This document shows, in pieces, positions 1 to 64,000 of a DNA stretch of 64,000 bases. The notes below the pieces were generated by a model. That model ran no database searches. It saw only the letters and a list, made by a program, of their open reading frames with translations, and had not been told where the DNA came from. Origin of the DNA: Sphingopyxis solisilvae (lineage in GTDB: Bacteria; Pseudomonadota; Alphaproteobacteria; Sphingomonadales; Sphingomonadaceae). Position numbers and translations under genes: made by a program. The stretch spans positions 1-64,000 of the forward strand of contig NZ_JADKYM010000016.1 of assembly GCF_015475875.1 (NCBI RefSeq), given 5' to 3'. Numbering within the stretch: the stretch's first letter is position 1; the number at the start of each line of letters is the position of its first letter.

Positions 1-57
1 AGAGGCGCAGAGAACGCAGAGGGGAGCGCGGTTCAACTCTGCGATCTCCGCGCCTCT
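1..57. repeat. Imperfect 21-bp inverted repeat at window edge
   Basis: Bases 1-21 and 37-57 are inverted copies of each other (19 of 21 positions match by eye) around a 15-base loop, built from short AGAGGCGC / CGCAGAG units. The left arm starts at the first base of the window, so the element may be longer. It could be a terminator for a gene to the left or a dispersed palindromic repeat. The AT-rich stretch at 62-75 fits either. Confidence 0.6.
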
Positions 58-106
58 GCGCGAATTTTATAAAGTGCTGCGTTTCGACCGAGAGCAGACA
101 TGGCCG

Positions 107-251
107 ATCCTCCCCATCGACTTGCGATGGGGAGGGGGACCGCCGCGAAGCGGTGGTGGAGGGGCCGCGAGCGTCAGCGAGCGCTGCGCGCTCGCCCCCT
201 CCGTCAGCCCTGCGGGCTGCCACCTCCCCATCGCAAGTCGATGGGGAGGAT
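107..251. repeat. Palindromic intergenic element, copy 1
   Basis: Bases 107-135 and 223-251 form a perfect 29-bp inverted repeat. Each arm is itself a dyad (CCTCCCCATCG against CGATGGGGAGG). Between the arms lie further hairpin units containing GGTGGAGGGG and CCCCTCCGTCAGC. The same architecture recurs at 24804-24938 and 53664-53855. Short open frames across it contain no recognisable protein. It lies beyond the 3' end of the LysR gene, so transcripts reading through would fold strongly here. Confidence 0.85.
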
Positions 252-294
252 TATCAACGCCCGATCCCCACCCCAAAGCCGCCTTCGCCTTCCT

Positions 295-1185
295 TCACCC
301 CAGCCCCGCGGTCCGCATCCGCGCCTTCATCGCATCGACAAAGGCGCGCACCGCGGGCAATCGCGCGCGCGAGGGTTCGAACAACAGGTGGACCGGCAGC
401 GGCGGCGGCTGCTCGTCGGCGAGCAGCGCGATCAGTCGGCCCGCATCCAGCGCGTCCGCGATCTGATAGCTCAGCAGGTTGGCAATCCCCAGTCCCGCCT
501 CGGCCGCCGCCAGCGCGCCGTCGACCGTGTTGAGCACCAGCCGCGGCCTTGGGTCGAGCCGCCACTTGCCGCTCGCCAGCTGCCATTCGCCCGCCGCGCG
601 CGGCCCCATCGTCCCGATCAGCTCATGCCCCGCCAGCTCGGCGATCGCCTGCGGTGCGCCGCGCCGCGCCAGATAGGCGGGGCTAGCGACGAGCATCTGG
701 CGCACCCAGCCGATCCGCACCGCCTTCAGCCCCGAATCGGCCAGCGCGCCGATGCGCACTGCGACGTCGATGCCTTCCTCGACGATGCGCACATTGCGGT
801 CGATCAGCATCATCCGCACCGCCAGCGCGGGGTGCGCGGCGATCAGCGCCCCCGCCACCGGCAACACATGAAGCCGCCCGAACATCACCGGCGCGGTCAG
901 GTAAAGCTGCCCGCCCGGGACGGCGGCGGCGCCACGCAACGCCCGCTCGGCCCCCGCAAGGTCGGTGAGAATCCGCCGCGCCTGGTCGAGAAAGGCCGCG
1001 CCCGCATCGGTCAGTGCGACCGCGCGCGTCGAACGATGGAACAATATGGTGCCAAGTCGCGCTTCGAGCGCCGCGATGCCGCGCGTCACCGCCGGCGGCG
1101 AACTGTTCAGCTTGCGTGCCGCCGCCGCGAAACCGCCTTCGTCGGCGACCGCAACGAACATTTCGAGCGTCAGCAACCGGTCCAT
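295..1185 (-). CDS. LysR-family transcriptional regulator
   Basis: The protein has 296 residues, the usual LysR length. An N-terminal winged helix-turn-helix covers roughly residues 1-60 (MDRLLTLEMFVAVADEGGF, then AAARKLNSSPPAVTRGIAALE), and a periplasmic-binding-protein-like effector domain follows from about residue 90. ATG at 1185 is preceded by GAGG with 9-base spacing. It is divergent from the operon starting at 1326, the classic layout of a LysR protein that controls its neighbour. The likely target is therefore the PNPOx/GST/tautomerase/transporter operon; the inducer is unknown. Confidence 0.92.
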   Translation of the reverse strand: MDRLLTLEMFVAVADEGGFAAAARKLNSSPPAVTRGIAALEARLGTILFHRSTRAVALTDAGAAFLDQARRILTDLAGAERALRGAAAVPGGQLYLTAPVMFGRLHVLPVAGALIAAHPALAVRMMLIDRNVRIVEEGIDVAVRIGALADSGLKAVRIGWVRQMLVASPAYLARRGAPQAIAELAGHELIGTMGPRAAGEWQLASGKWRLDPRPRLVLNTVDGALAAAEAGLGIANLLSYQIADALDAGRLIALLADEQPPPLPVHLLFEPSRARLPAVRAFVDAMKARMRTAGLG

Positions 1186-1325
1186 CGATTATTCCTCAAA
1201 CCGGAACATAAAAGTTCGATATGTGGTTATTATCACGCTTTGTGTAATGATCTAGCACCGCAAGACGGATGGCTGCATGTCCCCTCTGCCGCCATCCGCC
1301 CCTTGCGCGATGAAAGGTCCGCCCG
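1186..1325. promoter_or_regulatory. Divergent LysR/operon promoter region
   Basis: This 140-bp spacer separates the LysR gene from the operon it probably controls. Its middle (about 1190-1255) is markedly AT-richer than the surroundings. It contains an imperfect dyad at 1223-1236 (GTGGTTATTATCAC), a plausible LysR-type binding site. No promoter hexamers can be assigned with confidence. Confidence 0.45.
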
Positions 1326-1958
1326 ATGGCCCGCAACTACCGCCACACGATGTTCAGCGAAGCGGTCAAGGCGCTGCAGGAGCGCCACGGCTCGCGCGCC
1401 GCCTATCTGAAGATGGACGCGGGCGCCGACGGCGCCCCCGACGCGCTGACCGCGAAAGAACTGGATTACATTGCACTGCGCGACAGTTTCTACATGGCCA
1501 GCGTCACCGCGCACGGCTGGCCCTATATGCAGCATCGCGGCGGTCCTGCGGGTTTCCTCCGCCACTTGGGCGGCAACCGCATCGGCTTCGCCGACTATCG
1601 CGGCAACAAGCAATATATCAGCACCGCGAACCTAGCGGGAGACGACCGCGTCTCGCTGTTCCTGATGGATTATCCGAACAAGGACCGGCTGAAACTGGTC
1701 GGCCACGCGCGCAGCGTCGAGCTCGCCGACGATCCCGCGCTGGTGACGTCGCTGATGCCCGTGGGGTATCGCGCCGTCCCCGAACGCGCCTTTCTGGTCG
1801 ATGTCATCGGCTGGGAATGGAATTGTTCGCAGCACATCACCCCGCGCTTTACCGAGGCCGAAATTTCCGCCGCGATCCAGCCGATGGCGGCCGAGCTCAA
1901 CCAATTGCGCGCCGAAAACGCCGCGCTTCGCACCCGCCTGTCCGGAGACCGCCGATGA
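1326..1958 (+). CDS. Pyridoxamine 5'-phosphate oxidase-related FMN-binding protein
   Basis: The 210-residue protein has the split-barrel flavin-binding signature of PNPOx-like proteins: RDSFYMASVTAHGWPYMQHR near residues 51-70 and a strand with GNRIGFADYRGNKQYIST about 30 residues later. Members reduce or bind small molecules using FMN or F420; the substrate cannot be read from sequence. The last 25 residues (ELNQLRAENAALRTRL) look like a short coiled coil added to the barrel. It is the first gene of a four-gene operon, and its stop overlaps the next start (ATGA at 1955). Confidence 0.85.
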   Translation: MARNYRHTMFSEAVKALQERHGSRAAYLKMDAGADGAPDALTAKELDYIALRDSFYMASVTAHGWPYMQHRGGPAGFLRHLGGNRIGFADYRGNKQYISTANLAGDDRVSLFLMDYPNKDRLKLVGHARSVELADDPALVTSLMPVGYRAVPERAFLVDVIGWEWNCSQHITPRFTEAEISAAIQPMAAELNQLRAENAALRTRLSGDRR

Positions 1959-2566
1959 TCCAGCTGTACGCCACCGCGCTGTCGGGTAACGCCCACAAGG
2001 TCCGCATGGCGCTCGCCTTGCTGGACCTGGGGTGGGAGGAGATTGCGACCGACGCCGCGGCGCGCCAGTCCGACGCCTTTGCCGCCATCACCCCGATGCG
2101 CCAGATCCCCGTCTACGTCGAAGGTGACCGCACGCTGCGCGACAGCCAGGCGATCCTTTCGTATCTCGCCGCGCGCCACCGCCCCGGCGACTGGGACGGC
2201 CGAACGGCCGAGGAACGCGGCGAAATCGCGCTCTGGCTGTCGCACGCCGCCAACGAAGTCGCGAACGGGCCCGCCACCCTCCGCCTCGCGCGCCAGTTCG
2301 GCGCGACGATCGCCGAGGAACAGGCGCAGGCGGTCACCGCGCGCTTCCTGCCCGTCATCGAGGCGCATCTGGCGGCGCACCGCTGGCTGGTCGGCGACCG
2401 GCTGACCATCGCCGACCTTGCCGCGAGCCCCTATCTGGCGTTGATGGCCGAAGCCGGTATCGACCTTGCCGACTGGCCCGCAATCGGCGAATGGACACAG
2501 CGGATCGCGGCATTGCCCGGCTTTCCCGCCATGCCGGGCTGGCCCGCCGCCGAAGGAGCCCAATGA
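1955..2566 (+). CDS. Glutathione S-transferase family protein
   Basis: The 203-residue product has the N-terminal thioredoxin-fold GST domain (MIQLYATALSGNAHKVRMAL, with the cis-Pro motif QIPVY near residue 50 and the glutathione-contacting DSQAI motif after it) and an all-helical C-terminal domain (LTIADLAASPYLAL). It probably conjugates or isomerises electrophiles in the cytosol. ATG at 1955 overlaps the upstream stop by 4 bases. An open frame continues upstream of this start but only as the antiphase shadow of the PNPOx gene. Confidence 0.92.
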   Translation: MIQLYATALSGNAHKVRMALALLDLGWEEIATDAAARQSDAFAAITPMRQIPVYVEGDRTLRDSQAILSYLAARHRPGDWDGRTAEERGEIALWLSHAANEVANGPATLRLARQFGATIAEEQAQAVTARFLPVIEAHLAAHRWLVGDRLTIADLAASPYLALMAEAGIDLADWPAIGEWTQRIAALPGFPAMPGWPAAEGAQ

Positions 2567-2787
2567 TGCCCTATGTGAACATCAAGATTACCCGCGAAGG
2601 CGCAACACCCGAACAAAAGGCCGAGCTGATCGGCGGCGTCACCGAATTGCTCCAGCGCATCCTCGGCAAGAACCCTGCCACCACCGTCGTCACCATCGAC
2701 GAGGTCGATTTGGACAATTGGGGCATCGGCGGCCTGCCCGTCGCCGAATTTCGTGCCGCGCAGGCCGCGAAAGCGCCGCCGCAATGA
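2566..2787 (+). CDS. 4-oxalocrotonate tautomerase family protein
   Basis: The 73-residue product starts MPYVNIKITREG. Removal of Met exposes the catalytic Pro1 of the tautomerase superfamily, which decides the start: ATG at 2566 rather than the adjacent ATG at 2563, which would place an extra Met before Pro. The C-terminal WGIGG motif is typical of small 4-OT proteins. The Arg11 of classical 4-OT is replaced by Ala in my alignment, with an Arg two residues earlier, so the true substrate may differ from 2-hydroxymuconate. It overlaps the GST stop by one base. Confidence 0.88.
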   Translation: MPYVNIKITREGATPEQKAELIGGVTELLQRILGKNPATTVVTIDEVDLDNWGIGGLPVAEFRAAQAAKAPPQ

Positions 2788-3239
2788 CCAGCAGCAACGC
2801 GCCGACCTTCGCGGTCGTCATGCTGCTCACCGGCATCGGCATCCCGATCCTCGCCGCCTTGAACGGCGGCCTCGGCGCGCGACTGGGCAGCCCGCTGGCG
2901 GCATCGACGATCCTCTTCGGCCTCGCCTTCCTGATCGCCGCCACCGGCGCGCTGGCGACCGGGACGCTCGGCCAGATCCGCTTTGCGGGCGATATCCCGT
3001 TCCACTTCTACTTCGGCGGGCTGTTCGTCGCCTTCTACGTCATTTCGGTGACCTTCATCGCCCCCAAATTCGGCGTCGGCAACGCGATCTTCTTCGTCCT
3101 CGTCGGCCAGCTCGTCAGCGCCGCGGTGATCGACCATTTCGCGTTGTTCGGATCGATGCGCTTCCCCGTCGATGCCAAACGCCTCGCCGGCATCGCGCTG
3201 ATGGTCGCGGGCGTCTGGCTGGCGCGCCGGACGGGCTAG
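2784..3239 (+). CDS. YdcZ/DUF606-type inner-membrane transporter
   Basis: The protein has 151 residues with about five hydrophobic helices and resembles the DUF606 (YdcZ) branch of the drug/metabolite transporter superfamily: the N-terminal helix has an NGGLGARLGSPLAAS turn, and the FYVISVTFIAPKFGVGNAIFF helix is typical. These small proteins usually act as dimers. ATG at 2784 overlaps the tautomerase stop by 4 bases. As the last gene of the LysR-linked operon it may export the product or toxic substrate of the upstream enzymes, which is inference from context. Confidence 0.82.
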   Translation: MTSSNAPTFAVVMLLTGIGIPILAALNGGLGARLGSPLAASTILFGLAFLIAATGALATGTLGQIRFAGDIPFHFYFGGLFVAFYVISVTFIAPKFGVGNAIFFVLVGQLVSAAVIDHFALFGSMRFPVDAKRLAGIALMVAGVWLARRTG

Positions 3240-3682
3240 CGCCGCCGATACATCCAGCGCATCGGCTTCGACCCGTCGATCAGCGAAATCGTCGCGGTCA
3301 GCGTGTCGCCGTCGCGGGCATAGTGGATACGCTGCGGATAATCATGCGCCGGATTTTCGAACGTCGCGCTTGCCGCATCGTGCTGCACCAACGCAAACGC
3401 CACCGCCGCCCGCCCGCCGGGCTGCGCGATATAAGCGGGCGCGCCGTCCGCCCCCGCCGCGATCCGCAGAAATTCAAACTCGCGCAAGGCATCACCGCGG
3501 CCCGACCGGCTGTGCCCCAGCATCACCCCGCCGCGCGGGCCGGTCCAGCTTTCCTCGGTCCAGCGGTCGTCCGCCTCGCTTGTCCACTGCCCCGCCAGCC
3601 AGCCAAAGTCTTCGACCTTTGCCGCGGGTGCAGCCGCGACCAGCAACAGGCTCAGCCCTGCCGTCAGCCAATTTGTCACCAC
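3236..3682 (-). CDS. DUF6265 family exported protein
   Basis: The 148-residue protein has a hydrophobic N-terminus (residues 5-20, ending APAAK) suggesting export, followed by a domain with WLAGQW, the acidic SWTGPRGGVMLGHSR region, FENPAHDYPQRI and DGSKPMRW, as in DUF6265 proteins. The function of that family is not established; the fold is probably a small beta barrel. Translation begins at GTG 3682 with a purine-rich leader upstream. Its stop overlaps the convergent YdcZ stop by 4 bases. Confidence 0.78.
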   Translation of the reverse strand: MVTNWLTAGLSLLLVAAAPAAKVEDFGWLAGQWTSEADDRWTEESWTGPRGGVMLGHSRSGRGDALREFEFLRIAAGADGAPAYIAQPGGRAAVAFALVQHDAASATFENPAHDYPQRIHYARDGDTLTATISLIDGSKPMRWMYRRR

Positions 3683-3685
3683 GCC

Positions 3686-3727
3686 CCCTGACCCTCCCCG
3701 GCGCTCATCGCCGCAGCAGGGTCAGGA
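3686..3727. terminator. Hairpin between TonB receptor and DUF6265 gene
   Basis: CTGACCCT at 3688-3695 pairs with AGGGTCAG at 3718-3725. The hairpin lies just past the stop of the TonB receptor gene and before the DUF6265 start. There is no T-run, so it may attenuate transcription rather than act as a strong intrinsic terminator. Confidence 0.35.
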
Positions 3728-3746
3728 TAGCGCAGCGGCGCCGCGC

Positions 3747-6047
3747 TTAAAAGCGCCCGATCACCTGCACCCCGTACATCCGCGGTTCGGCAGGGATGAA
3801 GGTCGGGATGCCGAACGCGCCGCCGGTGTTGCCCGCGTCGAGCAGATAATCCTCGTTGCCCGCGTTGCGGATGAAGCCCGCAATCTCGAACCGCTCGTTC
3901 GCAAAGCTCACCCCGGCGCGCGCATTGACCAATGTCACCGCGTCCTGGCTGATCCCCTCGCGGTTCGGCACTTCAAAGAAGATCTTGCTGCGATAGGTCA
4001 CCGTCGGGGTCGCGAACAGCCGCATCCCGCCGCCCAGATCGGCGTTCACGGTAAAGCCCGCCGCCGCCTGCCATTCGGGCTGGAGGCGGAAACGGTCGCC
4101 GGCGAACACGCCGTTCGCCGCCTTGTCGTCGATGCCGCCGTCGATCCAGCCGACATTGCCGAACAGGCGCAGCCAGTCGCTCACCGCCACGCTCGCCTCG
4201 GCCTCGACGCCGAAATTGCTCGCCGTCCCCGCGCTCTGGGTGATCGTGGTGCCGTCGGGCTGGATTACCGACACCTGGAAATTGTCATAGGTCTGGTAAT
4301 AGACGCCCAGCGAGCCCGAAAAGCCGCCGCGCGCCGCCTTCAGCCCGACCTCGTAATTCCACACATTTTCTTCGGCGATCCGGCTCACATTCGGCACCGG
4401 CCCCGCGGCGGTGCTGCGCGCGCCCAGATTGACCGTCGGCGACCGCCGCCCTTTCGACACGGTGGCAAAGGCATTGATGCCGTCGCCGAACCGGTAAAGG
4501 ACGTTAAAGCGCGGCAAGAACGCCTGGAAGCTGTCCTCGCTGTAAAAGGTCTGCCCGCCGGTATCGACCTGCCCGGGGATCAACGACGCGCCGCCGGTGA
4601 TCCGCGACCGCGGCACCACCGCAAAAAAGCCCGACCGGCGCTTCTCGATCAGCGCGCGAACCCCTGCGGTCACCTCCAGCGCCTCGCTGGGGATCCAGGT
4701 GCCGTCGGCGAACACCGAATAGCTCTGGTTCTTGCCGATATTGCCAAAGGTCGAGCTGTACGGGATCGCCGTTGCCAGTCCGCCGGTCAAAATCCCCGTC
4801 GCCGCCGCGGCCGCGACGCTGCCGTCGGGGGCGATGCACGGCAGGTTCGGGATCAACCGCGCCGCGCATTGCAGGAAAGTCCCTTCCTCGCTCGAAAAGG
4901 GCACGACCTGCGAGCCATCCTCGACAAAGCCGTTCCACCCGAACGAGCCGCGGAACGCGTCGCTGGTGTACGAAAAGCGCGTCTCGTGGTTGAACTGCCA
5001 CCCCTTGGCGTCCTCGGCGAATTCCAGATACCAGGCGGCGCTGCCGTCGGCGTCGAAAATCTCGAGACTGTCGAAGTCGCGATAGCTGTTGACCATCGTG
5101 ATCGTCCAGTCGTCGGCAACCTGCCAGTCCAGCGTCAGATTGGCGTCGTAAACGTCGCGGCGAAGCCCCAGCTTGGCGAGCCCCAGCACGCTTTCGGACA
5201 AGGGCGACCCGCCGAGCGCGGCATCGCCGAACGGGTTCGCCGGTCCCGACGCGGTCGGATAGGTGCCCGAAATGAAGGGCGTGCCGCTGTGCCGCTGACG
5301 GTCATAGGTCAGGATCAGGTCGGCGGTGAAATTCTCGGTCGGGGTCAGGCGCAGCGATCCGCGCACCCCCAGCTGGTCCTGCGCGTACAGATCCTCCTGC
5401 CCCGCGGCGAGGTTGCGGACATAGCCGTCGCGCTTTTTCCATTCGGCGGCGACGCGCGCCGCGATCTTGTCCGACCCCAGGTTGAGGAAGCCGCCCAGCG
5501 TATAGGCATCGAAATTGCCGTAACTCGCGCTGACCTCGCCCGCAAAGCCGGGTTTGGGCCGCGCCGAAATGATGCTGATCGCGCCCACCGCCGACGCGGT
5601 GCCGAACAAGGTCGCCTGCGGCCCCTTGATCACCTCGATCCGGTCGACGTCATAGATCGCTTGGTACGACCCGCGCGAGCGCGAGATGTCGGTGCCGTTA
5701 TAATAGAGCGTCACGCGCGCCGCCTGCTGCGCCGATCCGCTGTCCGACGTGATGCCGCGGATGACAATGCCGGGATTGTTGGCGCTCTGTTCCTGGATGT
5801 TGAGCCCCGGCACATAGTTCGACAGCTCGTCGAGGTCACCGATCCCCAGGTCGCGCATCCGCGCGCCGCTGGCCGCCGAAATGGTGATCGGCACGTCGAT
5901 CGCGCGCTGCTCGATCTTTTGCGCGGTGACGATGATGAGGTCGCCTTCGGCGTCAGCGGGGGCCGGGGCGGCGTCCGCCTGGGCCAGCGCGGGGGTGGCG
6001 GTGGCGGCGAACAGCGTGGCGGAAATCAGGCGAAACCGGTGCGACAT
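3747..6047 (-). CDS. TonB-dependent outer-membrane receptor
   Basis: The 766-residue protein has a signal peptide (cleavage after ALAQ near residue 23), a plug domain (VPITISAASG, then YVPGLNIQEQSANNPGIVIR, RIEVIKGPQATLFG) and a 22-strand barrel ending in the aromatic residue of the C-terminal GVQVIGRF. It imports a ligand across the outer membrane using TonB energy; the plug resembles the siderophore/vitamin branch, but the ligand is unknown. No transporter or enzyme partner is adjacent. ATG at 6047 follows a purine-rich segment (AAGCTCCCTG on the reverse strand). It is probably monocistronic. Confidence 0.92.
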   Translation of the reverse strand: MSHRFRLISATLFAATATPALAQADAAPAPADAEGDLIIVTAQKIEQRAIDVPITISAASGARMRDLGIGDLDELSNYVPGLNIQEQSANNPGIVIRGITSDSGSAQQAARVTLYYNGTDISRSRGSYQAIYDVDRIEVIKGPQATLFGTASAVGAISIISARPKPGFAGEVSASYGNFDAYTLGGFLNLGSDKIAARVAAEWKKRDGYVRNLAAGQEDLYAQDQLGVRGSLRLTPTENFTADLILTYDRQRHSGTPFISGTYPTASGPANPFGDAALGGSPLSESVLGLAKLGLRRDVYDANLTLDWQVADDWTITMVNSYRDFDSLEIFDADGSAAWYLEFAEDAKGWQFNHETRFSYTSDAFRGSFGWNGFVEDGSQVVPFSSEEGTFLQCAARLIPNLPCIAPDGSVAAAAATGILTGGLATAIPYSSTFGNIGKNQSYSVFADGTWIPSEALEVTAGVRALIEKRRSGFFAVVPRSRITGGASLIPGQVDTGGQTFYSEDSFQAFLPRFNVLYRFGDGINAFATVSKGRRSPTVNLGARSTAAGPVPNVSRIAEENVWNYEVGLKAARGGFSGSLGVYYQTYDNFQVSVIQPDGTTITQSAGTASNFGVEAEASVAVSDWLRLFGNVGWIDGGIDDKAANGVFAGDRFRLQPEWQAAAGFTVNADLGGGMRLFATPTVTYRSKIFFEVPNREGISQDAVTLVNARAGVSFANERFEIAGFIRNAGNEDYLLDAGNTGGAFGIPTFIPAEPRMYGVQVIGRF

Positions 6048-6183
6048 GACAGGGAGCTTTCTGTGGCGATGGGGATCATCGCCCGCCCCTGTGACGCGGC
6101 TCGGCGGCTTTATCGCGACGCTTGCGCGACAAAGCGATGACAGGCGCGTGCGCCTTTATGACATGGATGCGTGCCCGCGCGCG

Positions 6184-6861
6184 TCAACCCGGCGGCGGAT
6201 TTTGGACATCGTCAAACAATTCCCAGCAGGTCGCGGTCGGCCGGAACAACAGGGTGCCGCTTGGACCGCTGCCCTCGATCAAGGCGCCGGGCCCCTCTTC
6301 CAGATCGGCGGGTGCCGGGTCCAGATCCTGTTCGAAGGTGCCCGTCGCCCAATCCACTCCGCGGCGGTTGTCACCCGCCGTGTTGAACTCCAGCGCGACC
6401 GGGCGCAGCAGCTTCGGATCGTTGCCGCCGCCGCGTGCGAAGGCCGCCGCCGACGCGGCCGTCACAAAAGACATGTCAATCGTCGCGATCGGATAGCTTT
6501 GCCGGTCAAGATAATCGCGGCGCGTCATCAGCCGCGAGCTGCCGCGAAGCCCCGCGCCGACCTCTGCCGCGGTATAACGGGCCCGCACCGCCGCCGACCC
6601 CGAAAAGGCGAAGAAGAATCCCTCGAAATCATCGGCACGGCAGGCCGCTTCGGCCATGCCCAGCCGCAGCCGGTCGCTTTCGCCGGGCGACGGCGTCGCA
6701 TCGGCTCGTGCAGCTTCCGCGCCGCCGCCTGGCATGTCGCGCGGCGATGCCGACGCCGCGTCCGCCGTGCTCCCGGCTTCGGCGCCGCACGCCGCGACCC
6801 CCGCCAACGCCAGCGCCGCCGCCGCCAGCTTGAACCGCTTCGCCGCCTGTCGTCCGCTCAT
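6184..6861 (-). CDS. Hypothetical lipoprotein
   Basis: The 225-residue product is unrecognised. The N-terminus MSGRQAAKRFKLAAAALALA leads into a lipobox (VAAC) about 25 residues in, then a low-complexity Ala/Ser/Asp linker and a folded domain (about residues 65-225) containing ADDFEGFFFAFSGSAAVRARY and a C-terminal CWELFDD. I chose ATG 6861 over GTG 6879 because GAGGAG sits 7 bases before it. It is probably anchored in the outer or inner membrane. Its role is unknown. Confidence 0.75.
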   Translation of the reverse strand: MSGRQAAKRFKLAAAALALAGVAACGAEAGSTADAASASPRDMPGGGAEAARADATPSPGESDRLRLGMAEAACRADDFEGFFFAFSGSAAVRARYTAAEVGAGLRGSSRLMTRRDYLDRQSYPIATIDMSFVTAASAAAFARGGGNDPKLLRPVALEFNTAGDNRRGVDWATGTFEQDLDPAPADLEEGPGALIEGSGPSGTLLFRPTATCWELFDDVQNPPPG

Positions 6862-6998
6862 CTTCCTGCTCCTCGTCACTGTCCTGCCCGCCCACCGCCG
6901 GTCTTGGCTAGACCAGCCGCCGGGCGCACGCAGCGGGCACCGCGCACCGGTACATTATCGGCTTGGCTGGCGCATTGAAAAGCAGATAAAACAGCACG

Positions 6999-7925
6999 AT
7001 GATCCAAATTCTTGCTCCGCTGGCGCGGCTGTCGCTAGGCCTGCTGTTACCGGTCGCCGCCGCGATCTTCCTCCTCGCCCCGCAGCCTGCCCGCGCCGCC
7101 TATCCCTGCCCCGGCGGTCCTGGTCCCGGCGAGGTACAGGTCGGCGTATCGGGCGGCAGCCACGGCATCGCCGCCGTCCCGTTGTGCGAAAGCACCGGCG
7201 GCGGGGGCGGCGGGGGAGGCGGCGGCGGAGTCTATTATCGCTATGGCGCCATCGCCTGGCACCCCGATGCCTCCGACGTCTGGATGGAGGGCAGCTACGA
7301 CGGCCCCGTCACCGCCGAACGGACCGCGCTCGCCGCGTGCAACCGTGCGATGGGCGGCGGCTGCACCTCGATCGGCGAATGGCATAATTCGTCGATGATG
7401 ATCCTGCGCGACCGCAGCGGATCTTTGTGGTCCGCCTGGCACGGCGACGGCGGCGCCCACAGCCGAAAGTCGCAGGCCGATTGCAGCGCCCGGCAATTGC
7501 TGCCGTGCGAGGTGCTCGGCACCTTTTCGTCGAGCAAGAACCGCCATTATGCAAAGGCGAGCGCGCGCAAGCTCTACGCCGGCGCCGCGTGGGTCGAGGG
7601 GAGCGAGGGCTTCGACGGCCGCCTCTATATCGCCAGCGGTCACCGCGAACAGGCGGCTGCGCAGCGCCTCGCGCTCGACGCCTGCGCCGCGGCGACGCGC
7701 CAGCGCTGCGCGCTCGTCGCGCTTACCGGCAACGGCTTTATCCAGACCTATCTGCTCGGCGCCGACGACCAGAGCGCGACGTTCGAAACCAGCGCCAAGC
7801 GCGCCGCACAGGCCGCACAGGCCAATTGCAAGAAGCGCGGCCAGCGCTGCACCCTCCAGCGCGCCTACGACAGCCGCATTCCCGGGCAGTTCGTCCACGA
7901 TTTCGCCGCCGCCACCGCGAAATGA
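6999..7925 (+). CDS. DUF4189 domain-containing exported protein
   Basis: The 308-residue protein has a signal peptide (cleavage near ARAAYP, residue 33) and then an uninterrupted run of 11 glycines near residue 70. Two or three DUF4189-type units follow (YGAIAWHPDA, then ALAACNRAMGGGCTSIGEW; later LALDACAAATRQRCALVAL and ANCKKRGQRCTLQ), with paired cysteines in each unit that could form disulfides in the periplasm. DUF4189 function is not established. It lies immediately upstream of the TPP riboswitch but has no apparent link to thiamine. Confidence 0.8.
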   Translation: MIQILAPLARLSLGLLLPVAAAIFLLAPQPARAAYPCPGGPGPGEVQVGVSGGSHGIAAVPLCESTGGGGGGGGGGGVYYRYGAIAWHPDASDVWMEGSYDGPVTAERTALAACNRAMGGGCTSIGEWHNSSMMILRDRSGSLWSAWHGDGGAHSRKSQADCSARQLLPCEVLGTFSSSKNRHYAKASARKLYAGAAWVEGSEGFDGRLYIASGHREQAAAQRLALDACAAATRQRCALVALTGNGFIQTYLLGADDQSATFETSAKRAAQAAQANCKKRGQRCTLQRAYDSRIPGQFVHDFAAATAK

Positions 7926-7969
7926 CCGTCAACGCTCGACAGCGACGCTACGGCCCGCTACACCTTCGC

Positions 7970-10024
<2,055 letters not shown>

Positions 10025-10025
10025 G

Positions 10026-10062
10026 GCTACCGCCAGACGGGAAACTGGCAGCGAGAGGTAGC
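10026..10062 (+). terminator. Hairpin after thiC
   Basis: GCTACC (10026-10031) pairs with GGTAGC (10057-10062), and the inner GCCAG (10032-10036) pairs with CTGGC (10045-10049), directly after the thiC stop. No T-run follows, so efficiency as an intrinsic terminator is uncertain. Confidence 0.45.
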
Positions 10063-10106
10063 GCTATGCCGTCACATCCGAGGACATAAAGCGAAGGCCT
10101 AGATAT

Positions 10107-10135
10107 TTGAGTTTAATGCTAGGGTATTCTAAACT
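10107..10135 (+). promoter_or_regulatory. Sigma70-type promoter candidate
   Basis: TTGAGT (10107-10112) and TAAACT (10130-10135) are separated by exactly 17 bases in an AT-rich patch upstream of the orphan ORF at 10148. This would start transcription near 10142. Confidence 0.4.
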
Positions 10136-10147
10136 GGTAGCTTGGCA

Positions 10148-10606
10148 ATGGGTGGAGTGCGTTCTGATATGAAAGCTACAACGGTAAGATCATCAGCGCC
10201 ATCGCTTACGGTTTCGGAGCTTAAAGAAACTGGATCCTTACTTATTAGTGAGCATGCGCTCCCAGAATCTGATGCATCAGTATATGAAGAAGACGGAAAA
10301 ATAAAAATTCAGATTCAATATTTTGAAGATTATTTACGCCTTTTAGAGATTATTTGTTGGTTTGACGATATTATTATTGGAGAAGTGCCGTTTTTAATTA
10401 GGCTTCCCAATGATCGAGTTGATAGGAATTTGGTTAAAGCCGGCAGATGTCGGACTCACCCCCACATCATGCTACACTTCCACCCATGCGCGCCCGGAAC
10501 CCCCTCTACATCATGGCCAAGCCGCCGCAGGAGGTTCAGGCGCAGATCGCCGCGGTGCGGCGAAACGATCCTTAGCGCGGACCGCACCTCCTCCATGTCA
10601 CGTTGA
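10148..10606 (+). CDS. Orphan AT-rich ORF, probably truncated
   Basis: I do not recognise this protein. ATG at 10148 and ATG at 10169 are both possible starts; GGTGGAG lies 11 bases before the latter. The first 95 or so residues are acidic and well-formed (ETGSLLISEHALPESDASVY, then FEDYLRLLEIICWFDD) and use AT-rich codons unlike any other gene in the window. From about 10485 the frame runs out of phase through the decayed phosphoesterase copy, so the Arg/Ser-rich tail is not real protein. The likely story is a foreign gene cut short when the neighbouring repeat arrived. Confidence 0.4.
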   Translation: MGGVRSDMKATTVRSSAPSLTVSELKETGSLLISEHALPESDASVYEEDGKIKIQIQYFEDYLRLLEIICWFDDIIIGEVPFLIRLPNDRVDRNLVKAGRCRTHPHIMLHFHPCAPGTPSTSWPSRRRRFRRRSPRCGETILSADRTSSMSR

Positions 10607-10689
10607 TCTCGCTCTACGACCTGAATTATGCGCCGCCCAGTGGCTGCCCGCGACCACCGCCGCGATCGGCAGCTTTGCTGCGCCCACCC
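10486..10689 (+). pseudogene. Decayed 5' copy of 2H phosphoesterase (2'-5' RNA ligase family)
   Basis: From the CCACCCATGCG around the start codon this stretch matches the 5' part of the intact gene at 12091. Codon 30 is changed from TCG (Ser) to a TAG stop at 10573-10575. A one-base deletion in the CCCGAGTGG counterpart (near 10644) shifts the frame, and homology fades near 10685 where the SRAP gene ends on the other strand. The first catalytic HVTL is still readable. It is a truncated duplicate and not expected to be functional. Confidence 0.85.
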
Positions 10690-11349
10690 CTACTCCACCA
10701 CCATCAGCTGTGACGGAAACGGCACCGCCAGCGCCGCCGCCGCTTCGGCATCGCCGTCCAGCCAGGTCGCATAATCCTCCTCGGCCAAAATCACCGGCAT
10801 CGCCTTGGGGTGCAGCGGCGCGACCAGCGGGTTGGGGGCGCAGGTCAGGAACGCATAGGCATCGCCGACCGCACTCGGGCGCCACAGCCCCGCGAACGCC
10901 GCAACCTCGCGGTCCGCGACGCGGAACCAATGCTCGTCCTTCGTCCCCTTGCCGTCCGGCCCCAGCTTCGGTTCGGCAAAGCGGCTGAACGGCACCAGGC
11001 ACCGCTGCGCCGGGCGTTTCAGCATATTGGCCCAGAACGGGCTGGCCAGGTTGCGGACGTTGGTGACATATTTGGTCACCGTCGTCCCCGGCCGCTTGCC
11101 GGGCAGGGTCAGCGGCACCCCCCACGCCATCTCGCCCGCGACGCGCGCGCCATCCACCGTCCGCACCACCTCCCCCATCCGCCGCGGCCACACGTCGATC
11201 CGCGTGTCCGAAAAGGGCGCGTCATACGGCAGCGCGCCGATATATTCGCGCCACGTCGGAATCGCCTCGGGATGATTCTGATAATGGTGACAGGTGCAAT
11301 AACCCCCAAACCCGGAGGGCGACCTTGATGAAAATCGGCGCGGGATCAT
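10690..11349 (-). CDS. SRAP (HMCES-like) family protein with atypical N-terminus
   Basis: The protein is 219 residues by this start. SRAP proteins crosslink to abasic sites in single-stranded DNA through Cys2, exposed when Met1 is removed. The rest of the fold is present: VTNVRNLASPFW with the conserved Asn, CLVPFSRFAEP with the Glu, and PLHPKAMPVIL with the His. The expected MC start is missing: the Cys of YCTCHHYQNHPEAIPTW is preceded by Thr, and the only ATG in frame (11349) adds about 19 residues ahead of it and has no clear ribosome site. It may be inactive, use a processed N-terminus, or be a decaying gene. Confidence 0.75.
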   Translation of the reverse strand: MIPRRFSSRSPSGFGGYCTCHHYQNHPEAIPTWREYIGALPYDAPFSDTRIDVWPRRMGEVVRTVDGARVAGEMAWGVPLTLPGKRPGTTVTKYVTNVRNLASPFWANMLKRPAQRCLVPFSRFAEPKLGPDGKGTKDEHWFRVADREVAAFAGLWRPSAVGDAYAFLTCAPNPLVAPLHPKAMPVILAEEDYATWLDGDAEAAAALAVPFPSQLMVVE

Positions 11350-11359
11350 GGTAAGAGGC

Positions 11360-11386
11360 TTGACTTTATATCAAAACAGGTATATT
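11360..11386 (+). promoter_or_regulatory. higBA-like promoter and possible operator
   Basis: TTGACT (11360-11365) and TATATT (11381-11386) are 15 bases apart, directly before the toxin start at 11397. TATATC and GGTATA at 11368-11373 and 11379-11384 form an imperfect dyad over the spacer, a natural place for antitoxin autorepression. Transcription would begin only a few bases before the ATG. Confidence 0.45.
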
Positions 11387-11396
11387 TGTTACTCCA

Positions 11397-11762
11397 ATGC
11401 TTGACGAAACGCCTCTCGATTGGATCGGTTCGTCAAAGAAGGATTTGCTCGCCTTTCCGGAGCCGGTGATCAGCGCGATGGGATATGCGCTCGGCGTAGC
11501 GCAACTGGGCGGAAAACATCCGCATGCCAAACCGTGGAAGGGTGAAGGTGGCGGCGTGTTCGAGGTGGTGGAGAGCCACGACGGGGATACCTATCGCGCG
11601 GTATATACGGTGCGCTTTGCCGAGGTAATTTACGTGCTGCATGCGTTTCAGAAGAAATCGACCAAGGGCATCCAGACGTCGAAAACCGATGTTGCCATGA
11701 TCAAGGCGCGATTGAAGCTGGCACAGCAGGATTATGAAGCGAGGAACACGGCCCATGGCTGA
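11397..11762 (+). CDS. higB: HigB-like (phage gp49/DUF891 type) RelE-superfamily toxin
   Basis: The 121-residue protein has the core motif of the gp49-like branch of RelE toxins: TYRAVYTVRFAEVIYVLHAF followed by KKSTKGIQTSKTDVAMIKARL. Such proteins are ribosome-dependent mRNA endonucleases in type II toxin-antitoxin pairs. The toxin gene comes first, as in higBA, and its stop overlaps the antitoxin start. There is no Shine-Dalgarno, and a promoter sits immediately upstream, so the mRNA may be nearly leaderless. Confidence 0.88.
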   Translation: MLDETPLDWIGSSKKDLLAFPEPVISAMGYALGVAQLGGKHPHAKPWKGEGGGVFEVVESHDGDTYRAVYTVRFAEVIYVLHAFQKKSTKGIQTSKTDVAMIKARLKLAQQDYEARNTAHG

Positions 11763-12078
11763 CAACACTATCACCCGTGGCACGGGTAATGTCTTTGCCG
11801 ATCTTGGCCTGTCCGACGCGGCCGACCGTCAAACCAAGACGCGGCTCGCGCTGGCGATCAACCGGATCATCAAGGAACAGCGCCTGAAACAGGTCGATAC
11901 TGCGCAACTGCTTGGCGTACCACAGCCCAAGGTGTCGGCGCTGGTCAATTATCGGCTCGATGGATTCTCGGTCGAAAAACTGATGGATTTCATCGTCGCA
12001 CTGGGCCGGGATGTCGAAATTGTCGTGCGCCCGAAACGCGACGCGTCGGCCAGGGTGCTGGTTCGCGAAGCGGCCTAA
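11755..12078 (+). CDS. higA: HigA-like XRE-family antitoxin
   Basis: The 107-residue product begins MADNTITRGTGNVFADLGL and carries an XRE helix-turn-helix (KQVDTAQLLGVPQPKVSALV, about residues 48-67) followed by DGFSVEKLMDFIVALGRDVEI, the signature of antitoxins paired with gp49-like toxins. It is expected to neutralise HigB and repress the shared promoter. ATG 11755 overlaps the toxin stop by 8 bases and has GAGG 11 bases upstream; an in-frame ATG at 11734 lies deeper in the toxin gene. Confidence 0.9.
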   Translation: MADNTITRGTGNVFADLGLSDAADRQTKTRLALAINRIIKEQRLKQVDTAQLLGVPQPKVSALVNYRLDGFSVEKLMDFIVALGRDVEIVVRPKRDASARVLVREAA

Positions 12079-12090
12079 AGGCCGCCACCC

Positions 12091-12594
12091 ATGCGAGCCC
12101 GGAACCCCCTCTACATCATGGCCAAGCCGCCGCAGGAGGTGCAGGCGCAGATCGCCGCGCTGCCGCGCAACGATCCTTCGCGCGGCCCCCACCTCCTCCA
12201 TGTCACGCTCATCTCGCTCTTCGACCTGCACCATGCGCCGCCCGAGTGGCTGCCCGCGACCCTCGCCGCGCTGGACGGCTTCGTCGCGGCGCCCTTTCCG
12301 CTCGCCTTCGACCGGATCGAGAACCGCAAGGCGGTGACGCTGCGCACGCGCGAACCGCTGGCCGAGGCGCGGGCGTTCCAGAAGGCGCTGGTGAACCATC
12401 TGCTGCGCGAAAAGGCGCCGATCATGGACGGCACCACCCCCGAACCGCACATCACGATCAACTATCGCGGCGACCGCCAGAATGCGCAGAAGATTCCGCC
12501 GATCGGCTGGACGGTCGATGAAATCATCCTCACCGAAAGCATCGTCGGCAAGACCACCCATGTCGAACATGGCCGCTGGCCGCTCCACGGCTAA
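12091..12594 (+). CDS. 2H phosphoesterase, 2'-5' RNA ligase (ThpR/LigT) family
   Basis: The 167-residue cytosolic protein carries both catalytic HxTx motifs of the 2H phosphoesterase superfamily: HVTL at residues 37-40 and HITI at 120-123. Members hydrolyse 2',3'-cyclic phosphates or join RNA ends; the in vivo substrate is often unknown. It starts 12 bases after the antitoxin stop, so it may be co-transcribed with higBA. It is the intact partner of the decayed copy at 10486, with which it forms a direct repeat of about 200 bp flanking the SRAP and toxin-antitoxin genes. Confidence 0.85.
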   Translation: MRARNPLYIMAKPPQEVQAQIAALPRNDPSRGPHLLHVTLISLFDLHHAPPEWLPATLAALDGFVAAPFPLAFDRIENRKAVTLRTREPLAEARAFQKALVNHLLREKAPIMDGTTPEPHITINYRGDRQNAQKIPPIGWTVDEIILTESIVGKTTHVEHGRWPLHG

Positions 12595-12597
12595 TCG

Positions 12598-13257
12598 CTA
12601 GGAACCAGCCCGCCCCACGAGCTTCCGCACCATCGCCCGCACTTCCGCAGGCGTATCGCCGCTGACCACCTCGACATAGCCGATGCCCGCGCGGCGGAGC
12701 GCCTCGCGTTTTACCGCGTCGCGCGCGGCAGTGGTGTCGCTCAGGTGATGCCCCTTGCCCTGCATCTCGACCGCGTGGAGCGGGCGGCAGTCGGCGTCGA
12801 CGATCAGCAGGTCGACGCGCTTCGAATTGACCGCAAAGAAGGCCGCCTCGTTCGGGCTCGCCAAAATCTCGCCCAAGGAAACCTGCCCCATCGCGCGCCA
12901 GCCGGGACTTTCCTCGGCCAGCGCCTTGTCGAGCACGCTCAGCAAGCGCCGCTCGCCCTGATTGAAAAGCGGCCGCGCGGTGAACGGCGCCTCCATCACG
13001 GCGCGCAATTGCTCGGCGGCGGTCGCGACCGGGCTGGCGGGCCTAGGCGGCGGGACCACCGGCACGACCTTCGCCTTGCCGCCGCCCCACGCCCGCTTGC
13101 CGCCACGCTTCTGCCACCGCTGCCGCCGCTCGGCCCGCTTCCACCCCTCGACGATTCGCTCGGCACCCACGCCAATCGCCGCGCCGACCGCCAGTACGAT
13201 CGCCAGCAGCATCGGTTTGTCGATCAGGGCCAATATCTCGCTCGGCATGGGCCGCAT
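12598..13257 (-). CDS. DUF2726 membrane-anchored protein
   Basis: The 219-residue protein has one N-terminal transmembrane helix (MLLAIVLAVGAAIGVGAERI, residues 16-35), a basic Lys/Arg/Gly linker, and a C-terminal DUF2726 domain (FNQGERRLLSVLDKAL, VDLLIVDADCRPLHAVEMQGKGHH). The D-x(n)-E-x-Q arrangement recalls the PD-(D/E)XK nuclease fold, to which this family is thought to be related; nuclease activity is not shown. The open frame extends upstream of ATG 13257 through non-coding DNA, and I rejected that part. It is convergent with the phosphoesterase, 3 bases away. Confidence 0.8.
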   Translation of the reverse strand: MRPMPSEILALIDKPMLLAIVLAVGAAIGVGAERIVEGWKRAERRQRWQKRGGKRAWGGGKAKVVPVVPPPRPASPVATAAEQLRAVMEAPFTARPLFNQGERRLLSVLDKALAEESPGWRAMGQVSLGEILASPNEAAFFAVNSKRVDLLIVDADCRPLHAVEMQGKGHHLSDTTAARDAVKREALRRAGIGYVEVVSGDTPAEVRAMVRKLVGRAGS

Positions 13258-13413
13258 GATAAGGCGGCGTTGGTTATCATCGGGTAACCCGGTCGATTGC
13301 ACGCGGAGGGCGCGCCGCCGCGGAACTATGCCCGCCACCGGGGGTCTATCTACCAGAGGGGTAAAACATACGACCCCGCGTGCCCGGCACGCGACCCCAT
13401 TGGAGAGACTTCG

Positions 13414-13884
13414 ATGAAAAAGATGATGATGATCCCCCTCGCCGCGGCGACCGCGCTGGTCGCCGGGTGCGCCTCGAACGGCCTTTATGGCGGTGTCGGC
13501 GCCGGTACCGGTTATGACGACGGCGGCTACGGCTATTACGACCGTACCTACTACGACCGCTACGGCGCCTATGACTACAATCGCCCCGACCCGCGTCACG
13601 GCGGCTATTATGCCGACAATTATTACCGCAGCGACCGCCGGTATCGCGAACGCCGCCTGTCGAGCAACGACCGCATCTATCGCGGCCGCGACGGCAAATT
13701 TTATTGCCGCCGCAACGACGGCACCACCGGGCTGATCGTCGGCGGCATTGCCGGCGGCGTCGCGGGCAATGTCATCGCGCCGGGCGGGTCGGAAACGCTG
13801 GGCACCGTGCTTGGCGCCATCGGTGGCGCGGTTGCCGGTCGCGCGATCGAACGCAGCGGCAACAACGACGTGCGCTGCCGTTGA
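13414..13884 (+). CDS. Glycine-zipper lipoprotein, tyrosine-rich
   Basis: The 156-residue protein has a lipoprotein signal with lipobox VAGC (Cys near residue 19), a central Tyr/Asp/Gly/Arg-rich low-complexity region (residues 30-90), and a C-terminal glycine-zipper segment (GLIVGGIAGGVAGNVIAPGG, then GTVLGAIGGAVAGRAI) of the 2TM/YMGG type. It is likely an envelope protein whose zipper inserts or self-associates in membrane. GGAGAG sits 6 bases before ATG 13414; in-frame codons upstream of this are not plausible as a signal peptide. Confidence 0.85.
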   Translation: MKKMMMIPLAAATALVAGCASNGLYGGVGAGTGYDDGGYGYYDRTYYDRYGAYDYNRPDPRHGGYYADNYYRSDRRYRERRLSSNDRIYRGRDGKFYCRRNDGTTGLIVGGIAGGVAGNVIAPGGSETLGTVLGAIGGAVAGRAIERSGNNDVRCR

Positions 13885-13897
13885 ACGACGCGCGCCG

Positions 13898-14776
13898 CTA
13901 CCCCGCAATCTCGGCGGTGGCGGCGCGCTCGATCGCCGGCCGCCAGCTGCGCTGGGTGGGCAGCAGGAAAATCTCACCCAGCACGCGCTCGATCTCGTCG
14001 GCAGTCAGGTAGCGGCGGTCGGTCCGCCCGTCGGCCAGCCGCGTCGTCAGCCGGTTGTCGCGGAGCGCATATCGCGCCTCGGCGGTCGTGCGCGCCGCGA
14101 CCAGTTGCCGGGTGAAATGCGAAGCGGGGTGCGATGACGTGTACCAGTTGCCGACAATCCGATCGATCGGCGGCGCCGGGGCGTCGTCCAGCCGGTACAG
14201 CGCCTGCCACGCATCGCCGATCCGCGCCGCGACTTCCCACCCGAAATCGCGGCGCAGCACGCGATAATCCTCGTGCCGCGTCCGCTGCACCGCTTCGCTG
14301 TCCATCGCCAGCGGCTGCGGCGGCACCGCGGCGCCGAACCCGACGTCGGCCAGCCACGGCCGCCCATCCAGCGTCACCAGCGTTACCTGGTGGGTGCGCG
14401 GGGTCGGCGGCGCATCGTCCGCCAGCATCCAGCGCACCCGGCCCAGCATCGCCTCGGCCTCGAACCCGATCGCCCGCAATACACGCAGGAACAGGCCGTT
14501 CTGTTCGAAACAATAACCGCCGCGGCGCCGGTCGACCAGCTTCGCCTCGACCGCGGCATCGTCGATCGCGATCCCCGCCCCGGTCAGCGCGTCGATCGCC
14601 TCGAACGGGATCGCGGCGATATGCGCCGCCTGCAGCGCCGCCAGCACTTCCGCGGTGGGCGCCACCGGCCCGGTGTAGCCGATCCGCGCCAGATAGCGCG
14701 TCAGGAATGGCGCCCGGTCGGGGGCAGGATCGCCATCATCGGTGCTGGCATCAGGGGCAGCGGGATAGTGCAACAT
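13898..14776 (-). CDS. Arylamine N-acetyltransferase
   Basis: The 292-residue protein has the complete NAT catalytic triad: Cys89 (RRGGYCFEQN), His129 (RTHQVTLV) and Asp144 (WLADVGFG). It transfers acetyl groups from acetyl-CoA to arylamines or hydrazines in the cytosol. I chose ATG 14776 because GGAG lies 9 bases upstream; a TTG at 14782 would be only 3 bases from it. Confidence 0.95.
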   Translation of the reverse strand: MLHYPAAPDASTDDGDPAPDRAPFLTRYLARIGYTGPVAPTAEVLAALQAAHIAAIPFEAIDALTGAGIAIDDAAVEAKLVDRRRGGYCFEQNGLFLRVLRAIGFEAEAMLGRVRWMLADDAPPTPRTHQVTLVTLDGRPWLADVGFGAAVPPQPLAMDSEAVQRTRHEDYRVLRRDFGWEVAARIGDAWQALYRLDDAPAPPIDRIVGNWYTSSHPASHFTRQLVAARTTAEARYALRDNRLTTRLADGRTDRRYLTADEIERVLGEIFLLPTQRSWRPAIERAATAEIAG

Positions 14777-14821
14777 CGGCAAGGACTCCGTTCGCGAATC
14801 AACTGCCGAAGCTTATGCAAG

Positions 14822-14843
14822 CTCAAGTCTGCTTGAGATCAAG
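14822..14843. promoter_or_regulatory. CTCAAG/CTTGAG dyad cluster
   Basis: CTCAAG (14822-14827) and CTTGAG (14832-14837) form a perfect 6-bp dyad with a 4-base spacer; the second arm starts another near-dyad (CTTGAGATCAAG, 14832-14843). It lies in the 247-bp divergent spacer between the NAT gene and the exported protein at 15024, about 45 bases upstream of NAT. It is a possible operator, with no known regulator. The rest of the spacer shows nothing I can assign. Confidence 0.3.
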
Positions 14844-15023
14844 CGGCCTTTCGCACGATCGGCACTTTGTCCGCTGGTCGGCACGCGTCGGCGCCTTGTC
14901 GAAGTCATCATGACAGACATGGCGATCGCCGCCATCTCGTCACTGTCGGAGCCACGACGGCGGTCCGTCCCCGCGGCCGGGCTCCGGCGCCATTCTGCTT
15001 CGCATCCTTCCGGGAGGCTCTCC

Positions 15024-15902
15024 ATGCGTATCGCCCTGCTTACCCTCACCTTGCTGGCTACCCCCGCGGCAGCGCAGGAGGACGCGCCGATCGTCGTGAC
15101 CGGGCACCGCGACCTTGAACAGCAGATCGAATCCTTTGTCGGCGCGCTGACCCCGTCGTCGCCGCGCGGCCAGATCGCGCGGTTCGAAACGGCGGTCTGC
15201 CCCGGCGTGTTCGGGATTCCCGAAGCGCAGCGCGCCGCCGTTCGGGACCGCATTCGCGCAGTGGCGAAAGGCGTCGGGCTCGATGTTGCCAAGCCTGACT
15301 GCACCCCCAATCTGCTCGTCATGGTCGCGACCGACAAGAACGCCTTCGTCAAAGCGCTCGGCAAGGATCACAACTATATGTTCGGCGACCGGACCCCGGC
15401 ACAGGTTCGCCAGATTCTCGCCGAACCGGGGCCAGCTACCGCCTGGCAGATCCAGACAATGGTGAACGCCGAAGGCCGCCGGATCGGCAACGAAGGTGAC
15501 ACGCCGGTCAATCGCACAGCCACCAGACCGTCACGAATCACCGCAGCCGCGCGGCCCGCTTTCATGGCTGCGGCGGTGGTGATCGAGAGCGCCGCGCTGG
15601 AGGGGCTCACCACGACCCAGCTCGCAGATTATGCGGCGATGCGCGGGTTGGCGCGCATCGATCCGATGCGGATCGATACTGCCGCGCCATCGACGATCCT
15701 GCGCATCCTCGACGCCTCGTCCGACAGCGAAGTGCCGGTGACGCTCACCCAGTGGGATTTTGCCTTTCTGAAGGGGCTTTATTCCAGCCCCGACAACCTC
15801 TACGCCCCGTCACAGCGTTCAGAGATCGAACGCGCAATGAACCAGGAATTTGACCGGGCGGGCGGCGAAGACGCACCCTCGCGCGGCAAATCCCCGGGTT
15901 AG
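15024..15902 (+). CDS. Hypothetical exported protein
   Basis: The 292-residue protein has a clear signal peptide (MRIALLTLTLLATPAAAQ) followed by EDAPIVVTGHRDLEQQIESF. The IVVTG stretch is the same motif seen after signal peptides in sphingomonad TonB receptors and many of their exported proteins. The body has CPGVFGIPEAQRAAVRDRIR and KPDCTPNLLVMVATD, with a likely disulfide between these two Cys. I do not recognise a catalytic motif. GGGAGG lies 6 bases before ATG 15024. Confidence 0.8.
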   Translation: MRIALLTLTLLATPAAAQEDAPIVVTGHRDLEQQIESFVGALTPSSPRGQIARFETAVCPGVFGIPEAQRAAVRDRIRAVAKGVGLDVAKPDCTPNLLVMVATDKNAFVKALGKDHNYMFGDRTPAQVRQILAEPGPATAWQIQTMVNAEGRRIGNEGDTPVNRTATRPSRITAAARPAFMAAAVVIESAALEGLTTTQLADYAAMRGLARIDPMRIDTAAPSTILRILDASSDSEVPVTLTQWDFAFLKGLYSSPDNLYAPSQRSEIERAMNQEFDRAGGEDAPSRGKSPG

Positions 15903-15927
15903 GCACGCACGGGAATGACAGACGGCC

Positions 15928-16476
15928 ATGGCGACACTTGAATCCGATCCTATCGTCGCGGCCAAACAGCGGCTCGCGCTGGCGCTGCGGCCACGCATCG
16001 CACTGGTCGGTCTGACCAGCTGCGCGCTTGCGTTTCCGGGCGACGCAGAAGATCGCATTTCGGTATCCGACCGCGTCGCGCATGCCGACGCCGCCGGGCC
16101 CGGCGCCGAAGCGTGGAGCGCCGCAACCGTCGCGCTGGTGACCGCGCTGGACGCCGACCCCGATCTGCGCGCGCTCCGCCAGCGGCTGTTCGATGTCGGC
16201 GTATCGTCGGCCTTCGAGGGCGATCATGACGAGACCGGCCTGTGGACCAGCCTGGTGCTGCGTTGCCCGCGGACGAACCTGCCGGCGCTCGAAACACTAG
16301 CTGCGGACGAGGCCGGAATTATCCCGGCGGACCGGGACGAGGTGTCGGCGCGATTCGCCATCTACATGCTGCGCAACCATCATCGCGACTGGCAGGTGAA
16401 CTGCACCAAATTTCCCGATGTCGGCGACAGCCCCTATACCCCGCCCGAAGAATGGAACCCGCTGGTTTCCACCTGA
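15928..16476 (+). CDS. Hypothetical protein
   Basis: The 182-residue protein is unrecognised. There is no signal peptide; residues 20-38 (LRPRIALVGLTSCALAFPG) are hydrophobic but do not form a clear membrane helix. The ending NCTKFPDVGDSPYTPPEEW is distinctive and could serve as a search key. It starts 25 bases after the exported protein's stop and may be co-transcribed with it. Codon use is normal for the window. Confidence 0.6.
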   Translation: MATLESDPIVAAKQRLALALRPRIALVGLTSCALAFPGDAEDRISVSDRVAHADAAGPGAEAWSAATVALVTALDADPDLRALRQRLFDVGVSSAFEGDHDETGLWTSLVLRCPRTNLPALETLAADEAGIIPADRDEVSARFAIYMLRNHHRDWQVNCTKFPDVGDSPYTPPEEWNPLVST

Positions 16477-16484
16477 CGCTCAGG

Positions 16485-16916
16485 CTATTGATTATCGAGG
16501 CTGTGCTCCAGCGTGATCTCGCAATCGAGCAGCTTCGACACCGGACAGTTCATTTCGGCTTCCTTGGCGATCCGGGCAAATTCGTCGGCGTCGATCCCCG
16601 GCACCTTGGCGGTCAGCGTCAGCGCCGACTGGCTGATCTCGAACCCGCCCTCGACCTGATCGAGCGTCACCGCCGCGCTCGTCTCCAGCGTCTCGCCCGC
16701 ATAGCCCGCGCGCGCCAGCCCGAACGACAGCGCCATCGTGAAGCACGCCGCATGCGCCGCGGCGATCAGCTCCTCGGGGTTCGTCCCCGGCACCCCTTCG
16801 AACCGCGTCCCGAACCCGTAGGGCTGCTTGTCGAGCACGCCCGATTTGGTGGTGATAGACCCCTTGCCCTCCTTGCCGAAACCTTCGTAGCGAGCGGATG
16901 CGCGATTGACGGTCAT
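16485..16916 (-). CDS. OsmC-family peroxiredoxin
   Basis: The 143-residue protein has both catalytic cysteines of the OsmC family, Cys58 (AAHAACFTMAL) and Cys124 (EMNCPVSKLL), and the GTNPEELIAAAHAACF motif. OsmC/Ohr proteins reduce organic hydroperoxides through a cysteine pair; the length and the spacing favour OsmC over Ohr. AGGAGA lies 7 bases before ATG 16916. The open frame upstream of the start overlaps the Mpo1-like gene and is not used. Confidence 0.93.
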   Translation of the reverse strand: MTVNRASARYEGFGKEGKGSITTKSGVLDKQPYGFGTRFEGVPGTNPEELIAAAHAACFTMALSFGLARAGYAGETLETSAAVTLDQVEGGFEISQSALTLTAKVPGIDADEFARIAKEAEMNCPVSKLLDCEITLEHSLDNQ

Positions 16917-16963
16917 GCTTGTGTCTCCTTGGCTTGGAAAGAATGAAAGGGACGCGCCGCGCG

Positions 16964-17296
16964 TCAGCGAGCTACCCCCGCCTTGTCGAGTTCCGCCCCC
17001 AGCCGCCCGGTCAGCCACAACCCCCACATTTTGAAATCGGCGGCCAGGCTCCACAGCGGATAGGTAAAGGTCGCGGGCCGGTTCTTCTCGACCCCGAAAT
17101 GCGCCGCCCACGCAAAGAAATACCCCGCCAGCGGCAAGGCGACGAGCCATTCCCACCGCCCGCTCACCACCGCGCCGATCGCGATCAACACGACCAGGCT
17201 GGTCCCGACATAATGCAGCGCCCGCGTTGACGCCTTGCTATGCTCGCGCAGGTAAAAGGGCCAGAATTCGGCGAAGCTGGTATAGAGTCGCGCCAT
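16964..17296 (-). CDS. Mpo1-like (DUF962) membrane protein
   Basis: The 110-residue product has the DUF962 pattern: FYLREHSKASTRALHYVGTS with two hydrophobic helices after it (LVVLIAIGAVVSG and LVALPLAGYFFAWAAHFGVE) and RPATFTYPLWSLAADFKMWG. The yeast relative Mpo1 is an Fe-dependent dioxygenase acting in 2-hydroxy fatty acid alpha-oxidation, and the conserved His residues are present here. ATG at 17296 is chosen over GTG at 17302; neither has a strong ribosome site. Confidence 0.85.
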   Translation of the reverse strand: MARLYTSFAEFWPFYLREHSKASTRALHYVGTSLVVLIAIGAVVSGRWEWLVALPLAGYFFAWAAHFGVEKNRPATFTYPLWSLAADFKMWGLWLTGRLGAELDKAGVAR

Positions 17297-17346
17297 GGCC
17301 ACAGGATGCTGCGACGGACGGGCGCGGTCAACCTCCGTAAAAGCGG

Positions 17347-17802
17347 CTATCCCCGCTCCAACCGCACCAGCGCGCTGTCGAGCGCCTGCAAGAATTGCGA
17401 GCGATCAGCCTTAGTGAACGGCGGCGGACCACCAATCTGGTCGCCGCCCGCGCGCAGGTCGGCCATGATCGCGCGTGTCGCGATCGCCGGGCCGATCGAC
17501 GCCATCGTGAAGGGCTTGCCATTGGGACCAAGGACGATCGCCCCAGCCTTGAGCGCCCGGTCGGCGAGCAAGATGTCGGCGGTGATCACCACACTCGCCG
17601 CGTCCGCCGCTTCGGCGATCCAGTCGTCGGCGGCGTCAAAGCCGTCGGACACCACGATCCGCTCGATCAGCGGATGGTCGGGAACGCGGAGCCGGCTGTT
17701 GCTCACCACCTTCACCGCCACCTCGTGCCGCCACGCGACGCGGTAAATCTCGTCCTTCACCGGACAGGCGTCGGCATCGACCAATATCGTCGGGGTCGGC
17801 AT
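17347..17802 (-). CDS. YaiI/YqxD (UPF0178) family protein
   Basis: The 151-residue protein has the family's PIN-like acidic core: ILVDADACPVKDEIYRVA at the N-terminus, VSDGFDAADDWIAEAA and VVITADILLADRALKAGA in the middle, and GGPPPFTKADRSQFLQALD at the end. The family resembles NYN/PIN nucleases, but its biochemical role is not established. It begins 13 bases after the stop of the small basic ORF upstream, so the two are probably co-transcribed. Confidence 0.9.
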   Translation of the reverse strand: MPTPTILVDADACPVKDEIYRVAWRHEVAVKVVSNSRLRVPDHPLIERIVVSDGFDAADDWIAEAADAASVVITADILLADRALKAGAIVLGPNGKPFTMASIGPAIATRAIMADLRAGGDQIGGPPPFTKADRSQFLQALDSALVRLERG

Positions 17803-17815
17803 AGCGGCGGCGCAG

Positions 17816-17947
17816 CTACTTCTTCATATTGTCAAGGCCCGCGACCACCCCGACCTTGGTCGACGGATTGCTGGCGTTCGGTTTTTTGGGCTTTTCGGCC
17901 TTGGGCTTGCGGGCTTCGCGGTTCGTCTTTTTCTGGCCTTTGGCCAT
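17816..17947 (-). CDS. Small basic Lys/Pro-rich protein (43 aa)
   Basis: ATG 17947 to TAG 17816 encodes 43 residues, beginning MAKGQKKTNREARKPKAEKP, with a Lys/Pro-rich centre and the ending GVVAGLDNMKK. AAGG lies 8 bases before the ATG. About a third of the residues are Lys or Arg, suggesting nucleic-acid or ribosome binding. I do not know a name for it. It sits tightly upstream of the YaiI-like gene. Confidence 0.7.
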   Translation of the reverse strand: MAKGQKKTNREARKPKAEKPKKPNASNPSTKVGVVAGLDNMKK

Positions 17948-18025
17948 GATCAATACCTTGGAAAGCGGCGGACGCCTGTGCCCGCCGCGGTGCAGCCTAC
18001 GCCGTTTGGCGCCGCAAGTCGCCCC

Positions 18026-18784
18026 TTATCCCGCCAGCCCGTCCCACATCAGCTTTGCGCCGAGCAGCACCATCAGCAGATAGATGATGACATAGAAGCG
18101 CGCGCCGTCGATCCGTTTCAGCCAGCGAACGGTGAGCAAGGTCGAAACGATCGCGAGCGGCATCAGCAGCGCCGCCGCGAACAGCACCTCGTGCGGAAAG
18201 GCGCCGAGCGCGATGTAAGCGGGGACCTTGATCCAGTTGATCGCGGCGAACAGCACCGAGCTTGTCCCGACAAAGACGAGGTGCTGCAGGCGCCGCGGCG
18301 TCACCCACATCTGGAACGGCGGCCCGCCGGCATGCGCGATCTGGCTGGTGAAGCCGGTGGCGACCCCGAACAGGCTGCCGACCCAGCCCGGCGACGTCGA
18401 CGCCGCGACCACCCGCCCGCCGCGCTCGACCCACAGGCGGTACACCCCGAACGCCAGCGTGATCGCGCCGAGCGCCGCCATCAGCTTCGCCTCGTCGACC
18501 TGCTCGGCGAAAAAATAACCTGCGGCGATGCCGACCGCGGCGCCGGGCAGCATCCAGCCGATGATCCAGCCATCCCATGTCTTGCGAAACGACCAGACGC
18601 TGATGACATCCTGTACGAGCAGGATCGGCAACAACAGCGCCGCCGCGATCATCGGCGGCAGCACGAGCGCCGCCAGCGGCGTCGCGAGCGCGCCAACCCC
18701 CGACAATCCGCCCTTGGCCAGCCCGAGCAGGATCACCGCGAGCGCCAGCACGGTCAGCGTCTGCGGGTCGCTCAGCAAACTCAT
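18026..18784 (-). CDS. TauE/SafE (TSUP) family membrane transporter
   Basis: The 252-residue polytopic protein has about eight hydrophobic helices and the duplicated TSUP signature (ILLGLAKGGLSGVGALATPL in the first half, VATGFTSQIAHAGGPPFQMW in the second). The family exports sulfite or other organosulfur anions, but substrate assignment from sequence is unreliable. Its ATG overlaps the uracil-DNA glycosylase stop by 4 bases, so the pair is translationally coupled despite having no obvious functional link. Confidence 0.9.
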   Translation of the reverse strand: MSLLSDPQTLTVLALAVILLGLAKGGLSGVGALATPLAALVLPPMIAAALLLPILLVQDVISVWSFRKTWDGWIIGWMLPGAAVGIAAGYFFAEQVDEAKLMAALGAITLAFGVYRLWVERGGRVVAASTSPGWVGSLFGVATGFTSQIAHAGGPPFQMWVTPRRLQHLVFVGTSSVLFAAINWIKVPAYIALGAFPHEVLFAAALLMPLAIVSTLLTVRWLKRIDGARFYVIIYLLMVLLGAKLMWDGLAG

Positions 18785-19494
18785 GCGCTGGCACCGTCCG
18801 GATGTTCAGGCAGCGCCCAGTCGATCGTTCCGCGTCCCTGCGCCGCCAGAAACGCGTTGGTCTGGCTGAACGGCCGTGATCCGAAAAAGCCGTTGTGCGC
18901 CGACAGCGGCGACGGATGCGGCGCGCGCAACACCAGATGCGGGCTATCCGCGCCGAGACCCGGCACATTCGCCGCCTTCTTCTGCGCATGGCTGCCCCAA
19001 AGGATGAACACCTTCGGCGCCGGATCGGAGGCGACCGCAGCGACGACTGCGTCGGTGAACCGCTCCCACCCCTTGCCCTGATGCGACGCCGCCTGCCCCG
19101 CTTCGACCGTCAGGCAATTGTTGAGCAGGAGCACACCCTGCCCGGCCCAATGCTTCAAATATCCGTGCGAAGCGCGAGCAACGCCCAAGTCGCTCTCCAA
19201 TTCCTTGTAGATATTGACCAGGCTCGGCGGCACCCGCACCCCCGGCTGGACCGAAAAGCACAGCCCATGCGCCTGCCCCGGGCCATGGTATGGATCCTGC
19301 CCCAATATGACGACGCGCACATCCTGCGGCGGCGTCGCATCGAGCGCGGCGAACCAGTCGCGCGGACGCGGATAAATGGTCTTGCCCTTCGCCCGCTGGT
19401 CCGCAAGAAACGCTTTGAGCGCCGCCATATAGGGCTGCGCAAACTCGCCGCCGACGCGAGCGAGCCAGTCGGGATGCAGTTTGACCTCCGCCAT
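18781..19494 (-). CDS. ung: Uracil-DNA glycosylase
   Basis: The 237-residue family-1 enzyme has the water-activating motif GQDPYHG (Asp67, His70) and the DNA-contacting HPSPLS starting at residue 193. It excises uracil from DNA in base-excision repair. ATG 19494 is chosen because it gives the usual MAEVKLHPDW-type N-terminus; an in-frame ATG at 19524 would add 10 residues. The longer open frame further upstream lies opposite the MFS gene and is spurious. Confidence 0.97.
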   Translation of the reverse strand: MAEVKLHPDWLARVGGEFAQPYMAALKAFLADQRAKGKTIYPRPRDWFAALDATPPQDVRVVILGQDPYHGPGQAHGLCFSVQPGVRVPPSLVNIYKELESDLGVARASHGYLKHWAGQGVLLLNNCLTVEAGQAASHQGKGWERFTDAVVAAVASDPAPKVFILWGSHAQKKAANVPGLGADSPHLVLRAPHPSPLSAHNGFFGSRPFSQTNAFLAAQGRGTIDWALPEHPDGASA

Positions 19495-19635
19495 GGCGGG
19501 TGCTTCACCAGAGCCGCTTGCCATTGTCCAGCCCCGTGGCGCGCAATTAATGGGCCTTGGCTCCAAGGGGCTTGCATAGCTTTTCGTCGGTTGGGGACTA
19601 TCCAAAGGATCGCCATGGGCGCATAGGCTGCCGCC

Positions 19636-20880
19636 ATGCACAGCCCGGCCCCTCTCTCCCAACGGACTCTGCCGGGCGAGCGCGAGATGGTCGTCATGAT
19701 GGCGATGGTCATGGCGCTCAATGCGCTGGCCATCGACGCAATGCTGCCAGCCCTGCCCGCTATTGCCCGCGGCCTGGACGTCGCGGTCGCCAATGATCGC
19801 CAGTATGTCATCTCCGTCTATCTGCTCGGCATCGGATTCGGATCGCTGATCTATGGCCCGCTTGCCGACCGGTTCGGGCGCAAGGGTGTGCTGGTGCCGG
19901 CGCTGCTCGCCTATATCGCCTTTGCGATCGGCTGCGGCCTTGCAACCAGCTTTCCGATGCTGCTTGCCTTGCGATTCGGCCACGGGCTGGTCAGCGCAGC
20001 GCTCGGCGTGATCGTGGTCGCAGTCATTCGCGACCTGTTCGCGGGCGACGCAATGGCCAAGCGATTGTCGCTGATCTTTCTGGTGTTCATGATCGTCCCG
20101 ATCATCGCCCCGACGATCGGTGCCGTCGTCGAGGCGGTCGCGGGCTGGCGCGCGATCTTCATCGTGCTGGCGGTGATGGGACTGGTCATGCTGGCGTGGT
20201 TGCGCCGCCTGCCTGAAACGCTCAATCCCGCCGACGTCCGTCCGCTCGACTGGCGGACGATGGTCAGCGGGTGGGCGACGGTCACGCGGCATCGCCGCGC
20301 CGCGGGCTATATGATTGCGTCGGGCATGATGCAGGGCGCGCTCTACGGCTATCTCAACAGCAGCGAACAGATTATTGCCGAGGTGTTCAACGCGCGTTCG
20401 CTGTTCCCGCTGATCTTCGCCTGCGTTGCGCTGGGCATTGCGATCGCCAATCTGTCGAACGCCGCGATCGTCGAGCGCTTCGGGGCTCGGCGCGTGTCGC
20501 AGACAGCGGTTTTTGTTTATGTGGCGACGTCGATCGCCCAGATTGTTGCCGCCTTAAGCGGGGCGGAAACGCTGGCGATGTTCACCCTGTTGATGATGGT
20601 CAACATCGGGTTGATCGGCTTTATCGGCAGCAATTTCGGGTCGATCGCGATGGAGGATTTCGGTCATATGGCGGGCATCGCTTCCTCCTATCAAAGTTTC
20701 GCCAAGACGCTGCTGGCCGCGGTCGTCGGCGCGGTGATCGGGCAGCAATATGACGGATCGACGCTGCCGCTGGCCTATGCCTTTCTGATCTGCGCCGTGG
20801 TCGGACTGGCGCTCGTGCTGTGGGCCGAGCGCGGCAAGCTGTTCACCCGGCCGGGAACGGCGCCCAAAACGCCGTACTGA
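19636..20880 (+). CDS. Bcr/CflA-type MFS drug exporter
   Basis: The 414-residue protein has 12 predicted helices and begins with the DHA1 Bcr/CflA pattern: ALNALAIDAMLPALPAIA, then YLLGIGFGSLIYGPLADRFG (MFS motif A) and the helix 5 region IVPIIAPTIGAVVEAVAGWR. These are proton-coupled inner-membrane exporters of antibiotics such as bicyclomycin or chloramphenicol; the substrate here is unknown. It is divergent from ung and convergent with the amino-acid permease gene. Confidence 0.9.
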   Translation: MHSPAPLSQRTLPGEREMVVMMAMVMALNALAIDAMLPALPAIARGLDVAVANDRQYVISVYLLGIGFGSLIYGPLADRFGRKGVLVPALLAYIAFAIGCGLATSFPMLLALRFGHGLVSAALGVIVVAVIRDLFAGDAMAKRLSLIFLVFMIVPIIAPTIGAVVEAVAGWRAIFIVLAVMGLVMLAWLRRLPETLNPADVRPLDWRTMVSGWATVTRHRRAAGYMIASGMMQGALYGYLNSSEQIIAEVFNARSLFPLIFACVALGIAIANLSNAAIVERFGARRVSQTAVFVYVATSIAQIVAALSGAETLAMFTLLMMVNIGLIGFIGSNFGSIAMEDFGHMAGIASSYQSFAKTLLAAVVGAVIGQQYDGSTLPLAYAFLICAVVGLALVLWAERGKLFTRPGTAPKTPY

Positions 20881-20924
20881 CTGATGCCCCGCTACTACTC
20901 GCGGGGGTCAATTCGAAAGTAGAA

Positions 20925-20958
20925 AAGGGCCGCCGCGGCAGATGCCGAGGCAGCCCTT
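20925..20958. terminator. Bidirectional terminator hairpin
   Basis: AAGGGC at 20925-20930 begins a stem that closes with GCCCTT ending at 20958; the interior GCCGCGGCA/TGCCGAGGC pairs with one or two mismatches. It lies between the convergent MFS and amino-acid permease genes with short A and T tracts on its two sides, so it probably serves both. Confidence 0.65.
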
Positions 20959-20977
20959 CTTTGGTCGGTGCAGCCGA

Positions 20978-22537
20978 TCAGTTGATCGGGCTATGCGGTT
21001 CCAGATCGTCCTCATGCACTTCGACAATCCCGCGGCCAAGATGGCTTCGGCTGCGACTATAGAGGAAGTAGAAGATCAGCCCGATCACGGCCCAGACGGG
21101 GAGCACGATCATCGCGTCGAACGGAAGGTTGAGGAACAGGAACACGGTGCCCGCGATCGTCAGCGGACCGATCAACCACAAGGCCGGCGTCTTGAAAGCA
21201 CGCGGCGTATTGGGCGCCGTTTTGCGCAGGATCATCACTGAAACCGCGACCATCATGAACGCATAAAGTGTCCCCGCATTCGCGATGTCGGCCAGCTTGC
21301 CTACCGGCAGGAACGCCGCCGCAAAGGCAACGGCCACACCGGTGATCGCGGTGATCACATGCGGGGTTTTCCACTTCGGATGCACCTTGCTCCACGATTC
21401 GGGCAGCAAGCCGTCGCGGCTCATCACGAACGCCACGCGGGTCTGGCCAAACAGCAGGATCAGGATGACCGACGGCAACGCAATGAATGCCGCGATGCCG
21501 AGCATGTTGCCAACCCCCGACCAGCCGATCTGGCGCAGGACATGCGCCAGCGCCTCGTTCGAGCAGACGAGCGGCAGTTCGTTTGCGGCGAAGGTCGCGC
21601 ACTGCCGCGCCAGTTCTTCCGACCCGGCCGGAAAGGGCACGCCGTTCGGCCCCATGATCGGCTGACCGCCGACGGTGCCAACCGCGCCCGCAGCAACGAG
21701 AATGTAGAAAACGGTACAGAAAAGCAGCGAACCGATCAGGCCGATCGGCACGTTGCGCTGCGGGTTCTTGGTTTCTTCAGCCGCGGTCGAAACCGCGTCG
21801 AAACCGACATAGGCGAAGAAGATTGTCGCCGCAGCGCCCACCGCGCCGATGCCCGAACCAAAGCCGCCGAAGACGCCAGCGGGCAGGAAGGGGTTGAACT
21901 TGTCGGTCGAGAAAGCCTCGCTCGGCAGCGTCAGGGCAATGAATGCGGTCAGCGCAGTGACCTTGATCGCGACCAGCACGGCATTGACGCGCGCGCTTTC
22001 GGTGGTGCCGATCATCAGCAGCCAGGTTATGAGCAATGCGATGAACACCGCAGGCAGGTTAATAATACCACCCTCGATGCCGCCCAGTGCCAATGGCGCG
22101 CCCGCGAGCGCAGCAGGGAACTGAAAGCCGAAGAACTCCATCAACAGGCCGTTGAGATAGCCTGACCACCCGACCGACACGGCGGATGCGGCGACCGCAT
22201 ATTCGAGAACGAGCGCCCATCCGACCGTCCAAGCGAGTACTTCGCCCATCGTCGCATATGTATAGGTGTAGGCGGAGCCGGCGACAGGAATCATCGCAGC
22301 GATTTCGGCGTAGCACAACGCAGCGACGATGCAGATCAGCCCGGCAATGGCGAAGGCGAGCATCAGGCCCGGCCCGGCCTTTTGTGCGCCGGCGGCGGTC
22401 AGCACAAAAATTCCGGTGCCGATGACGCAGCCAATGCCGAACAGCATCAATTGAAAGGCGCCCAAGGTGCGGTGAAGCGATTTCTTCTCGGCGGTCGCCA
22501 AGATGGCGTCGAGCGATTTAACGCGGCCAAATATCAT
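20978..22537 (-). CDS. APC-family amino-acid permease
   Basis: The 519-residue protein has about 12 helices and the APC signature (FGIGCVIGTGIFVLTAAGA in TM1, AALCYAEIAAMIPVAGSAYT in TM3). The cationic amino-acid transporter-like subgroup is suggested by the start SLDAILATAEKKSLHRTLGA. It imports amino acids by proton symport. ATG 22537 is chosen: AAGGGG lies about 10 bases upstream, while the in-frame ATG at 22573 has AGGAGA too close to use. It lies downstream of pbpC in the same direction. Confidence 0.9.
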   Translation of the reverse strand: MIFGRVKSLDAILATAEKKSLHRTLGAFQLMLFGIGCVIGTGIFVLTAAGAQKAGPGLMLAFAIAGLICIVAALCYAEIAAMIPVAGSAYTYTYATMGEVLAWTVGWALVLEYAVAASAVSVGWSGYLNGLLMEFFGFQFPAALAGAPLALGGIEGGIINLPAVFIALLITWLLMIGTTESARVNAVLVAIKVTALTAFIALTLPSEAFSTDKFNPFLPAGVFGGFGSGIGAVGAAATIFFAYVGFDAVSTAAEETKNPQRNVPIGLIGSLLFCTVFYILVAAGAVGTVGGQPIMGPNGVPFPAGSEELARQCATFAANELPLVCSNEALAHVLRQIGWSGVGNMLGIAAFIALPSVILILLFGQTRVAFVMSRDGLLPESWSKVHPKWKTPHVITAITGVAVAFAAAFLPVGKLADIANAGTLYAFMMVAVSVMILRKTAPNTPRAFKTPALWLIGPLTIAGTVFLFLNLPFDAMIVLPVWAVIGLIFYFLYSRSRSHLGRGIVEVHEDDLEPHSPIN

Positions 22538-22641
22538 GAATGTTGATCCCCTTGTCGGCGGCTTTGCCGCCATTCTCCTAGCGGACAGACTAGCCGCTTC
22601 GCGCGGCAGCGCAACTTAATTTCAGGCCTGTGACACGCACT

Positions 22642-24786
22642 TTATCGCACCGTAAAGCGCACCCGGTCGATCGTCCGTCCGCCAGGATCGACGAGCGCAA
22701 GAATGTGTACGCCCGGACGCGGCAGGATCTGCTGGCCGCCGTCGGCATCGCCGAGCGTCCGCTTGTCGAGGATCAGGCGATGACCGGCGACTGCACCGCG
22801 GACCGTGATCGCGAGCCGCTGGCGATCGATCGGGATATCGGGGTCGAGCGCGTAGACGCTGCCGCTGACCGGGCTGGTGATGCGCGGCCGGCGCGCGGCC
22901 TGCGGCGCGGCGGCCATTTCGGCCTGCGCGGTGCCGGCCATGAAATATTCGCGGCGCGGCGGTTCGCGGGTTCCGGGCAGCGCGATCTGGCGCGCCTCGA
23001 CGCCGTCGGGCATCGTCGGCGCCTTGCCCGGATTTCCCGCGTGGAGCGCGAGCATCACGTCGCGCCAGACGGGCGCGGCGCCCGACGTGCCCGACACCGC
23101 GCGCATCGCATCGCCCTCGAGATTGCCGACCCACACCGCCACGGTGAAGCGGTCGGACCAGCCGATGCACCAATTGTCGCGCATTCCCTTGGACGTGCCC
23201 GTCTTCGCCGCCGCCCAGAAGGGGAGGCGGAGGGCGCTGTCGGCGCCGAAGGCGTCGGTGCGGGCGGCGGCGTCGGCGAGGATGTCGCCGACGATGAAGG
23301 CGGCGGCGGGGCTGACGATCTGGCGCGGCGGAAGTTTACGAAGTTGTTGCTCGGTGCTGAAGGCAACGGGTGACCAATTTCCCATATTTGCTAATGTTCT
23401 AAATGCGTTAGCTTGTTCGACGAGGGAAACTTCGGCTGATCCGAGCGCTAAGCTGAAACCATAATATTCGCCGTCTTCGACCAGGCCGTGATAGCCGAGC
23501 GCCCAGAGGCGGTCGCGGAATTGCTGGACGTCGTCGATGACGAGCGCGCGGACGGCGGGGACGTTGAGCGAGGCGGCGAGCGCGTGGCGCACGCTGACCG
23601 GCCCCTTGAAGCTGCGGTCGTAGTTTTTGGGGACATAGAGGCCCGAGGCGGTGTCGAGCTGGACCGGGCTGTCGTCGAGGATCGACGCGGCGGTGAGCCA
23701 GCCATGCTCGATCACCTGCGCGTAGAGATGCGGTTTCAAGGTTGATCCCGCCTGCCGCCGCGCGTTGGCACCATCGACCGACGCGGCGGTGGACTTGAGA
23801 CCGACGCCGCCGACATAGGCGAGGACTTCGCCGGTGGCGTTGTCGAGCACGACGACCGCGCCGTCGCGGACGCGATCCGATCCCAGTCCCGACAGCTGGC
23901 GGCGCAGCGCGACGATGGCGGCGGTCTGGATGCGACGGTCGATCGTGGTGGTGACGCGCTTGCCGGGCTGGTCGAGCAGGCGGACGGCGAGGTGCGGGGC
24001 GAGCGCGGGGTCGAAACGCGCGGCGTGCTCGCCCGAAACGAGGGTTGCGGCGGCGGCGCGGATCGCGGTGCAATCGCGGGTTCGGGCAACACGGCACGCG
24101 CGGCGGCCAAGCGCTTCGGCGCCAGCGGCGGGGTTGGGGAGCAGGCCCGCGAACAGCGCGGCGTCGGTGCGCGTCATGTCGGCGGGTTTTTTGCCGAACA
24201 GGCTTTGCGCGCCCGCACCGATGCCTTGGGCTTCGCCGCGCAGTGGGACGAGGTTGAAATAGGCTTCGAGCATTTGCTCGTGCGACCAGCCCGCCGCAAG
24301 CGCTTGTCCGGCGCGCATCTGGCGCAGCTTGGTACGCCAGTCGCGCTTCCCCGGCTGGGCGAGGCTGGGATCGAGGAAGGCGGCGAGCTGCATCGGCAGC
24401 GTCGAGGCGCCGCGCGAGCGGTCGCCGCCTCCCCCCAACATTGTCAGGCGCGCGCGGATCGCGCTGGCGACCGCGAGCCAGTCGACGCCGCCGTGCGACC
24501 AGAAGCGCCGGTCCTCGTTTTGCACCACCGCGGTGCGGACCGCGGGGCTGATGTCCTTCAGCGGCACCCACGCGAGGCGGCGGCGTTCGAAATTGACGCG
24601 TTCGCTGTCGAGCAGCTGGTCGTCGCGGTCGTAGAGCCACGCCTCGCTCGGCTGCCAGTCGGCGCGGACGGCGGCGTAGGTTGGCATGGGGGGTGGTTTG
24701 GTGGCGAGGTGGGCGATGGTGGCGAGAATGAGCGCGGCGAGAGCGAGCCATGCGAGGGCGTCGCGGATGCGGTATCGGGCGTGCAT
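22642..24786 (-). CDS. pbpC: Penicillin-binding protein 1C
   Basis: The 714-residue protein has an N-terminal membrane anchor (residues 10-28), a GT51 glycosyltransferase domain (Glu91 in QNEDRRFWSHGG; GASTLPMQLA near 127-136), a transpeptidase domain (Ser348-x-x-Lys in GSTLK; KTGTSKG later) and the short C-terminal domain typical of PBP1C. It builds peptidoglycan strands in the periplasm. The alpha-2-macroglobulin gene upstream is its usual genomic partner. A palindromic element separates the two. Confidence 0.96.
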   Translation of the reverse strand: MHARYRIRDALAWLALAALILATIAHLATKPPPMPTYAAVRADWQPSEAWLYDRDDQLLDSERVNFERRRLAWVPLKDISPAVRTAVVQNEDRRFWSHGGVDWLAVASAIRARLTMLGGGGDRSRGASTLPMQLAAFLDPSLAQPGKRDWRTKLRQMRAGQALAAGWSHEQMLEAYFNLVPLRGEAQGIGAGAQSLFGKKPADMTRTDAALFAGLLPNPAAGAEALGRRACRVARTRDCTAIRAAAATLVSGEHAARFDPALAPHLAVRLLDQPGKRVTTTIDRRIQTAAIVALRRQLSGLGSDRVRDGAVVVLDNATGEVLAYVGGVGLKSTAASVDGANARRQAGSTLKPHLYAQVIEHGWLTAASILDDSPVQLDTASGLYVPKNYDRSFKGPVSVRHALAASLNVPAVRALVIDDVQQFRDRLWALGYHGLVEDGEYYGFSLALGSAEVSLVEQANAFRTLANMGNWSPVAFSTEQQLRKLPPRQIVSPAAAFIVGDILADAAARTDAFGADSALRLPFWAAAKTGTSKGMRDNWCIGWSDRFTVAVWVGNLEGDAMRAVSGTSGAAPVWRDVMLALHAGNPGKAPTMPDGVEARQIALPGTREPPRREYFMAGTAQAEMAAAPQAARRPRITSPVSGSVYALDPDIPIDRQRLAITVRGAVAGHRLILDKRTLGDADGGQQILPRPGVHILALVDPGGRTIDRVRFTVR

Positions 24787-24803
24787 GGGGAGCGAAATCT
24801 AAA

Positions 24804-24938
24804 TGATCCTCCCTGTGGCGAAGCCATGGGGAGAGGGACCATCCGCAGGACGGTGGAGGGGCAGCAGCGGTAGTGCCAACGCCCCTCCGTCAGCGCTTCG
24901 CGCTGCCACCTCCCCATCGCTGCGCGACAGGGAGGGCT
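24804..24938. repeat. Palindromic intergenic element, copy 2
   Basis: It begins GATCCTCCCTGT and ends ACAGGGAGGGC, with the inner units GGTGGAGGGG (about 24852-24861), CCCCTCCGTCAGC and CTGCCACCTCCCCATCGC shared with copy 1 at 107-251. It lies between the alpha-2-macroglobulin gene and pbpC, which read in the same direction, so it would be folded in their common transcript. Confidence 0.8.
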
Positions 24939-24953
24939 TTCCGTCGCCGATCG

Positions 24954-27900
24954 TCACGACCCCACATTCGCCACCGTCAGCGGCGCATTTGGCCACTGGC
25001 CGCGGATCGCGGGTGAATACATCGCCTCGACCCGCGTCGGCGGCAACGAGAAGCGGCCCGAGCCGTTCAGGCGCACGACATATTCGACCGCATGGGTGCC
25101 CGCGGGCATCCAGCCGAAATAGCCGCGCCAGCTGTCGCGGCCGCGCTCGACATAGCTTGGCTGCGCGCCCGATCCGCCCGCTTGGCTGCCCAGCATTTCG
25201 GACTGGCCGCCGAGGTTGCCGACGATCGTGGCGCCGGGGGCGACCGGATCGTTGATCACGACCCACGTCCGGCCCGCGGCCGCGACGACCTCGATCCGGA
25301 TCTTGATCACGTCGCCGCGCGTCAGGCGGTCCTTGTTCGCCGCCTTGACGATGCTCACCGAGCGCTTGATCCGGTAGCCCGCGTTGAGCGGTTCCTTGAG
25401 CGGCACTGCCGCCTTGACGCTGACCGTGGCCCAAGGCGCCCCGCTACCTTGGTGGTTGAGGCTCATCGTCGCGGCATTGAGCGCAACGCGCAGCGGTAAC
25501 GGCGTTTCGGCCGGCAGCGGCCAGCTTTGCGAGGCGCTGGCGCCCGCGAGACTGACGTTGGTGACGCCGGTGATCGCATTTGCCGGATAGAGTTCGGCGA
25601 AGCGGCGGACGGTGACCGCGCCCCACGCGTTGGCGGGGGTGGTGTCCCAATGGCCCTTGCGCTGGCGCTGGGCGACGCCGACCATCAGCTTGCCCGCGTC
25701 ATCCTCCCAGCCCTGGCGTCCGAGGACAGCTTCCAAGGCCTTGATCGCCATTTCGTCACCGCTGGTCATCATCCACCAGGGCGCGCGGGCGTCGTCAACG
25801 AGATCGAGGCGGGTGCCTTCGTAGACGAGGCGCTTGCGCAGCTCGGCTTCGGCGGCGGTGCGTAGCGCGGGGGCGTTCCGCACCCCCGGCGTCTTTTCGA
25901 TCGCCACCAGCCAGTCGGCGAGCGTACCGGTCGCCATGTCGACCGGCGCGACGTCGATCGCGGCGACCAGTTGCGGGCCCGCAGCATTGTTGCGGGCGAG
26001 CGCCGCCAAGGCCGCGATGCGGACGGGGCGGATGTCCCAGGGACCGTAGCCCTTGCGGGTCATACGCCCTTCGACCACAGCCTGCAACGCCCCCACCATC
26101 TTGGCCTTCGACGCTTCGGGGATCGCATAGCCGTTGGCCGCGGTGATGCTGAGCACATAGGCGGTGAGTTCGATGGAGCCCTCCATCCGCTCGTTCGGCC
26201 AGTAACGCAGTAAGCCGTCACCATCGAGATAGGTCGGCATTGCTTCGGCGAGCGCCTGCCAGCGACCGATATCGCCGAGCGCGATGGCGCGCGAGGTTGA
26301 CTGTTCGAAGCAGGTGTAGGGATAGGCAGCCATATAGTCGCGCACCCCCGACAAGGGCGGCGCGAGCGTCCCGGCGAGCGCGACATCGACATAGCCGCCG
26401 GGCAAGGCGCCCGCGGGGATGGCGATCGGCAGCGTGGTGGCGGGGCCGACGCGGAACAGGCTGGCAGCCCAGGTTTCGACCGGGACGGCGGGTTCCACCT
26501 GCTGCGCAAAGACCAGCCGGTCGCGCTGCTTGCCGCCCTTCGCCACCGCATCGACCGTCCATTCGATCGGACCGGTGGTTTCCGGGGCGGTCATCGCCCA
26601 GCTGATCGGTACCGCGCCGCCCGCCGGGATGGTGACGATGAGTGGGGGCGCGGTCGCGACCGCGGGCGACAGCGTAGCGGTTGCAGTAACCTCCATCGCC
26701 CGGTCGGTACCGTTGCGCAGCGTGAAGCGCGCATCGTAACTGTCGCCGGTGCGCACCAGTTCGGGCATCCCTGCAAAGATGCCCAGATCCTGCACGGTGC
26801 GGACGGTCGTTTCACCGGTGCCAAAAAACTGTGCCCCATCGGTAGCGATCGCGACGAGGCGGAAGCCCGACAGATTGTCGCTGAGCGGGACGTCGACCGT
26901 CGCACGGCCCTTCGCGTCAAGCGGGACATTGCCCCTCCAGAGCAGCACGGGGCGGAAGTCCTCGCGCGTCAGCCCCGACAGGTCGCCGCCGCCACCGCCG
27001 CCGGGTTCGAGCGCCTTGCGGCCATAATGGCGCTTGCCCACGACCTGCATCTGTGCGGTCGAGGTCAGCACGTCGAGGGTGCGTTCGCCCATCATCGCCT
27101 CGATCAATTTCCAGCTTTCGTTGGGGGCGAGCTGGAGCAAGGCTTCGTCGACCGCGGCAAAGGCGACGTCGGCGTTTCGGGGCGCCTTGCCATCGGGGGT
27201 CTTGACCTCGATGCTGGCCTTGGCGGTGTCACGCACGGCGTAGGTTGCCTTGTCGGCCTTGACCTTGACGCCGAGCTGATGGCCTTCCCAGCCGACCTTG
27301 ATCCGCGCGATGCCCATACGGTAACTGGGCTTGGCGAGATCGACCAGCGCGGTCGGCGGGGCGCCTTCGCTGTTTTCGACCTGAAAACCGACCGCGCGCT
27401 TCATCTTGCGGAACCAGCTTTCGCCGCCGGTGACGCGGCCGCGCACCGCCATCACCGAGACATAGACGTCGGGCGCATAAGTCGCGGGCAGCTTGACCTT
27501 GACCACCGGATTGGTGCCCTTGAGCGGCACGACAAAGCTGGAGAGCACGCCTTCGCGTTCGACGGTAACAAGCGCGGTCGCTTCGCGGAACGGCATGCGC
27601 ACCTGGAAGCTGGCGGTGTCGCCCGCGGCGTAGCGCGGTTTTTCGGCGATCACGTCCATGCGGTCGCCATTGTCGCCGCCGAACCACCAATCATCGTCGC
27701 CCGCGAGCCAGACCGAGCGGACGGCGCGCGCTTCGTTGCCGTCAGCGTCGGTTGTGGTCGCGACGACGGTGACTTCGCCCGAGATCCCCGGCGCCATCGC
27801 GCACCGTGCGCGGCCGAGCCGGTCGGTGGTTGCGGTGCAACTGGCGGGGAGCTTTGTCGTCCGCATCTGGTTGTCATAGGCGTAGAAGCCGCCGATCAGG

Positions 27901-30797
27901 CGGCGCCGCGCGGTGATGGTCTCGCGGCTGTAGAGCGCGACCGACACGCGCTGGCCCGCAATCGGCTTGCCGTCGAGGTCGAGCGCGATGAAATTCAGCT
28001 TGAGATCATTGTCGCGCATCAGCCAGCCGTCGGTCTTGAGCCCGAGGCGAACGGCGGACGGGTAAAGCGTGATGCGGCGGCTGGAGGTCAGGGTTTCGCC
28101 ATTGGCATCCTCATAATCCATTTCGGCGGCCATCACCGTCGGTTCGGTGATCGGCTGGTCGACCGTCACGCTTGCGGTCGCGGCACCGTTGGCATCGAGT
28201 TTGAGCGGCACCGAGCGCGCCAGCGGCAGTTCGGCGGCGGGTTCGTCGCCGCTGTCGTCGAGCTGGATGACGCCTTCCTTGACTGGCTGGCCGTCGAAAT
28301 CCCAGTCGCGATAATCTTGCGGAGGCGACCAGCTGGCGCGGAAATTGGTGCGCAGTTCGACCGGGATGTTGGGCGCCGGGCCGCCCGACAGATAGCCGAC
28401 AAACAGGCTCAGCGGCACCGTCGCGGGACGGACCAGCGCGGTTTTGGGGCCGGTGATCGTCGCCTTCATCGTCGGCAGGCGATATTCGTCGACCTTGACC
28501 GACTGGCCCGACCAGATCGACTTGTCCTCGCCCTTTTTGTCCTTGGTCACAAAGACCAGTTCGTAATCGCCCATCGGTGCGGAGGCGGGGACGTTCCACA
28601 CGCTGTCACCGCTGCCGCCGGTGCTGATCGCGAAGGGCATTTCGAATTCGGTGTCGGAGCCGCGGTGGACGAGGCGCAGCTTGCCCGCGAGTGGTTCGGG
28701 GGTGCGGAAGCCGAGGCCGACGGGGCGGCGCAGGATATGTTTCATGTGGACCGTCTCGCCCGCTTTCACGAGTGCGCGGTCGAAAACGGTGTGGAGGATG
28801 TCCTCGCGATCCGACCAGCCGTAAGGAAGATCGAAATCATAGGGGCGGAGGCCATTGCCCCAGTCGGTCAGCGTAAAGCTGAAATCGTCGCCCGACCGCG
28901 CGCTGACTATCAAGGCGTGGCCGTCGCTGTTGGCCGTGTCGGGATTTTCTTCGCAGCTCGACCAGGTTTCGGGCTGTGGTAGCCCGGCGGGGAAGGCGAG
29001 GCGCCCCGCCTTGTCAGCGGTGCCGCGCGCGAGCAGGCGGCCGGTGCAGCTGTCGGTGACGCGGATGTCGGCGCCCGCGACGGGCAGGCCGGTGTCGAGC
29101 GACGTCACCCAGGCGAGCGAGGCTTCGCGGCCCCATTTGAAATGCACCGCCATGTTGGTGACGAGCGCGGCGGTCGCGACGTAGCGCGTCGCCCGGCGCC
29201 CGAGCAGCGCGGCGCCGAGTTCGGGGCTGGCGATTTCGACGACGTGAAATCCCTTTTCGCCGAGCGGGATGCCGACGACCTCGAACTCCTTGCCGCCGGC
29301 GGGCGGGGTCAGTTGCAGGTCGCGGCGCTCGCCGCCCGCGGGGGCGCCCGCAAACACCGATTGGCTGCCGGTGTGGTTGACCGTGACGTCCTTGCCGGTG
29401 CGGTCCTTTTCCTCGCGATAATCGGTGTTGTCGGCGTCGGCGACGCGTTTCAGCCAGCGCGCGACCGCGGCATCGTCATTGCCGACGCGCAGGGTCGCGG
29501 CGGGCATTTTGAGGTTCGACTGGACCAGACTGCTTTCGACCGCGCGCACGGTGACGGGCAGGACGCCGCCCTCGCCCGCTTCGAGGATACCGAATTCGGC
29601 GGCGAATTTGACCAAAGGCGGGGCGCGGTCGATGTGGAATTTCAGCGGGAAGTTCGACTGGTTCTGCAACTTGCGGCCGCTCTGGTCGGTGACATCGGCG
29701 GGGAGGACGAGCGTCGCGTCGACATTTTGCGGCAGCGGGCCAGCAAAGCGGACGCTGGTGAGATACGCGTCATTCTTGTCGTTGTCGGCGACTTTGGGGG
29801 TCAGGCGCTTGCCGTCGGCGGTCGTCAGCGTCGCGGCGAGCGCGGTGTCGCGCGCGACCGGGGCGGCAAAGACCAATGTCACATCCTTGACCGGGTTGCA
29901 TCCCGCCTGCGGATTGACGCGGCTGCATGCCATGCGCGCGGTAAAGGCGGCGCGGACATCGTGGTCGAAACGCTGGTCGCGCCCGGCGGTGCGCGCGGGA
30001 ACCCCGGCCTGCTGGATCCGCGCGTCCCAGACGAGCGCCATCTCGCGCCCGGGGGGCAAGGGGCGGCGACATTTGACCGGGACAACGCGGTCGAGCAACG
30101 CGTCGCGGTCGGCGCCCGCGGCGGGCAGGCGCAGCGGCAGTCCGGCGTCATAGGCGAAGGACTGCCGCGACCAGCTGTTGTCGCCGAGCCCGGTCAATAT
30201 CTCGGTCGCGATCTCGCGCGGCAGGACATCGAGCGGGATTTTCTCGCCGATGCCGTCGACCGCGCAATAGCCGAAACGGCCGACCGAGGCGCGGTCGGCG
30301 GCGACGTTGGTGGCGACGAGGAATATCTGGTCCTCTTCGATGCCGTCGCCCGAGCCACCCGCGAGCACGGCACGCGCCGAGGGGCCGCCGGTGTCGAGCG
30401 CGAAACGGTCGTTCCCCGCGACGGTGATGCCGCGCGCCGTTTTGAGCCCATTGCGGAGCTCGACATGACAGCGCAGGCCGCCGGGCAGCGGTTTGTCGAA
30501 TTCGAGCACCCAGGTGCGGGTGTCGACCCAACGACCGGTCGCGGGGAGTTTGCAGTCGTTGGTCGCGGGCGCGGCGGCGCGCGGATCGCCGAGCGGCACC
30601 ATATCCTCGGAAAAACGCAAGGTGAAACGGGTGATCGTGCCGTCGCCGGTGCCCGAGCTGCCGGGGGTGGCAAGGGTCACTTGCGGCACGGTGTCGGCGG
30701 TCGCGGTCGCCGCCATCGCAAGACCGAGCGGGACAATGAGCGCCAGCTTTGCCTTGCCTGCGAGTCCCGCCGCCAGCGCGCGCCAACCCTTGCCCAT
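24954..30797 (-). CDS. Bacterial alpha-2-macroglobulin family protein
   Basis: The 1947-residue protein has a signal peptide (MATAT..., cleavage near ATADT, residue 36), repeated MG beta-sandwich domains, and an intact thioester motif CFEQ at residues 1496-1499. Bacterial A2Ms trap proteases that reach the periplasm, reacting through the thioester after bait-region cleavage. There is no lipobox Cys after the signal, unlike E. coli YfhM, so it is probably soluble. ATG 30797 has GGGGAG 7 bases upstream. It pairs with pbpC downstream, as is usual: one repairs peptidoglycan, the other guards the breach. Confidence 0.94.
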   Translation of the reverse strand: MGKGWRALAAGLAGKAKLALIVPLGLAMAATATADTVPQVTLATPGSSGTGDGTITRFTLRFSEDMVPLGDPRAAAPATNDCKLPATGRWVDTRTWVLEFDKPLPGGLRCHVELRNGLKTARGITVAGNDRFALDTGGPSARAVLAGGSGDGIEEDQIFLVATNVAADRASVGRFGYCAVDGIGEKIPLDVLPREIATEILTGLGDNSWSRQSFAYDAGLPLRLPAAGADRDALLDRVVPVKCRRPLPPGREMALVWDARIQQAGVPARTAGRDQRFDHDVRAAFTARMACSRVNPQAGCNPVKDVTLVFAAPVARDTALAATLTTADGKRLTPKVADNDKNDAYLTSVRFAGPLPQNVDATLVLPADVTDQSGRKLQNQSNFPLKFHIDRAPPLVKFAAEFGILEAGEGGVLPVTVRAVESSLVQSNLKMPAATLRVGNDDAAVARWLKRVADADNTDYREEKDRTGKDVTVNHTGSQSVFAGAPAGGERRDLQLTPPAGGKEFEVVGIPLGEKGFHVVEIASPELGAALLGRRATRYVATAALVTNMAVHFKWGREASLAWVTSLDTGLPVAGADIRVTDSCTGRLLARGTADKAGRLAFPAGLPQPETWSSCEENPDTANSDGHALIVSARSGDDFSFTLTDWGNGLRPYDFDLPYGWSDREDILHTVFDRALVKAGETVHMKHILRRPVGLGFRTPEPLAGKLRLVHRGSDTEFEMPFAISTGGSGDSVWNVPASAPMGDYELVFVTKDKKGEDKSIWSGQSVKVDEYRLPTMKATITGPKTALVRPATVPLSLFVGYLSGGPAPNIPVELRTNFRASWSPPQDYRDWDFDGQPVKEGVIQLDDSGDEPAAELPLARSVPLKLDANGAATASVTVDQPITEPTVMAAEMDYEDANGETLTSSRRITLYPSAVRLGLKTDGWLMRDNDLKLNFIALDLDGKPIAGQRVSVALYSRETITARRRLIGGFYAYDNQMRTTKLPASCTATTDRLGRARCAMAPGISGEVTVVATTTDADGNEARAVRSVWLAGDDDWWFGGDNGDRMDVIAEKPRYAAGDTASFQVRMPFREATALVTVEREGVLSSFVVPLKGTNPVVKVKLPATYAPDVYVSVMAVRGRVTGGESWFRKMKRAVGFQVENSEGAPPTALVDLAKPSYRMGIARIKVGWEGHQLGVKVKADKATYAVRDTAKASIEVKTPDGKAPRNADVAFAAVDEALLQLAPNESWKLIEAMMGERTLDVLTSTAQMQVVGKRHYGRKALEPGGGGGGDLSGLTREDFRPVLLWRGNVPLDAKGRATVDVPLSDNLSGFRLVAIATDGAQFFGTGETTVRTVQDLGIFAGMPELVRTGDSYDARFTLRNGTDRAMEVTATATLSPAVATAPPLIVTIPAGGAVPISWAMTAPETTGPIEWTVDAVAKGGKQRDRLVFAQQVEPAVPVETWAASLFRVGPATTLPIAIPAGALPGGYVDVALAGTLAPPLSGVRDYMAAYPYTCFEQSTSRAIALGDIGRWQALAEAMPTYLDGDGLLRYWPNERMEGSIELTAYVLSITAANGYAIPEASKAKMVGALQAVVEGRMTRKGYGPWDIRPVRIAALAALARNNAAGPQLVAAIDVAPVDMATGTLADWLVAIEKTPGVRNAPALRTAAEAELRKRLVYEGTRLDLVDDARAPWWMMTSGDEMAIKALEAVLGRQGWEDDAGKLMVGVAQRQRKGHWDTTPANAWGAVTVRRFAELYPANAITGVTNVSLAGASASQSWPLPAETPLPLRVALNAATMSLNHQGSGAPWATVSVKAAVPLKEPLNAGYRIKRSVSIVKAANKDRLTRGDVIKIRIEVVAAAGRTWVVINDPVAPGATIVGNLGGQSEMLGSQAGGSGAQPSYVERGRDSWRGYFGWMPAGTHAVEYVVRLNGSGRFSLPPTRVEAMYSPAIRGQWPNAPLTVANVGS

Positions 30798-30934
30798 CCC
30801 CGACTCCCCGCTTTGGTCCCAATGTCTATCCTGCTGGAAACAGGGGGCCGAGTCCACCCGTTGCCGCGTACCGGGAACGCTTAGCCGCGGTTCAGGAAAA
30901 GGCTGTGACCGCGGTCATAGACAGCGGCGGAATA

Positions 30935-31312
30935 TCAGCGCGCGAGCATCGGGCCGAGCTTCCGGCCGGCAAAGATATGGACGTGGAGGTGCGGGACTTC
31001 CTGGTGGCTGTCGAGCCCGGTGTTGGCGAGCAGACGATACCCCGGCTCGACCAGCCCCGCATCGCGCGCGACCTGGCCGACGGCGCGGACAAAACCGGCG
31101 ATTTCGGCGTCGCTGGCGCGCGCCGAAAAATCGTCCCAGCTGACATAGGCACCCTTGGGAATCACGAGCAGGTGGAGCGGCGCCTGCGGGTTGATGTCGT
31201 GGAACGCGAGGGCGAATTCATCGTCATAGACGGTCTTCGACGGCAGCTCGCCGCGCAGGATGCGGGCAAAGATATTGTTGTTGTCATAGGGCTGGGTGGC
31301 GTCGATCGGCAT
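30935..31312 (-). CDS. HIT-family (HinT-like) nucleotide hydrolase
   Basis: The 125-residue protein has the histidine triad HLHVHIFAG near its C-terminus and the HinT-type N-terminal half (NNNIFARILRGELPSKTVYDD). HinT proteins hydrolyse purine nucleoside phosphoramidates such as aminoacyl-AMP adducts. AAGGAG lies 6 bases before ATG 31312, and the gene starts 9 bases after the hisE stop. Confidence 0.94.
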   Translation of the reverse strand: MPIDATQPYDNNNIFARILRGELPSKTVYDDEFALAFHDINPQAPLHLLVIPKGAYVSWDDFSARASDAEIAGFVRAVGQVARDAGLVEPGYRLLANTGLDSHQEVPHLHVHIFAGRKLGPMLAR

Positions 31313-31321
31313 GGTGGCTCC

Positions 31322-31654
31322 TTAGGGCTGTCGGCTGGCTTTTTCGGCGTGGCCCGAGGTGCCGTGGCGGCGGGTGAGTTCGGCGGCGATCGCGTCCCAC
31401 GTCAGTCCGCGTTCGGCGAGCAGGATCGAGAGGTGGAAGACAAGGTCGCTGGCTTCGCCGATCAGCGCCGGGTCATCCTCGCTGACCGCAGCGATGACGG
31501 CTTCGACGGCTTCCTCGCCCAGTTTCTGCGCGATCTTGCCGCGGCCTTTGGCGACGAGACCGGCGACATAGGAGGCCTCGGCTTCGCCCGCGGCGATCCG
31601 GTCATGAATCACCGCCTCCAATCGCCCCAGCGCCTCGCCCATTGCCTTGCTCAT
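31322..31654 (-). CDS. hisE: Phosphoribosyl-ATP diphosphatase
   Basis: The 110-residue single-domain HisE has the MazG-like metal-binding motif EEAVEAVIAA and EASDLVFHLSILLAERG. It removes pyrophosphate from phosphoribosyl-ATP in histidine synthesis. AAGGAG lies 8 bases before ATG 31654. No other his gene is in the window, and the upstream gene (31797) is unrelated and followed by a strong terminator, so hisE-HIT is its own short operon here. Confidence 0.95.
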   Translation of the reverse strand: MSKAMGEALGRLEAVIHDRIAAGEAEASYVAGLVAKGRGKIAQKLGEEAVEAVIAAVSEDDPALIGEASDLVFHLSILLAERGLTWDAIAAELTRRHGTSGHAEKASRQP

Positions 31655-31740
31655 CCGCGCGCTCCTTTGCGAGCGTGACTAGCGACCCGGGCGCGTGCCG
31701 ACAAGCGCCGCCGAGCAGAGGCGGTCCGCGCTGCACGGAC

Positions 31741-31780
31741 AAAAAAAAGGGCCGTTCCCGGAGGAACGACCCTTTCATTT
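31741..31780 (-). terminator. Intrinsic terminator
   Basis: AAAGGGCCGTTCC (31746-31758) pairs with GGAACGACCCTTT (31763-31775) with one G-U-type mismatch and a 4-base loop. On the minus strand it is followed by eight T's (31748-31741). It ends the gene at 31797-32096 and isolates it from hisE. Confidence 0.9.
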
Positions 31781-31796
31781 CCGGTGGGACCGAAAA

Positions 31797-32096
31797 TCAG
31801 GCCTGACGGGTTCCCGTCATCGCCATCGATCCGAAAGCGCCCGCCTTGATCGTGCCGGTCAGCGTGTCGCCGTCGATCGTCGCCTCGCATTCCAGCGTCA
31901 TCGGCATCGGCACCTTCATATTCATGGTCCAGGTCAGCTTGTTTCCGTCAACCTTGCCGTTTTCGACGTCGAGCGCCCCCATCGCCCCGGCGTTCGATCC
32001 GGTGAAGCTGTCGCCGTCGCTGTTGACCGTGAACACCGACTTCTGGTCGCCCATCGGCGATTTTGTTACGCAATCATAGCTGCCATCTACGGACAT
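31797..32096 (-). CDS. Small conserved hypothetical protein
   Basis: The 99-residue protein has no signal peptide or membrane helix. It shows a repetitive beta pattern: MSVDGSYDCVTKSPMGDQ, then FTVNSDGDSFTGSNAGAMG, TWTMNMKVPMPMTLE and DGDTLTGTIKAGAFGSM, suggesting a small lipocalin-like or beta-sandwich fold. I do not know its function. AAGGAGAG lies 7 bases before ATG 32096. It is monocistronic, with a strong terminator behind. Confidence 0.75.
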   Translation of the reverse strand: MSVDGSYDCVTKSPMGDQKSVFTVNSDGDSFTGSNAGAMGALDVENGKVDGNKLTWTMNMKVPMPMTLECEATIDGDTLTGTIKAGAFGSMAMTGTRQA

Positions 32097-32122
32097 CGAA
32101 GCTCTCCTTACTGAAATCAATG

Positions 32123-35008
32123 TTAATTAGCTGGAGCTGCTGTTTCCACCGCCAGACCCAATCCGTCAAGCTGCGGTTTGACCACCGCCGCATCGCCGAC
32201 AACGACATAGACGAGGTCGTCGGTGCTGAGCGCGCGCCGCGCCGCCGCATCGATTTCAGCCGCGGTCATCGCCTCATAGGTCGCCGGCAGCGTTTCGTAA
32301 TAATTATCGGGCCGCCCGAATTTGACGATGTTGCGGAGCCCCGCCAGCACATCGGTCGAAGTTTCGAAACTGCCGGGCAGTTCGCGCACGCTGCCGTTGA
32401 CGGTGCGTTCCAGTTCGGCCTGCGACACGCCCTTGTCGGTCAGAAAGCTTTTGAGGTCGCTCTGCAGTTCCCTGATCGAATCGCCGGTCCGGTCGGCCTG
32501 CACCGGCGCCACCGCGACCCAGCTCAGCCGGTCGGTCTCGCCCGAAATTCGCGTCCGTACGCCATATGACCAGCCTTTGGTTTCGCGCAGGTTGGTGTTG
32601 AAGCGCGACAGGAAATTGCCCCCGAAAATATCGTTGGCCGAGCGCAACACTTCCAGGCTGTCACGCCCCTTGGCGTCGAGAACCTTGCCGGCAAGAATCA
32701 CCGACTGCGGCGACTTGGGCCGGTCGAACAAGACGATACGCGGCCGCGGGGCGGGAATGGCGATGTCAAAATTCTTGACCGGCTTCGCCGTCGCGGGTGC
32801 TTTCCATGCGCCCAGGCTGGCATCGAGCTGTTTCTTCACCTCCGCCAAGGTCGTATCGCCGACGACGAAGATCCGCGCATTGTCCGGACGGATCCACGTT
32901 GCATGAAAAGCCGCCAGCTGCTCGCGAGTCGCCGCTTCGACCGCCTTGGCATCGCCCAGACCCGACGGCGGAATGCCATAGGGATGGTCGGCGCCATAGA
33001 GCATCGGCGCCATGAGCCGCGATGCAATCGCGTTCGGATTGTTCATCTCCGCCTTCAGGCGGTTGAGCTGCTGCGCCCGCACGCGCTCGAGTTCCTTCGC
33101 GTCAAACGCGGGGTTGCGGATATAATCGGCGAGCAGCGTCAGCGAAGCGCCCAGATTGGGCTTGAGCGCGAACAGGCTGAACACGGTCTCGTCGGCGTTC
33201 GCGGTGCCGCTGATTTGCGCGCCCAGCCGTTCCTTCGCCTCGGCAAAGGCGATCGAGTTGAGCTTGGTCGTGCCTTCGTTCATCAGGTTGAGCATCAGCG
33301 ACTGGGTACCAAGCGCATCGTGCGGATCGGCGGCGTAGCCTGCGTCAAAGCTGACCGCGACATTCACCGTCGGCACCGTCGTGCGCCGCGCGAAAACGAC
33401 CTCGATCCCGTTCTTCAAACGGGTGCGTTCGATGTCGGGAAATTCGAGCGCGGTCAGGTCGGCCACTGCCGGCCATTGCGAGCGGTCGGCGATCGAGGTC
33501 GCGTCGCCGATCCCGGTGTCGGGGCCGATGTCTCCCAGATCGGGGTTCCAGTAACGATCGGGCGCGACCGCCATCGTCGCTTTGCCCCCCGTCACCGCGC
33601 CGCCGCGATTCTCGCCACCTTCGGTGCGTTCGCCGGGGGTATAGGTCAGCGAAAAGGCCGGGCGCGACATCCATTTGCGCGCGGTCGCCGCGACCTGTTC
33701 GGGGGTCGCCTTCGCCATGCGGTCGAGTTCGACTTTGTAATAGGCCGGATCGTTCGAATAGAGCGCGCCCTCGGCCAGCGTCACCGCCTTGCCGCCAAAG
33801 CCGCCCACCGATTCAAGCCCGGCGATCGTCCCGCCCAAATAGCTCGCGGCGGCACGTTGCAACTCGTCGGCGGTCGGGCCGCTTGCCAGGAATTTCGCGA
33901 TTTCCGCGTCCAGCTTTTTGCCGACCGTATCGACATCCGTGCCGGGCTTTACGTCGGCCTGCACGATCAACAGGCCGGCATCTTCAAAGCTCTGGGCAAA
34001 GGCGCCGACACTGACGGCCACCGGATCGGTGCGGACCATCGCATTGTCGAGCCGCGACGACGACAGCCCGCCCAGCACCGCGGTCGCCATCTGTAGCGGC
34101 ACCGCTTCGGGGTCGTTCAGACCCGGGATCGCCCACATGCGATAGACACGCGGGGTCGGGATCAGATCCTTGACCTCTTTCGCCAAGGGTGCGGGCAAGG
34201 TCGGGACCGACGTCGCGGGCGCCTTGACATCGGCGCCGCGCGGGATGTCGCCGAACCAGTGCTGCACCTTGGCCTTTGCCGTCGCGACATCGATGTCGCC
34301 AGCCAGTACCAGCACGGCATTGTTTGGACCGTAATTATCGGTGAACCATTTTTTTACATCGTCGAGGCTCGCTGCATCGAGGTCGGCCATCGAGCCGATC
34401 GTGCTGTGGTGATAGGGGTGTCCCTTGGGAAACAGATTCTCGAAAATCTCGTAACGCAGCAGGCCAAAGGGATTATTGTCGCCCTGGCGCTTTTCATTCT
34501 GGACGACGCCGCGCTGGTTATCGAGTTTTTCCTGCGTCACCGCGCCGAGCAGATGCCCCATGCGGTCGCTTTCGAGGAACAGCGCGAGATCGAGCGCTCC
34601 GGTCGGAACGGTTTCGAAATAATTGGTGCGGTCGACATTGGTCGTGCCGTTGAAGTCGGTCGCGCCGACCTGTTGCAGCGGCTCGAAAAAATCGTCGGGA
34701 GCGTTTTCCGACCCGTTGAACATCAGGTGTTCGAACAAGTGGGCAAAACCGGTCTTTCCTTTCGGCTCGTGCTTCGACCCGACGCGATACCATACCGACA
34801 CTGCGACGACCGGCGCCTTGCGGTCCTCGTGGACGATCACCCGCAGGCCGTTGTCGAGCGTGAAGGCTTGGTGCGGGATATCGACCGCTTTTACCAGTTC
34901 GGCGATCGGCGCCGGAGCGGCGGCTTTGCTCTGGGCGATGGCGGGGGCTGCGGCGACCAGCGACGTGGTGGCCGCCAGGGCAAGCGCGAGACGATGGAAA
35001 CGGGGCAT
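32123..35008 (-). CDS. M16-family zinc metallopeptidase
   Basis: The 961-residue protein has a signal peptide (cleavage near PAIAQ, residue 26) and two M16 halves. The first has the inverted zinc motif HLFEH (residues 90-94); the second half lacks it and is the structural partner. It probably degrades peptides in the periplasm. AGAGGA lies 6 bases before ATG 35008. It lies downstream of the acylase gene in the same direction. Confidence 0.93.
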   Translation of the reverse strand: MPRFHRLALALAATTSLVAAAPAIAQSKAAAPAPIAELVKAVDIPHQAFTLDNGLRVIVHEDRKAPVVAVSVWYRVGSKHEPKGKTGFAHLFEHLMFNGSENAPDDFFEPLQQVGATDFNGTTNVDRTNYFETVPTGALDLALFLESDRMGHLLGAVTQEKLDNQRGVVQNEKRQGDNNPFGLLRYEIFENLFPKGHPYHHSTIGSMADLDAASLDDVKKWFTDNYGPNNAVLVLAGDIDVATAKAKVQHWFGDIPRGADVKAPATSVPTLPAPLAKEVKDLIPTPRVYRMWAIPGLNDPEAVPLQMATAVLGGLSSSRLDNAMVRTDPVAVSVGAFAQSFEDAGLLIVQADVKPGTDVDTVGKKLDAEIAKFLASGPTADELQRAAASYLGGTIAGLESVGGFGGKAVTLAEGALYSNDPAYYKVELDRMAKATPEQVAATARKWMSRPAFSLTYTPGERTEGGENRGGAVTGGKATMAVAPDRYWNPDLGDIGPDTGIGDATSIADRSQWPAVADLTALEFPDIERTRLKNGIEVVFARRTTVPTVNVAVSFDAGYAADPHDALGTQSLMLNLMNEGTTKLNSIAFAEAKERLGAQISGTANADETVFSLFALKPNLGASLTLLADYIRNPAFDAKELERVRAQQLNRLKAEMNNPNAIASRLMAPMLYGADHPYGIPPSGLGDAKAVEAATREQLAAFHATWIRPDNARIFVVGDTTLAEVKKQLDASLGAWKAPATAKPVKNFDIAIPAPRPRIVLFDRPKSPQSVILAGKVLDAKGRDSLEVLRSANDIFGGNFLSRFNTNLRETKGWSYGVRTRISGETDRLSWVAVAPVQADRTGDSIRELQSDLKSFLTDKGVSQAELERTVNGSVRELPGSFETSTDVLAGLRNIVKFGRPDNYYETLPATYEAMTAAEIDAAARRALSTDDLVYVVVGDAAVVKPQLDGLGLAVETAAPAN

Positions 35009-35108
35009 GGCATCCTCTTGGATTACGGACGCAGGCCTGAATCAACCTGCGCGCGACCGTGTGCCGGACGGCACTGTATCAACGGTTTAGGACAGTCGCC
35101 CGCACCTT

Positions 35109-37298
35109 TCAAGGGCGATAGAATCGGGCGCCGCTCGCTTTCAGCGCTGCCGGGTCAAACAGCACCGGCTTCAACTGGTGCCGCACGAACAATGGTGCCT
35201 GATCGTTATAGTGCGGGCTGGCCGGGCGCGTCGTTGCCGCACCGAATGGCTGGATCGATTCCGACCGCACCCGCCCCTGCCGGTCCCAGGTAACGAACAT
35301 GATGAAACTGTCGCCGTGGCGCACCTTCAGCCGCCCGTCGGGCTCGGCATCCCACAGCGTCGAGGCGCGTACCGTGTCGTTGCCGCCGTCGAGCGGCAAG
35401 TCGACGCGCGATGCGCCTTCGCCGTGCCGGAGGCGCAGAACAGTGCCGAGCCTGGGGTCCAGACCGCCAAAATGGTCCTGCAGGTGCGCGACGGTTTCGC
35501 TCAGCACTTCGCGCGGGTCGGGAGGGGCGCGGCGCTGATAATGGCGACCGTTGGCAGGGCGCAGCACCATGAGCGCCAGCGCATCGCCCCTGCCCTTGCC
35601 GTCCAGATTCCAGTCCCATTTGCGAAGCAGATCCTGCGCCCGCGCGAGCGCCGGGTCGCCTTTGGTGTCGAGCGCCAGCAGCCGGTCCATCCACGCTTTG
35701 GCATAGCCGGTCCTGGCGTAGGCGGTATCATATTTGATCGCCTTCAGCCGCGCCTCGTCGATCCGGCCAGACTCCTCGAACAGTTCGATCAGCCGCGTGG
35801 CGCGGTTGGTCATATCATCCTCGATCCCGAGCAACGGCGAAAAGGCGGCCGCGTCCAGTTCATCGCCCGGTCCCGCCGCCACCCACGGCGTGTTGTTGGC
35901 GTTCATCACATAGCCCGAACGCGGATTGACCAGCGCCGGAACACGGTCGAACGGCAGGGTCTTGGTCCACAGCGCCGTCGATGTGTCGCCGGGCAGCGTC
36001 GCCCGCCAGTTGAACCCCGCCGGACGGTCGGGGAACATCGCGTTGTAGAACAGGGCGATATTCCCTTTGGCATCGGCATAAATAAAATTGGTCGCGGGTA
36101 CGCCCTGCCCTGCCATCGCGGCGCGCCATTCGGCAAAATCCTTGGCCTTGTTCAGCCGATAATATTGGGTGACCATGTTGGCCTGGTCGATCCCCGCATA
36201 ACGGATCGCGAACGCGCCTTCGTCATTTTTCACCACCGGCCCGTGAACCGAGCGATAGACGGTGCGCGGCACCGGCAGCACGAACGGCCCGAACTTGACC
36301 TTGAGCCAGATCCGCTTTTCCTCCAGCGGGCGCCAGGCGCCGTCGAACCGGTACTGCTTACCGCTTTCGTCGAGCGCCAGCCGGTACACGTCGATCAGGT
36401 CGGGCCGATTCACCGTGTTGGTCCAACCGAGATATTTGTTGTGGCCAAGGAAGGGATAGGGCGAGCCGGGGAAGTTCGCCCCCGCGAAATCCCATCCTTC
36501 CTCGCTATGCACCACCAGTTCGTACCACGCGACGCCGCCCGTCCACGGCTGGTGCGAGTTCGACACCAGCCGTGTCGCGCCATCGGTCGAGCGCCCCGGC
36601 GCGACCGCCATCGCGTTCGATCCGTTGTCGGCCGGGTCGCGGCCGACCGGCGTCAATCGATCGGCAGGATCACTCCCGACCGGGGCCGGTTCGCGCGGGA
36701 TGAGCTTGCCCGTCGCGTCGAGCGCGGGGCCGCCCTCGCGGCCGACCGGCTTGCCCTCGACCAGCGATCCCAGCACCGAATCGAGCCCGAAGAAAAAGGG
36801 CGAGCGCAGCACGAAGCCCGCGACGACATCTTCGCCGGTCACCGGGAACAGCCCCGATAGACGCACCTCGCCCGGATGCTTGTCGGCATAATGGTTGAGC
36901 CCGGCGGCATAAGCGGTGAACAGCGCCCTCACATCGGCGGGCAGGCGCGGCCAGTCGCGCGCGGTCGTGGCGCGCACGTCGAGCAGCGCGGCGGCATAGT
37001 CGACCTTTGCGCCATCTTCGCCGAGCATCGCCCCGGCGCGCCCGCGCGTCATCGCCAGCACTTCCTGCAGCGTCGAAAAATCATCCTCGGCATGGGCATA
37101 GGCGACGCCATAAGCGACGTCGGCATCGGTCTTGCCAAAGATATGCGGCACGCCGAAACTGTCGCGCGCGATGCGGACATCCTGCGGCTTGAACGTCGGC
37201 GCGGTTGGCGCTTCGGCGGTCAGCGGTTCCCAAAGCGCCAGCGAAACCGCGGCAACGACGATCAGCCCCAGCAACCCCAGCACAATCCGTCGCAGCAT
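35109..37298 (-). CDS. Penicillin acylase (Ntn-hydrolase) family protein
   Basis: The 729-residue precursor has an N-terminal hydrophobic signal (residues 5-22) and an alpha-chain domain (RIARDSFGVPHIFGKTDADVAYG). After a spacer comes the autocleavage site, with Gly226 followed by nucleophile Ser227 (NGSNAMAVAPGRS). The SNSHQPWTGGVAWYELVVHS region resembles acylases of the aculeacin/AHL branch, so acyl-homoserine-lactone or lipopeptide substrates are possible. The spacer repeats PVGxDPAD twice just before the cleavage site. ATG 37298 is chosen; the frame upstream is antisense to pepA and rejected. Confidence 0.92.
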   Translation of the reverse strand: MLRRIVLGLLGLIVVAAVSLALWEPLTAEAPTAPTFKPQDVRIARDSFGVPHIFGKTDADVAYGVAYAHAEDDFSTLQEVLAMTRGRAGAMLGEDGAKVDYAAALLDVRATTARDWPRLPADVRALFTAYAAGLNHYADKHPGEVRLSGLFPVTGEDVVAGFVLRSPFFFGLDSVLGSLVEGKPVGREGGPALDATGKLIPREPAPVGSDPADRLTPVGRDPADNGSNAMAVAPGRSTDGATRLVSNSHQPWTGGVAWYELVVHSEEGWDFAGANFPGSPYPFLGHNKYLGWTNTVNRPDLIDVYRLALDESGKQYRFDGAWRPLEEKRIWLKVKFGPFVLPVPRTVYRSVHGPVVKNDEGAFAIRYAGIDQANMVTQYYRLNKAKDFAEWRAAMAGQGVPATNFIYADAKGNIALFYNAMFPDRPAGFNWRATLPGDTSTALWTKTLPFDRVPALVNPRSGYVMNANNTPWVAAGPGDELDAAAFSPLLGIEDDMTNRATRLIELFEESGRIDEARLKAIKYDTAYARTGYAKAWMDRLLALDTKGDPALARAQDLLRKWDWNLDGKGRGDALALMVLRPANGRHYQRRAPPDPREVLSETVAHLQDHFGGLDPRLGTVLRLRHGEGASRVDLPLDGGNDTVRASTLWDAEPDGRLKVRHGDSFIMFVTWDRQGRVRSESIQPFGAATTRPASPHYNDQAPLFVRHQLKPVLFDPAALKASGARFYRP

Positions 37299-37440
37299 AT
37301 CCGGTCCTTTTCGCGTCGCGCGTGGCGGCTGTGTGACCGCCATGTCGTCGGAAGGCAAGCGGCTGTCGTTCGTCGAGCCGAATTTGCGATCCGGGGCAAC
37401 CCCGCTATCAAGACGCCATTGTTTCAACCGGGGAATCTCC
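37299..37440. promoter_or_regulatory. Divergent acylase/aminopeptidase spacer
   Basis: A 142-bp spacer lies between the divergent acylase and aminopeptidase genes and must hold both promoters. I cannot assign hexamers with confidence; no long dyad is evident. Confidence 0.3.
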
Positions 37441-39012
37441 ATGTATCGCAAAAGCCTGCTTCTCGCCGCCTGCCTGTCGTTCACGCTCGCCTCGCCCGCC
37501 ATCGCGCGAAATGTGACGGGCTCGGGCATCGCTCCTGCCACCGTTGCGAACAGCGCCGAGCGGCCGATCGGCTTTGCCGCCACCGCTTCTGCGGGCGGCG
37601 CGCTCGTCGTGCTGATGACCGACGCGGCACTGCCTTCGCTCGACGGGGTGGTGCTGGGCGATGCGGAGCGGCAGGCGCTTGGCGCTGCCATCGCCGCCGC
37701 GTCTTTCGACGCCAAGGCCGGATCGACACTGTCGCTGCGCGGCATCGGCGCTTTCCCGCGCATCCTGCTCGTCGGCACCGGCGCGGCGCCCACCGCGCTC
37801 GCACTTGCTGAGGCGGGCGGCAAGGCAGCGCAGGAACTGAAAAACGAAGCGCATCCGGTGACGATCGCCGGGGCGTCGAACGATACCTCGGCCGCCGACG
37901 TCGCCTATGGTTTCGCGCTCGGCCAATATCGTTTCGACCGGTACCAGACGGTGGGTAAGAAAACCCCGCCCACCGGCGCGGTTACCATCCTCGCCGCAAA
38001 CCCGGCCGCCGCCGAATCCTTTTTCGCCAGCCGTGGCAAGCCGCTCGCCGACGGGGTCCGTCTGTCGCGCGACCTGGCCAATGAACCGGCGAACGTCATC
38101 TATCCCGAAAGCTTTGTCGCCGAAGTCCGCAAGGCTTTTGCCGGAGTCGCGGGCGTGAGCATCGAGGTGCTCGACGAAGCCGCGATGCGCCGGCTCGGCA
38201 TGGGCAGCATCGTCGGCGTCGGGCAGGGCAGCCCGCGGGGGTCGCGCATGATGCTGGTGCGCTATCGCGGCAGTGGCGCGCCCGATGCGCCGCTGGCGCT
38301 GGTCGGCAAGGGCATCACCTTTGACAGCGGCGGCATTTCGATCAAACCCGCGGCGGGCATGGGCAATATGAAAGGCGACATGTCGGGTGCCGCGTCGGTC
38401 ATGGGCGCGGCGCTGTCGCTCGCCAAATCGCGCGCACCGGTGCATGTCGTCGCGGTCGCCGCACTCGCCGAGAATATGCCCGACGGCAATGCCCAGCGCC
38501 CCGGCGACGTCGTCCGCAGCATGTCGGGCAAGACGATCGAGGTCGTCAACACCGATGCCGAGGGGCGGCTGGTGCTGGCCGACGGGGTCGAATATGTCGC
38601 GCGGCAATATCGCCCGCACAGCATCGTCACCGTCGCGACGCTGACCGGCTCGATCGTCGGCGCCCTGTCGGACCAATATGCCGGCCTGTTCGCCCGCGGC
38701 GACGCGCTGGCAGATGGCCTGCTCGCCGCCGGCACCACCAGCGGCGAGGAATTGTGGCGGATGCCGCTGCACAAAAACTATGCCGAGCGGGTCAAGTCCG
38801 ACATCGCCGATATCCGTAACAGCGGCGGCGATGGTCCGGGCGCCAGCCTGGGGGCGCATTTCGTCGGCTTTTTCGTCGACGAGGCGACCCCCTGGGCCCA
38901 TCTCGACATTGCCGGGGTGAACCGCAGCGAAAAGACCAGCCCGCTGGTACCCAAGGGCATGACCGGCTTTGGTGTCCGCCTGCTCGACGCCTTTGCGCGC
39001 GGCGGGAAATAA
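37441..39012 (+). CDS. Exported leucyl aminopeptidase (M17)
   Basis: The 523-residue protein has a signal peptide (MYRKSLLLAACLSFTLASPA, then IARN), unusual for the normally cytosolic M17 family. Metal ligands are intact: Lys and Asp in GKGITFDSGG, Asp in MKGDMSGAA, and Asp/Glu in NTDAEGRLVLADG, with the catalytic Arg there. It removes N-terminal residues from peptides, probably in the periplasm. It is divergent from the acylase and lies just before clpB. Confidence 0.93.
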   Translation: MYRKSLLLAACLSFTLASPAIARNVTGSGIAPATVANSAERPIGFAATASAGGALVVLMTDAALPSLDGVVLGDAERQALGAAIAAASFDAKAGSTLSLRGIGAFPRILLVGTGAAPTALALAEAGGKAAQELKNEAHPVTIAGASNDTSAADVAYGFALGQYRFDRYQTVGKKTPPTGAVTILAANPAAAESFFASRGKPLADGVRLSRDLANEPANVIYPESFVAEVRKAFAGVAGVSIEVLDEAAMRRLGMGSIVGVGQGSPRGSRMMLVRYRGSGAPDAPLALVGKGITFDSGGISIKPAAGMGNMKGDMSGAASVMGAALSLAKSRAPVHVVAVAALAENMPDGNAQRPGDVVRSMSGKTIEVVNTDAEGRLVLADGVEYVARQYRPHSIVTVATLTGSIVGALSDQYAGLFARGDALADGLLAAGTTSGEELWRMPLHKNYAERVKSDIADIRNSGGDGPGASLGAHFVGFFVDEATPWAHLDIAGVNRSEKTSPLVPKGMTGFGVRLLDAFARGGK

Positions 39013-39019
39013 GCATGGC

Positions 39020-39080
39020 AAGCCCCTTGTGTTGTATAATGGCAACACTATCTCTCGGTGAGAGAAAGGGGCTTACCTAG
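39020..39080 (+). promoter_or_regulatory. RpoH-type heat-shock promoter and clpB leader
   Basis: CCCCTTG (39023-39029) and CTATCT (39048-39053), 18 bases apart, fit the alphaproteobacterial sigma32 consensus; TATAAT at 39034-39039 could also be a sigma70 -10 box. Downstream, TCTCTC/GAGAGA (39051-39065) is a small hairpin. AAGGGG (39066-39071) is the clpB ribosome site, 9 bases before the ATG. Confidence 0.7.
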
Positions 39081-41660
39081 ATGAACCTCGAAAAATTCAC
39101 CGACCGCGCCAAGGGCTTTTTGCAGGCGGCGCAGACGATCGCGATCCGCCTGAACCACCAGCGGATCGGCCCCGAGCATATCGCCAAGGCGCTGCTCGAG
39201 GACAGTCAGGGCATGGCGGCGGGGCTGATCGCGAACAGCGGCGGCGACGCCGCGCGCGCCGTCGCCGGGATCGATGCCTTGCTCGCCAAGGTTCCCGCGG
39301 TGTCGGGGTCGGGCGCGCAGCAAACGCCGGGGCTCGACAATGACGCCGTACGTCTGCTCGACCAGGCCGAACAGGTCGCCGCAAAGTCAGGCAACGAGTT
39401 CGTCGCGGTCCAGAATATCCTGCTCGCCATGGTGCTGGGCAGCGGGACCCCCGTGGGGAAGGCGCTCGCCGATGCCGGTGTGACACCCGAAGCGCTGAAT
39501 GCCGCGATCGCCAAGCTGACCGGCGGCCGCGCCGCCGACAGCGCCTCGGCCGAAGACCGCTATGACGCGCTCAAGAAATTCGCCCGCGACCTCACCGAGG
39601 TGGCGCGCGAGGGCAAGCTCGATCCGGTGATCGGCCGCGACGAGGAAATTCGCCGCACCGTCCAGATCCTCGCGCGCCGTACCAAGAACAACCCGGTGCT
39701 GATCGGCGAACCCGGCGTGGGCAAGACCGCGATCGCCGAGGGGCTGGCGCTGCGCATCGTCAATGGCGACGTGCCCGACAGTTTGAAGGACCGCCGCCTG
39801 CTCGCGCTCGACATGGGCGCGCTGATCGCGGGCGCCAAATATCGCGGCGAGTTCGAGGAGCGCCTCAAGGGCGTGCTCGACGATGTGAAGGCCGCCGCGG
39901 GCGAGATCATCCTGTTCATCGACGAGATGCACACGCTGGTCGGCGCGGGCAAATCCGAAGGCGCGATGGACGCATCGAACCTGCTCAAGCCCGCCTTGGC
40001 GCGCGGCGAGCTGCATTGCATCGGCGCGACGACGCTCGACGAATATCGCAAGCATGTCGAAAAAGACCCCGCGCTGCAGCGGCGCTTTCAGCCGGTGTTC
40101 GTCGGCGAACCGACGGTCGAGGATTCGATCTCGATCCTGCGCGGGATCAAGGAGAAATACGAGCTGCACCACGGGGTGCGGATCACCGACGGCGCGATCG
40201 TCGCCGCCGCGACGCTGTCGCACCGCTATATCTCCGACCGTTTCCTGCCCGACAAGGCGATCGACCTGATGGACGAAGCAGCGAGCCGCATCCGCATGGA
40301 GGTCGAATCCAAACCCGAGGAGATCGAGAGCCTCGACCGCCGCATCATCCAGATGAAGATCGAGGAGGCGGCGCTCGGCAAGGAGAGCGACGCCGCGTCG
40401 AAGGACCGGCTCGCCGCGCTCCGCGCCGAACTCGCGAACCTCGAACAGCAGTCGGCCGAACTCACGCAGAGGTGGCAGGCCGAAAAGGACAAGATCCACG
40501 CCGAGGCGAAGATCAAGGAAGAACTCGACGCCGCGCGCGGACAGCTCGAACAGGCCCAGCGCGCGGGCGACCTCGCGAAGGCAGGCGAGCTAAGCTACGG
40601 CACCATCCCCGCGCTCGAAAAGCAGCTTGCCGACGCCGAAGCCGCGGCGGGCAATGCGATGCTGCGCGAGGAAGTCACCGCCGACGACATCGCCGCGGTG
40701 GTCAGCAAATGGACCGGCATCCCGGTCGACCGGATGATGGAAGGCGAGCGCGAAAAACTGCTTTCGATGGAAAGCACGCTCGCGAAACGCGTGATTGGCC
40801 AAGACGAGGCGGTGCGCGCCGTATCGACCGCGGTGCGCCGCGCCCGCGCCGGCCTGCAGGATCCGAACCGCCCGCTCGGCAGCTTCCTCTTCCTCGGCCC
40901 CACGGGAGTCGGCAAGACCGAACTGACCAAGGCGCTGGCGCGTTTCCTGTTCGACGACGACAATGCGATGGTCCGCATCGACATGTCCGAGTTCATGGAA
41001 AAGCACAGCGTCGCGCGCCTCGTCGGCGCGCCTCCGGGCTATGTCGGCTATGAAGAGGGTGGCACGCTGACCGAGGCGGTGCGGCGCCGACCCTATCAGG
41101 TCGTGCTGTTCGACGAGGTCGAAAAGGCCCATGCCGACGTCTTCAACATCCTGCTGCAGGTGCTCGACGACGGACGCCTGACCGACGGGCAGGGGCGCAC
41201 GGTCGATTTCACCAACACGCTGATCATTCTGACGTCGAACCTCGGCAGTCAGGCGATCGCCGCGCTTCCCGACGACGCTCCGGTCGAGCAGGCCGAACCC
41301 GCTGTCATGGAAGTCGTGCGCGCCCACTTCCGGCCCGAGTTCCTCAATCGCCTCGACGAAATTGTGCTTTTCAACCGCTTGGCGCAGCAACATATGGCCG
41401 GCATCGTCGATATCCAGGTCGCGCGGGTGCAGAAACTGCTCGCCGATCGCAAGGTCACGCTCGACCTGACCGATGCCGCGCGCGCGTGGCTCGGCCGGGT
41501 GGGCTATGACCCCGTCTATGGCGCACGACCGCTGAAGCGCGCGGTGCAGAAATATCTGCAGGATCCGCTGGCCGACCTGATCCTGAAGGGCGAGGTTAGG
41601 GACGGATCAACAGTCCGGGTCGATGAAGGCGACGGAGCGCTGGCGTTGACGCCGAGTTAA
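39081..41660 (+). CDS. clpB: ClpB disaggregase
   Basis: The 859-residue Hsp100 protein has an N-domain ([13 protein letters not shown], 1-150), a first AAA+ domain with Walker [11 protein letters not shown] and Walker [11 protein letters not shown], a coiled-coil middle domain (about 400-530, with [13 protein letters not shown]), and a second AAA+ domain ([21 protein letters not shown]). It works with DnaK to extract proteins from aggregates in the cytosol. Its heat-shock promoter fits this role. Confidence 0.97.
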
Positions 41661-41669
41661 ACGCACGGG

Positions 41670-42005
41670 TCAGCACGTTCCTGTGGCGCGACAGTCTCCC
41701 GCCTTGCTGGTCATGGCATCCATCGTTTCGCGGGAGTTTTGATTGCCCCGCGTCCACGCCTGCTTCCACTGTTCATTGGTTCGGCAAACTCGCGCCTTTT
41801 TTACCAATGACCCGATTTCTTCTATTTTGCGGCATTTGATATATTGCGGGTGACTGGACGCAAGTCCTTGGTTAAAAGTGCGAATTTCGGCATTGGTCAT
41901 CTCTGACGGAACCTGTTCCGGCGGCGTGCGATCTGCGCTTGCTGTCGTTGCGCCCGGCGACGATACCAGCACCAGAATAGACATCAGCAGCGGCATCACC
42001 GGCAT
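41670..42005 (-). CDS. Cys-pair small secreted protein, paralog 1
   Basis: The 111-residue protein has a signal peptide (cleavage near ATTASA, residue 24). The mature core has IPSEM-type residues (VPSEMTNAEIRTFNQGL), then YIKCRK, a GSLVKK centre and VCRTNEQW, with two cysteines separated by exactly 15 residues. It ends with a second Cys pair (CRATGTC) absent from the other copies. It is unrecognised by name. The fourth member of a tandem array, it starts 27 bases after paralog 2. ATG 41996 is an alternative start. Confidence 0.8.
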   Translation of the reverse strand: MPVMPLLMSILVLVSSPGATTASADRTPPEQVPSEMTNAEIRTFNQGLASSHPQYIKCRKIEEIGSLVKKARVCRTNEQWKQAWTRGNQNSRETMDAMTSKAGDCRATGTC

Positions 42006-42032
42006 CCCTGGCTACACGGCGACCTTCAATGG

Positions 42033-42377
42033 TCAGCGTGGTTCGGCATGAGACATCAAATCCTGTTGGGGTTCAACCGAATTGCTCCAGCCGCGCGCCA
42101 GGGTTTCCATCGTATCGCGTGCGTCCAGATTGCCTTTGTTGGACGAAGCGATCCACTGCGCGTTGGTGCGACACACGCGGTTCTTTTTGACCAGTGATCC
42201 CGATTCCGGGATGCGACGACATTTGATATAGTCGGGATCGGTCATGGTCCGCCCCTCGTTATAGGCGTCGATTTCCTTGCCCGTCATTTCCGACGGGATT
42301 CGCGGTGCCGGATTGGTTTCACTGGCACCCGCGCCGGACACGCCAGCCAGAAAGACTCCGATCAACAATATCCGCAT
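42033..42377 (-). CDS. Cys-pair small secreted protein, paralog 2
   Basis: The 114-residue protein has a signal peptide (MRILLIGVFLAGVSGAGA), then the shared core: IPSEMTGKEIDAYNEG, YIKCRR, ESGSLVKK and VCRTNAQW, with the CX15C pair. Its C-terminus diverges (WSNSVEPQQDLMSH). GAGGTG lies 5 bases before ATG 42377. It is probably one operon with paralogs 1 and 3. Function is unknown; the conserved basic centre and paired Cys suggest a disulfide-stabilised binding protein. Confidence 0.8.
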   Translation of the reverse strand: MRILLIGVFLAGVSGAGASETNPAPRIPSEMTGKEIDAYNEGRTMTDPDYIKCRRIPESGSLVKKNRVCRTNAQWIASSNKGNLDARDTMETLARGWSNSVEPQQDLMSHAEPR

Positions 42378-42399
42378 ATCATCACCTCGCGTTTTTGGG

Positions 42400-42717
42400 T
42401 CAGTTTGAATTGCCCGCCTTACTCGTCATCGCCTCTGTTGTGTCCCGCGCATTTTGACTGCTGTTGGCGATAACCTCTTTCCATTTTGCATTCGTGCGGC
42501 AGACGCGGTTCTTTTTCACAAGCGAGCCGATTTCCACGGTCTTTCGACATTTGATGAAGTTGGGATCACTTGGCGCAAGCCCTGCATTATGCGCGTTAAT
42601 TTCGGTTGGCGTCATCGCCGACGGTGTCTTCGGGGGCGGCGCGCTTTCTTCGGCAGCAAGGGCAGCCGGCGCCACTATCAACGCCGCCGCAATCAGTGCA
42701 GTCAGGGACTTGGCCAT
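42400..42717 (-). CDS. Cys-pair small secreted protein, paralog 3
   Basis: The 105-residue protein has a signal peptide ending APAALAAEE and then TPSAMTPTEINAHNAGL, FIKCRK, EIGSLVKK and VCRTNAKW with CX15C. The following VIANSSQNARDTTEAMTSKA is closely shared with paralog 4, pointing to a recent duplication. GAGGAGGA lies 7 bases before ATG 42717, the strongest ribosome site of the array. It is the first gene of the tight three-gene set, with a 215-base gap upstream that should hold its promoter. Confidence 0.85.
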   Translation of the reverse strand: MAKSLTALIAAALIVAPAALAAEESAPPPKTPSAMTPTEINAHNAGLAPSDPNFIKCRKTVEIGSLVKKNRVCRTNAKWKEVIANSSQNARDTTEAMTSKAGNSN

Positions 42718-42932
42718 TTATATTCCTCCTCGATAGCAGACCCTGTCTGTATCACGCGCATCCGACAGATATAGCCTGAATCGGACGCCGCACGATCGGC
42801 TTTGTCGAGCTCCAAGAGCTGCGTCCTTGTCCATCACTTGGGACTGTCTTGCGCTATAGGACCGTAAATGTTCGGCGAGTCCAGCGAACGAGGTCATGGT
42901 AAAATGCCGTTGGCAAGGTCAGCGTATCGGCA

Positions 42933-43268
42933 TCAATCGCTACCCAACATATAGCTGGCTCCGCTCGCCTTGCTCGACATGGCCTCGACGGTGGCCCGGG
43001 CGTTCTGGCTGCTGTTCGCAATGACCTCCCGCCACTTGGCATTGGTTCGGCAAACGCGGTATTTTTTGACCAGCGAGCCGGTTTCCAACACCTTGCGGCA
43101 TTTGATGTAATCAGGGTCGGCCGGTGCCAGAGCTGCGTTATGGGCGGCAATCTGTGTTCGCGTCAGGGTGGACGGCATTTCTGCTGGAGCCGCCTTTTCC
43201 TGGGCGCCAACGGCTACAGGCGCCGCGATCAGTGTGGCAGCAACGAGCACAGCCGACGACGTCCCCAT
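42933..43268 (-). CDS. Cys-pair small secreted protein, paralog 4
   Basis: The 111-residue protein has a signal peptide ending APVAVGAQE and the family core: MPSTLTRTQIAAHNAAL, YIKCRK, ETGSLVKK and VCRTNAKW, with CX15C and the ANSSQNAR stretch shared with paralog 3. AGAAGGA lies 6 bases before ATG 43268; the ATG at 43274 would abut it. It is separated from the other three by 215 bases, so it may have its own promoter or read through. Confidence 0.83.
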   Translation of the reverse strand: MGTSSAVLVAATLIAAPVAVGAQEKAAPAEMPSTLTRTQIAAHNAALAPADPDYIKCRKVLETGSLVKKYRVCRTNAKWREVIANSSQNARATVEAMSSKASGASYMLGSD

Positions 43269-43392
43269 AATCATTCCTTCTCGCAACATGACGGATCCAC
43301 TACGCCCAGCAATATGTTGGGGCCCTTTGGTCACCAAGCGAATTTGCGTCCCGGGTCATTTTCGCGGCAACGAAGGATCGGGTGATGCGAGA

Positions 43393-44577
43393 TTACCGGG
43401 GTACAGCATATCCCGACTGGTCTGCTGCGGCAAAATAGCGCGTCAAAAGTTCGCGTTCGTGGGCGCTGAGATGCGGGTTCCAAACATCCAGAATCAGGAC
43501 CGCACGCAGTTCGTCGCTATCGTTCCACGCCTCATGCTCAATCGTGTCATCAAAGGCAAAAGCCTGACCCTCGATCCACTCGCGGGTCTCGCCGCCGACC
43601 CGAAAGCCGCAGCCGGGCGGGACGATCAGCGGGAGATGAACGATGGCCCGCGTATTCGTGACCCCGGTGTGGGGCGGAATACGGGTATGCGGTCGAAGCA
43701 GCGAGAAAAAGGCGCTCGGCGCGCGCCCGGCTATCCGCGCACCCGGCACGGCGGCCAACGCGGCCGCCGTCGACGGACAACGGTCGAGTACCGGCCGGTT
43801 CGGTTCGCCATATTCCCACAGAAAGCAGGCGCTCCAATCGAGCTGGTGATCGAGCGCCGACCAGATCGAGTCGGGGGTGCCGGCCTCCATCCTGACGTAA
43901 GGACGCAGGGCATCACCCGGATCGGCAAGCAGCGCTTTCAGCTCGCCGCGGATCGCCGCGGTCTGTGCTTCGAGATTGGCAAACCACGGGAAATGATGGC
44001 GATCGAAATACTCATCGGCGGGCAAAAACGGATAGTGAACGCCGGCGCATTCGTTCCGATAAATGCGGCGCCTGCCCAACGCAGCCGCGACAAAGGCGTC
44101 TCCCCGGCGCACCTCCGTTTCGGATAAGTGATCGCGCATGGGAGCAAGCGCAGCGGTGACGTTGTCCAACATGGTTCCAGTCGCGGTGTCGACAAAGGCT
44201 TCGCCCTGTTCGAGCAAGGCGGCGATTGGCGGAGGTACCGTTTCCAATTGCGCGCCCAGCGCGAGAGCCGCACTCCATGCCGACAGCGCCTCGCCCAGAT
44301 CCTGCCGCGCCTGATGGCGTTCGGCCTTCCGCAGCCACGCCATCAAGTCGCGCCGGTCGATTGCCAGCGCAGCGTCGAGCGCCTTCAACTCATTGGCGTC
44401 ATCACCGAGCGCGCGGTGTACCGAAGCCAGATTGCGCCGCAGCGCTCCCGATCCCGGATCGGCGCTGATCGCGTCGGTGAAATGGGTGATCGCAGCGGTG
44501 AAGTCACCCGCCTGAAGCGCGGCCAGACCCAGCCTGTTGGCTTCGACGGCGGCGGCGGGCGGAGGAGGGGTTGCCAT
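43393..44577 (-). CDS. TPR-containing aspartyl/asparaginyl beta-hydroxylase family protein
   Basis: The 394-residue protein has about three N-terminal tetratricopeptide repeats (NRLGLAALQAGDFTAAITHF near residue 15, then RRNLASVHRALGDDANELKA) and a C-terminal Fe(II)/2-oxoglutarate domain: RIPPHTGVTNTRAIVHLPL, GQAFAFDDTIEHEAWN and LILDVWNP carry the His/Arg ligands. It could hydroxylate Asp/Asn residues of a protein or peptide partner; TPRs would bind it. It is cytosolic. It is divergent from the sulfotransferase-like gene, 45 bases away. No strong ribosome site is seen; ATG 44613 is an alternative. Confidence 0.85.
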   Translation of the reverse strand: MATPPPPAAAVEANRLGLAALQAGDFTAAITHFTDAISADPGSGALRRNLASVHRALGDDANELKALDAALAIDRRDLMAWLRKAERHQARQDLGEALSAWSAALALGAQLETVPPPIAALLEQGEAFVDTATGTMLDNVTAALAPMRDHLSETEVRRGDAFVAAALGRRRIYRNECAGVHYPFLPADEYFDRHHFPWFANLEAQTAAIRGELKALLADPGDALRPYVRMEAGTPDSIWSALDHQLDWSACFLWEYGEPNRPVLDRCPSTAAALAAVPGARIAGRAPSAFFSLLRPHTRIPPHTGVTNTRAIVHLPLIVPPGCGFRVGGETREWIEGQAFAFDDTIEHEAWNDSDELRAVLILDVWNPHLSAHERELLTRYFAAADQSGYAVPR

Positions 44578-44622
44578 GTCGTCATGCTTGCCATCGCACC
44601 GCGCAATCGGCAAGGTTCAACG

Positions 44623-45651
44623 ATGACCGGGTTATCCGCCGCAAGCACCCTAGTCCGCGACGCCACGTGGCTGGCGCACCGTTACGACCCAGGCCATGAT
44701 GCCTTTCATTTTCGTCATGTGGCGCGCGAACGGCGAAGCGAAGTTCCATTTCTGACCGATGACTATCTTGGTCACGAGGCGGGTCCAATTGTCGTTGAAC
44801 GCAACGACTGCGCGACCGCGATCGCGGGCCAACAAGTTACGCCGCTACATTTCCTGTTTCATTCAGCATATTGCGCCTCGACAATGCTGGTGCAGGCAAT
44901 TGGCCAGCCCGGGATCGCGACCGGCCTTTCCGAACCGGTGCTCCTCAATGACATGGTTGGCTGGCGCCGCCGCGGTGCCGACCCCCGCCAGCACGGCCGG
45001 GTGATGCATGACGCGCTGTCGTTGCTGGGACGAGGGTTCGGCGGCGATCATGCCGTCGTCATCAAGCCTTCGAATATCTTCAATCCGCTGGCACGGGGCG
45101 CAATGACCTTGCGGCCGGAGGCGCGCGCGTTGTTGCTCTACGCCCCGCTACGCGCGTTTCTGTTGTCGGTAGCGCGAAAGGGGCTGGGCTGTCGCCTGTG
45201 GTGCCGCGAGTTGCTCGAGAATTATCTTGCCGACGGCTTCGTAACCTTTGGCTTCGACGCGCGCGCATATTTTCGGCAATCGGATCTGCAGATCGCCGCG
45301 GTGGGCTGGCTCGCGCAGCAACAGGCGTTCGCGGCGCTCGCAGCATGGACACCCGAGCGTATCGCGACGCTCGACAGCGAGACCCTGACCCGTGCGCCGG
45401 GTGACGCAGTCGCCGCGGCCATGGCGCACTATCAAATACCAATGGCAGATGACATCATTTCGGGTAACCCGGCGCTGTCGCGCAACAGCAAATCAGGCGC
45501 GCCTTTTGTCGCCGGCGAACGCCAGCGCGATCTGGCCGCTGCCGAAGCGGCATACGGAGCCGAGATCGACCAGGTCGTAGCCTGGGCGTCGGTCTTGGCC
45601 GAGCAAGCCGAGATCCCGCTAACGCTACCGCAACCGCTCGCACTGCCCTGA
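44623..45651 (+). CDS. Sulfotransferase-like protein (tentative)
   Basis: The 342-residue protein is not firmly recognised. PLHFLFHSAYCASTMLVQAI near residue 83 resembles the 5'-phosphosulfate-binding loop of sulfotransferases, and HAVVIKPSNIFNPLA later resembles the 3' region where these enzymes hold the adenosine phosphate. The rest is helical without known motifs. AAGG lies 7 bases before ATG 44623. Genes like this are known next to hydroxylases and TonB receptors in sphingomonads and Caulobacter, and that context supports a role with the receptor at 45752. Confidence 0.6.
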   Translation: MTGLSAASTLVRDATWLAHRYDPGHDAFHFRHVARERRSEVPFLTDDYLGHEAGPIVVERNDCATAIAGQQVTPLHFLFHSAYCASTMLVQAIGQPGIATGLSEPVLLNDMVGWRRRGADPRQHGRVMHDALSLLGRGFGGDHAVVIKPSNIFNPLARGAMTLRPEARALLLYAPLRAFLLSVARKGLGCRLWCRELLENYLADGFVTFGFDARAYFRQSDLQIAAVGWLAQQQAFAALAAWTPERIATLDSETLTRAPGDAVAAAMAHYQIPMADDIISGNPALSRNSKSGAPFVAGERQRDLAAAEAAYGAEIDQVVAWASVLAEQAEIPLTLPQPLALP

Positions 45652-45668
45652 AGCAGGATTGGCAGGCG

Positions 45669-45729
45669 CCCCGATGCCCGCCGCATCGGGGACCAAAGAA
45701 AAGGGGCGGACCTTGCGGCCCGCCCCCAG
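45669..45729. terminator. Two hairpins between convergent genes
   Basis: CCCCGATGC (45669-45677) pairs perfectly with GCATCGGGG (45683-45691). GGGGCGGACC (45703-45712) pairs with GGCCCGCCCC region (45717-45726), and on the minus strand is followed by TTTTC. The second is an intrinsic terminator for the TonB receptor gene; the first probably ends the plus-strand gene. Confidence 0.75.
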
Positions 45730-45751
45730 TTCTTGCGAAAGCGCGAAGCGA

Positions 45752-48748
45752 CTAGAACTTCAGCTTCGCCGACACCGCATAACGGCGGCCCAGCGCGTCG
45801 TAGGTCGACGGATAGGTGTTGCCGCTGTTGTAGGTAGTCGAACCGATCGTGTTGCCCAGGATCGGCGGCTGCTTGTCGAGCAGGTTCTGCACCGTGGCGG
45901 TGAACACCAGGTTCTCGCTTACGTTGAAACGCCCGGTCAGGTCGAAGTAATGCGCCGACTTGACCTTCAAGAACCGCGGATCAACCGAGTTAGCCGGACC
46001 ACCGTCATCGATGATCTGCTGCGGTTCGAATTCGACACCGTCGATCCAGCGCCACAGCAGCGACAGATCGACCTTGTCGAAGCCGAGCGTGAAGCGCTGC
46101 GAGAACTGAAGTTCCGGCTGGATCGAACCGGTGAACGAGCAGTTAACGCTATAGTATCCAACGCACTCGCGATCGATCGAGGTTGCCAGATTGACGTCCG
46201 ACCTGAACCTGGACGAGTTGGTCCAGTTACCCACGAACGACCAGTCAAGGCTGGCAAAGCCAAGATCGGTGTTCCAGTTCATCAACAGATCGATGCCGTC
46301 GGTGAACAGGCGGCCATTGTTATTCGTCTGACCGAACAGGCCGGGTGTGATGGCCGGATCGCCGTCAAGACCACCGGTGAACGGGTTACGACGAATGATC
46401 GTGCACGACGGGTCGGTTGCGCTTGCCGCCGTGAGATTCCCGAAGCAGGTCGAGATGATGTCGCCGGGCAGCGGCGCACCGATCACGTTGTTGATCTTGA
46501 TGTTATAATAATCGATCGACATCGAGAAACGCGGCAGGAACGACGGCTGCAGCACTGCACCAATGGTCCAGGTATTCGCCTTTTCCGGCTGCAACGCCAG
46601 GCTGCCACCAACGGTGATGTTCGCCTGTGCTGCCGTCGGATTGGTGATGCTGCCGATCGTGCCGACCGGAGCACCCTGTGCCAAGCAGACGGCGCGCAGG
46701 TTGGCATTGGTCGTCGGCGCTGCACCGGCACAGGGGTCGATCCCCAGGTTGGTCAGGCCAACGGTCAGCGGCGTGAACAATTCACCGATGTTCGGAGCAC
46801 GAACCGCGCGGCTGTAATTGCCGCGAAGCTTGAAGCCATTGACCGGAGTCCAGCTGCCGCCAGCCTTCCAGGTCCAAGTGTCATAACCGGCCGCACCCCG
46901 GATGCTGTAATCCGAATAGCGGATGCCGGCTTCGAGGGTCAGATTTTCGAAGAAGGGTTTGTCTTCGATCAGCGGCGCGACGAGTTCGGCATAGGCTTCA
47001 TAGACCGCATACTGACCGTCGATATCGGGGGCTGCACCGCCGGCGCCGCCGAGTTCACCCGGGGTTTTGGCGAGCAAATCCGATGCTTGCTGCGCACGAT
47101 ATTTCCGGTGTTCGCCGCCGATTGCGAAACCGATCGGCTGAACCGCGCCCGGCGAAGTAAAGCCGAGATCGCCCGAGATGATCGCGCGAACCTGCGCCAG
47201 CGAAGTCCGGTTGGTCGTCGAGCTGTTTTCCGACAGATAGTCGGCCATCGCCGGCGTGATCGACCCTTCGGGCCCGAACAGGTTGACGGGGACGCACCCG
47301 TTGGTGTTGTTCTGACAGGTCGTGGTGTTGTCGGCCAGCGATGCCTGGCGGAAACGCGACTGCAGGGTGTAGTTCTTGATCGTCTGGATATTTTCCGATT
47401 CGCCGTACGAACCTTCGATGTTCCAGTCGATCGTATCGGTGATGCCGCCGCGGGCGCCGACGCGATAATCGAAGAACGTCGTCTGATAGTCGCTGATACG
47501 CGGACCAACTTCCGGCGTCCGGCGGTTGAGCGTCACGGTGACTTCGCGATAGTTCGGATCGGTCCGTCCGGTCGCGGTCGCCGCGGCGGCGCATTCTGCC
47601 GTCGAGAAGCGAGGCGTGTAAACGCCTTCCGTCGTTGACGTGTTGAACGCACAGAACTGGCTACGCAGCGCCGCCGGCAGGAACGGATTGTTGAGGTTCA
47701 CCGTTACGGTGCCGCCGAACGAACCCGACGGAGCGATGATCGTCGACACGGTGTTCTTCGAGAACATGCCGCGCGCATAGACTTCGATCGCGTCGGATAC
47801 TTCGTAATTGCCCTGACCGTAGATGTTAAAGCGCTCGAAGGGCGTCTGGAAGATGTTGAACGGGTTGAAGTTGTAAGTGGCGAAGGTGCCGACGGCTTGT
47901 CCAGCGGCGTTGATCTGACGAACGCCTCCGTTGGCAACGGCAGGATCGGTGCTCGGCAGACCGGTCACCGGATCGATCGGGCGGGTACCCGAAAAACGCG
48001 ACGGAACGCTGGTGCCGGAACCGAAGAAGGTGTTCGAATAGCTGTCGAGCGTGTCCAGCGAGAACGAGCGCGCACCCTGATACACAGGGTCTGCCTGCTG
48101 GTAACCGATGCTCAGCACGGCGTTACCGCGGCCATCGTCGAAGTTGGCACCGATGGTCGCATCAACGCGGAAGATATTGCCGTCGCCACGCTCGGTGATC
48201 TGTTCCGAAGCGGTGACTTCCAGACCGGCGAAATCGCGCTTGGTGATGAAATTGACCACGCCGGTGATGGCGTCGGCGCCATAGGTCGTCACGGCAGCGC
48301 CGGTCAGGGCATCGACGCGCTCGATCAGCGCCAGCGGAATGTTGTTGAGGTCGACACGGCCCAGAGGATCCGACGGGGCGATGCGATTGCCGTTGAGCAG
48401 AACGATATTGCGGACCGAACCCAGGCCGCGAAGATCGACATAGGAGGCGCCGGCGTTGCCGTTGTTGACCGCCGAACCGATGTTCGGAACGACGCCGGGC
48501 AGTTCACGCAGAACTTCTTCCGCGGTGTTCGACTGCTTCAGTTCGATCGTGTCTGCCGTCGTCACGTTGACGGGCGTCGACTGCTCAAGGTTCGGATTGC
48601 GGATCAGCGTACCGGTCACGACGATTTCGCCGCCGGTGGTCGCGCTGTCCTGCGCGTCCTGCGCATAGGCAGGAGCCGAGGCCAGGGCCACGCTCAGTAC
48701 GAGCGGCGCGGCGCCTAGCTTCAGCTTGGAATATTGGGTTTTCGTCAC
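45752..48748 (-). CDS. Large TonB-dependent receptor (sphingomonad type)
   Basis: The 998-residue protein has a signal peptide ending PAYAQD, the TonB-box-like GEIVVTGTLIRNPN, a plug domain (VLRELPGVVPNIGSAVNNG, YVDLRGLGSVRNIVLLNGNR, YGADAITGVVNFIT) and a long barrel ending in Phe (AVSAKLKF). The G-T-R/L-I-R-P pattern and length place it with large sphingomonad receptors for carbohydrates or peptides rather than siderophores; the ligand is unknown. It is convergent with the sulfotransferase-like gene and likely part of the same functional cluster. Confidence 0.93.
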   Translation of the reverse strand: MTKTQYSKLKLGAAPLVLSVALASAPAYAQDAQDSATTGGEIVVTGTLIRNPNLEQSTPVNVTTADTIELKQSNTAEEVLRELPGVVPNIGSAVNNGNAGASYVDLRGLGSVRNIVLLNGNRIAPSDPLGRVDLNNIPLALIERVDALTGAAVTTYGADAITGVVNFITKRDFAGLEVTASEQITERGDGNIFRVDATIGANFDDGRGNAVLSIGYQQADPVYQGARSFSLDTLDSYSNTFFGSGTSVPSRFSGTRPIDPVTGLPSTDPAVANGGVRQINAAGQAVGTFATYNFNPFNIFQTPFERFNIYGQGNYEVSDAIEVYARGMFSKNTVSTIIAPSGSFGGTVTVNLNNPFLPAALRSQFCAFNTSTTEGVYTPRFSTAECAAAATATGRTDPNYREVTVTLNRRTPEVGPRISDYQTTFFDYRVGARGGITDTIDWNIEGSYGESENIQTIKNYTLQSRFRQASLADNTTTCQNNTNGCVPVNLFGPEGSITPAMADYLSENSSTTNRTSLAQVRAIISGDLGFTSPGAVQPIGFAIGGEHRKYRAQQASDLLAKTPGELGGAGGAAPDIDGQYAVYEAYAELVAPLIEDKPFFENLTLEAGIRYSDYSIRGAAGYDTWTWKAGGSWTPVNGFKLRGNYSRAVRAPNIGELFTPLTVGLTNLGIDPCAGAAPTTNANLRAVCLAQGAPVGTIGSITNPTAAQANITVGGSLALQPEKANTWTIGAVLQPSFLPRFSMSIDYYNIKINNVIGAPLPGDIISTCFGNLTAASATDPSCTIIRRNPFTGGLDGDPAITPGLFGQTNNNGRLFTDGIDLLMNWNTDLGFASLDWSFVGNWTNSSRFRSDVNLATSIDRECVGYYSVNCSFTGSIQPELQFSQRFTLGFDKVDLSLLWRWIDGVEFEPQQIIDDGGPANSVDPRFLKVKSAHYFDLTGRFNVSENLVFTATVQNLLDKQPPILGNTIGSTTYNSGNTYPSTYDALGRRYAVSAKLKF

Positions 48749-48953
48749 AGTGCAGTCCCTTGCTACTGGTGGAATGGATTACCCGAGTCCTTGTTTTGTC
48801 GGCGCACGCCGACGCACAAACACCCCGATAGCGTGCGGAATGATCCTTCACTGACACCGAGTAAAGCCAAATTGCGGGCTAATTCGCAGTTTCGCGACAC
48901 ATTGTGACGTATTTGCAACAAACCGGAGAAACAAAGACATACTATGCGTCGCC

Positions 48954-48972
48954 ATGTCGTTACCGACGACAT
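48954..48972. promoter_or_regulatory. 7-bp dyad upstream of TonB receptor
   Basis: ATGTCGT (48954-48960) and ACGACAT (48966-48972) are perfect inverted copies with a 5-base spacer. The dyad lies in the 265-bp spacer between the LytM peptidase stop and the receptor start. It has no T-run, so an operator is more likely than a terminator. Nothing else assignable is seen in this spacer. Confidence 0.3.
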
Positions 48973-49013
48973 ATTGTTTCAATAGAAACCAGTTTTTGCC
49001 GACAACCGATTGC

Positions 49014-49952
49014 CTATCGGCCCATCGGCGCAGCGAGTTTGGCGGGATCGAGCCGCGCGTCATTCCATTTCAGGCCCCAGTGCATATGCGGCCCGGTCGC
49101 ACGCCCCGTGCTTCCGACGGTCCCCAGCACCTGTCCCTGCACGACCCGGTCGCCGACCTTTACGTCGAGCCGCTGGCAATGGAGAAAGGCGCTCGACAGC
49201 CCCATGCCGTGATCGACGATCAGCAGATAGCCTTCGAGGGTAAAGGGCGCGTCGGCCGCGAGCGTGACGACGCCATCGGCGGGTGCGACGAAGGGCGTTC
49301 CGGCGGGCACCGCAATATCGGTGCCGCTGTGATAGCTGCCGGGCTGGCCCTGATAGACGCGCTGCGACCCGAAAACGCCCGACAGCCGCCCGGTCACCGG
49401 CCAGCGAAAGCGCTGTTTCCAGCCGTCCGATTCAACCCGCATGTCGCGCGCCGCGGCGATCAGCGCCAGCTCGGCGGGACGCCGCCGCGCGAAATCGGCG
49501 TCGCTCGCGGCGCTGCCGCGATAGGGGGCGTTGATCCGTTCGATCCGCCACGCGCCCGGCGCGACCGCGATGTCGCGCGCGATGCTGCGCCCGTCGGCCA
49601 AGGTCGCCACCAGCCGCGCCGCGGGTGCGGCGTCACGGTCGAAAGCGATCAGGAAACCGCCATCGCGGTCGAGCGCGATCGACCGTCCGTCCAGCGTCAG
49701 CGCCCGCGTCCCCCCGGGCGCTTGCCCCAGCATGGCCGCGCCCTGCTCGGCGACGCCCCGCAGGATGAAATCGCCGGGAGCCAGCGGCGCAAGCGGCGCG
49801 ACTGCCGCAGCGGGTGCAGGCGTCGGACGCGCGGGTGTGTCGACCGACGCAACCGGTCGCGCGGGCGCCTCTCCGGCGGGTACGCAACTGGCAGCGACGA
49901 TCAGCAGCGGCAGGGCAGCGGCGCAACGACCCCGGTATCGGTGACGCATCAT
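49014..49952 (-). CDS. M23 (LytM-like) peptidoglycan endopeptidase
   Basis: The 312-residue protein has an N-terminal export signal that may be a lipobox (AASC), a Pro/Ala-rich linker and a C-terminal M23 domain with zinc ligands HSGTDIAVPAGTPFVAPADG (HxxxD) and HMHWG (HxH), so it should be an active metallopeptidase cutting peptide crossbridges. Its start overlaps the DUF2093 stop (ATGA at 49949-49952). It is third in an xseA-DUF2093-M23 operon. Confidence 0.93.
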   Translation of the reverse strand: MMRHRYRGRCAAALPLLIVAASCVPAGEAPARPVASVDTPARPTPAPAAAVAPLAPLAPGDFILRGVAEQGAAMLGQAPGGTRALTLDGRSIALDRDGGFLIAFDRDAAPAARLVATLADGRSIARDIAVAPGAWRIERINAPYRGSAASDADFARRRPAELALIAAARDMRVESDGWKQRFRWPVTGRLSGVFGSQRVYQGQPGSYHSGTDIAVPAGTPFVAPADGVVTLAADAPFTLEGYLLIVDHGMGLSSAFLHCQRLDVKVGDRVVQGQVLGTVGSTGRATGPHMHWGLKWNDARLDPAKLAAPMGR

Positions 49953-50161
49953 GCGCCGCGCGCGGCGTCCAGATCGGCCTGCACCGAAATAGCGGCACTC
50001 GCATAAGGTTCCTGCCGCGCCACCGACCAATAGCGCAGCTCGTCAAGCCCGATCGGCACGCCGGTCACCGAGCACAGTACGTGATCGCCCGGTTCGAGAA
50101 CGCGGTAGCCGTTAGGACCATAGTGGAGGCGGGCGAGGCGGTTGCGGCTGGCGATCAGCAT
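49949..50161 (-). CDS. DUF2093 family protein
   Basis: The 70-residue protein matches DUF2093: ARLHYGPNGYRVLEPGDHVL, CSVTGVPIGLDELRYWSVAR and QEPYASA. These small alphaproteobacterial proteins have no established function, though the Cys may bind metal. It lies between xseA (76 bases upstream) and the LytM peptidase (4-base overlap), a position I would expect to be conserved. Confidence 0.85.
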   Translation of the reverse strand: MLIASRNRLARLHYGPNGYRVLEPGDHVLCSVTGVPIGLDELRYWSVARQEPYASAAISVQADLDAARGA

Positions 50162-50237
50162 GATTTATGTCCGTGGAAAGCTTCAGTGGCGTCGACCACT
50201 ATAGCAGCCGACGACGATGGGGCCACCCCCGGCAATG

Positions 50238-51662
50238 TCAGAACAGCTCGCCCTGTCCTCTTTTGGGCGGCGGGACAGGCGGGCGGCGGGCAGGACGCGG
50301 CGCGGCGGGCGGCGGCGGATCGCTGCCCGCGGAGGCAACCAGAATCTCGCCATCGGCGAATTGCAATCGCAGGTGCCCGGCGTCTTGCGCGCGGGCGGCG
50401 GTGGTGACGATCGCGCCACCCGCATCGCGGACCATCGCATAGCCGCGCGACAACAAGGCGCGCGGGTCGAGGCTGTCGAGCAGGCGCCCCAGCCCCTCCA
50501 GCCGCGCGCGGTCCCGATCCCAGCGCCGCGCCAGCAATGCGGGGCGCAGCGCAGCGCCGCGCGTCGCCAGCCGGTCCGCAACCATCGTCAGCCGCTGCCG
50601 CTGGCTGCGGTCAAGGCGGTCGCCCGCTTCGTCGAGCCGCTGGCGCTGCGGCGCATAGAGCGCCTCGCGCCGCGGCAGATGGCGCGCCAGCGCGGTCAGC
50701 CGTTCGTTCGCCAGCGCCTGATGGCGATTGGCGGCGCCGATCATCCGGCCGTTCCATGTCGCCAGCAATTCCTGCAGTTCGGCGCGCACCGGCACCGCCA
50801 TTTCGGCGGCCGCGGTCGGGGTCGGCGCGCGGCGGTCGGCGGCATAGTCGGCCAGCGTCGTGTCGGTTTCGTGCCCGACCGCGCTGATCGTCGGGATGCC
50901 GCAATCGGCGATCGCGCGCACCACGATCTCTTCGTTGAACGCCCACAGGTCCTCGATCGACCCACCGCCGCGCGCGACGATCACCAGGTCGGGGCGCGGC
51001 ACCGGCCCGTCGGGTGTCAGCGCATCGAAACCGCGGACGGCCTTCGCGACCTGCGCCGCAGCGCCGTCGCCCTGCACCAGCACCGGCCAGACGATGACAT
51101 GCGTCGGAAAACGATCGGCCAGGCGGTGGAGGATGTCGCGGATCACCGCACCTGTCGGCGAGGTCACGACCCCAATGATCCGTGGCAGGCGCGGCAAGTC
51201 CTGCTTCCGCTCCTGATCGAACAATCCCTCGGCGCCCAGCCGCGCCTTGAGCTTTTCGAACAAGAGCATCAGGGCGCCCTCGCCCGCAACCTCAAGCGTA
51301 TCGACGACGAGCTGATATTTCGAGCGCCCCGGATAGGTTGTGAGCTTGCCGGTCGCGATCACCTCGATCCCGTCCTCGGGCCGGAACGCCAGCCGCGCCG
51401 CCTGCCCTTTCCACATCACCATGTCGATCAGCGCGTTATCGTCTTTCAGCGCCGCATAGAAATGCCCCGACGCGGCACGTTTCGCGCCCGACAGCTCGCC
51501 GCGCACGCGTACCCGCGCAAAGCCGTCCTCGACCGTGCGCTTGATCGCCGCCGACAATTGGCTGACCGACAGCGGCGGAACATTGTCGCCGGACGTCGCC
51601 TCGGCTAACAGCCGCGCCGCGGGGTCGGTTTCGGACGCCGGATCGGGAAAAGGGACAGACAT
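50238..51662 (-). CDS. xseA: Exodeoxyribonuclease VII large subunit
   Basis: The 474-residue protein has the N-terminal OB fold ([29 protein letters not shown]) and the catalytic domain ([59 protein letters not shown]), followed by coiled-coil helices and a Pro-rich tail ending GQGELF. With XseB it degrades single-stranded DNA. ATG 51662 shares two bases with the divergent purD ATG at 51661. CAGGA 5 bases upstream is its likely ribosome site, inside purD. Confidence 0.96.
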
Positions 51663-52953
51663 GAATATCCTGCTGGTCGGCTCGGGGGGCCGCGAACATG
51701 CGCTGAGCTGGCAGTTGGCGCAATCGCCGTCTTGCCGCAAGCTCTATGCCGCCCCCGGCAACCCGGGGATCGAGGCGTTTGCCGAATGCCTGGCGGTCGC
51801 CGCCGACGATCTCGACGGCCTGATCGGCGCCTGCGCGGCGCATGCGATCGATTTTGTCGTCGTCGGTCCCGAGGCACCGCTGGTCGCGGGGCTTGCCGAC
51901 CGGCTGCGCGCAAAGGGCGTCGCGGTCTTTGGTCCCGGTGCCGCGGCGGCCCAGCTCGAAGGGTCAAAGGGCTTCACCAAGGATTTGTGTGCGCGCGCGG
52001 GCATCCCGACCGCGGCCTATGTCCGCTGCACCAGCGCCGACGAGGCGCTGGCCGCACTCACGGATTTCAGCATCCCCGTCGTGATCAAGGCCGACGGGCT
52101 CGCCGCAGGCAAAGGCGTCGTCATCGCCGAGACGCGCGCCGACGCCGAAGCCGCGATCGCCGATATGTTCGACGGCGCCTTCGGCAGCGCGGGTGCCGCG
52201 GTGGTGATCGAGGAATTTATGACCGGCGAGGAAGCGAGCTTTTTCGCGCTGTCCGACGGCACTAATGTGATGGCGTTCGGCAGCGCGCAGGACCATAAGC
52301 GCGTCGGCGACGGCGATGTCGGACCGAACACCGGCGGCATGGGCGCCTACAGCCCCGCACCGGTGCTTACCCCCGACCTCGAAGCACAGGTGATCGATCG
52401 CATCATCCGCCCGACCGTCGCCGCGCTCGCCGCCGAGGGCACCCCCTATGTCGGCGTGCTGTTCGCCGGGCTGATGCTGACCGATGCGGGGCCGAAGCTC
52501 ATCGAATATAACGCGCGCTTCGGCGATCCCGAATGCCAGGTGCTGATGATGCGCTATACCGGCGATCTGGCCGCGCTGCTTTACGCGGCTGCGACCGGCG
52601 CACTGGCGACCGCATCGCCGCCCGCCTTTGCCAGCGGCTATGCGCTGACTGTCGTCATGGCGGCGAATGGCTATCCGGCCACCCCCGAAAAAGGCGGTGC
52701 GATCGATGGCATCGCGGAGGCGGAAAGCGGCGGGGTGCGCGTCTTTCACGCCGGTACCGCGCGCGACGGCGATAGGATCGTTGCCGCAGGCGGGCGCGTG
52801 CTCAACGTCACCGCGACCGGCCGGACGGTGACCGAAGCACAGCAACGCGCCTATGCGGCGGTCGACCGGATCGATTTCGCGAGCGGCTTCTGCCGCCGTG
52901 ACATCGGGTGGCGCGAGGTCGCGCGCGAAACGCGTTCGGGCGGCGAGGCTTGA
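51661..52953 (+). CDS. purD: Phosphoribosylamine-glycine ligase
   Basis: The 430-residue ATP-grasp enzyme of purine synthesis begins [17 protein letters not shown] and has the ATP-grasp core ([53 protein letters not shown]). AAGGGA lies 5 bases before ATG 51661, inside the xseA coding region. An upstream extension exists only as the antisense of xseA and is not used. Confidence 0.97.
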
Positions 52954-52999
52954 GGTTCGCGGCCACGCGGCATAGGCTGGCCAAAACAGGAGCAAAGAC

Positions 53000-53632
53000 A
53001 TGGTGATGTGGCTTCAGGAAAATTGGGTCGTCGCGGTCGTCGGCCTGGTCGTCGCGGTCGTGCTGCTGTGGTTTCTGTTCGGCCGGACGCGAGCTGAGCC
53101 CGCCGAAACGCCGGTCGCGCCGCCCGCCGAACCGCGCAAACCGCTCGAACCCGTCAAGCCCGATATCGTCGCCGCCGAACCGGCGCGATTCAAGCCGGTC
53201 GAACCGGCACCGGCATCGATAGCAAAGGCGCCGCCACCTCGCGCGCCCGAACCGGTCGCTGCGACACCGCCGCCGCCTCCCGCTCCGGAACCGGATATTG
53301 CGCCAGAACCTGTTGCCGGGGTGGCGAACCCCGAACCGGCGCCCCCGCCACCCGCCGAACCGGCACCGCCGCCGGTCGCCAAAATCGACAATCTGCAACT
53401 GATCAAAGGTGTCGGCCCGAAAATGGTGGCGCTGTTGAATGGACTGGGCGTCACCAGTTTCCAGCAGATCGCCGACTGGACCGAAGCGGATATTGTCGCC
53501 ATCGACCCCCAGCTCGGCGCCTTTCAAGGCCGCATCACGCGCGACAATATCGTCGATCAGGCGGGCTATCTGGCGCGCGGCGACAAGGCCGGTTTCGAAG
53601 CCAAATATGGAGCCCTCGGCGGCGAACTCTGA
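53000..53632 (+). CDS. Membrane-anchored helix-hairpin-helix protein
   Basis: The 210-residue protein has an N-terminal transmembrane helix (VVAVVGLVVAVVLLWFLFG), a long Pro/Ala/Glu-rich linker (residues 32-130), and a C-terminal H3TH-like domain: LQLIKGVGPKMVALLNGLGV, then TSFQQIADWTEADIVAID and GRITRDNIVDQA. This domain also occurs at the end of NuoE-like and ribosomal proteins. The helix-hairpin-helix suggests DNA or RNA contact from the membrane; the role is unknown. AGGAG lies 8 bases upstream of ATG 53000. Confidence 0.82.
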   Translation: MVMWLQENWVVAVVGLVVAVVLLWFLFGRTRAEPAETPVAPPAEPRKPLEPVKPDIVAAEPARFKPVEPAPASIAKAPPPRAPEPVAATPPPPPAPEPDIAPEPVAGVANPEPAPPPPAEPAPPPVAKIDNLQLIKGVGPKMVALLNGLGVTSFQQIADWTEADIVAIDPQLGAFQGRITRDNIVDQAGYLARGDKAGFEAKYGALGGEL

Positions 53633-53663
53633 GGTTTGCAGACGACCGGTAGCGCACATAAGC

Positions 53664-53855
53664 GATCCTCCCCCGACGGGGGAGGGGGATCACCCGAAGG
53701 GTGGTGGAGGGGCGCTTGCGGTTTACGAAGCGCTTGACGGGGTGAGTCAAACTTGCCGGGAGCCTGGCAGCGGAGCACTACAGCAACGGTAAAGCAAACC
53801 GCCTGTACCCCTCCACCAGCTTCGCTGGTCCCCCTCCCCGTTCCGGGGAGGATCG
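53664..53855. repeat. Palindromic intergenic element, copy 3
   Basis: It begins GATCCTCCCCCGACGGGGG and ends CCGGGGAGGATCG, with the shared internal units GGTGGAGGGGC (53702-53713 region) and CCCCTCCACC (53809-53818). It sits in the convergent gap between the helix-hairpin-helix gene and the CNNM-like gene, where a bidirectional folding element would terminate or protect both transcripts. Confidence 0.85.
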
Positions 53856-53912
53856 GCAGTTCCCCACCCCTCAGCCGACCTCACCCAGCCAAGGGTGAAC
53901 GCCGCTCCGGAG

Positions 53913-55235
53913 TCAGTCTTCGTCGGCGTCCTTGGGCTTCGACAGCTCGGTCACGAGCAGCTTGTCGATCTTGCGTCCGTCCATATCGACGATCTCGAAC
54001 TGCCAGCCCCGGTCGGTAAACTTTTCCCCTTCCTTCGGCAGCCGTTTCAGGATCGCCAGTGCGTGACCCGCGGCGGTCGCATAATCGCGGTCTTCGCCAA
54101 GCTCGATCCCCAGCCGTTCGGCCATCTGGTCGGCGGGCATCGATCCGGCAATCAGCAGGCTTCCGTCGTCGCGCTCGACGACGAACGGCTCGCTGCCGAT
54201 ATCCTGATCGGACGCAAATTCACCGGCAATTGCGGCGAGCAGGTCGGCAGGGGTCACCAGTCCTTCGAAATGGCCATATTCGTCGTGGACAAACAGCATC
54301 GGCACATCAGCGGCGCGCAGCGCCTCGAGCGCGTCCATCGCGTCGATCTGGTCGTGGATGACCTTGGCCGGGCGGATCAGTTTTTCCAGATCGATCGCTT
54401 CGCTACCAAACAGCGCCGCGGCAATGTCGCGTGCCTGCACCACGCCGACCAGCTCGTCGACCGATCCGCGCGCTACCGGCAGGCGGCTGTGCGGCGTTTC
54501 CAGCAATTTGTCGCGAACCGCCCGCGCGTCGAGCGACAGGTCGATCCAGTCGACATCCTTGCGCGGCGTCATCACCTCGCGCACCGGCCGGTCCGCGAGG
54601 CGCACGACGCCCGATATGATCGCGCGTTCGCTTTCCTCGATCACCCCCGATTTCGACGCCTCGGCGACGATCAGATGCAACTCCTCCGCAGTAACGCGGT
54701 CCTCGGACTCGCGGTTCAGACCCAACAGGCGGAACACGAGCGCGGAGCTAGTGTCGAGCAGCCACACCAGCGGCGCAGCGATGCGCGACAGCCAGTACAT
54801 CACCGGCGCGACGACGATCGCGATGCGTTCGGGGGCGCGCAGCGCAAATTGTTTTGGCACCAGCTCGCCCGCGATCAACGACACATAAGTGGTCAATGCG
54901 ATTACGACCGCAAAAGCGGTGGTCAGCGCCGTCGCCGCATCGAGACCGAACAGCGCCTGCAACCGTTCGGCGACCGGCCGCCCCAGGCTCGCGCCCGAAT
55001 AGGCGCCGGTCAGCACGCCGATCAGCGTAATGCCGACCTGGACCGTCGACAGAAAGCGACCGGGGTCGGACGCGAGCTGGCGGGCAATCGTCGCGCCGCG
55101 GCTGCCGCGCTTTTCGGCGGCCTGCAGGCGCGGATCGCGTGACGACACGATGGCGAGTTCGGACATGGCGAACACGCCGTTGAGCAAAACCAGGATCAGG
55201 ATGATCGCGACGTCGGACCAGGGGAAAGGCGTCAT
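53913..55235 (-). CDS. CNNM/CorC-type (DUF21-CBS) membrane protein
   Basis: The 440-residue protein has an N-terminal DUF21 domain with four helices (VAIILILVLLNGVFAMSELA, then TYVSLIAGELVPKQFALRAP), a CBS pair (about residues 210-330, with VREVMTPRKDVDWIDL) and a CorC_HlyC domain at the C-terminus (WQFEIVDMDGRKIDKLLV). Such proteins are magnesium exporters or regulators; the old name hemolysin is misleading. It is monocistronic on the minus strand. Confidence 0.93.
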   Translation of the reverse strand: MTPFPWSDVAIILILVLLNGVFAMSELAIVSSRDPRLQAAEKRGSRGATIARQLASDPGRFLSTVQVGITLIGVLTGAYSGASLGRPVAERLQALFGLDAATALTTAFAVVIALTTYVSLIAGELVPKQFALRAPERIAIVVAPVMYWLSRIAAPLVWLLDTSSALVFRLLGLNRESEDRVTAEELHLIVAEASKSGVIEESERAIISGVVRLADRPVREVMTPRKDVDWIDLSLDARAVRDKLLETPHSRLPVARGSVDELVGVVQARDIAAALFGSEAIDLEKLIRPAKVIHDQIDAMDALEALRAADVPMLFVHDEYGHFEGLVTPADLLAAIAGEFASDQDIGSEPFVVERDDGSLLIAGSMPADQMAERLGIELGEDRDYATAAGHALAILKRLPKEGEKFTDRGWQFEIVDMDGRKIDKLLVTELSKPKDADED

Positions 55236-55452
55236 GCGCGGGTGTCGGGGCGCCGCCGCGCCCTGCCCCTGGATCGATCGTTCATGATCGCCCTATATGC
55301 GAAAGACACCGCCCTGCACAATGGCCGACCGCTGAACGCGTCGATCAGCCGCGGTTCAGCACAATTCGGGAACCAGATGCGCCGCCATATGTTATCGGCA
55401 TGGACGGCGGCCTGCGCGAGGACCAGATGCGCCCGCCAAAAAAGGGAGCAAC

Positions 55453-56142
55453 ATGATGAACATCAAGACGATCAAGCTGACCACCATTGCCGCGATGGGG
55501 GCCCTCGCCCTCGGCGGCTGCGTCACCGATCCGGAAACCGGCGAGCGGCGCATCTCCAAAGCCGCGATCGGCGGCGTCGGCGGGGCGCTTGGCGGCTATC
55601 TGCTCGGCGACCTGATCGGCGGCCGCAGCGACCGTACCGAAAAGATCGTCGGCGCGGGCATCGGCGCGGTCGCGGGTGCAGGTGTCGGCTATTATATGGA
55701 CCAGCAGGAAAAGAAGCTGCGCGAACGCACCGCCGGAACCGGCATCGACGTCGAACGCCAGGGCGACCAGTTGGTGCTCAATATGCCCGGCGACGTCACC
55801 TTCGACCTTAACAGCGCGATGGTGAAGGCGCAGTTCCGCACCGCACTCGACAATGTGGCGGCGACACTGGTCGAATATCCCAGCACCTATATCGACGTTT
55901 ACGGCCACACCGATTCGACCGGCAGCGACAGCTATAACCAGGGTCTGTCCGAACGGCGTGCCTCGTCGGTCGCCGACTATCTGGCTGGTCGCGGTATCCA
56001 GCGTGCCCGCATGGCGACGATGGGCTTTGGCGAATCGCAACTGAAATGCGCGCCCGAACGCAGCGAGGCCGATTATCAGTGCAACCGCCGCGTCGAAATC
56101 CGCATCGCACCGGTAACCCAGGCCGATGTGAACGCGCGCTGA
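55453..56142 (+). CDS. OmpA-family lipoprotein
   Basis: The 229-residue protein has lipobox LGGC (Cys near residue 23), a glycine-zipper segment (AAIGGVGGALGGYLLGDLIG and GAGIGAVAGAGVGYYMD), and a C-terminal OmpA domain that binds peptidoglycan (VTFDLNSAMVKAQF, YGHTDSTGS, YNQGLSERRASSVADYL). It links the outer membrane to the wall. GGGAG lies 4 bases before ATG 55453 and 7 before ATG 55456, so the latter may be the true start. It is followed by a strong terminator. Confidence 0.93.
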   Translation: MMNIKTIKLTTIAAMGALALGGCVTDPETGERRISKAAIGGVGGALGGYLLGDLIGGRSDRTEKIVGAGIGAVAGAGVGYYMDQQEKKLRERTAGTGIDVERQGDQLVLNMPGDVTFDLNSAMVKAQFRTALDNVAATLVEYPSTYIDVYGHTDSTGSDSYNQGLSERRASSVADYLAGRGIQRARMATMGFGESQLKCAPERSEADYQCNRRVEIRIAPVTQADVNAR

Positions 56143-56162
56143 TTTCCATTCCCGTGGAAAAT

Positions 56163-56195
56163 GGGGCGTCACCTGCGGGTGGCGCCCCTTTTTTT
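56163..56195 (+). terminator. Intrinsic terminator
   Basis: GGGGCGTCACC (56163-56173) pairs with GGGTGGCGCCCC (56177-56188) around a short loop and is followed by a run of T's to 56195. It ends the OmpA gene; the same hairpin overlaps the 3' end of the convergent marC operon. Confidence 0.9.
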
Positions 56196-56820
56196 AGCCG
56201 AGCGTCGGGAAGCTGGCTTTCAGCCCGTCGATGACGAACTGCGCCGCCAGCGCCGCCAGCAAAACCCCGAGCAAGCGGGTTATCACCGCTTCGCCCTTGT
56301 TGCCGATGAACCGCATCAACGGTCCGGCCGCAAGCAGCGCCGCCAGCGTGATGAGCAGAACGAGCAACAGCGCCGCAAAGATCACGAATGCGCGGTCGAG
56401 CCCGTTGTTTTGCGCGACCAGCAGCATGACCGAGGCAATCGACCCCGGCCCCGCCAGCATCGGCATCGCCATCGGAAAGACCGAGACATCCTCGACATCC
56501 GACGCGGCCACTTTTTCGGCGCGCTGTTCGCGCCGTTCGGTGCGCTTTTCGAACACCATGTCGATCGCGATCATGAACAGCATGATGCCGCCAGCGATGC
56601 GGAAGCTGTCGAGGTCGATGTGCAGAAAGCTGAGCAACGCCTCGCCGAACATCGCGAAAAAGATCAGGATGCCGCCCGCGATCAACGTGGCGCGGATCGC
56701 CATCGCGCGGCGCTGTGCCGGACCCGCGCCGGTGGTCAGGCTGGCATAGATCGGCGCGCACCCCGGCGGGTCGATCACGACGAACAACGTCACAAAGGCG
56801 GTGATGAAAAGGTCGATCAT
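56194..56820 (-). CDS. MarC-family integral membrane protein
   Basis: The 208-residue protein has six hydrophobic helices and the MarC pattern (LFITAFVTLFVVIDPPGCAP, IAGGIMLFMIAIDMV, AMPMLAGPGSIASVMLLVA). The family has no proven function; MarC was once thought to confer multiple antibiotic resistance. ATG 56820 overlaps the preceding lipoprotein stop by 4 bases. It is last in the operon beginning at yhhQ. Confidence 0.92.
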   Translation of the reverse strand: MIDLFITAFVTLFVVIDPPGCAPIYASLTTGAGPAQRRAMAIRATLIAGGILIFFAMFGEALLSFLHIDLDSFRIAGGIMLFMIAIDMVFEKRTERREQRAEKVAASDVEDVSVFPMAMPMLAGPGSIASVMLLVAQNNGLDRAFVIFAALLLVLLITLAALLAAGPLMRFIGNKGEAVITRLLGVLLAALAAQFVIDGLKASFPTLG

Positions 56821-57494
56821 GGCTGTTCCGGCGCCGCGACCTGGTCGTCGATCACCGTCGCCATGGTGCTGCCGTCCCACATCCGGACCGTGATCCGCCG
56901 CGATTTGTCGGCGCGCACGGTCGAGGTCCAGCTGAGTGTCTGGTCGGGCGACAGGCCGACCGCCATGTCGTCGCCTTCACCGCCCGCCTCGATCGGTACC
57001 GCGGGCCGCGATCCGCAAACCGCCTGTTTCGAATCGATGAAATCCGGCGCTTCGCGCGGCACGGTCAGCTCGGCGCCATGGTCGAGGATCCAGTCGGTCT
57101 TGCCCGTCCGCGGATCGCGCATCCACACCGTGCTGAAATACCCGTGCGCCGGCCCCTTCTGCCATGCGCCGGTCGTCGCGCCGCTGTTGCCGTCGCAGCT
57201 GACAAACACCGCATGCGGCTGCCACTTGACCGCTTCAGCGGGGTCCTTTTGCGTCTTGAGCCAGTCGCGCGCCTTTACCCGCTGCGGCACGAACATCACC
57301 GCGTCGGGATGCGCGGTTTCGCGAAACGCCGTCCACTGCCCCTTTTGCTGCGCGAGCCGCGCAAACCCGATCTCGGCCGCGATAAAGGCGCTCGGGTTGG
57401 GGCCGAGCGGCCGGTTGCGCAGATCTTCCGGATATTGCGACGTACAGCCTGCGAGCAGCGACAAACCCAGCGCGGCGGCGAACAGATGACGCAT
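56817..57494 (-). CDS. Hypothetical lipoprotein
   Basis: The 225-residue protein begins [20 protein letters not shown], with lipobox LAGC. The mature part (AFIAAEIGFARLAQQKGQWT, then FRETAHPDAVMFVPQRVKAR) resembles the SnoaL/DUF4440 cone fold, but I cannot confirm it. Its ATG overlaps the folD stop by one base and its stop overlaps marC, so it is translationally coupled on both sides. Confidence 0.8.
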   Translation of the reverse strand: MRHLFAAALGLSLLAGCTSQYPEDLRNRPLGPNPSAFIAAEIGFARLAQQKGQWTAFRETAHPDAVMFVPQRVKARDWLKTQKDPAEAVKWQPHAVFVSCDGNSGATTGAWQKGPAHGYFSTVWMRDPRTGKTDWILDHGAELTVPREAPDFIDSKQAVCGSRPAVPIEAGGEGDDMAVGLSPDQTLSWTSTVRADKSRRITVRMWDGSTMATVIDDQVAAPEQP

Positions 57495-58396
57495 CAGAAA
57501 CCCTCCGGATCGGCGAGCCCCGCGCGGCGGTGCGCGGCGACCAGCGTGTTGCGCAGCAGGCAGGCGATCGTCATCGGACCGACGCCGCCCGGCACCGGCG
57601 TAATCGCCGACGCCAGCGCCTGCACTTCGGCATAGTCGACATCGCCGACCAGCCGGCCCTTTGCCGCGCCCTCCGCGGGTGGCAGGCGATTGATCCCGAC
57701 GTCGATCACCACCGCGCCCGGCTTGATCCAGTCGCCCTTGACCATTTCGGCCCGGCCGACCGCTGCGACCACGATATCGGCCCGGCGGACCAGTTGGGGC
57801 AAGTCACGGGTGCGGCTGTGCGCCATCGTGACCGTTGCGTTGGCGCCGAGCAGCAACTGCCCCATCGGCTTGCCGACCAGGATCGAACGCCCGACGACGA
57901 TCGCGTCCTTGCCCGACAGATCGCCGAGGCGGTCATGTAGCAACAGCAAACAGCCATAAGGGGTGCAAGGCACCATGCCGGGGATGCCGAGCGCCAGCCG
58001 CCCCGCGCTGACCGGGGTCAGCCCGTCGACGTCCTTGTCAGGGTCGATCGTCGCAACCGCCGCTTGCTCGTCAAGGTGGCCGGGCAGCGGCAATTGCAAC
58101 AGGATACCATCGACCGCATCGTCGGCGTTGAGGGTCGCCAGCAGCGCCTCGACCTCGGCCTGCGTCGCGGTGGCGGGCAGGCGATGTTCGAAGCTGGCCA
58201 TGCCCGCGGCGACCGTCGCCTTGCCTTTAGACCCGACATAGACCGCGCTTGCCGGATCGTCGCCGACCAGCACCACCGCCAGCCCGGGCGCCCGTCCGGT
58301 CGCGGCAACGAAGGCGGGAACCGCATCGGCAATCCGCGCACGCAGACCGGCGGCGAATGCCTTGCCGTCGATCACATGCGCCGCGGTGTCGATCAT
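57494..58396 (-). CDS. folD: Methylenetetrahydrofolate dehydrogenase/cyclohydrolase
   Basis: The 300-residue bifunctional enzyme has the substrate motif [17 protein letters not shown], the [10 protein letters not shown] stretch, PCTPYGC and the NADP-binding [17 protein letters not shown]. It interconverts 5,10-methylene- and 10-formyl-tetrahydrofolate. ATG 58396 follows the yggT stop by 2 bases; a GTG at 58402 is possible but would overlap yggT. Confidence 0.96.
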
Positions 58397-58398
58397 CG

Positions 58399-58707
58399 TC
58401 ACGCCATGCCGTTCGCATAGGCGAGGCGCGCCAGATAGCTGAGCACCGGCCCGTCGATGATGATGATCAGGATCAGCACCAGCATCGGGGTCAGGTCGAG
58501 CCCGCCGAAATCGGGCATGATGCGGCGGAACGGGCGGTACAGCGGCTCGGTGATCCGGTCGAGCACCGTCCACAGCTGATTGACGAAATCATTATGCGTG
58601 TTGATCACATTGAACGCGATAAGCCACGACATCACCGCCTGCGCGATGATGAACCACCACAGGACCGTCAGAATGATGTGGACGATCTGGAGGAACATGA
58701 GAAACAA
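58399..58707 (-). CDS. YggT-family membrane protein
   Basis: The 102-residue protein has two long hydrophobic helices joined by the diagnostic [20 protein letters not shown] and [14 protein letters not shown]. Members affect osmotic shock and division-related membrane processes, with no proven activity. TTG 58707 is preferred because GGAG lies 8 bases upstream; ATG 58698 would place it 17 bases away. It lies between argB and folD. Confidence 0.9.
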
Positions 58708-58742
58708 GACGGCATCTCCATAAAGCGTGTTTGTCAGGCGTC

Positions 58743-59651
58743 TTAACGGTGAATGAGCGTCCCCGCACCCCTTGCGGTGAAAATTTCGAGCAGCATCGCG
58801 TGCGGAATGCGCCCGTCGAGGATGACCGCCGCCTCGACCCCCGCATCGACCGCGGCGACGCAGGTTTCGACCTTGGGGATCATCCCGCCGGTGATCGTTT
58901 CATCGGCCTTGAGCGCGTCGATCGCCGCGCGGTCGAGGTCGGTCAGCAGGTTCTTGTCCTTGTCGAGCACCCCGGCGACGTCGGTGAGCAGGAAAAACCG
59001 CTTGGCGCCCAGCGCCCCGGCGATCGCCCCCGCCATCGTGTCGGCGTTGATATTGTACGTTGCCCCATCGGCACCCAGCGCCACCGGCGCGACCACCGGA
59101 ATGAAATTGTCGCTGGCCAGATTGGTCAATATGGTCGGGTCGACCGCCACCGGCTCACCGACAAAGCCCAGATCGACGTGGCGCTCGATCCCCGAATTGG
59201 GGTCGGGCTCGGTCCGGCTGACCTTTTCGGCGAGCACCAGATTGGCGTCCTTGCCCGAAATGCCGACCGCGCGCCCGCCGAGGCCCGCTATCCAGCCGAC
59301 GATTTCCTTGTTGATCTTGCCCGCCAGCACCATTTCGGCGACCTCGGCCGTCGCGGCGTCGGTGACGCGGAGGCCGCCGACAAAGGTCGATTCGATCCCG
59401 AGCTGCTTGAGCATCGCGCCGATCTGCGGCCCGCCGCCATGCACCACCACCGGGTTGATCCCGACCGCCTTCAGCAGCACGACATCCTCGGCAAAATCGC
59501 GCTGCGCCTCGGGATCGCCCATCGCATGGCCGCCATATTTGATCACGAACGTCTGTCCGGCGTAGCGCTGCAAATAGGGCAAGGCCTCGACGAGCGTTTC
59601 GGCCTTGGCGAGCAGGTCGGGCATTTTCGACGGGTCGGTCATGGTCATCAT
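58743..59651 (-). CDS. argB: Acetylglutamate kinase
   Basis: The 302-residue protein has [11 protein letters not shown] at the phosphate-binding end, [14 protein letters not shown] for the acyl-glutamate site, and [17 protein letters not shown] plus [20 protein letters not shown]. It catalyses the second step of arginine synthesis. ATG 59651 overlaps the yhhQ stop by 4 bases; the ATG at 59642 is an alternative. No other arg gene is in the window. Confidence 0.96.
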
Positions 59652-60325
59652 CCGCCGTTCTTGGCGTCGAGATTGCGACCGAGCGCGACCAACCCGGTGA
59701 TGACGAAGGGGATAACGGCGATCGACAGCGCGACCTTGGCCAGCATCTGGCCGCCCATCAGATTGGCAATCGGGAACACGCCGTAAAAGGCGATGGTGAC
59801 GAACAGCAGGGTATCGACGATCTGGCTCAAGGCGCTGGCGATCGCCCCGCGGATTGCGAGCCAGGTGGTCCCGGTCCCCGCGCCTTCGCGCCCGCGCAGC
59901 TTGGAAAAGATGGTGACATTCAAAAATTGCGAGGTCCCGTACGCCACGATGCCGGCGGCCATCAGCCGCGGGCTTTGGCCCAGGATCGTGTCGAACGCCG
60001 CCAATCGCGCGGGCTCCATCTTGGGCGACGCCGGCAGCGCCAGCACGAGCGCCGTCAGCATGATCGACAGCACCAGCGGCACGAAACCCCACAGCACCAG
60101 CTTGTTGGCGGTCGACTGACCCTGCAGTTCGGACACCGCGCTCGACAGCGCAACCAGCATCAGAAACGGAAAGATCCCCGCCTCGACCGCCAGCCAGTCG
60201 CCCAGCGCCACCTGCTTGTTCCCCAGCACTCCCGCGAGCACCACCATCCCGCCATAGATGATGGTGAAAAGAAAGAGCGAGGGCGAAAGCGTGCGCGGCA
60301 GCACCGTCGAAGTGGTATCGGTCAT
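59648..60325 (-). CDS. yhhQ: Queuosine precursor transporter (YhhQ/VUT family)
   Basis: The 225-residue polytopic protein has the VUT signature: [20 protein letters not shown] near residue 25, [20 protein letters not shown] and [18 protein letters not shown]. YhhQ imports 7-cyano-7-deazaguanine and related precursors for tRNA queuosine modification. It is the first gene of a six-gene operon ending with marC; the functions of the operon are otherwise unrelated. Confidence 0.9.
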
Positions 60326-60442
60326 GCCGCCCGATAGTCGGTTTTGCCGAGCGTGGAAAGATGCGCGTGGCACCGGCACTTGCCCCGCCGCCAAAGCCCG
60401 CTAGACAGGGCGCAACAACGGGTGCGGGGGACGCAACATAAT

Positions 60443-61786
60443 ATGGAACGCCTGATTGGTCTGGTTGGCATCGTCGCACTGCTCGCGATTGCGGTGCTGT
60501 TTTCGTCGAACCGCCGCTGGATTCGCCTGCGCGTCGTCATTCCCGCCTTCCTGCTGCAAGCCGGATTTGCGCTGCTGGTGATCGGCACCCCGTGGGGCCG
60601 CGCGATCATCCAGGCGATGTCGAACGCGGTGTCGAACCTGCTCGGCTATGCCAAGGCGGGGACCGATTTCATCTTTGGCCCGCTCGCCTCGCCCGAAATC
60701 GGCGCCAACAGCTTTGCGATCGCCGCGTTGCCGGTCATCGTCTTCTTCGCCTCGCTGATCTCGATCCTCTATTATCTCGGCATCATGCAGCTGATCATCA
60801 AATGGGTCGGCGGCGCGATCCAGAAAATCACCGGCATCACCAAGGTCGAAAGCCTGGGGTCGGCGGCGAATATCTTTGTCGGCCAGTCCGAATCGCCGCT
60901 CGTGATCCGCCCCTATCTCGCCGGACTCACCCCGCCGCAGCTGTTCACGATCATGACCGTCGGCATGGCGGGGGTCGCGGGCACCATCCTCGGCGCCTAC
61001 GCCAGCATGATCGGCGAACAATTGCTGCCCTATCTGCTCGCCGCCAGCTTCATGTCGGCGCCGGGCGGGATTCTGATGGCCAAAATCATGATGCCCGACG
61101 ATCCCAAGGATCTGGGCGTCGAACCCGTCATCATGCCCGAGGCGAGCCATGACGAGGAAAAACCCGCCAACATCATCATGGCCGCCGCGCAGGGTGCGCA
61201 AACCGGCGTCAAGCTGGCGGTCGCGGTCGGCGCGATGGTGCTCGCCTTTGTCGCGCTCGTTGCCCTCGCCAACGGGTTGCTCGCCGGGGTCGGCGGCTGG
61301 TTCGGCTATCCCGACCTGTCGTTCCAGGCGATCATCGGCGCGATCTTTCGTCCGGTGATGTGGCTGATGGGCGTGCCGTGGGACGAAAGCGCGGTCGTCG
61401 GCGGCCTGTTCGGCAGCAAGGTCGTGCTCAACGAATTTGTGGCCTTCATCGACCTCGGCAAGGTCCAGGGCGACATGTCGATGACCGCGGTTGCGATCGC
61501 CACCTTTGCGCTGTGCGGTTTTGCCAATTTCAGCTCGATCGCGATCCAGATGGCGGTCACCGGCGGGCTGGCGCCCAACCAGCGTCCGATGATCGCCAAG
61601 CTGGGCCTGAAAGCGCTGCTCGCGGGCAGCCTGTCGAACCTGATGTCGGCGGCGCTTGCCGGGCTGATGCTGGGTATCGCCCCGCCGGTGGGCGCCGCGC
61701 CCGCTACCGACACGGTTGCGCCTGCCGTGGAAGCCACGGCGGCGACCCCCGATCCGGCAACGGCAGCGCCCGCCGAGACGCGCTGA
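60443..61786 (+). CDS. Concentrative nucleoside transporter (CNT/NupC family)
   Basis: The 447-residue protein follows the CNT pattern: an N-terminal three-helix segment, gate domain ([53 protein letters not shown]) and the C-terminal [18 protein letters not shown] and [12 protein letters not shown]. It imports nucleosides with Na+ or H+. The last 40 residues are a disordered Ala/Pro tail. It is divergent from yhhQ across a 117-bp spacer. Confidence 0.93.
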
Positions 61787-61893
61787 ACGGTGACTCGTAG
61801 CCGCATGGGATAATTTGCAAGCCGGCGCCGGTTGGCGTAAACTTGACCCAGAAAACGAATCCCGGGTCGCGTTTGCCAACAGGGAGGTTTGCC

Positions 61894-62505
61894 ATGAAAA
61901 CCATGTTTCGTTTGTCGATCCTGGCCGCAGCAGCGGTGGCGATCGGCGGGGGACTCCTCGCCACCTCGAACGCCCAGCCTCCCGAAGACAAAATGTACCG
62001 CCCGCCCGAGGCGACGATTTATCGCGACGCCGCCTATCGCGGCCCCGCCGTGTTCATCGGCGAGGAAAAGCCCGATCTGGGGCTCGCCTGGCCGGTCAAT
62101 TCGATCCGCGTCGCCAGCGGTCGCTGGGAACTCTGCGAAAAGACGCGCTTTCGCGGCAATTGCCGCACCGTCGAACGCGACACGCCGATGCTGAACAACG
62201 TGCTGCGCGGGATCACGATCCAGTCGATCCGCCCGGTCGGGACGGGCGGCGGCTGGAACCCCAACCCGCCCGCGAACGACCAGGTTGCGCGCGGCAATTT
62301 CGCCGAATTCCACACCCAGCCGGCGACCGGCAATTTCCGCGTTCCAGCCTGTGCCACCGGTTCGGCTACCGCCGCCTGCGCGGCGCGCACGGCGGACAAT
62401 TGGTGCCGCTCGATCGGCTGGAACGGGTCGGCGCGCGAGCATATGGAAACCATCGGCGGGCGCGTCTATCTGGCCGACGTGCTGTGCGTCCGGTCGGGCT
62501 ATTGA
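61894..62505 (+). CDS. Exported beta/gamma-crystallin-like protein
   Basis: The 203-residue protein has a signal peptide ending LATSNAQP and a beta/gamma-crystallin domain (ATIYRDAAYRGPAVFIGEEK, WELCEKTRFRGNCRTVERD), followed by a Gly/Asn-rich linker and a second Cys-rich region (ACATGSATAACAARTADNWC). Microbial crystallins bind calcium and may be stress or envelope proteins. GGGAGG lies 6 bases before ATG 61894. It is followed 13 bases later by the MliC-like gene. Confidence 0.85.
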   Translation: MKTMFRLSILAAAAVAIGGGLLATSNAQPPEDKMYRPPEATIYRDAAYRGPAVFIGEEKPDLGLAWPVNSIRVASGRWELCEKTRFRGNCRTVERDTPMLNNVLRGITIQSIRPVGTGGGWNPNPPANDQVARGNFAEFHTQPATGNFRVPACATGSATAACAARTADNWCRSIGWNGSAREHMETIGGRVYLADVLCVRSGY

Positions 62506-62518
62506 GGGGAGAATGGCC

Positions 62519-62839
62519 ATGGAACAGCTGAAATTCATAGCGCTCGGCGGTTCGGTGTTGCTGCTTGCGGCCTGCGCCTCGGTCGGCGGCCCGGGGGTCA
62601 GCACCTATTATGAATGCGACCGCGGCACCCGGCTGAAGGTCGATTTCGTCAAGAATGGCGCCTTGGTTGGCGTCAACGGCGCCCGCGCGCAACTGATGCG
62701 GTCCACCCCGGCGGCGAGCGGCGCGATCTACGAGAACCGCGCTGGCTGGCGGCTGCATACCAAGGGCAACGAGGCGATGTGGAACACCGCGCTGCGTTCG
62801 TCGCCCGAAACCTGCCGCCAGGTGGCGGTGCCGCGCTGA
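62519..62839 (+). CDS. MliC-like lysozyme-inhibitor lipoprotein
   Basis: The 106-residue protein has lipobox LAAC (Cys near residue 20) and the MliC-type domain: YYECDRGTRLKVDFV, then MRSTPAASGAIYEN and WRLHTKGNEAMW with the conserved Ser-Gly and Lys-Gly positions. MliC lipoproteins inhibit c-type lysozymes. GGGGAG lies 7 bases before ATG 62519; an ATG at 62513 abuts it. It pairs with the crystallin-like gene and may form a periplasmic defence pair. Confidence 0.85.
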   Translation: MEQLKFIALGGSVLLLAACASVGGPGVSTYYECDRGTRLKVDFVKNGALVGVNGARAQLMRSTPAASGAIYENRAGWRLHTKGNEAMWNTALRSSPETCRQVAVPR

Positions 62840-62851
62840 GCCCCGCCCGGG

Positions 62852-63994
62852 TCAAAGCGCCATCTTCGCCAGCGCGGCGCGCACCTCGCTGACGAACAGC
62901 TCGGGCTGTTCCCACGCGGCAAAATGGCCGCCGCGGGGCAGCTCGTTCCAGTGGACGATATTCGTATAACGCCGTTCGGCCCAGCGCCGCGACAGCCGCA
63001 TGATCTCGTTCGGAAACAGGCTGCACCCTGTCGGCACCGATATTTCGCCCGCGGCGAAATTACGGAAGCTGTGCCAGTACAGCCGCGCCGACGACGCCGC
63101 GCTCGCGGTCAGCCAATAGAGGCTGATCGTGTCGAGCATCGCATCCTTCGATAGCGCCTTCTCGGGATGGCCGCCGATCGACTGGCCGCCCGGCTGATGC
63201 CCGCAATCGGTCCAGCCATGGAATTTTTCGGCAATCCACGCCATCTGGCCAACGGGCGAGTCGGTCAGCGCATAGCCGATCGTTTGCGGCCTTGTCGCGT
63301 GCTGGGTCGAATAGCTGCTGTCCTTCGCCTGATACCAGGCGAAGCGCGCGAGATAGAGTTTTTCGCTATCCGTGAGGTCGCTCATCAGGTCGGGCGGCGG
63401 GGCGCCGACCACCATGTTGACATGGATCCCGGCGCAATGATCGGCGTGGTGCATCCCGATGGCACAGGTCACCGCGCTGCCCCAATCGCCACCCTGCGCG
63501 AAATATCGGTCGTAACCGAGCGCGACCATCAGCGCGTCCCAAGCCGCGCCGATATGCTCGACGCTCCATTTCGCCTCGCTCGGCTTCCCCGAAAAACCAT
63601 AACCGGGCAACGACGGGATGACGAGATGATAGTCCGCCGCCAGCGGTTCGATGACATCGAGGAATTCGAGTACCGATCCCGGCCAGCCATGCGTCAGCAC
63701 CAGCGGCCGTGCCGCCGGATTGACCGACCGGATGTGGAGGAAATGAATGTCGAGCCCGTCGATCGTCGCCAGATAATTGGGCAGCGCGTTGAGCCGCGCC
63801 TCGACTTTGCGCCAATCATATTCGTCGCGCCAATAGGCCGCGAGTTCCTGCGCATAAGCGAGCGGGATGCCCTGATCCCAGTCGCCCACCGTTTCCTTTT
63901 CGGGCCAGCGCGTCCGCGCCAGCCGGTCTTTGAGATCGTCGAGCGCCGATTGGGGCACATCGATGGTGAAGCTGCGGATATTGGCGACGTCCAT
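62852..63994 (-). CDS. Epoxide hydrolase family alpha/beta-hydrolase
   Basis: The 380-residue protein has the N-terminal EHN segment (FTIDVPQSALDDLKDRLART), the oxyanion motif THGWPGS, the nucleophile Asp in AQGGDWGSAV, cap-domain tyrosines and the catalytic His in RGGHFAAWEQP. It hydrolyses epoxides to diols. There is no signal peptide; it should be cytosolic. The start ATG 63994 is 6 bases from the window end, so upstream context is unseen and a slightly longer N-terminus cannot be ruled out. Confidence 0.92.
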   Translation of the reverse strand: MDVANIRSFTIDVPQSALDDLKDRLARTRWPEKETVGDWDQGIPLAYAQELAAYWRDEYDWRKVEARLNALPNYLATIDGLDIHFLHIRSVNPAARPLVLTHGWPGSVLEFLDVIEPLAADYHLVIPSLPGYGFSGKPSEAKWSVEHIGAAWDALMVALGYDRYFAQGGDWGSAVTCAIGMHHADHCAGIHVNMVVGAPPPDLMSDLTDSEKLYLARFAWYQAKDSSYSTQHATRPQTIGYALTDSPVGQMAWIAEKFHGWTDCGHQPGGQSIGGHPEKALSKDAMLDTISLYWLTASAASSARLYWHSFRNFAAGEISVPTGCSLFPNEIMRLSRRWAERRYTNIVHWNELPRGGHFAAWEQPELFVSEVRAALAKMAL

Positions 63995-64000
63995 GGCACC

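Follow-up and report, generated by a model that had tools for sequence, protein, structure and literature searches.

A gene encoding a protein with a predicted sulfotransferase fold (SULF) was linked with the gene for a large TonB-dependent receptor (TBDR) in sphingomonads, and this link is real and conserved. In Sphingopyxis solisilvae, both genes lie beside a hydroxylase gene (HYD) and four small genes (SM1 to SM4) in the window, which is the whole stretch of 64,000 nucleotides analyzed here. The reading preferred here, at a probability of roughly 0.4, is that of a cassette for protein modification that is dedicated to one TBDR, in which cytosolic HYD and SULF would modify an exported polypeptide, probably the receptor precursor, before Sec export. 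The locus contained these features:

41670 to 42005, minus strand: SM1, small two-cysteine protein, Sec-type signal sequence by eye (family alignment)
42033 to 42377, minus strand: SM2, small two-cysteine protein, Sec-type signal sequence by eye (family alignment)
42400 to 42717, minus strand: SM3, small two-cysteine protein, Sec-type signal sequence by eye (family alignment; low-confidence model)
42933 to 43274, minus strand: SM4, small two-cysteine protein, Sec-type signal sequence by eye (family alignments)
43393 to 44577, minus strand: HYD, TPR-linked aspartyl/asparaginyl beta-hydroxylase-type 2OG oxygenase, 394 amino acids (PF05118, E = 1.2e-41, plus TPR)
44578 to 44622, no strand: divergent stretch of 45 bases between HYD and SULF (gene coordinates, ATG to ATG)
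44623 to 45651, plus strand: SULF, sulfotransferase-fold protein outside Pfam and NCBIfam families, 342 amino acids (ATG start; model pLDDT 80.4; Foldseek; VIA-align)
45702 to 45727, minus strand: terminator-like stem of 11 pairs, just downstream of TBDR
45752 to 48748, minus strand: TBDR, large TonB-dependent receptor with conserved cysteines, 998 amino acids (PF00593, E = 3e-32; PF07715, E = 3.3e-19)

Among 196 genomes of the order, a TBDR-type receptor was present in 34 of the 35 with a SULF orthologue, and the one remaining had part of a receptor where its contig ends; these counts are interdependent through descent, and the searches behind them capped the number of candidates scored per genome. 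The same survey recovered 14 receptor-bearing genomes without SULF, so that SULF follows the receptor and not the reverse; the receptor profile, made mostly from SULF-linked receptors and with four candidates scored per genome, favors finding SULF-linked receptors. Neighboring genes were compared at the SULF loci of all 34 genomes besides S. solisilvae (matches of at least 300 bits) and at 28 distant matches from 26 fetched loci. The receptor lay within 5 kb of SULF and antiparallel to it at 32 of the 34 orthologue loci and at none of the 28 distant homologues, one of which had a same-strand receptor. Two genomes (G065 and G034) carried the receptor elsewhere, not beside SULF, and the G065 locus (L063) held HYD, SULF, and SM together without it, which is a point against the receptor as client. 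HYD (22/34) and SM (24/34 within 5 kb, comprising 22 that passed an overlap filter and two seen individually, L068 and L075) were both optional at the SULF loci.

Loci fetched by SULF alone contained HYD and an SM-like gene in 24 of 24 cases and the receptor in 23, the exception (L007) being a 3.7-kb contig that ends short of the receptor; with HYD and the receptor recurring at this rate, the grouping is not due to chance. The flanking genes ClpB, LAP, M23, XseA, and PurD were unmatched in the three Sphingomonas loci (17 kb fetched), which indicates that the group stayed together at another genomic place. SULF and receptor distances were correlated (r = 0.825 over 48 loci, with 0 of 999 permutations as high; r = 0.564 over 33 loci), as is expected anyway from shared descent.

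The preliminary description of this DNA had the hydroxylase gene diverging, 45 bases apart, from a sulfotransferase-like gene that converges on a large TonB receptor. The coordinates bear out both arrangements, with positions 44578 to 44622 between the first pair and 100 bases between the second. Its grouping of SULF and HYD with the receptor stands for the SULF-receptor tie (34 of 35 genomes), and a fixed HYD-SULF-TBDR trio was rejected because HYD was missing in 12 of 34 SULF loci; in one of the 12 (L077), the contig stops about 1 kb past SULF. Its statement that such groups are known in Caulobacter was not confirmed, SULF being found at E = 1e-30 in 2 of 289 genomes of the class, both from the window's family. 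No account of such hydroxylase, sulfotransferase, and TonB receptor gene groups was found in the open-access literature that was searched.

HYD matched PF05118 at 142.6 bits (cutoff, 22.6), and the solved structures that matched its oxygenase domain (E = 0.01) were all named aspartyl/asparaginyl beta-hydroxylase, the best at 1.9e-27. Residues S292, H303, H314, H348, and R358 were invariant in 18 rows and aligned with human AspH; H303, H348, and R358 form the two-histidine iron site and the 2OG-binding arginine. In human AspH, too, a TPR domain precedes an oxygenase domain, the oxygenase domains of the two proteins align, and the iron site, the 2OG arginine, and the neighboring serine and histidine are shared. 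In the AspH account used here (PMC6817910), the TPR domain contacts the substrate peptide, a TPR-oxygenase construct hydroxylates an EGF-like substrate while the isolated oxygenase domain does not, and a disulfide-cyclized substrate is needed. HYD differs from human AspH in being bacterial, in its length of 394 amino acids, and in having no evident signal or anchor, and no EGF-like domain was noted in its locus. Reading of the sequence revealed no evident signal peptide, and HYD is probably cytosolic, since neither signal nor anchor is evident. By analogy with AspH, a disulfide-cyclized substrate would be disfavored by the reducing cytosol, a point against modification of the receptor precursor there.

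In its predicted model, SULF has a sulfotransferase fold, closest to the tyrosylprotein sulfotransferases (TPSTs). Foldseek returned 15 matches at E ≤ 0.001, all sulfotransferases and the best a TPST (E = 1.1e-5), and VIA-align gave a Z of 15.0 against TPST (rmsd, 4.3; 226 aligned). TPST1/TPST2 top both structural rankings at 12 to 16% identity, a likeness of fold, and SULF differs from them in having no evident signal peptide by reading of its sequence. No sulfotransferase model matched at E = 0.1 in 20 SULF members (Pfam) or in the protein encoded at 44623 to 45651 (NCBIfam), and SULF was therefore classed by fold and not under a named family. Its 5′ loop reads H-S-[AG]-[YF]-C-x-S-T (cysteine in 53 of 54 rows) in place of R-S-G-T-T, the serine being kept, and Y83 and A174 occupy the positions aligned, weakly (hhalign probability, 9.6; E = 0.0033), to the phosphate-motif arginines of TPR-sulfotransferases. 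Because arginines are absent at these aligned positions, PAPS is named as a putative cofactor only, a point against the preferred reading. The altered loop and the aligned 3′ position without arginine would also suit a degenerate sulfotransferase that has lost sulfate transfer and acts on the receptor as a binding or folding factor. This is very unlikely, as E104, P105, K148, P149, S150, and S182 did not vary across 54 orthologue rows (of which some were nearly identical), and E104, P105, and K148 were also invariant in 17 distant rows, which is unusual for a dead site.

Both enzymes might instead act on an imported ligand or a cell-surface glycan or lipid, which appears somewhat unlikely. The NCBIfam relatives of HYD, OlsC (4e-25) and LpxO (3.2e-12), both far under their curated cutoffs, hydroxylate lipid acyl chains, but HYD bears TPRs, its structural matches are uniformly aspartyl/asparaginyl beta-hydroxylases, and TPR-bearing enzymes recur in related loci. 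Heparan sulfotransferases reached a Z of about 12 on the SULF model, against 15 for TPST. The receptor is the constant partner, and hence its ligand could be the client.

Related receptor loci carried TPR-sulfotransferases and TPR 2OG-Fe(II) oxygenases (each named from one representative), instead or additionally. At 12 of 14 further fetched receptor loci, the labeled genes were receptors only; eight of these enzyme-free loci (L202 to L207, L214, and L215) were in genomes without a SULF orthologue, and the six present in the receptor tree (L202 to L207) fall outside the main SULF-bearing branch. The preliminary description had called for a structural comparison of the 44623 protein with sulfotransferases and had taken a different fold, or relatives keeping the receptor with neither enzyme, as evidence against its hypothesis. 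Such relatives exist in these eight loci, while Foldseek and VIA-align placed the protein in the sulfotransferase fold, nearest to peptide-modifying members.

Fifteen receptor columns followed SULF, two of them tyrosine, and 16 followed HYD at loose thresholds, including one aspartate (D427) and no asparagine. Y460 was found in 92% of SULF-positive versus 7% of SULF-negative receptors, and position 460 was F or W in the four SULF-positive receptors that fall in the tree's other half. Y611, T155, and S330 were present in the three of them that form one branch and absent from the fourth, and they also occurred in 4, 4, and 2 of 15 SULF-negative receptors, respectively. Among positions 155, 330, 427, 460, 611, and 666, no SULF-following one was kept in all four, and no residue among the columns compared cleanly tracked SULF or HYD. 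This absence and the enzyme-free receptor relatives both speak against the receptor as client. The first candidate sites on the receptor would be a short Asn-rich loop bracketed by cysteines (C478 to C485) and the tyrosines Y460 and Y611.

Both enzymes appear suited to a protein client, HYD for its hydroxylation and SULF for its sulfation. In the receptor-dedicated cassette preferred here, HYD, with its TPRs and 2OG oxygenase domain, would hydroxylate a side chain of an exported polypeptide in the cytosol, SULF would add a sulfuryl group to it there, and both modifications would precede Sec export of this polypeptide of the receptor system, with the SM proteins as putative exported accessory partners. 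We infer a protein client, of which the receptor precursor itself would be the likeliest because only the receptor accompanies SULF in nearly all genomes. The TPST-nearest fold of SULF, the AspH-like site of HYD, the SULF-receptor tie, and the related loci with the same two chemistries argue for this reading. An extended form, unlikely as a whole, is that an outer-membrane receptor or its small exported partner is hydroxylated (AspH chemistry) and sulfated (TPST-like chemistry) in the sphingomonad cytosol before export, by one of a set of modular receptor-bound cassettes exchanging TPR-AspH, TPR 2OG-Fe(II) oxygenase, TPR-sulfotransferase, and TPST-like enzymes. If true, the tuning of receptors through chemistry on their side chains would add a new layer to outer-membrane biology. 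The receptor and its sulfotransferase, together in 34 of 35 SULF genomes, offer a defined, testable case of uptake-linked protein modification, and the substrate search is narrowed to one receptor and four small proteins.

The four SM genes are tandem paralogues (41670 to 43274, minus strand) downstream of HYD and were overlooked in the preliminary description. Their products could themselves be the substrates, in a ribosomal peptide system where SM undergoes hydroxylation and sulfation in the cytosol and then Sec export before working outside with the receptor in a methanobactin-like manner, for which the methanobactin operons described in PMC3621798 offer a precedent; this is distinctly unlikely. 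SM lies near SULF in the 24 of 34 loci noted above and stays with HYD and SULF at the G065 locus where the receptor is absent. Each of the 27 SULF genomes in the family of the window (f1) has an SM gene at a cutoff of E = 1e-15, on a different contig from SULF in two of them (G035 and G097). None of the eight SULF genomes of family f5, however, has SM at this cutoff, although the receptor adjoins SULF in six of them and a seventh has part of a receptor where its contig ends. In the SM alignment (24 rows), T77 was invariant and S67 nearly so, but there was no invariant Asp, Asn, or Tyr. Forty SM-centered loci were taken down part of the match list, outside the SULF loci; TPR-sulfotransferases or TPR 2OG oxygenases were present in 14 of the 17 with a receptor, whereas another 17 of the 40 had housekeeping surroundings with neither receptor nor enzymes. 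Forty HYD-centered loci had a receptor within 1 kb in 15 cases and SM within 5 kb in 1, a nonrandom set taken down the match list (frames of at least 340 amino acids, outside earlier loci, other listed matches omitted), some of which (e.g., G179 and G180) had been noticed beforehand near other cluster matches. The binomial P value for receptors near HYD (2.8e-7) is only indicative, its expectation of 8.2% having been derived by hand from the 45 receptors of one genome. SM as a universal partner was rejected on the basis of the f5 genomes and the HYD-centered loci.

Methanobactin operons combine the TonB-dependent transporter MbnT, a small peptide gene, and, in some groups, the sulfotransferase MbnS (PMC3621798). 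The likeness to the present locus consists of these three components, and the locus is not filed as a methanobactin system; MbnS belongs to PF00685, whereas SULF matches no Pfam sulfotransferase, and SM, unlike the methanobactin case, has a Sec-type signal sequence by eye. RaxST of Xanthomonas, which sulfates a tyrosine of RaxX, is likewise a bacterial sulfotransferase acting on an exported peptide, as proposed for SULF, with a different gene set. Some TonB receptor loci include flavin halogenases, which are amino-acid-modifying enzymes; a modifying enzyme adjoins the receptor there as here, with different chemistry. No paper on such halogenase loci was found in the open-access literature.

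SM matched no Pfam family (best E = 0.014 among 24 members) and no solved structure at E = 10; a single-sequence model of SM3 (pLDDT 62.6) suggests a hairpin followed by a helix and was too weak for a structure search. Where a locus had no SM match, a cysteine-pair pattern search for divergent versions gave nothing convincing, and a search of 17 HYD-bearing loci lacking SM for small exported peptides of other kinds gave one suggestive case (L178). Outside the window's family, SM was found at E = 1e-5 in 6 of 289 genomes of the class, and one locus from these six (L218, 3.2 kb) contained SM and no other labeled gene. No plasmid-borne SULF was found, HYD, SULF, and SM4 matched no anti-phage models, and Rfam gave no matches in positions 36000 to 52000. 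The region scan found three sigma-70 promoters, versus 2.1 in shuffles, and the terminator-like stem is weak because nine such sites were found in the region, versus 7.5 in shuffles. TBDR contains both the plug and the barrel domain of TonB-dependent receptors and starts with a GTG at 48748, and the S. solisilvae genome encodes 45 TonB receptor plug domains. HYD starts with an ATG at 44577 and ends at 43393, a longer TTG start at 44613 being possible, and the gap between HYD and SULF is 43 bases in 14 of 21 Sphingopyxis-type loci (L001 to L021).

The window belongs to a genome of 3.38 Mb, and the closest named loci are from Sphingopyxis. The following features were considered.

41670-43274 (-): four tandem genes for small exported two-cysteine proteins (SM)
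43393-44577 (-): HYD, hydroxylase gene with TPRs and PF05118
44623-45651 (+): SULF, sulfotransferase-like gene assigned by fold, without a Pfam or NCBIfam sulfotransferase match
45752-48748 (-): large TonB-dependent receptor (TBDR) with plug and barrel domains
3747-6047 (-): second TonB-dependent receptor, 766 aa, noted as a side observation

The 45 bases said in the preliminary description to part HYD from SULF separate their start codons, and SULF converges on the receptor, as described there, with 100 bases between them. The SM genes lie 3' of HYD on the same strand; their four products share the sequence C-R-K/R-x-x-E-x-G-S-L-V-K-K-x-R-V-C-R-T-N and carry Sec-type signal sequences, as judged by eye. 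HYD and SULF both belong, or are related, to known families, and searches of the open literature requiring all terms found no account of the HYD/SULF/SM/receptor gene set. The nearest working analogues are methanobactin operons, which combine a peptide and a TonB transporter with, in some groups, a sulfotransferase (available part of PMC3621798).

When 24 loci were fetched by SULF, every one had HYD and an SM-like gene, and 23 had the receptor; the exception (L007) is a sequence that stops short of the receptor position. Gene order differed in the three Sphingomonas loci, with SM placed between HYD and SULF, and none of the window's flanking genes was found in the 17 kb fetched for each. Screening 196 genomes of the order with a SULF profile gave 35 with a match, including the window's own, at the orthologue cut of 300 bits or more. 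In the neighborhoods of the other 34, an antiparallel receptor lay less than 5 kb away in 32 (a fragment at the contig end in L079), HYD was present in 22, and SM was present in 22 after an overlap filter or 24 counting L068 and L075. Distant SULF homologues (<300 bits) had a receptor within 5 kb in 1 of 28 cases, on the same strand (L115).

At E 1e-240, a receptor profile built mostly from SULF-linked receptors, with four candidates scored per genome, detected the receptor in 48 of the 196 genomes, including 34 of the 35 SULF genomes (Fisher P = 1.1e-25, uncorrected for descent). The sole SULF genome outside this set, G082, is the one with the receptor fragment noted above. SULF did not adjoin the receptor in G065 and G034, where the receptor sits elsewhere in the genome; in G065, HYD, SULF, and SM are still together (L063). 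Fourteen of the 48 receptor genomes lacked SULF. Of 14 further receptor loci, 12 were free of cluster enzymes and of SM; 8 of these belong to genomes lacking a SULF orthologue, and in the genomes of the other 4 SULF lies elsewhere. SULF therefore follows the receptor and not the reverse: it accompanies the receptor, which can do without it. On the receptor tree, the SULF label requires 4 changes, versus a mean of 13.7 with shuffled labels. The main branch held 45 SULF-positive rows, one second copy, and one SULF-negative row (L183, a locus with both HYD and a TPR-sulfotransferase).

The 40 loci centered on SM split into 17 with a receptor, 17 set among housekeeping genes (matches to the SHMT, NrdR, RpiB, SpoU, and S4 families), and 6 others. 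A TPR-sulfotransferase (PF13469) or TPR 2OG-Fe(II) oxygenase (PF13759), families named from one representative each, occurred in 14 of the 17 receptor-bearing SM loci and in 8 of the 34 SULF stretches. Of 40 HYD-centered loci, picked nonrandomly as long-frame matches (≥340 aa) outside loci already fetched, some of them with other cluster matches noticed nearby beforehand, 15 had a TBDR-type receptor within 1 kb and 1 had SM within 5 kb. TBDR-type receptors are thus repeatedly accompanied by one or both of two enzyme types, a TPR-bearing hydroxylase and a sulfotransferase; the enzymes vary and the theme is constant. SM paralogues in this conserved housekeeping setting, without receptor or cluster enzymes in the stretch, were seen in L127, L128, L133, L138, L139, L141-L143, L145, L148, L149, L152-L154, L158, L159, and L161, and the window's own genome has one in this setting (G000:C1:123402-123605). 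A separate locus, L160 (G120:C3:524500-540788), carries in one run two copies each of HYD and SM plus one distant SULF, one TPR-oxygenase, and one TPR-sulfotransferase; no receptor occurs in this stretch, which runs out at the contig end.

Sulfotransferase models gave no match in Pfam for 20 of 20 SULF relatives or in NCBIfam for SULF of the window. The best AlphaFold2 model of SULF had a mean pLDDT of 80.4 and a pTM of 0.83 (other four models, pLDDT 55.8 to 68.4). All 15 Foldseek matches in the PDB at E ≤ 0.001 were sulfotransferases, with tyrosylprotein sulfotransferases at the top, and VIA-align gave Z 15.0 over 226 residues at 4.3 Å against TPST1 with gastrin peptide and Z of about 12 against heparan sulfotransferases. 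The predicted structure thus bears out the sulfotransferase-like nature proposed earlier and settles the fold. Profile alignment with TPR-sulfotransferases of related loci was collinear but weak (E 0.0033, probability 9.6), placing their 5' loop R-S-G-T-T opposite SULF Y83-C-A-S-T87, E484 opposite E104, and S568 opposite S182; the canonical phosphate-motif arginines were absent from the SULF positions so aligned. Invariant residues in 54 SULF orthologue rows were H80, S81, S86, T87, E104, P105, K148, P149, S150, S182, and K186. PAPS is a putative sulfuryl donor for SULF. A distant SULF-like family in the window's bacterial order (L091-L104 and L106), away from TBDR-type receptors, commonly has the loop H-T-[AS]-F-C-R-S-T.

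HYD residues S292, H303, H314, H348, and R358, invariant in 18 rows, aligned with Ser668, His679, His690, His725, and Arg735 of human AspH (residues from the available part of PMC6817910). According to the same part of that source, the isolated AspH oxygenase domain does not hydroxylate an EGF-like substrate, a TPR-oxygenase construct does, and the TPR domain touches the peptide. Because human AspH needs both domains, with the TPR contacting peptide, a peptide would by analogy be the likelier client for HYD, a TPR-bearing relative. The disulfide-cyclised substrate required by human AspH (available part of PMC6817910) counts against a straight carry-over of that specificity to a bacterial cytosol. 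The window's genome has two further PF05118 genes, one adjoining TonB receptor matches (L199, G000:C23:14000-32000) and one with no TBDR-type receptor nearby (L200).

The client of SULF and HYD may be a protein of the receptor system, with the receptor precursor as first choice (probability roughly 0.4), because the receptor is near-constant with SULF and SM is patchy. Nearly every SULF genome has the receptor as SULF's partner. At E 1e-15, SM was found in 27 of 27 SULF genomes of the window's family, in 0 of 8 of a second family of Sphingomonadales, and in 7 genomes without SULF; at the looser E 1e-5, it was found in 87 of 196 genomes. Aligned SM rows had invariant C59, G66, C75, T77, and W81 and no invariant Asp, Asn, or Tyr. 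The scan for receptor residues following either enzyme had no decisive outcome, yielding 16 loose columns with HYD and 15 with SULF. The best SULF-following tyrosine, Y460, is F or W in the four SULF-positive receptors of the other tree half. Three of these four, which together make up a single branch, retain Y611, T155, and S330. In L178, a 44-aa open frame between a receptor and an AspH-type gene (7719-7850, +) has a signal-like start and two cysteines, differs from SM by eye, and could be a candidate client peptide.
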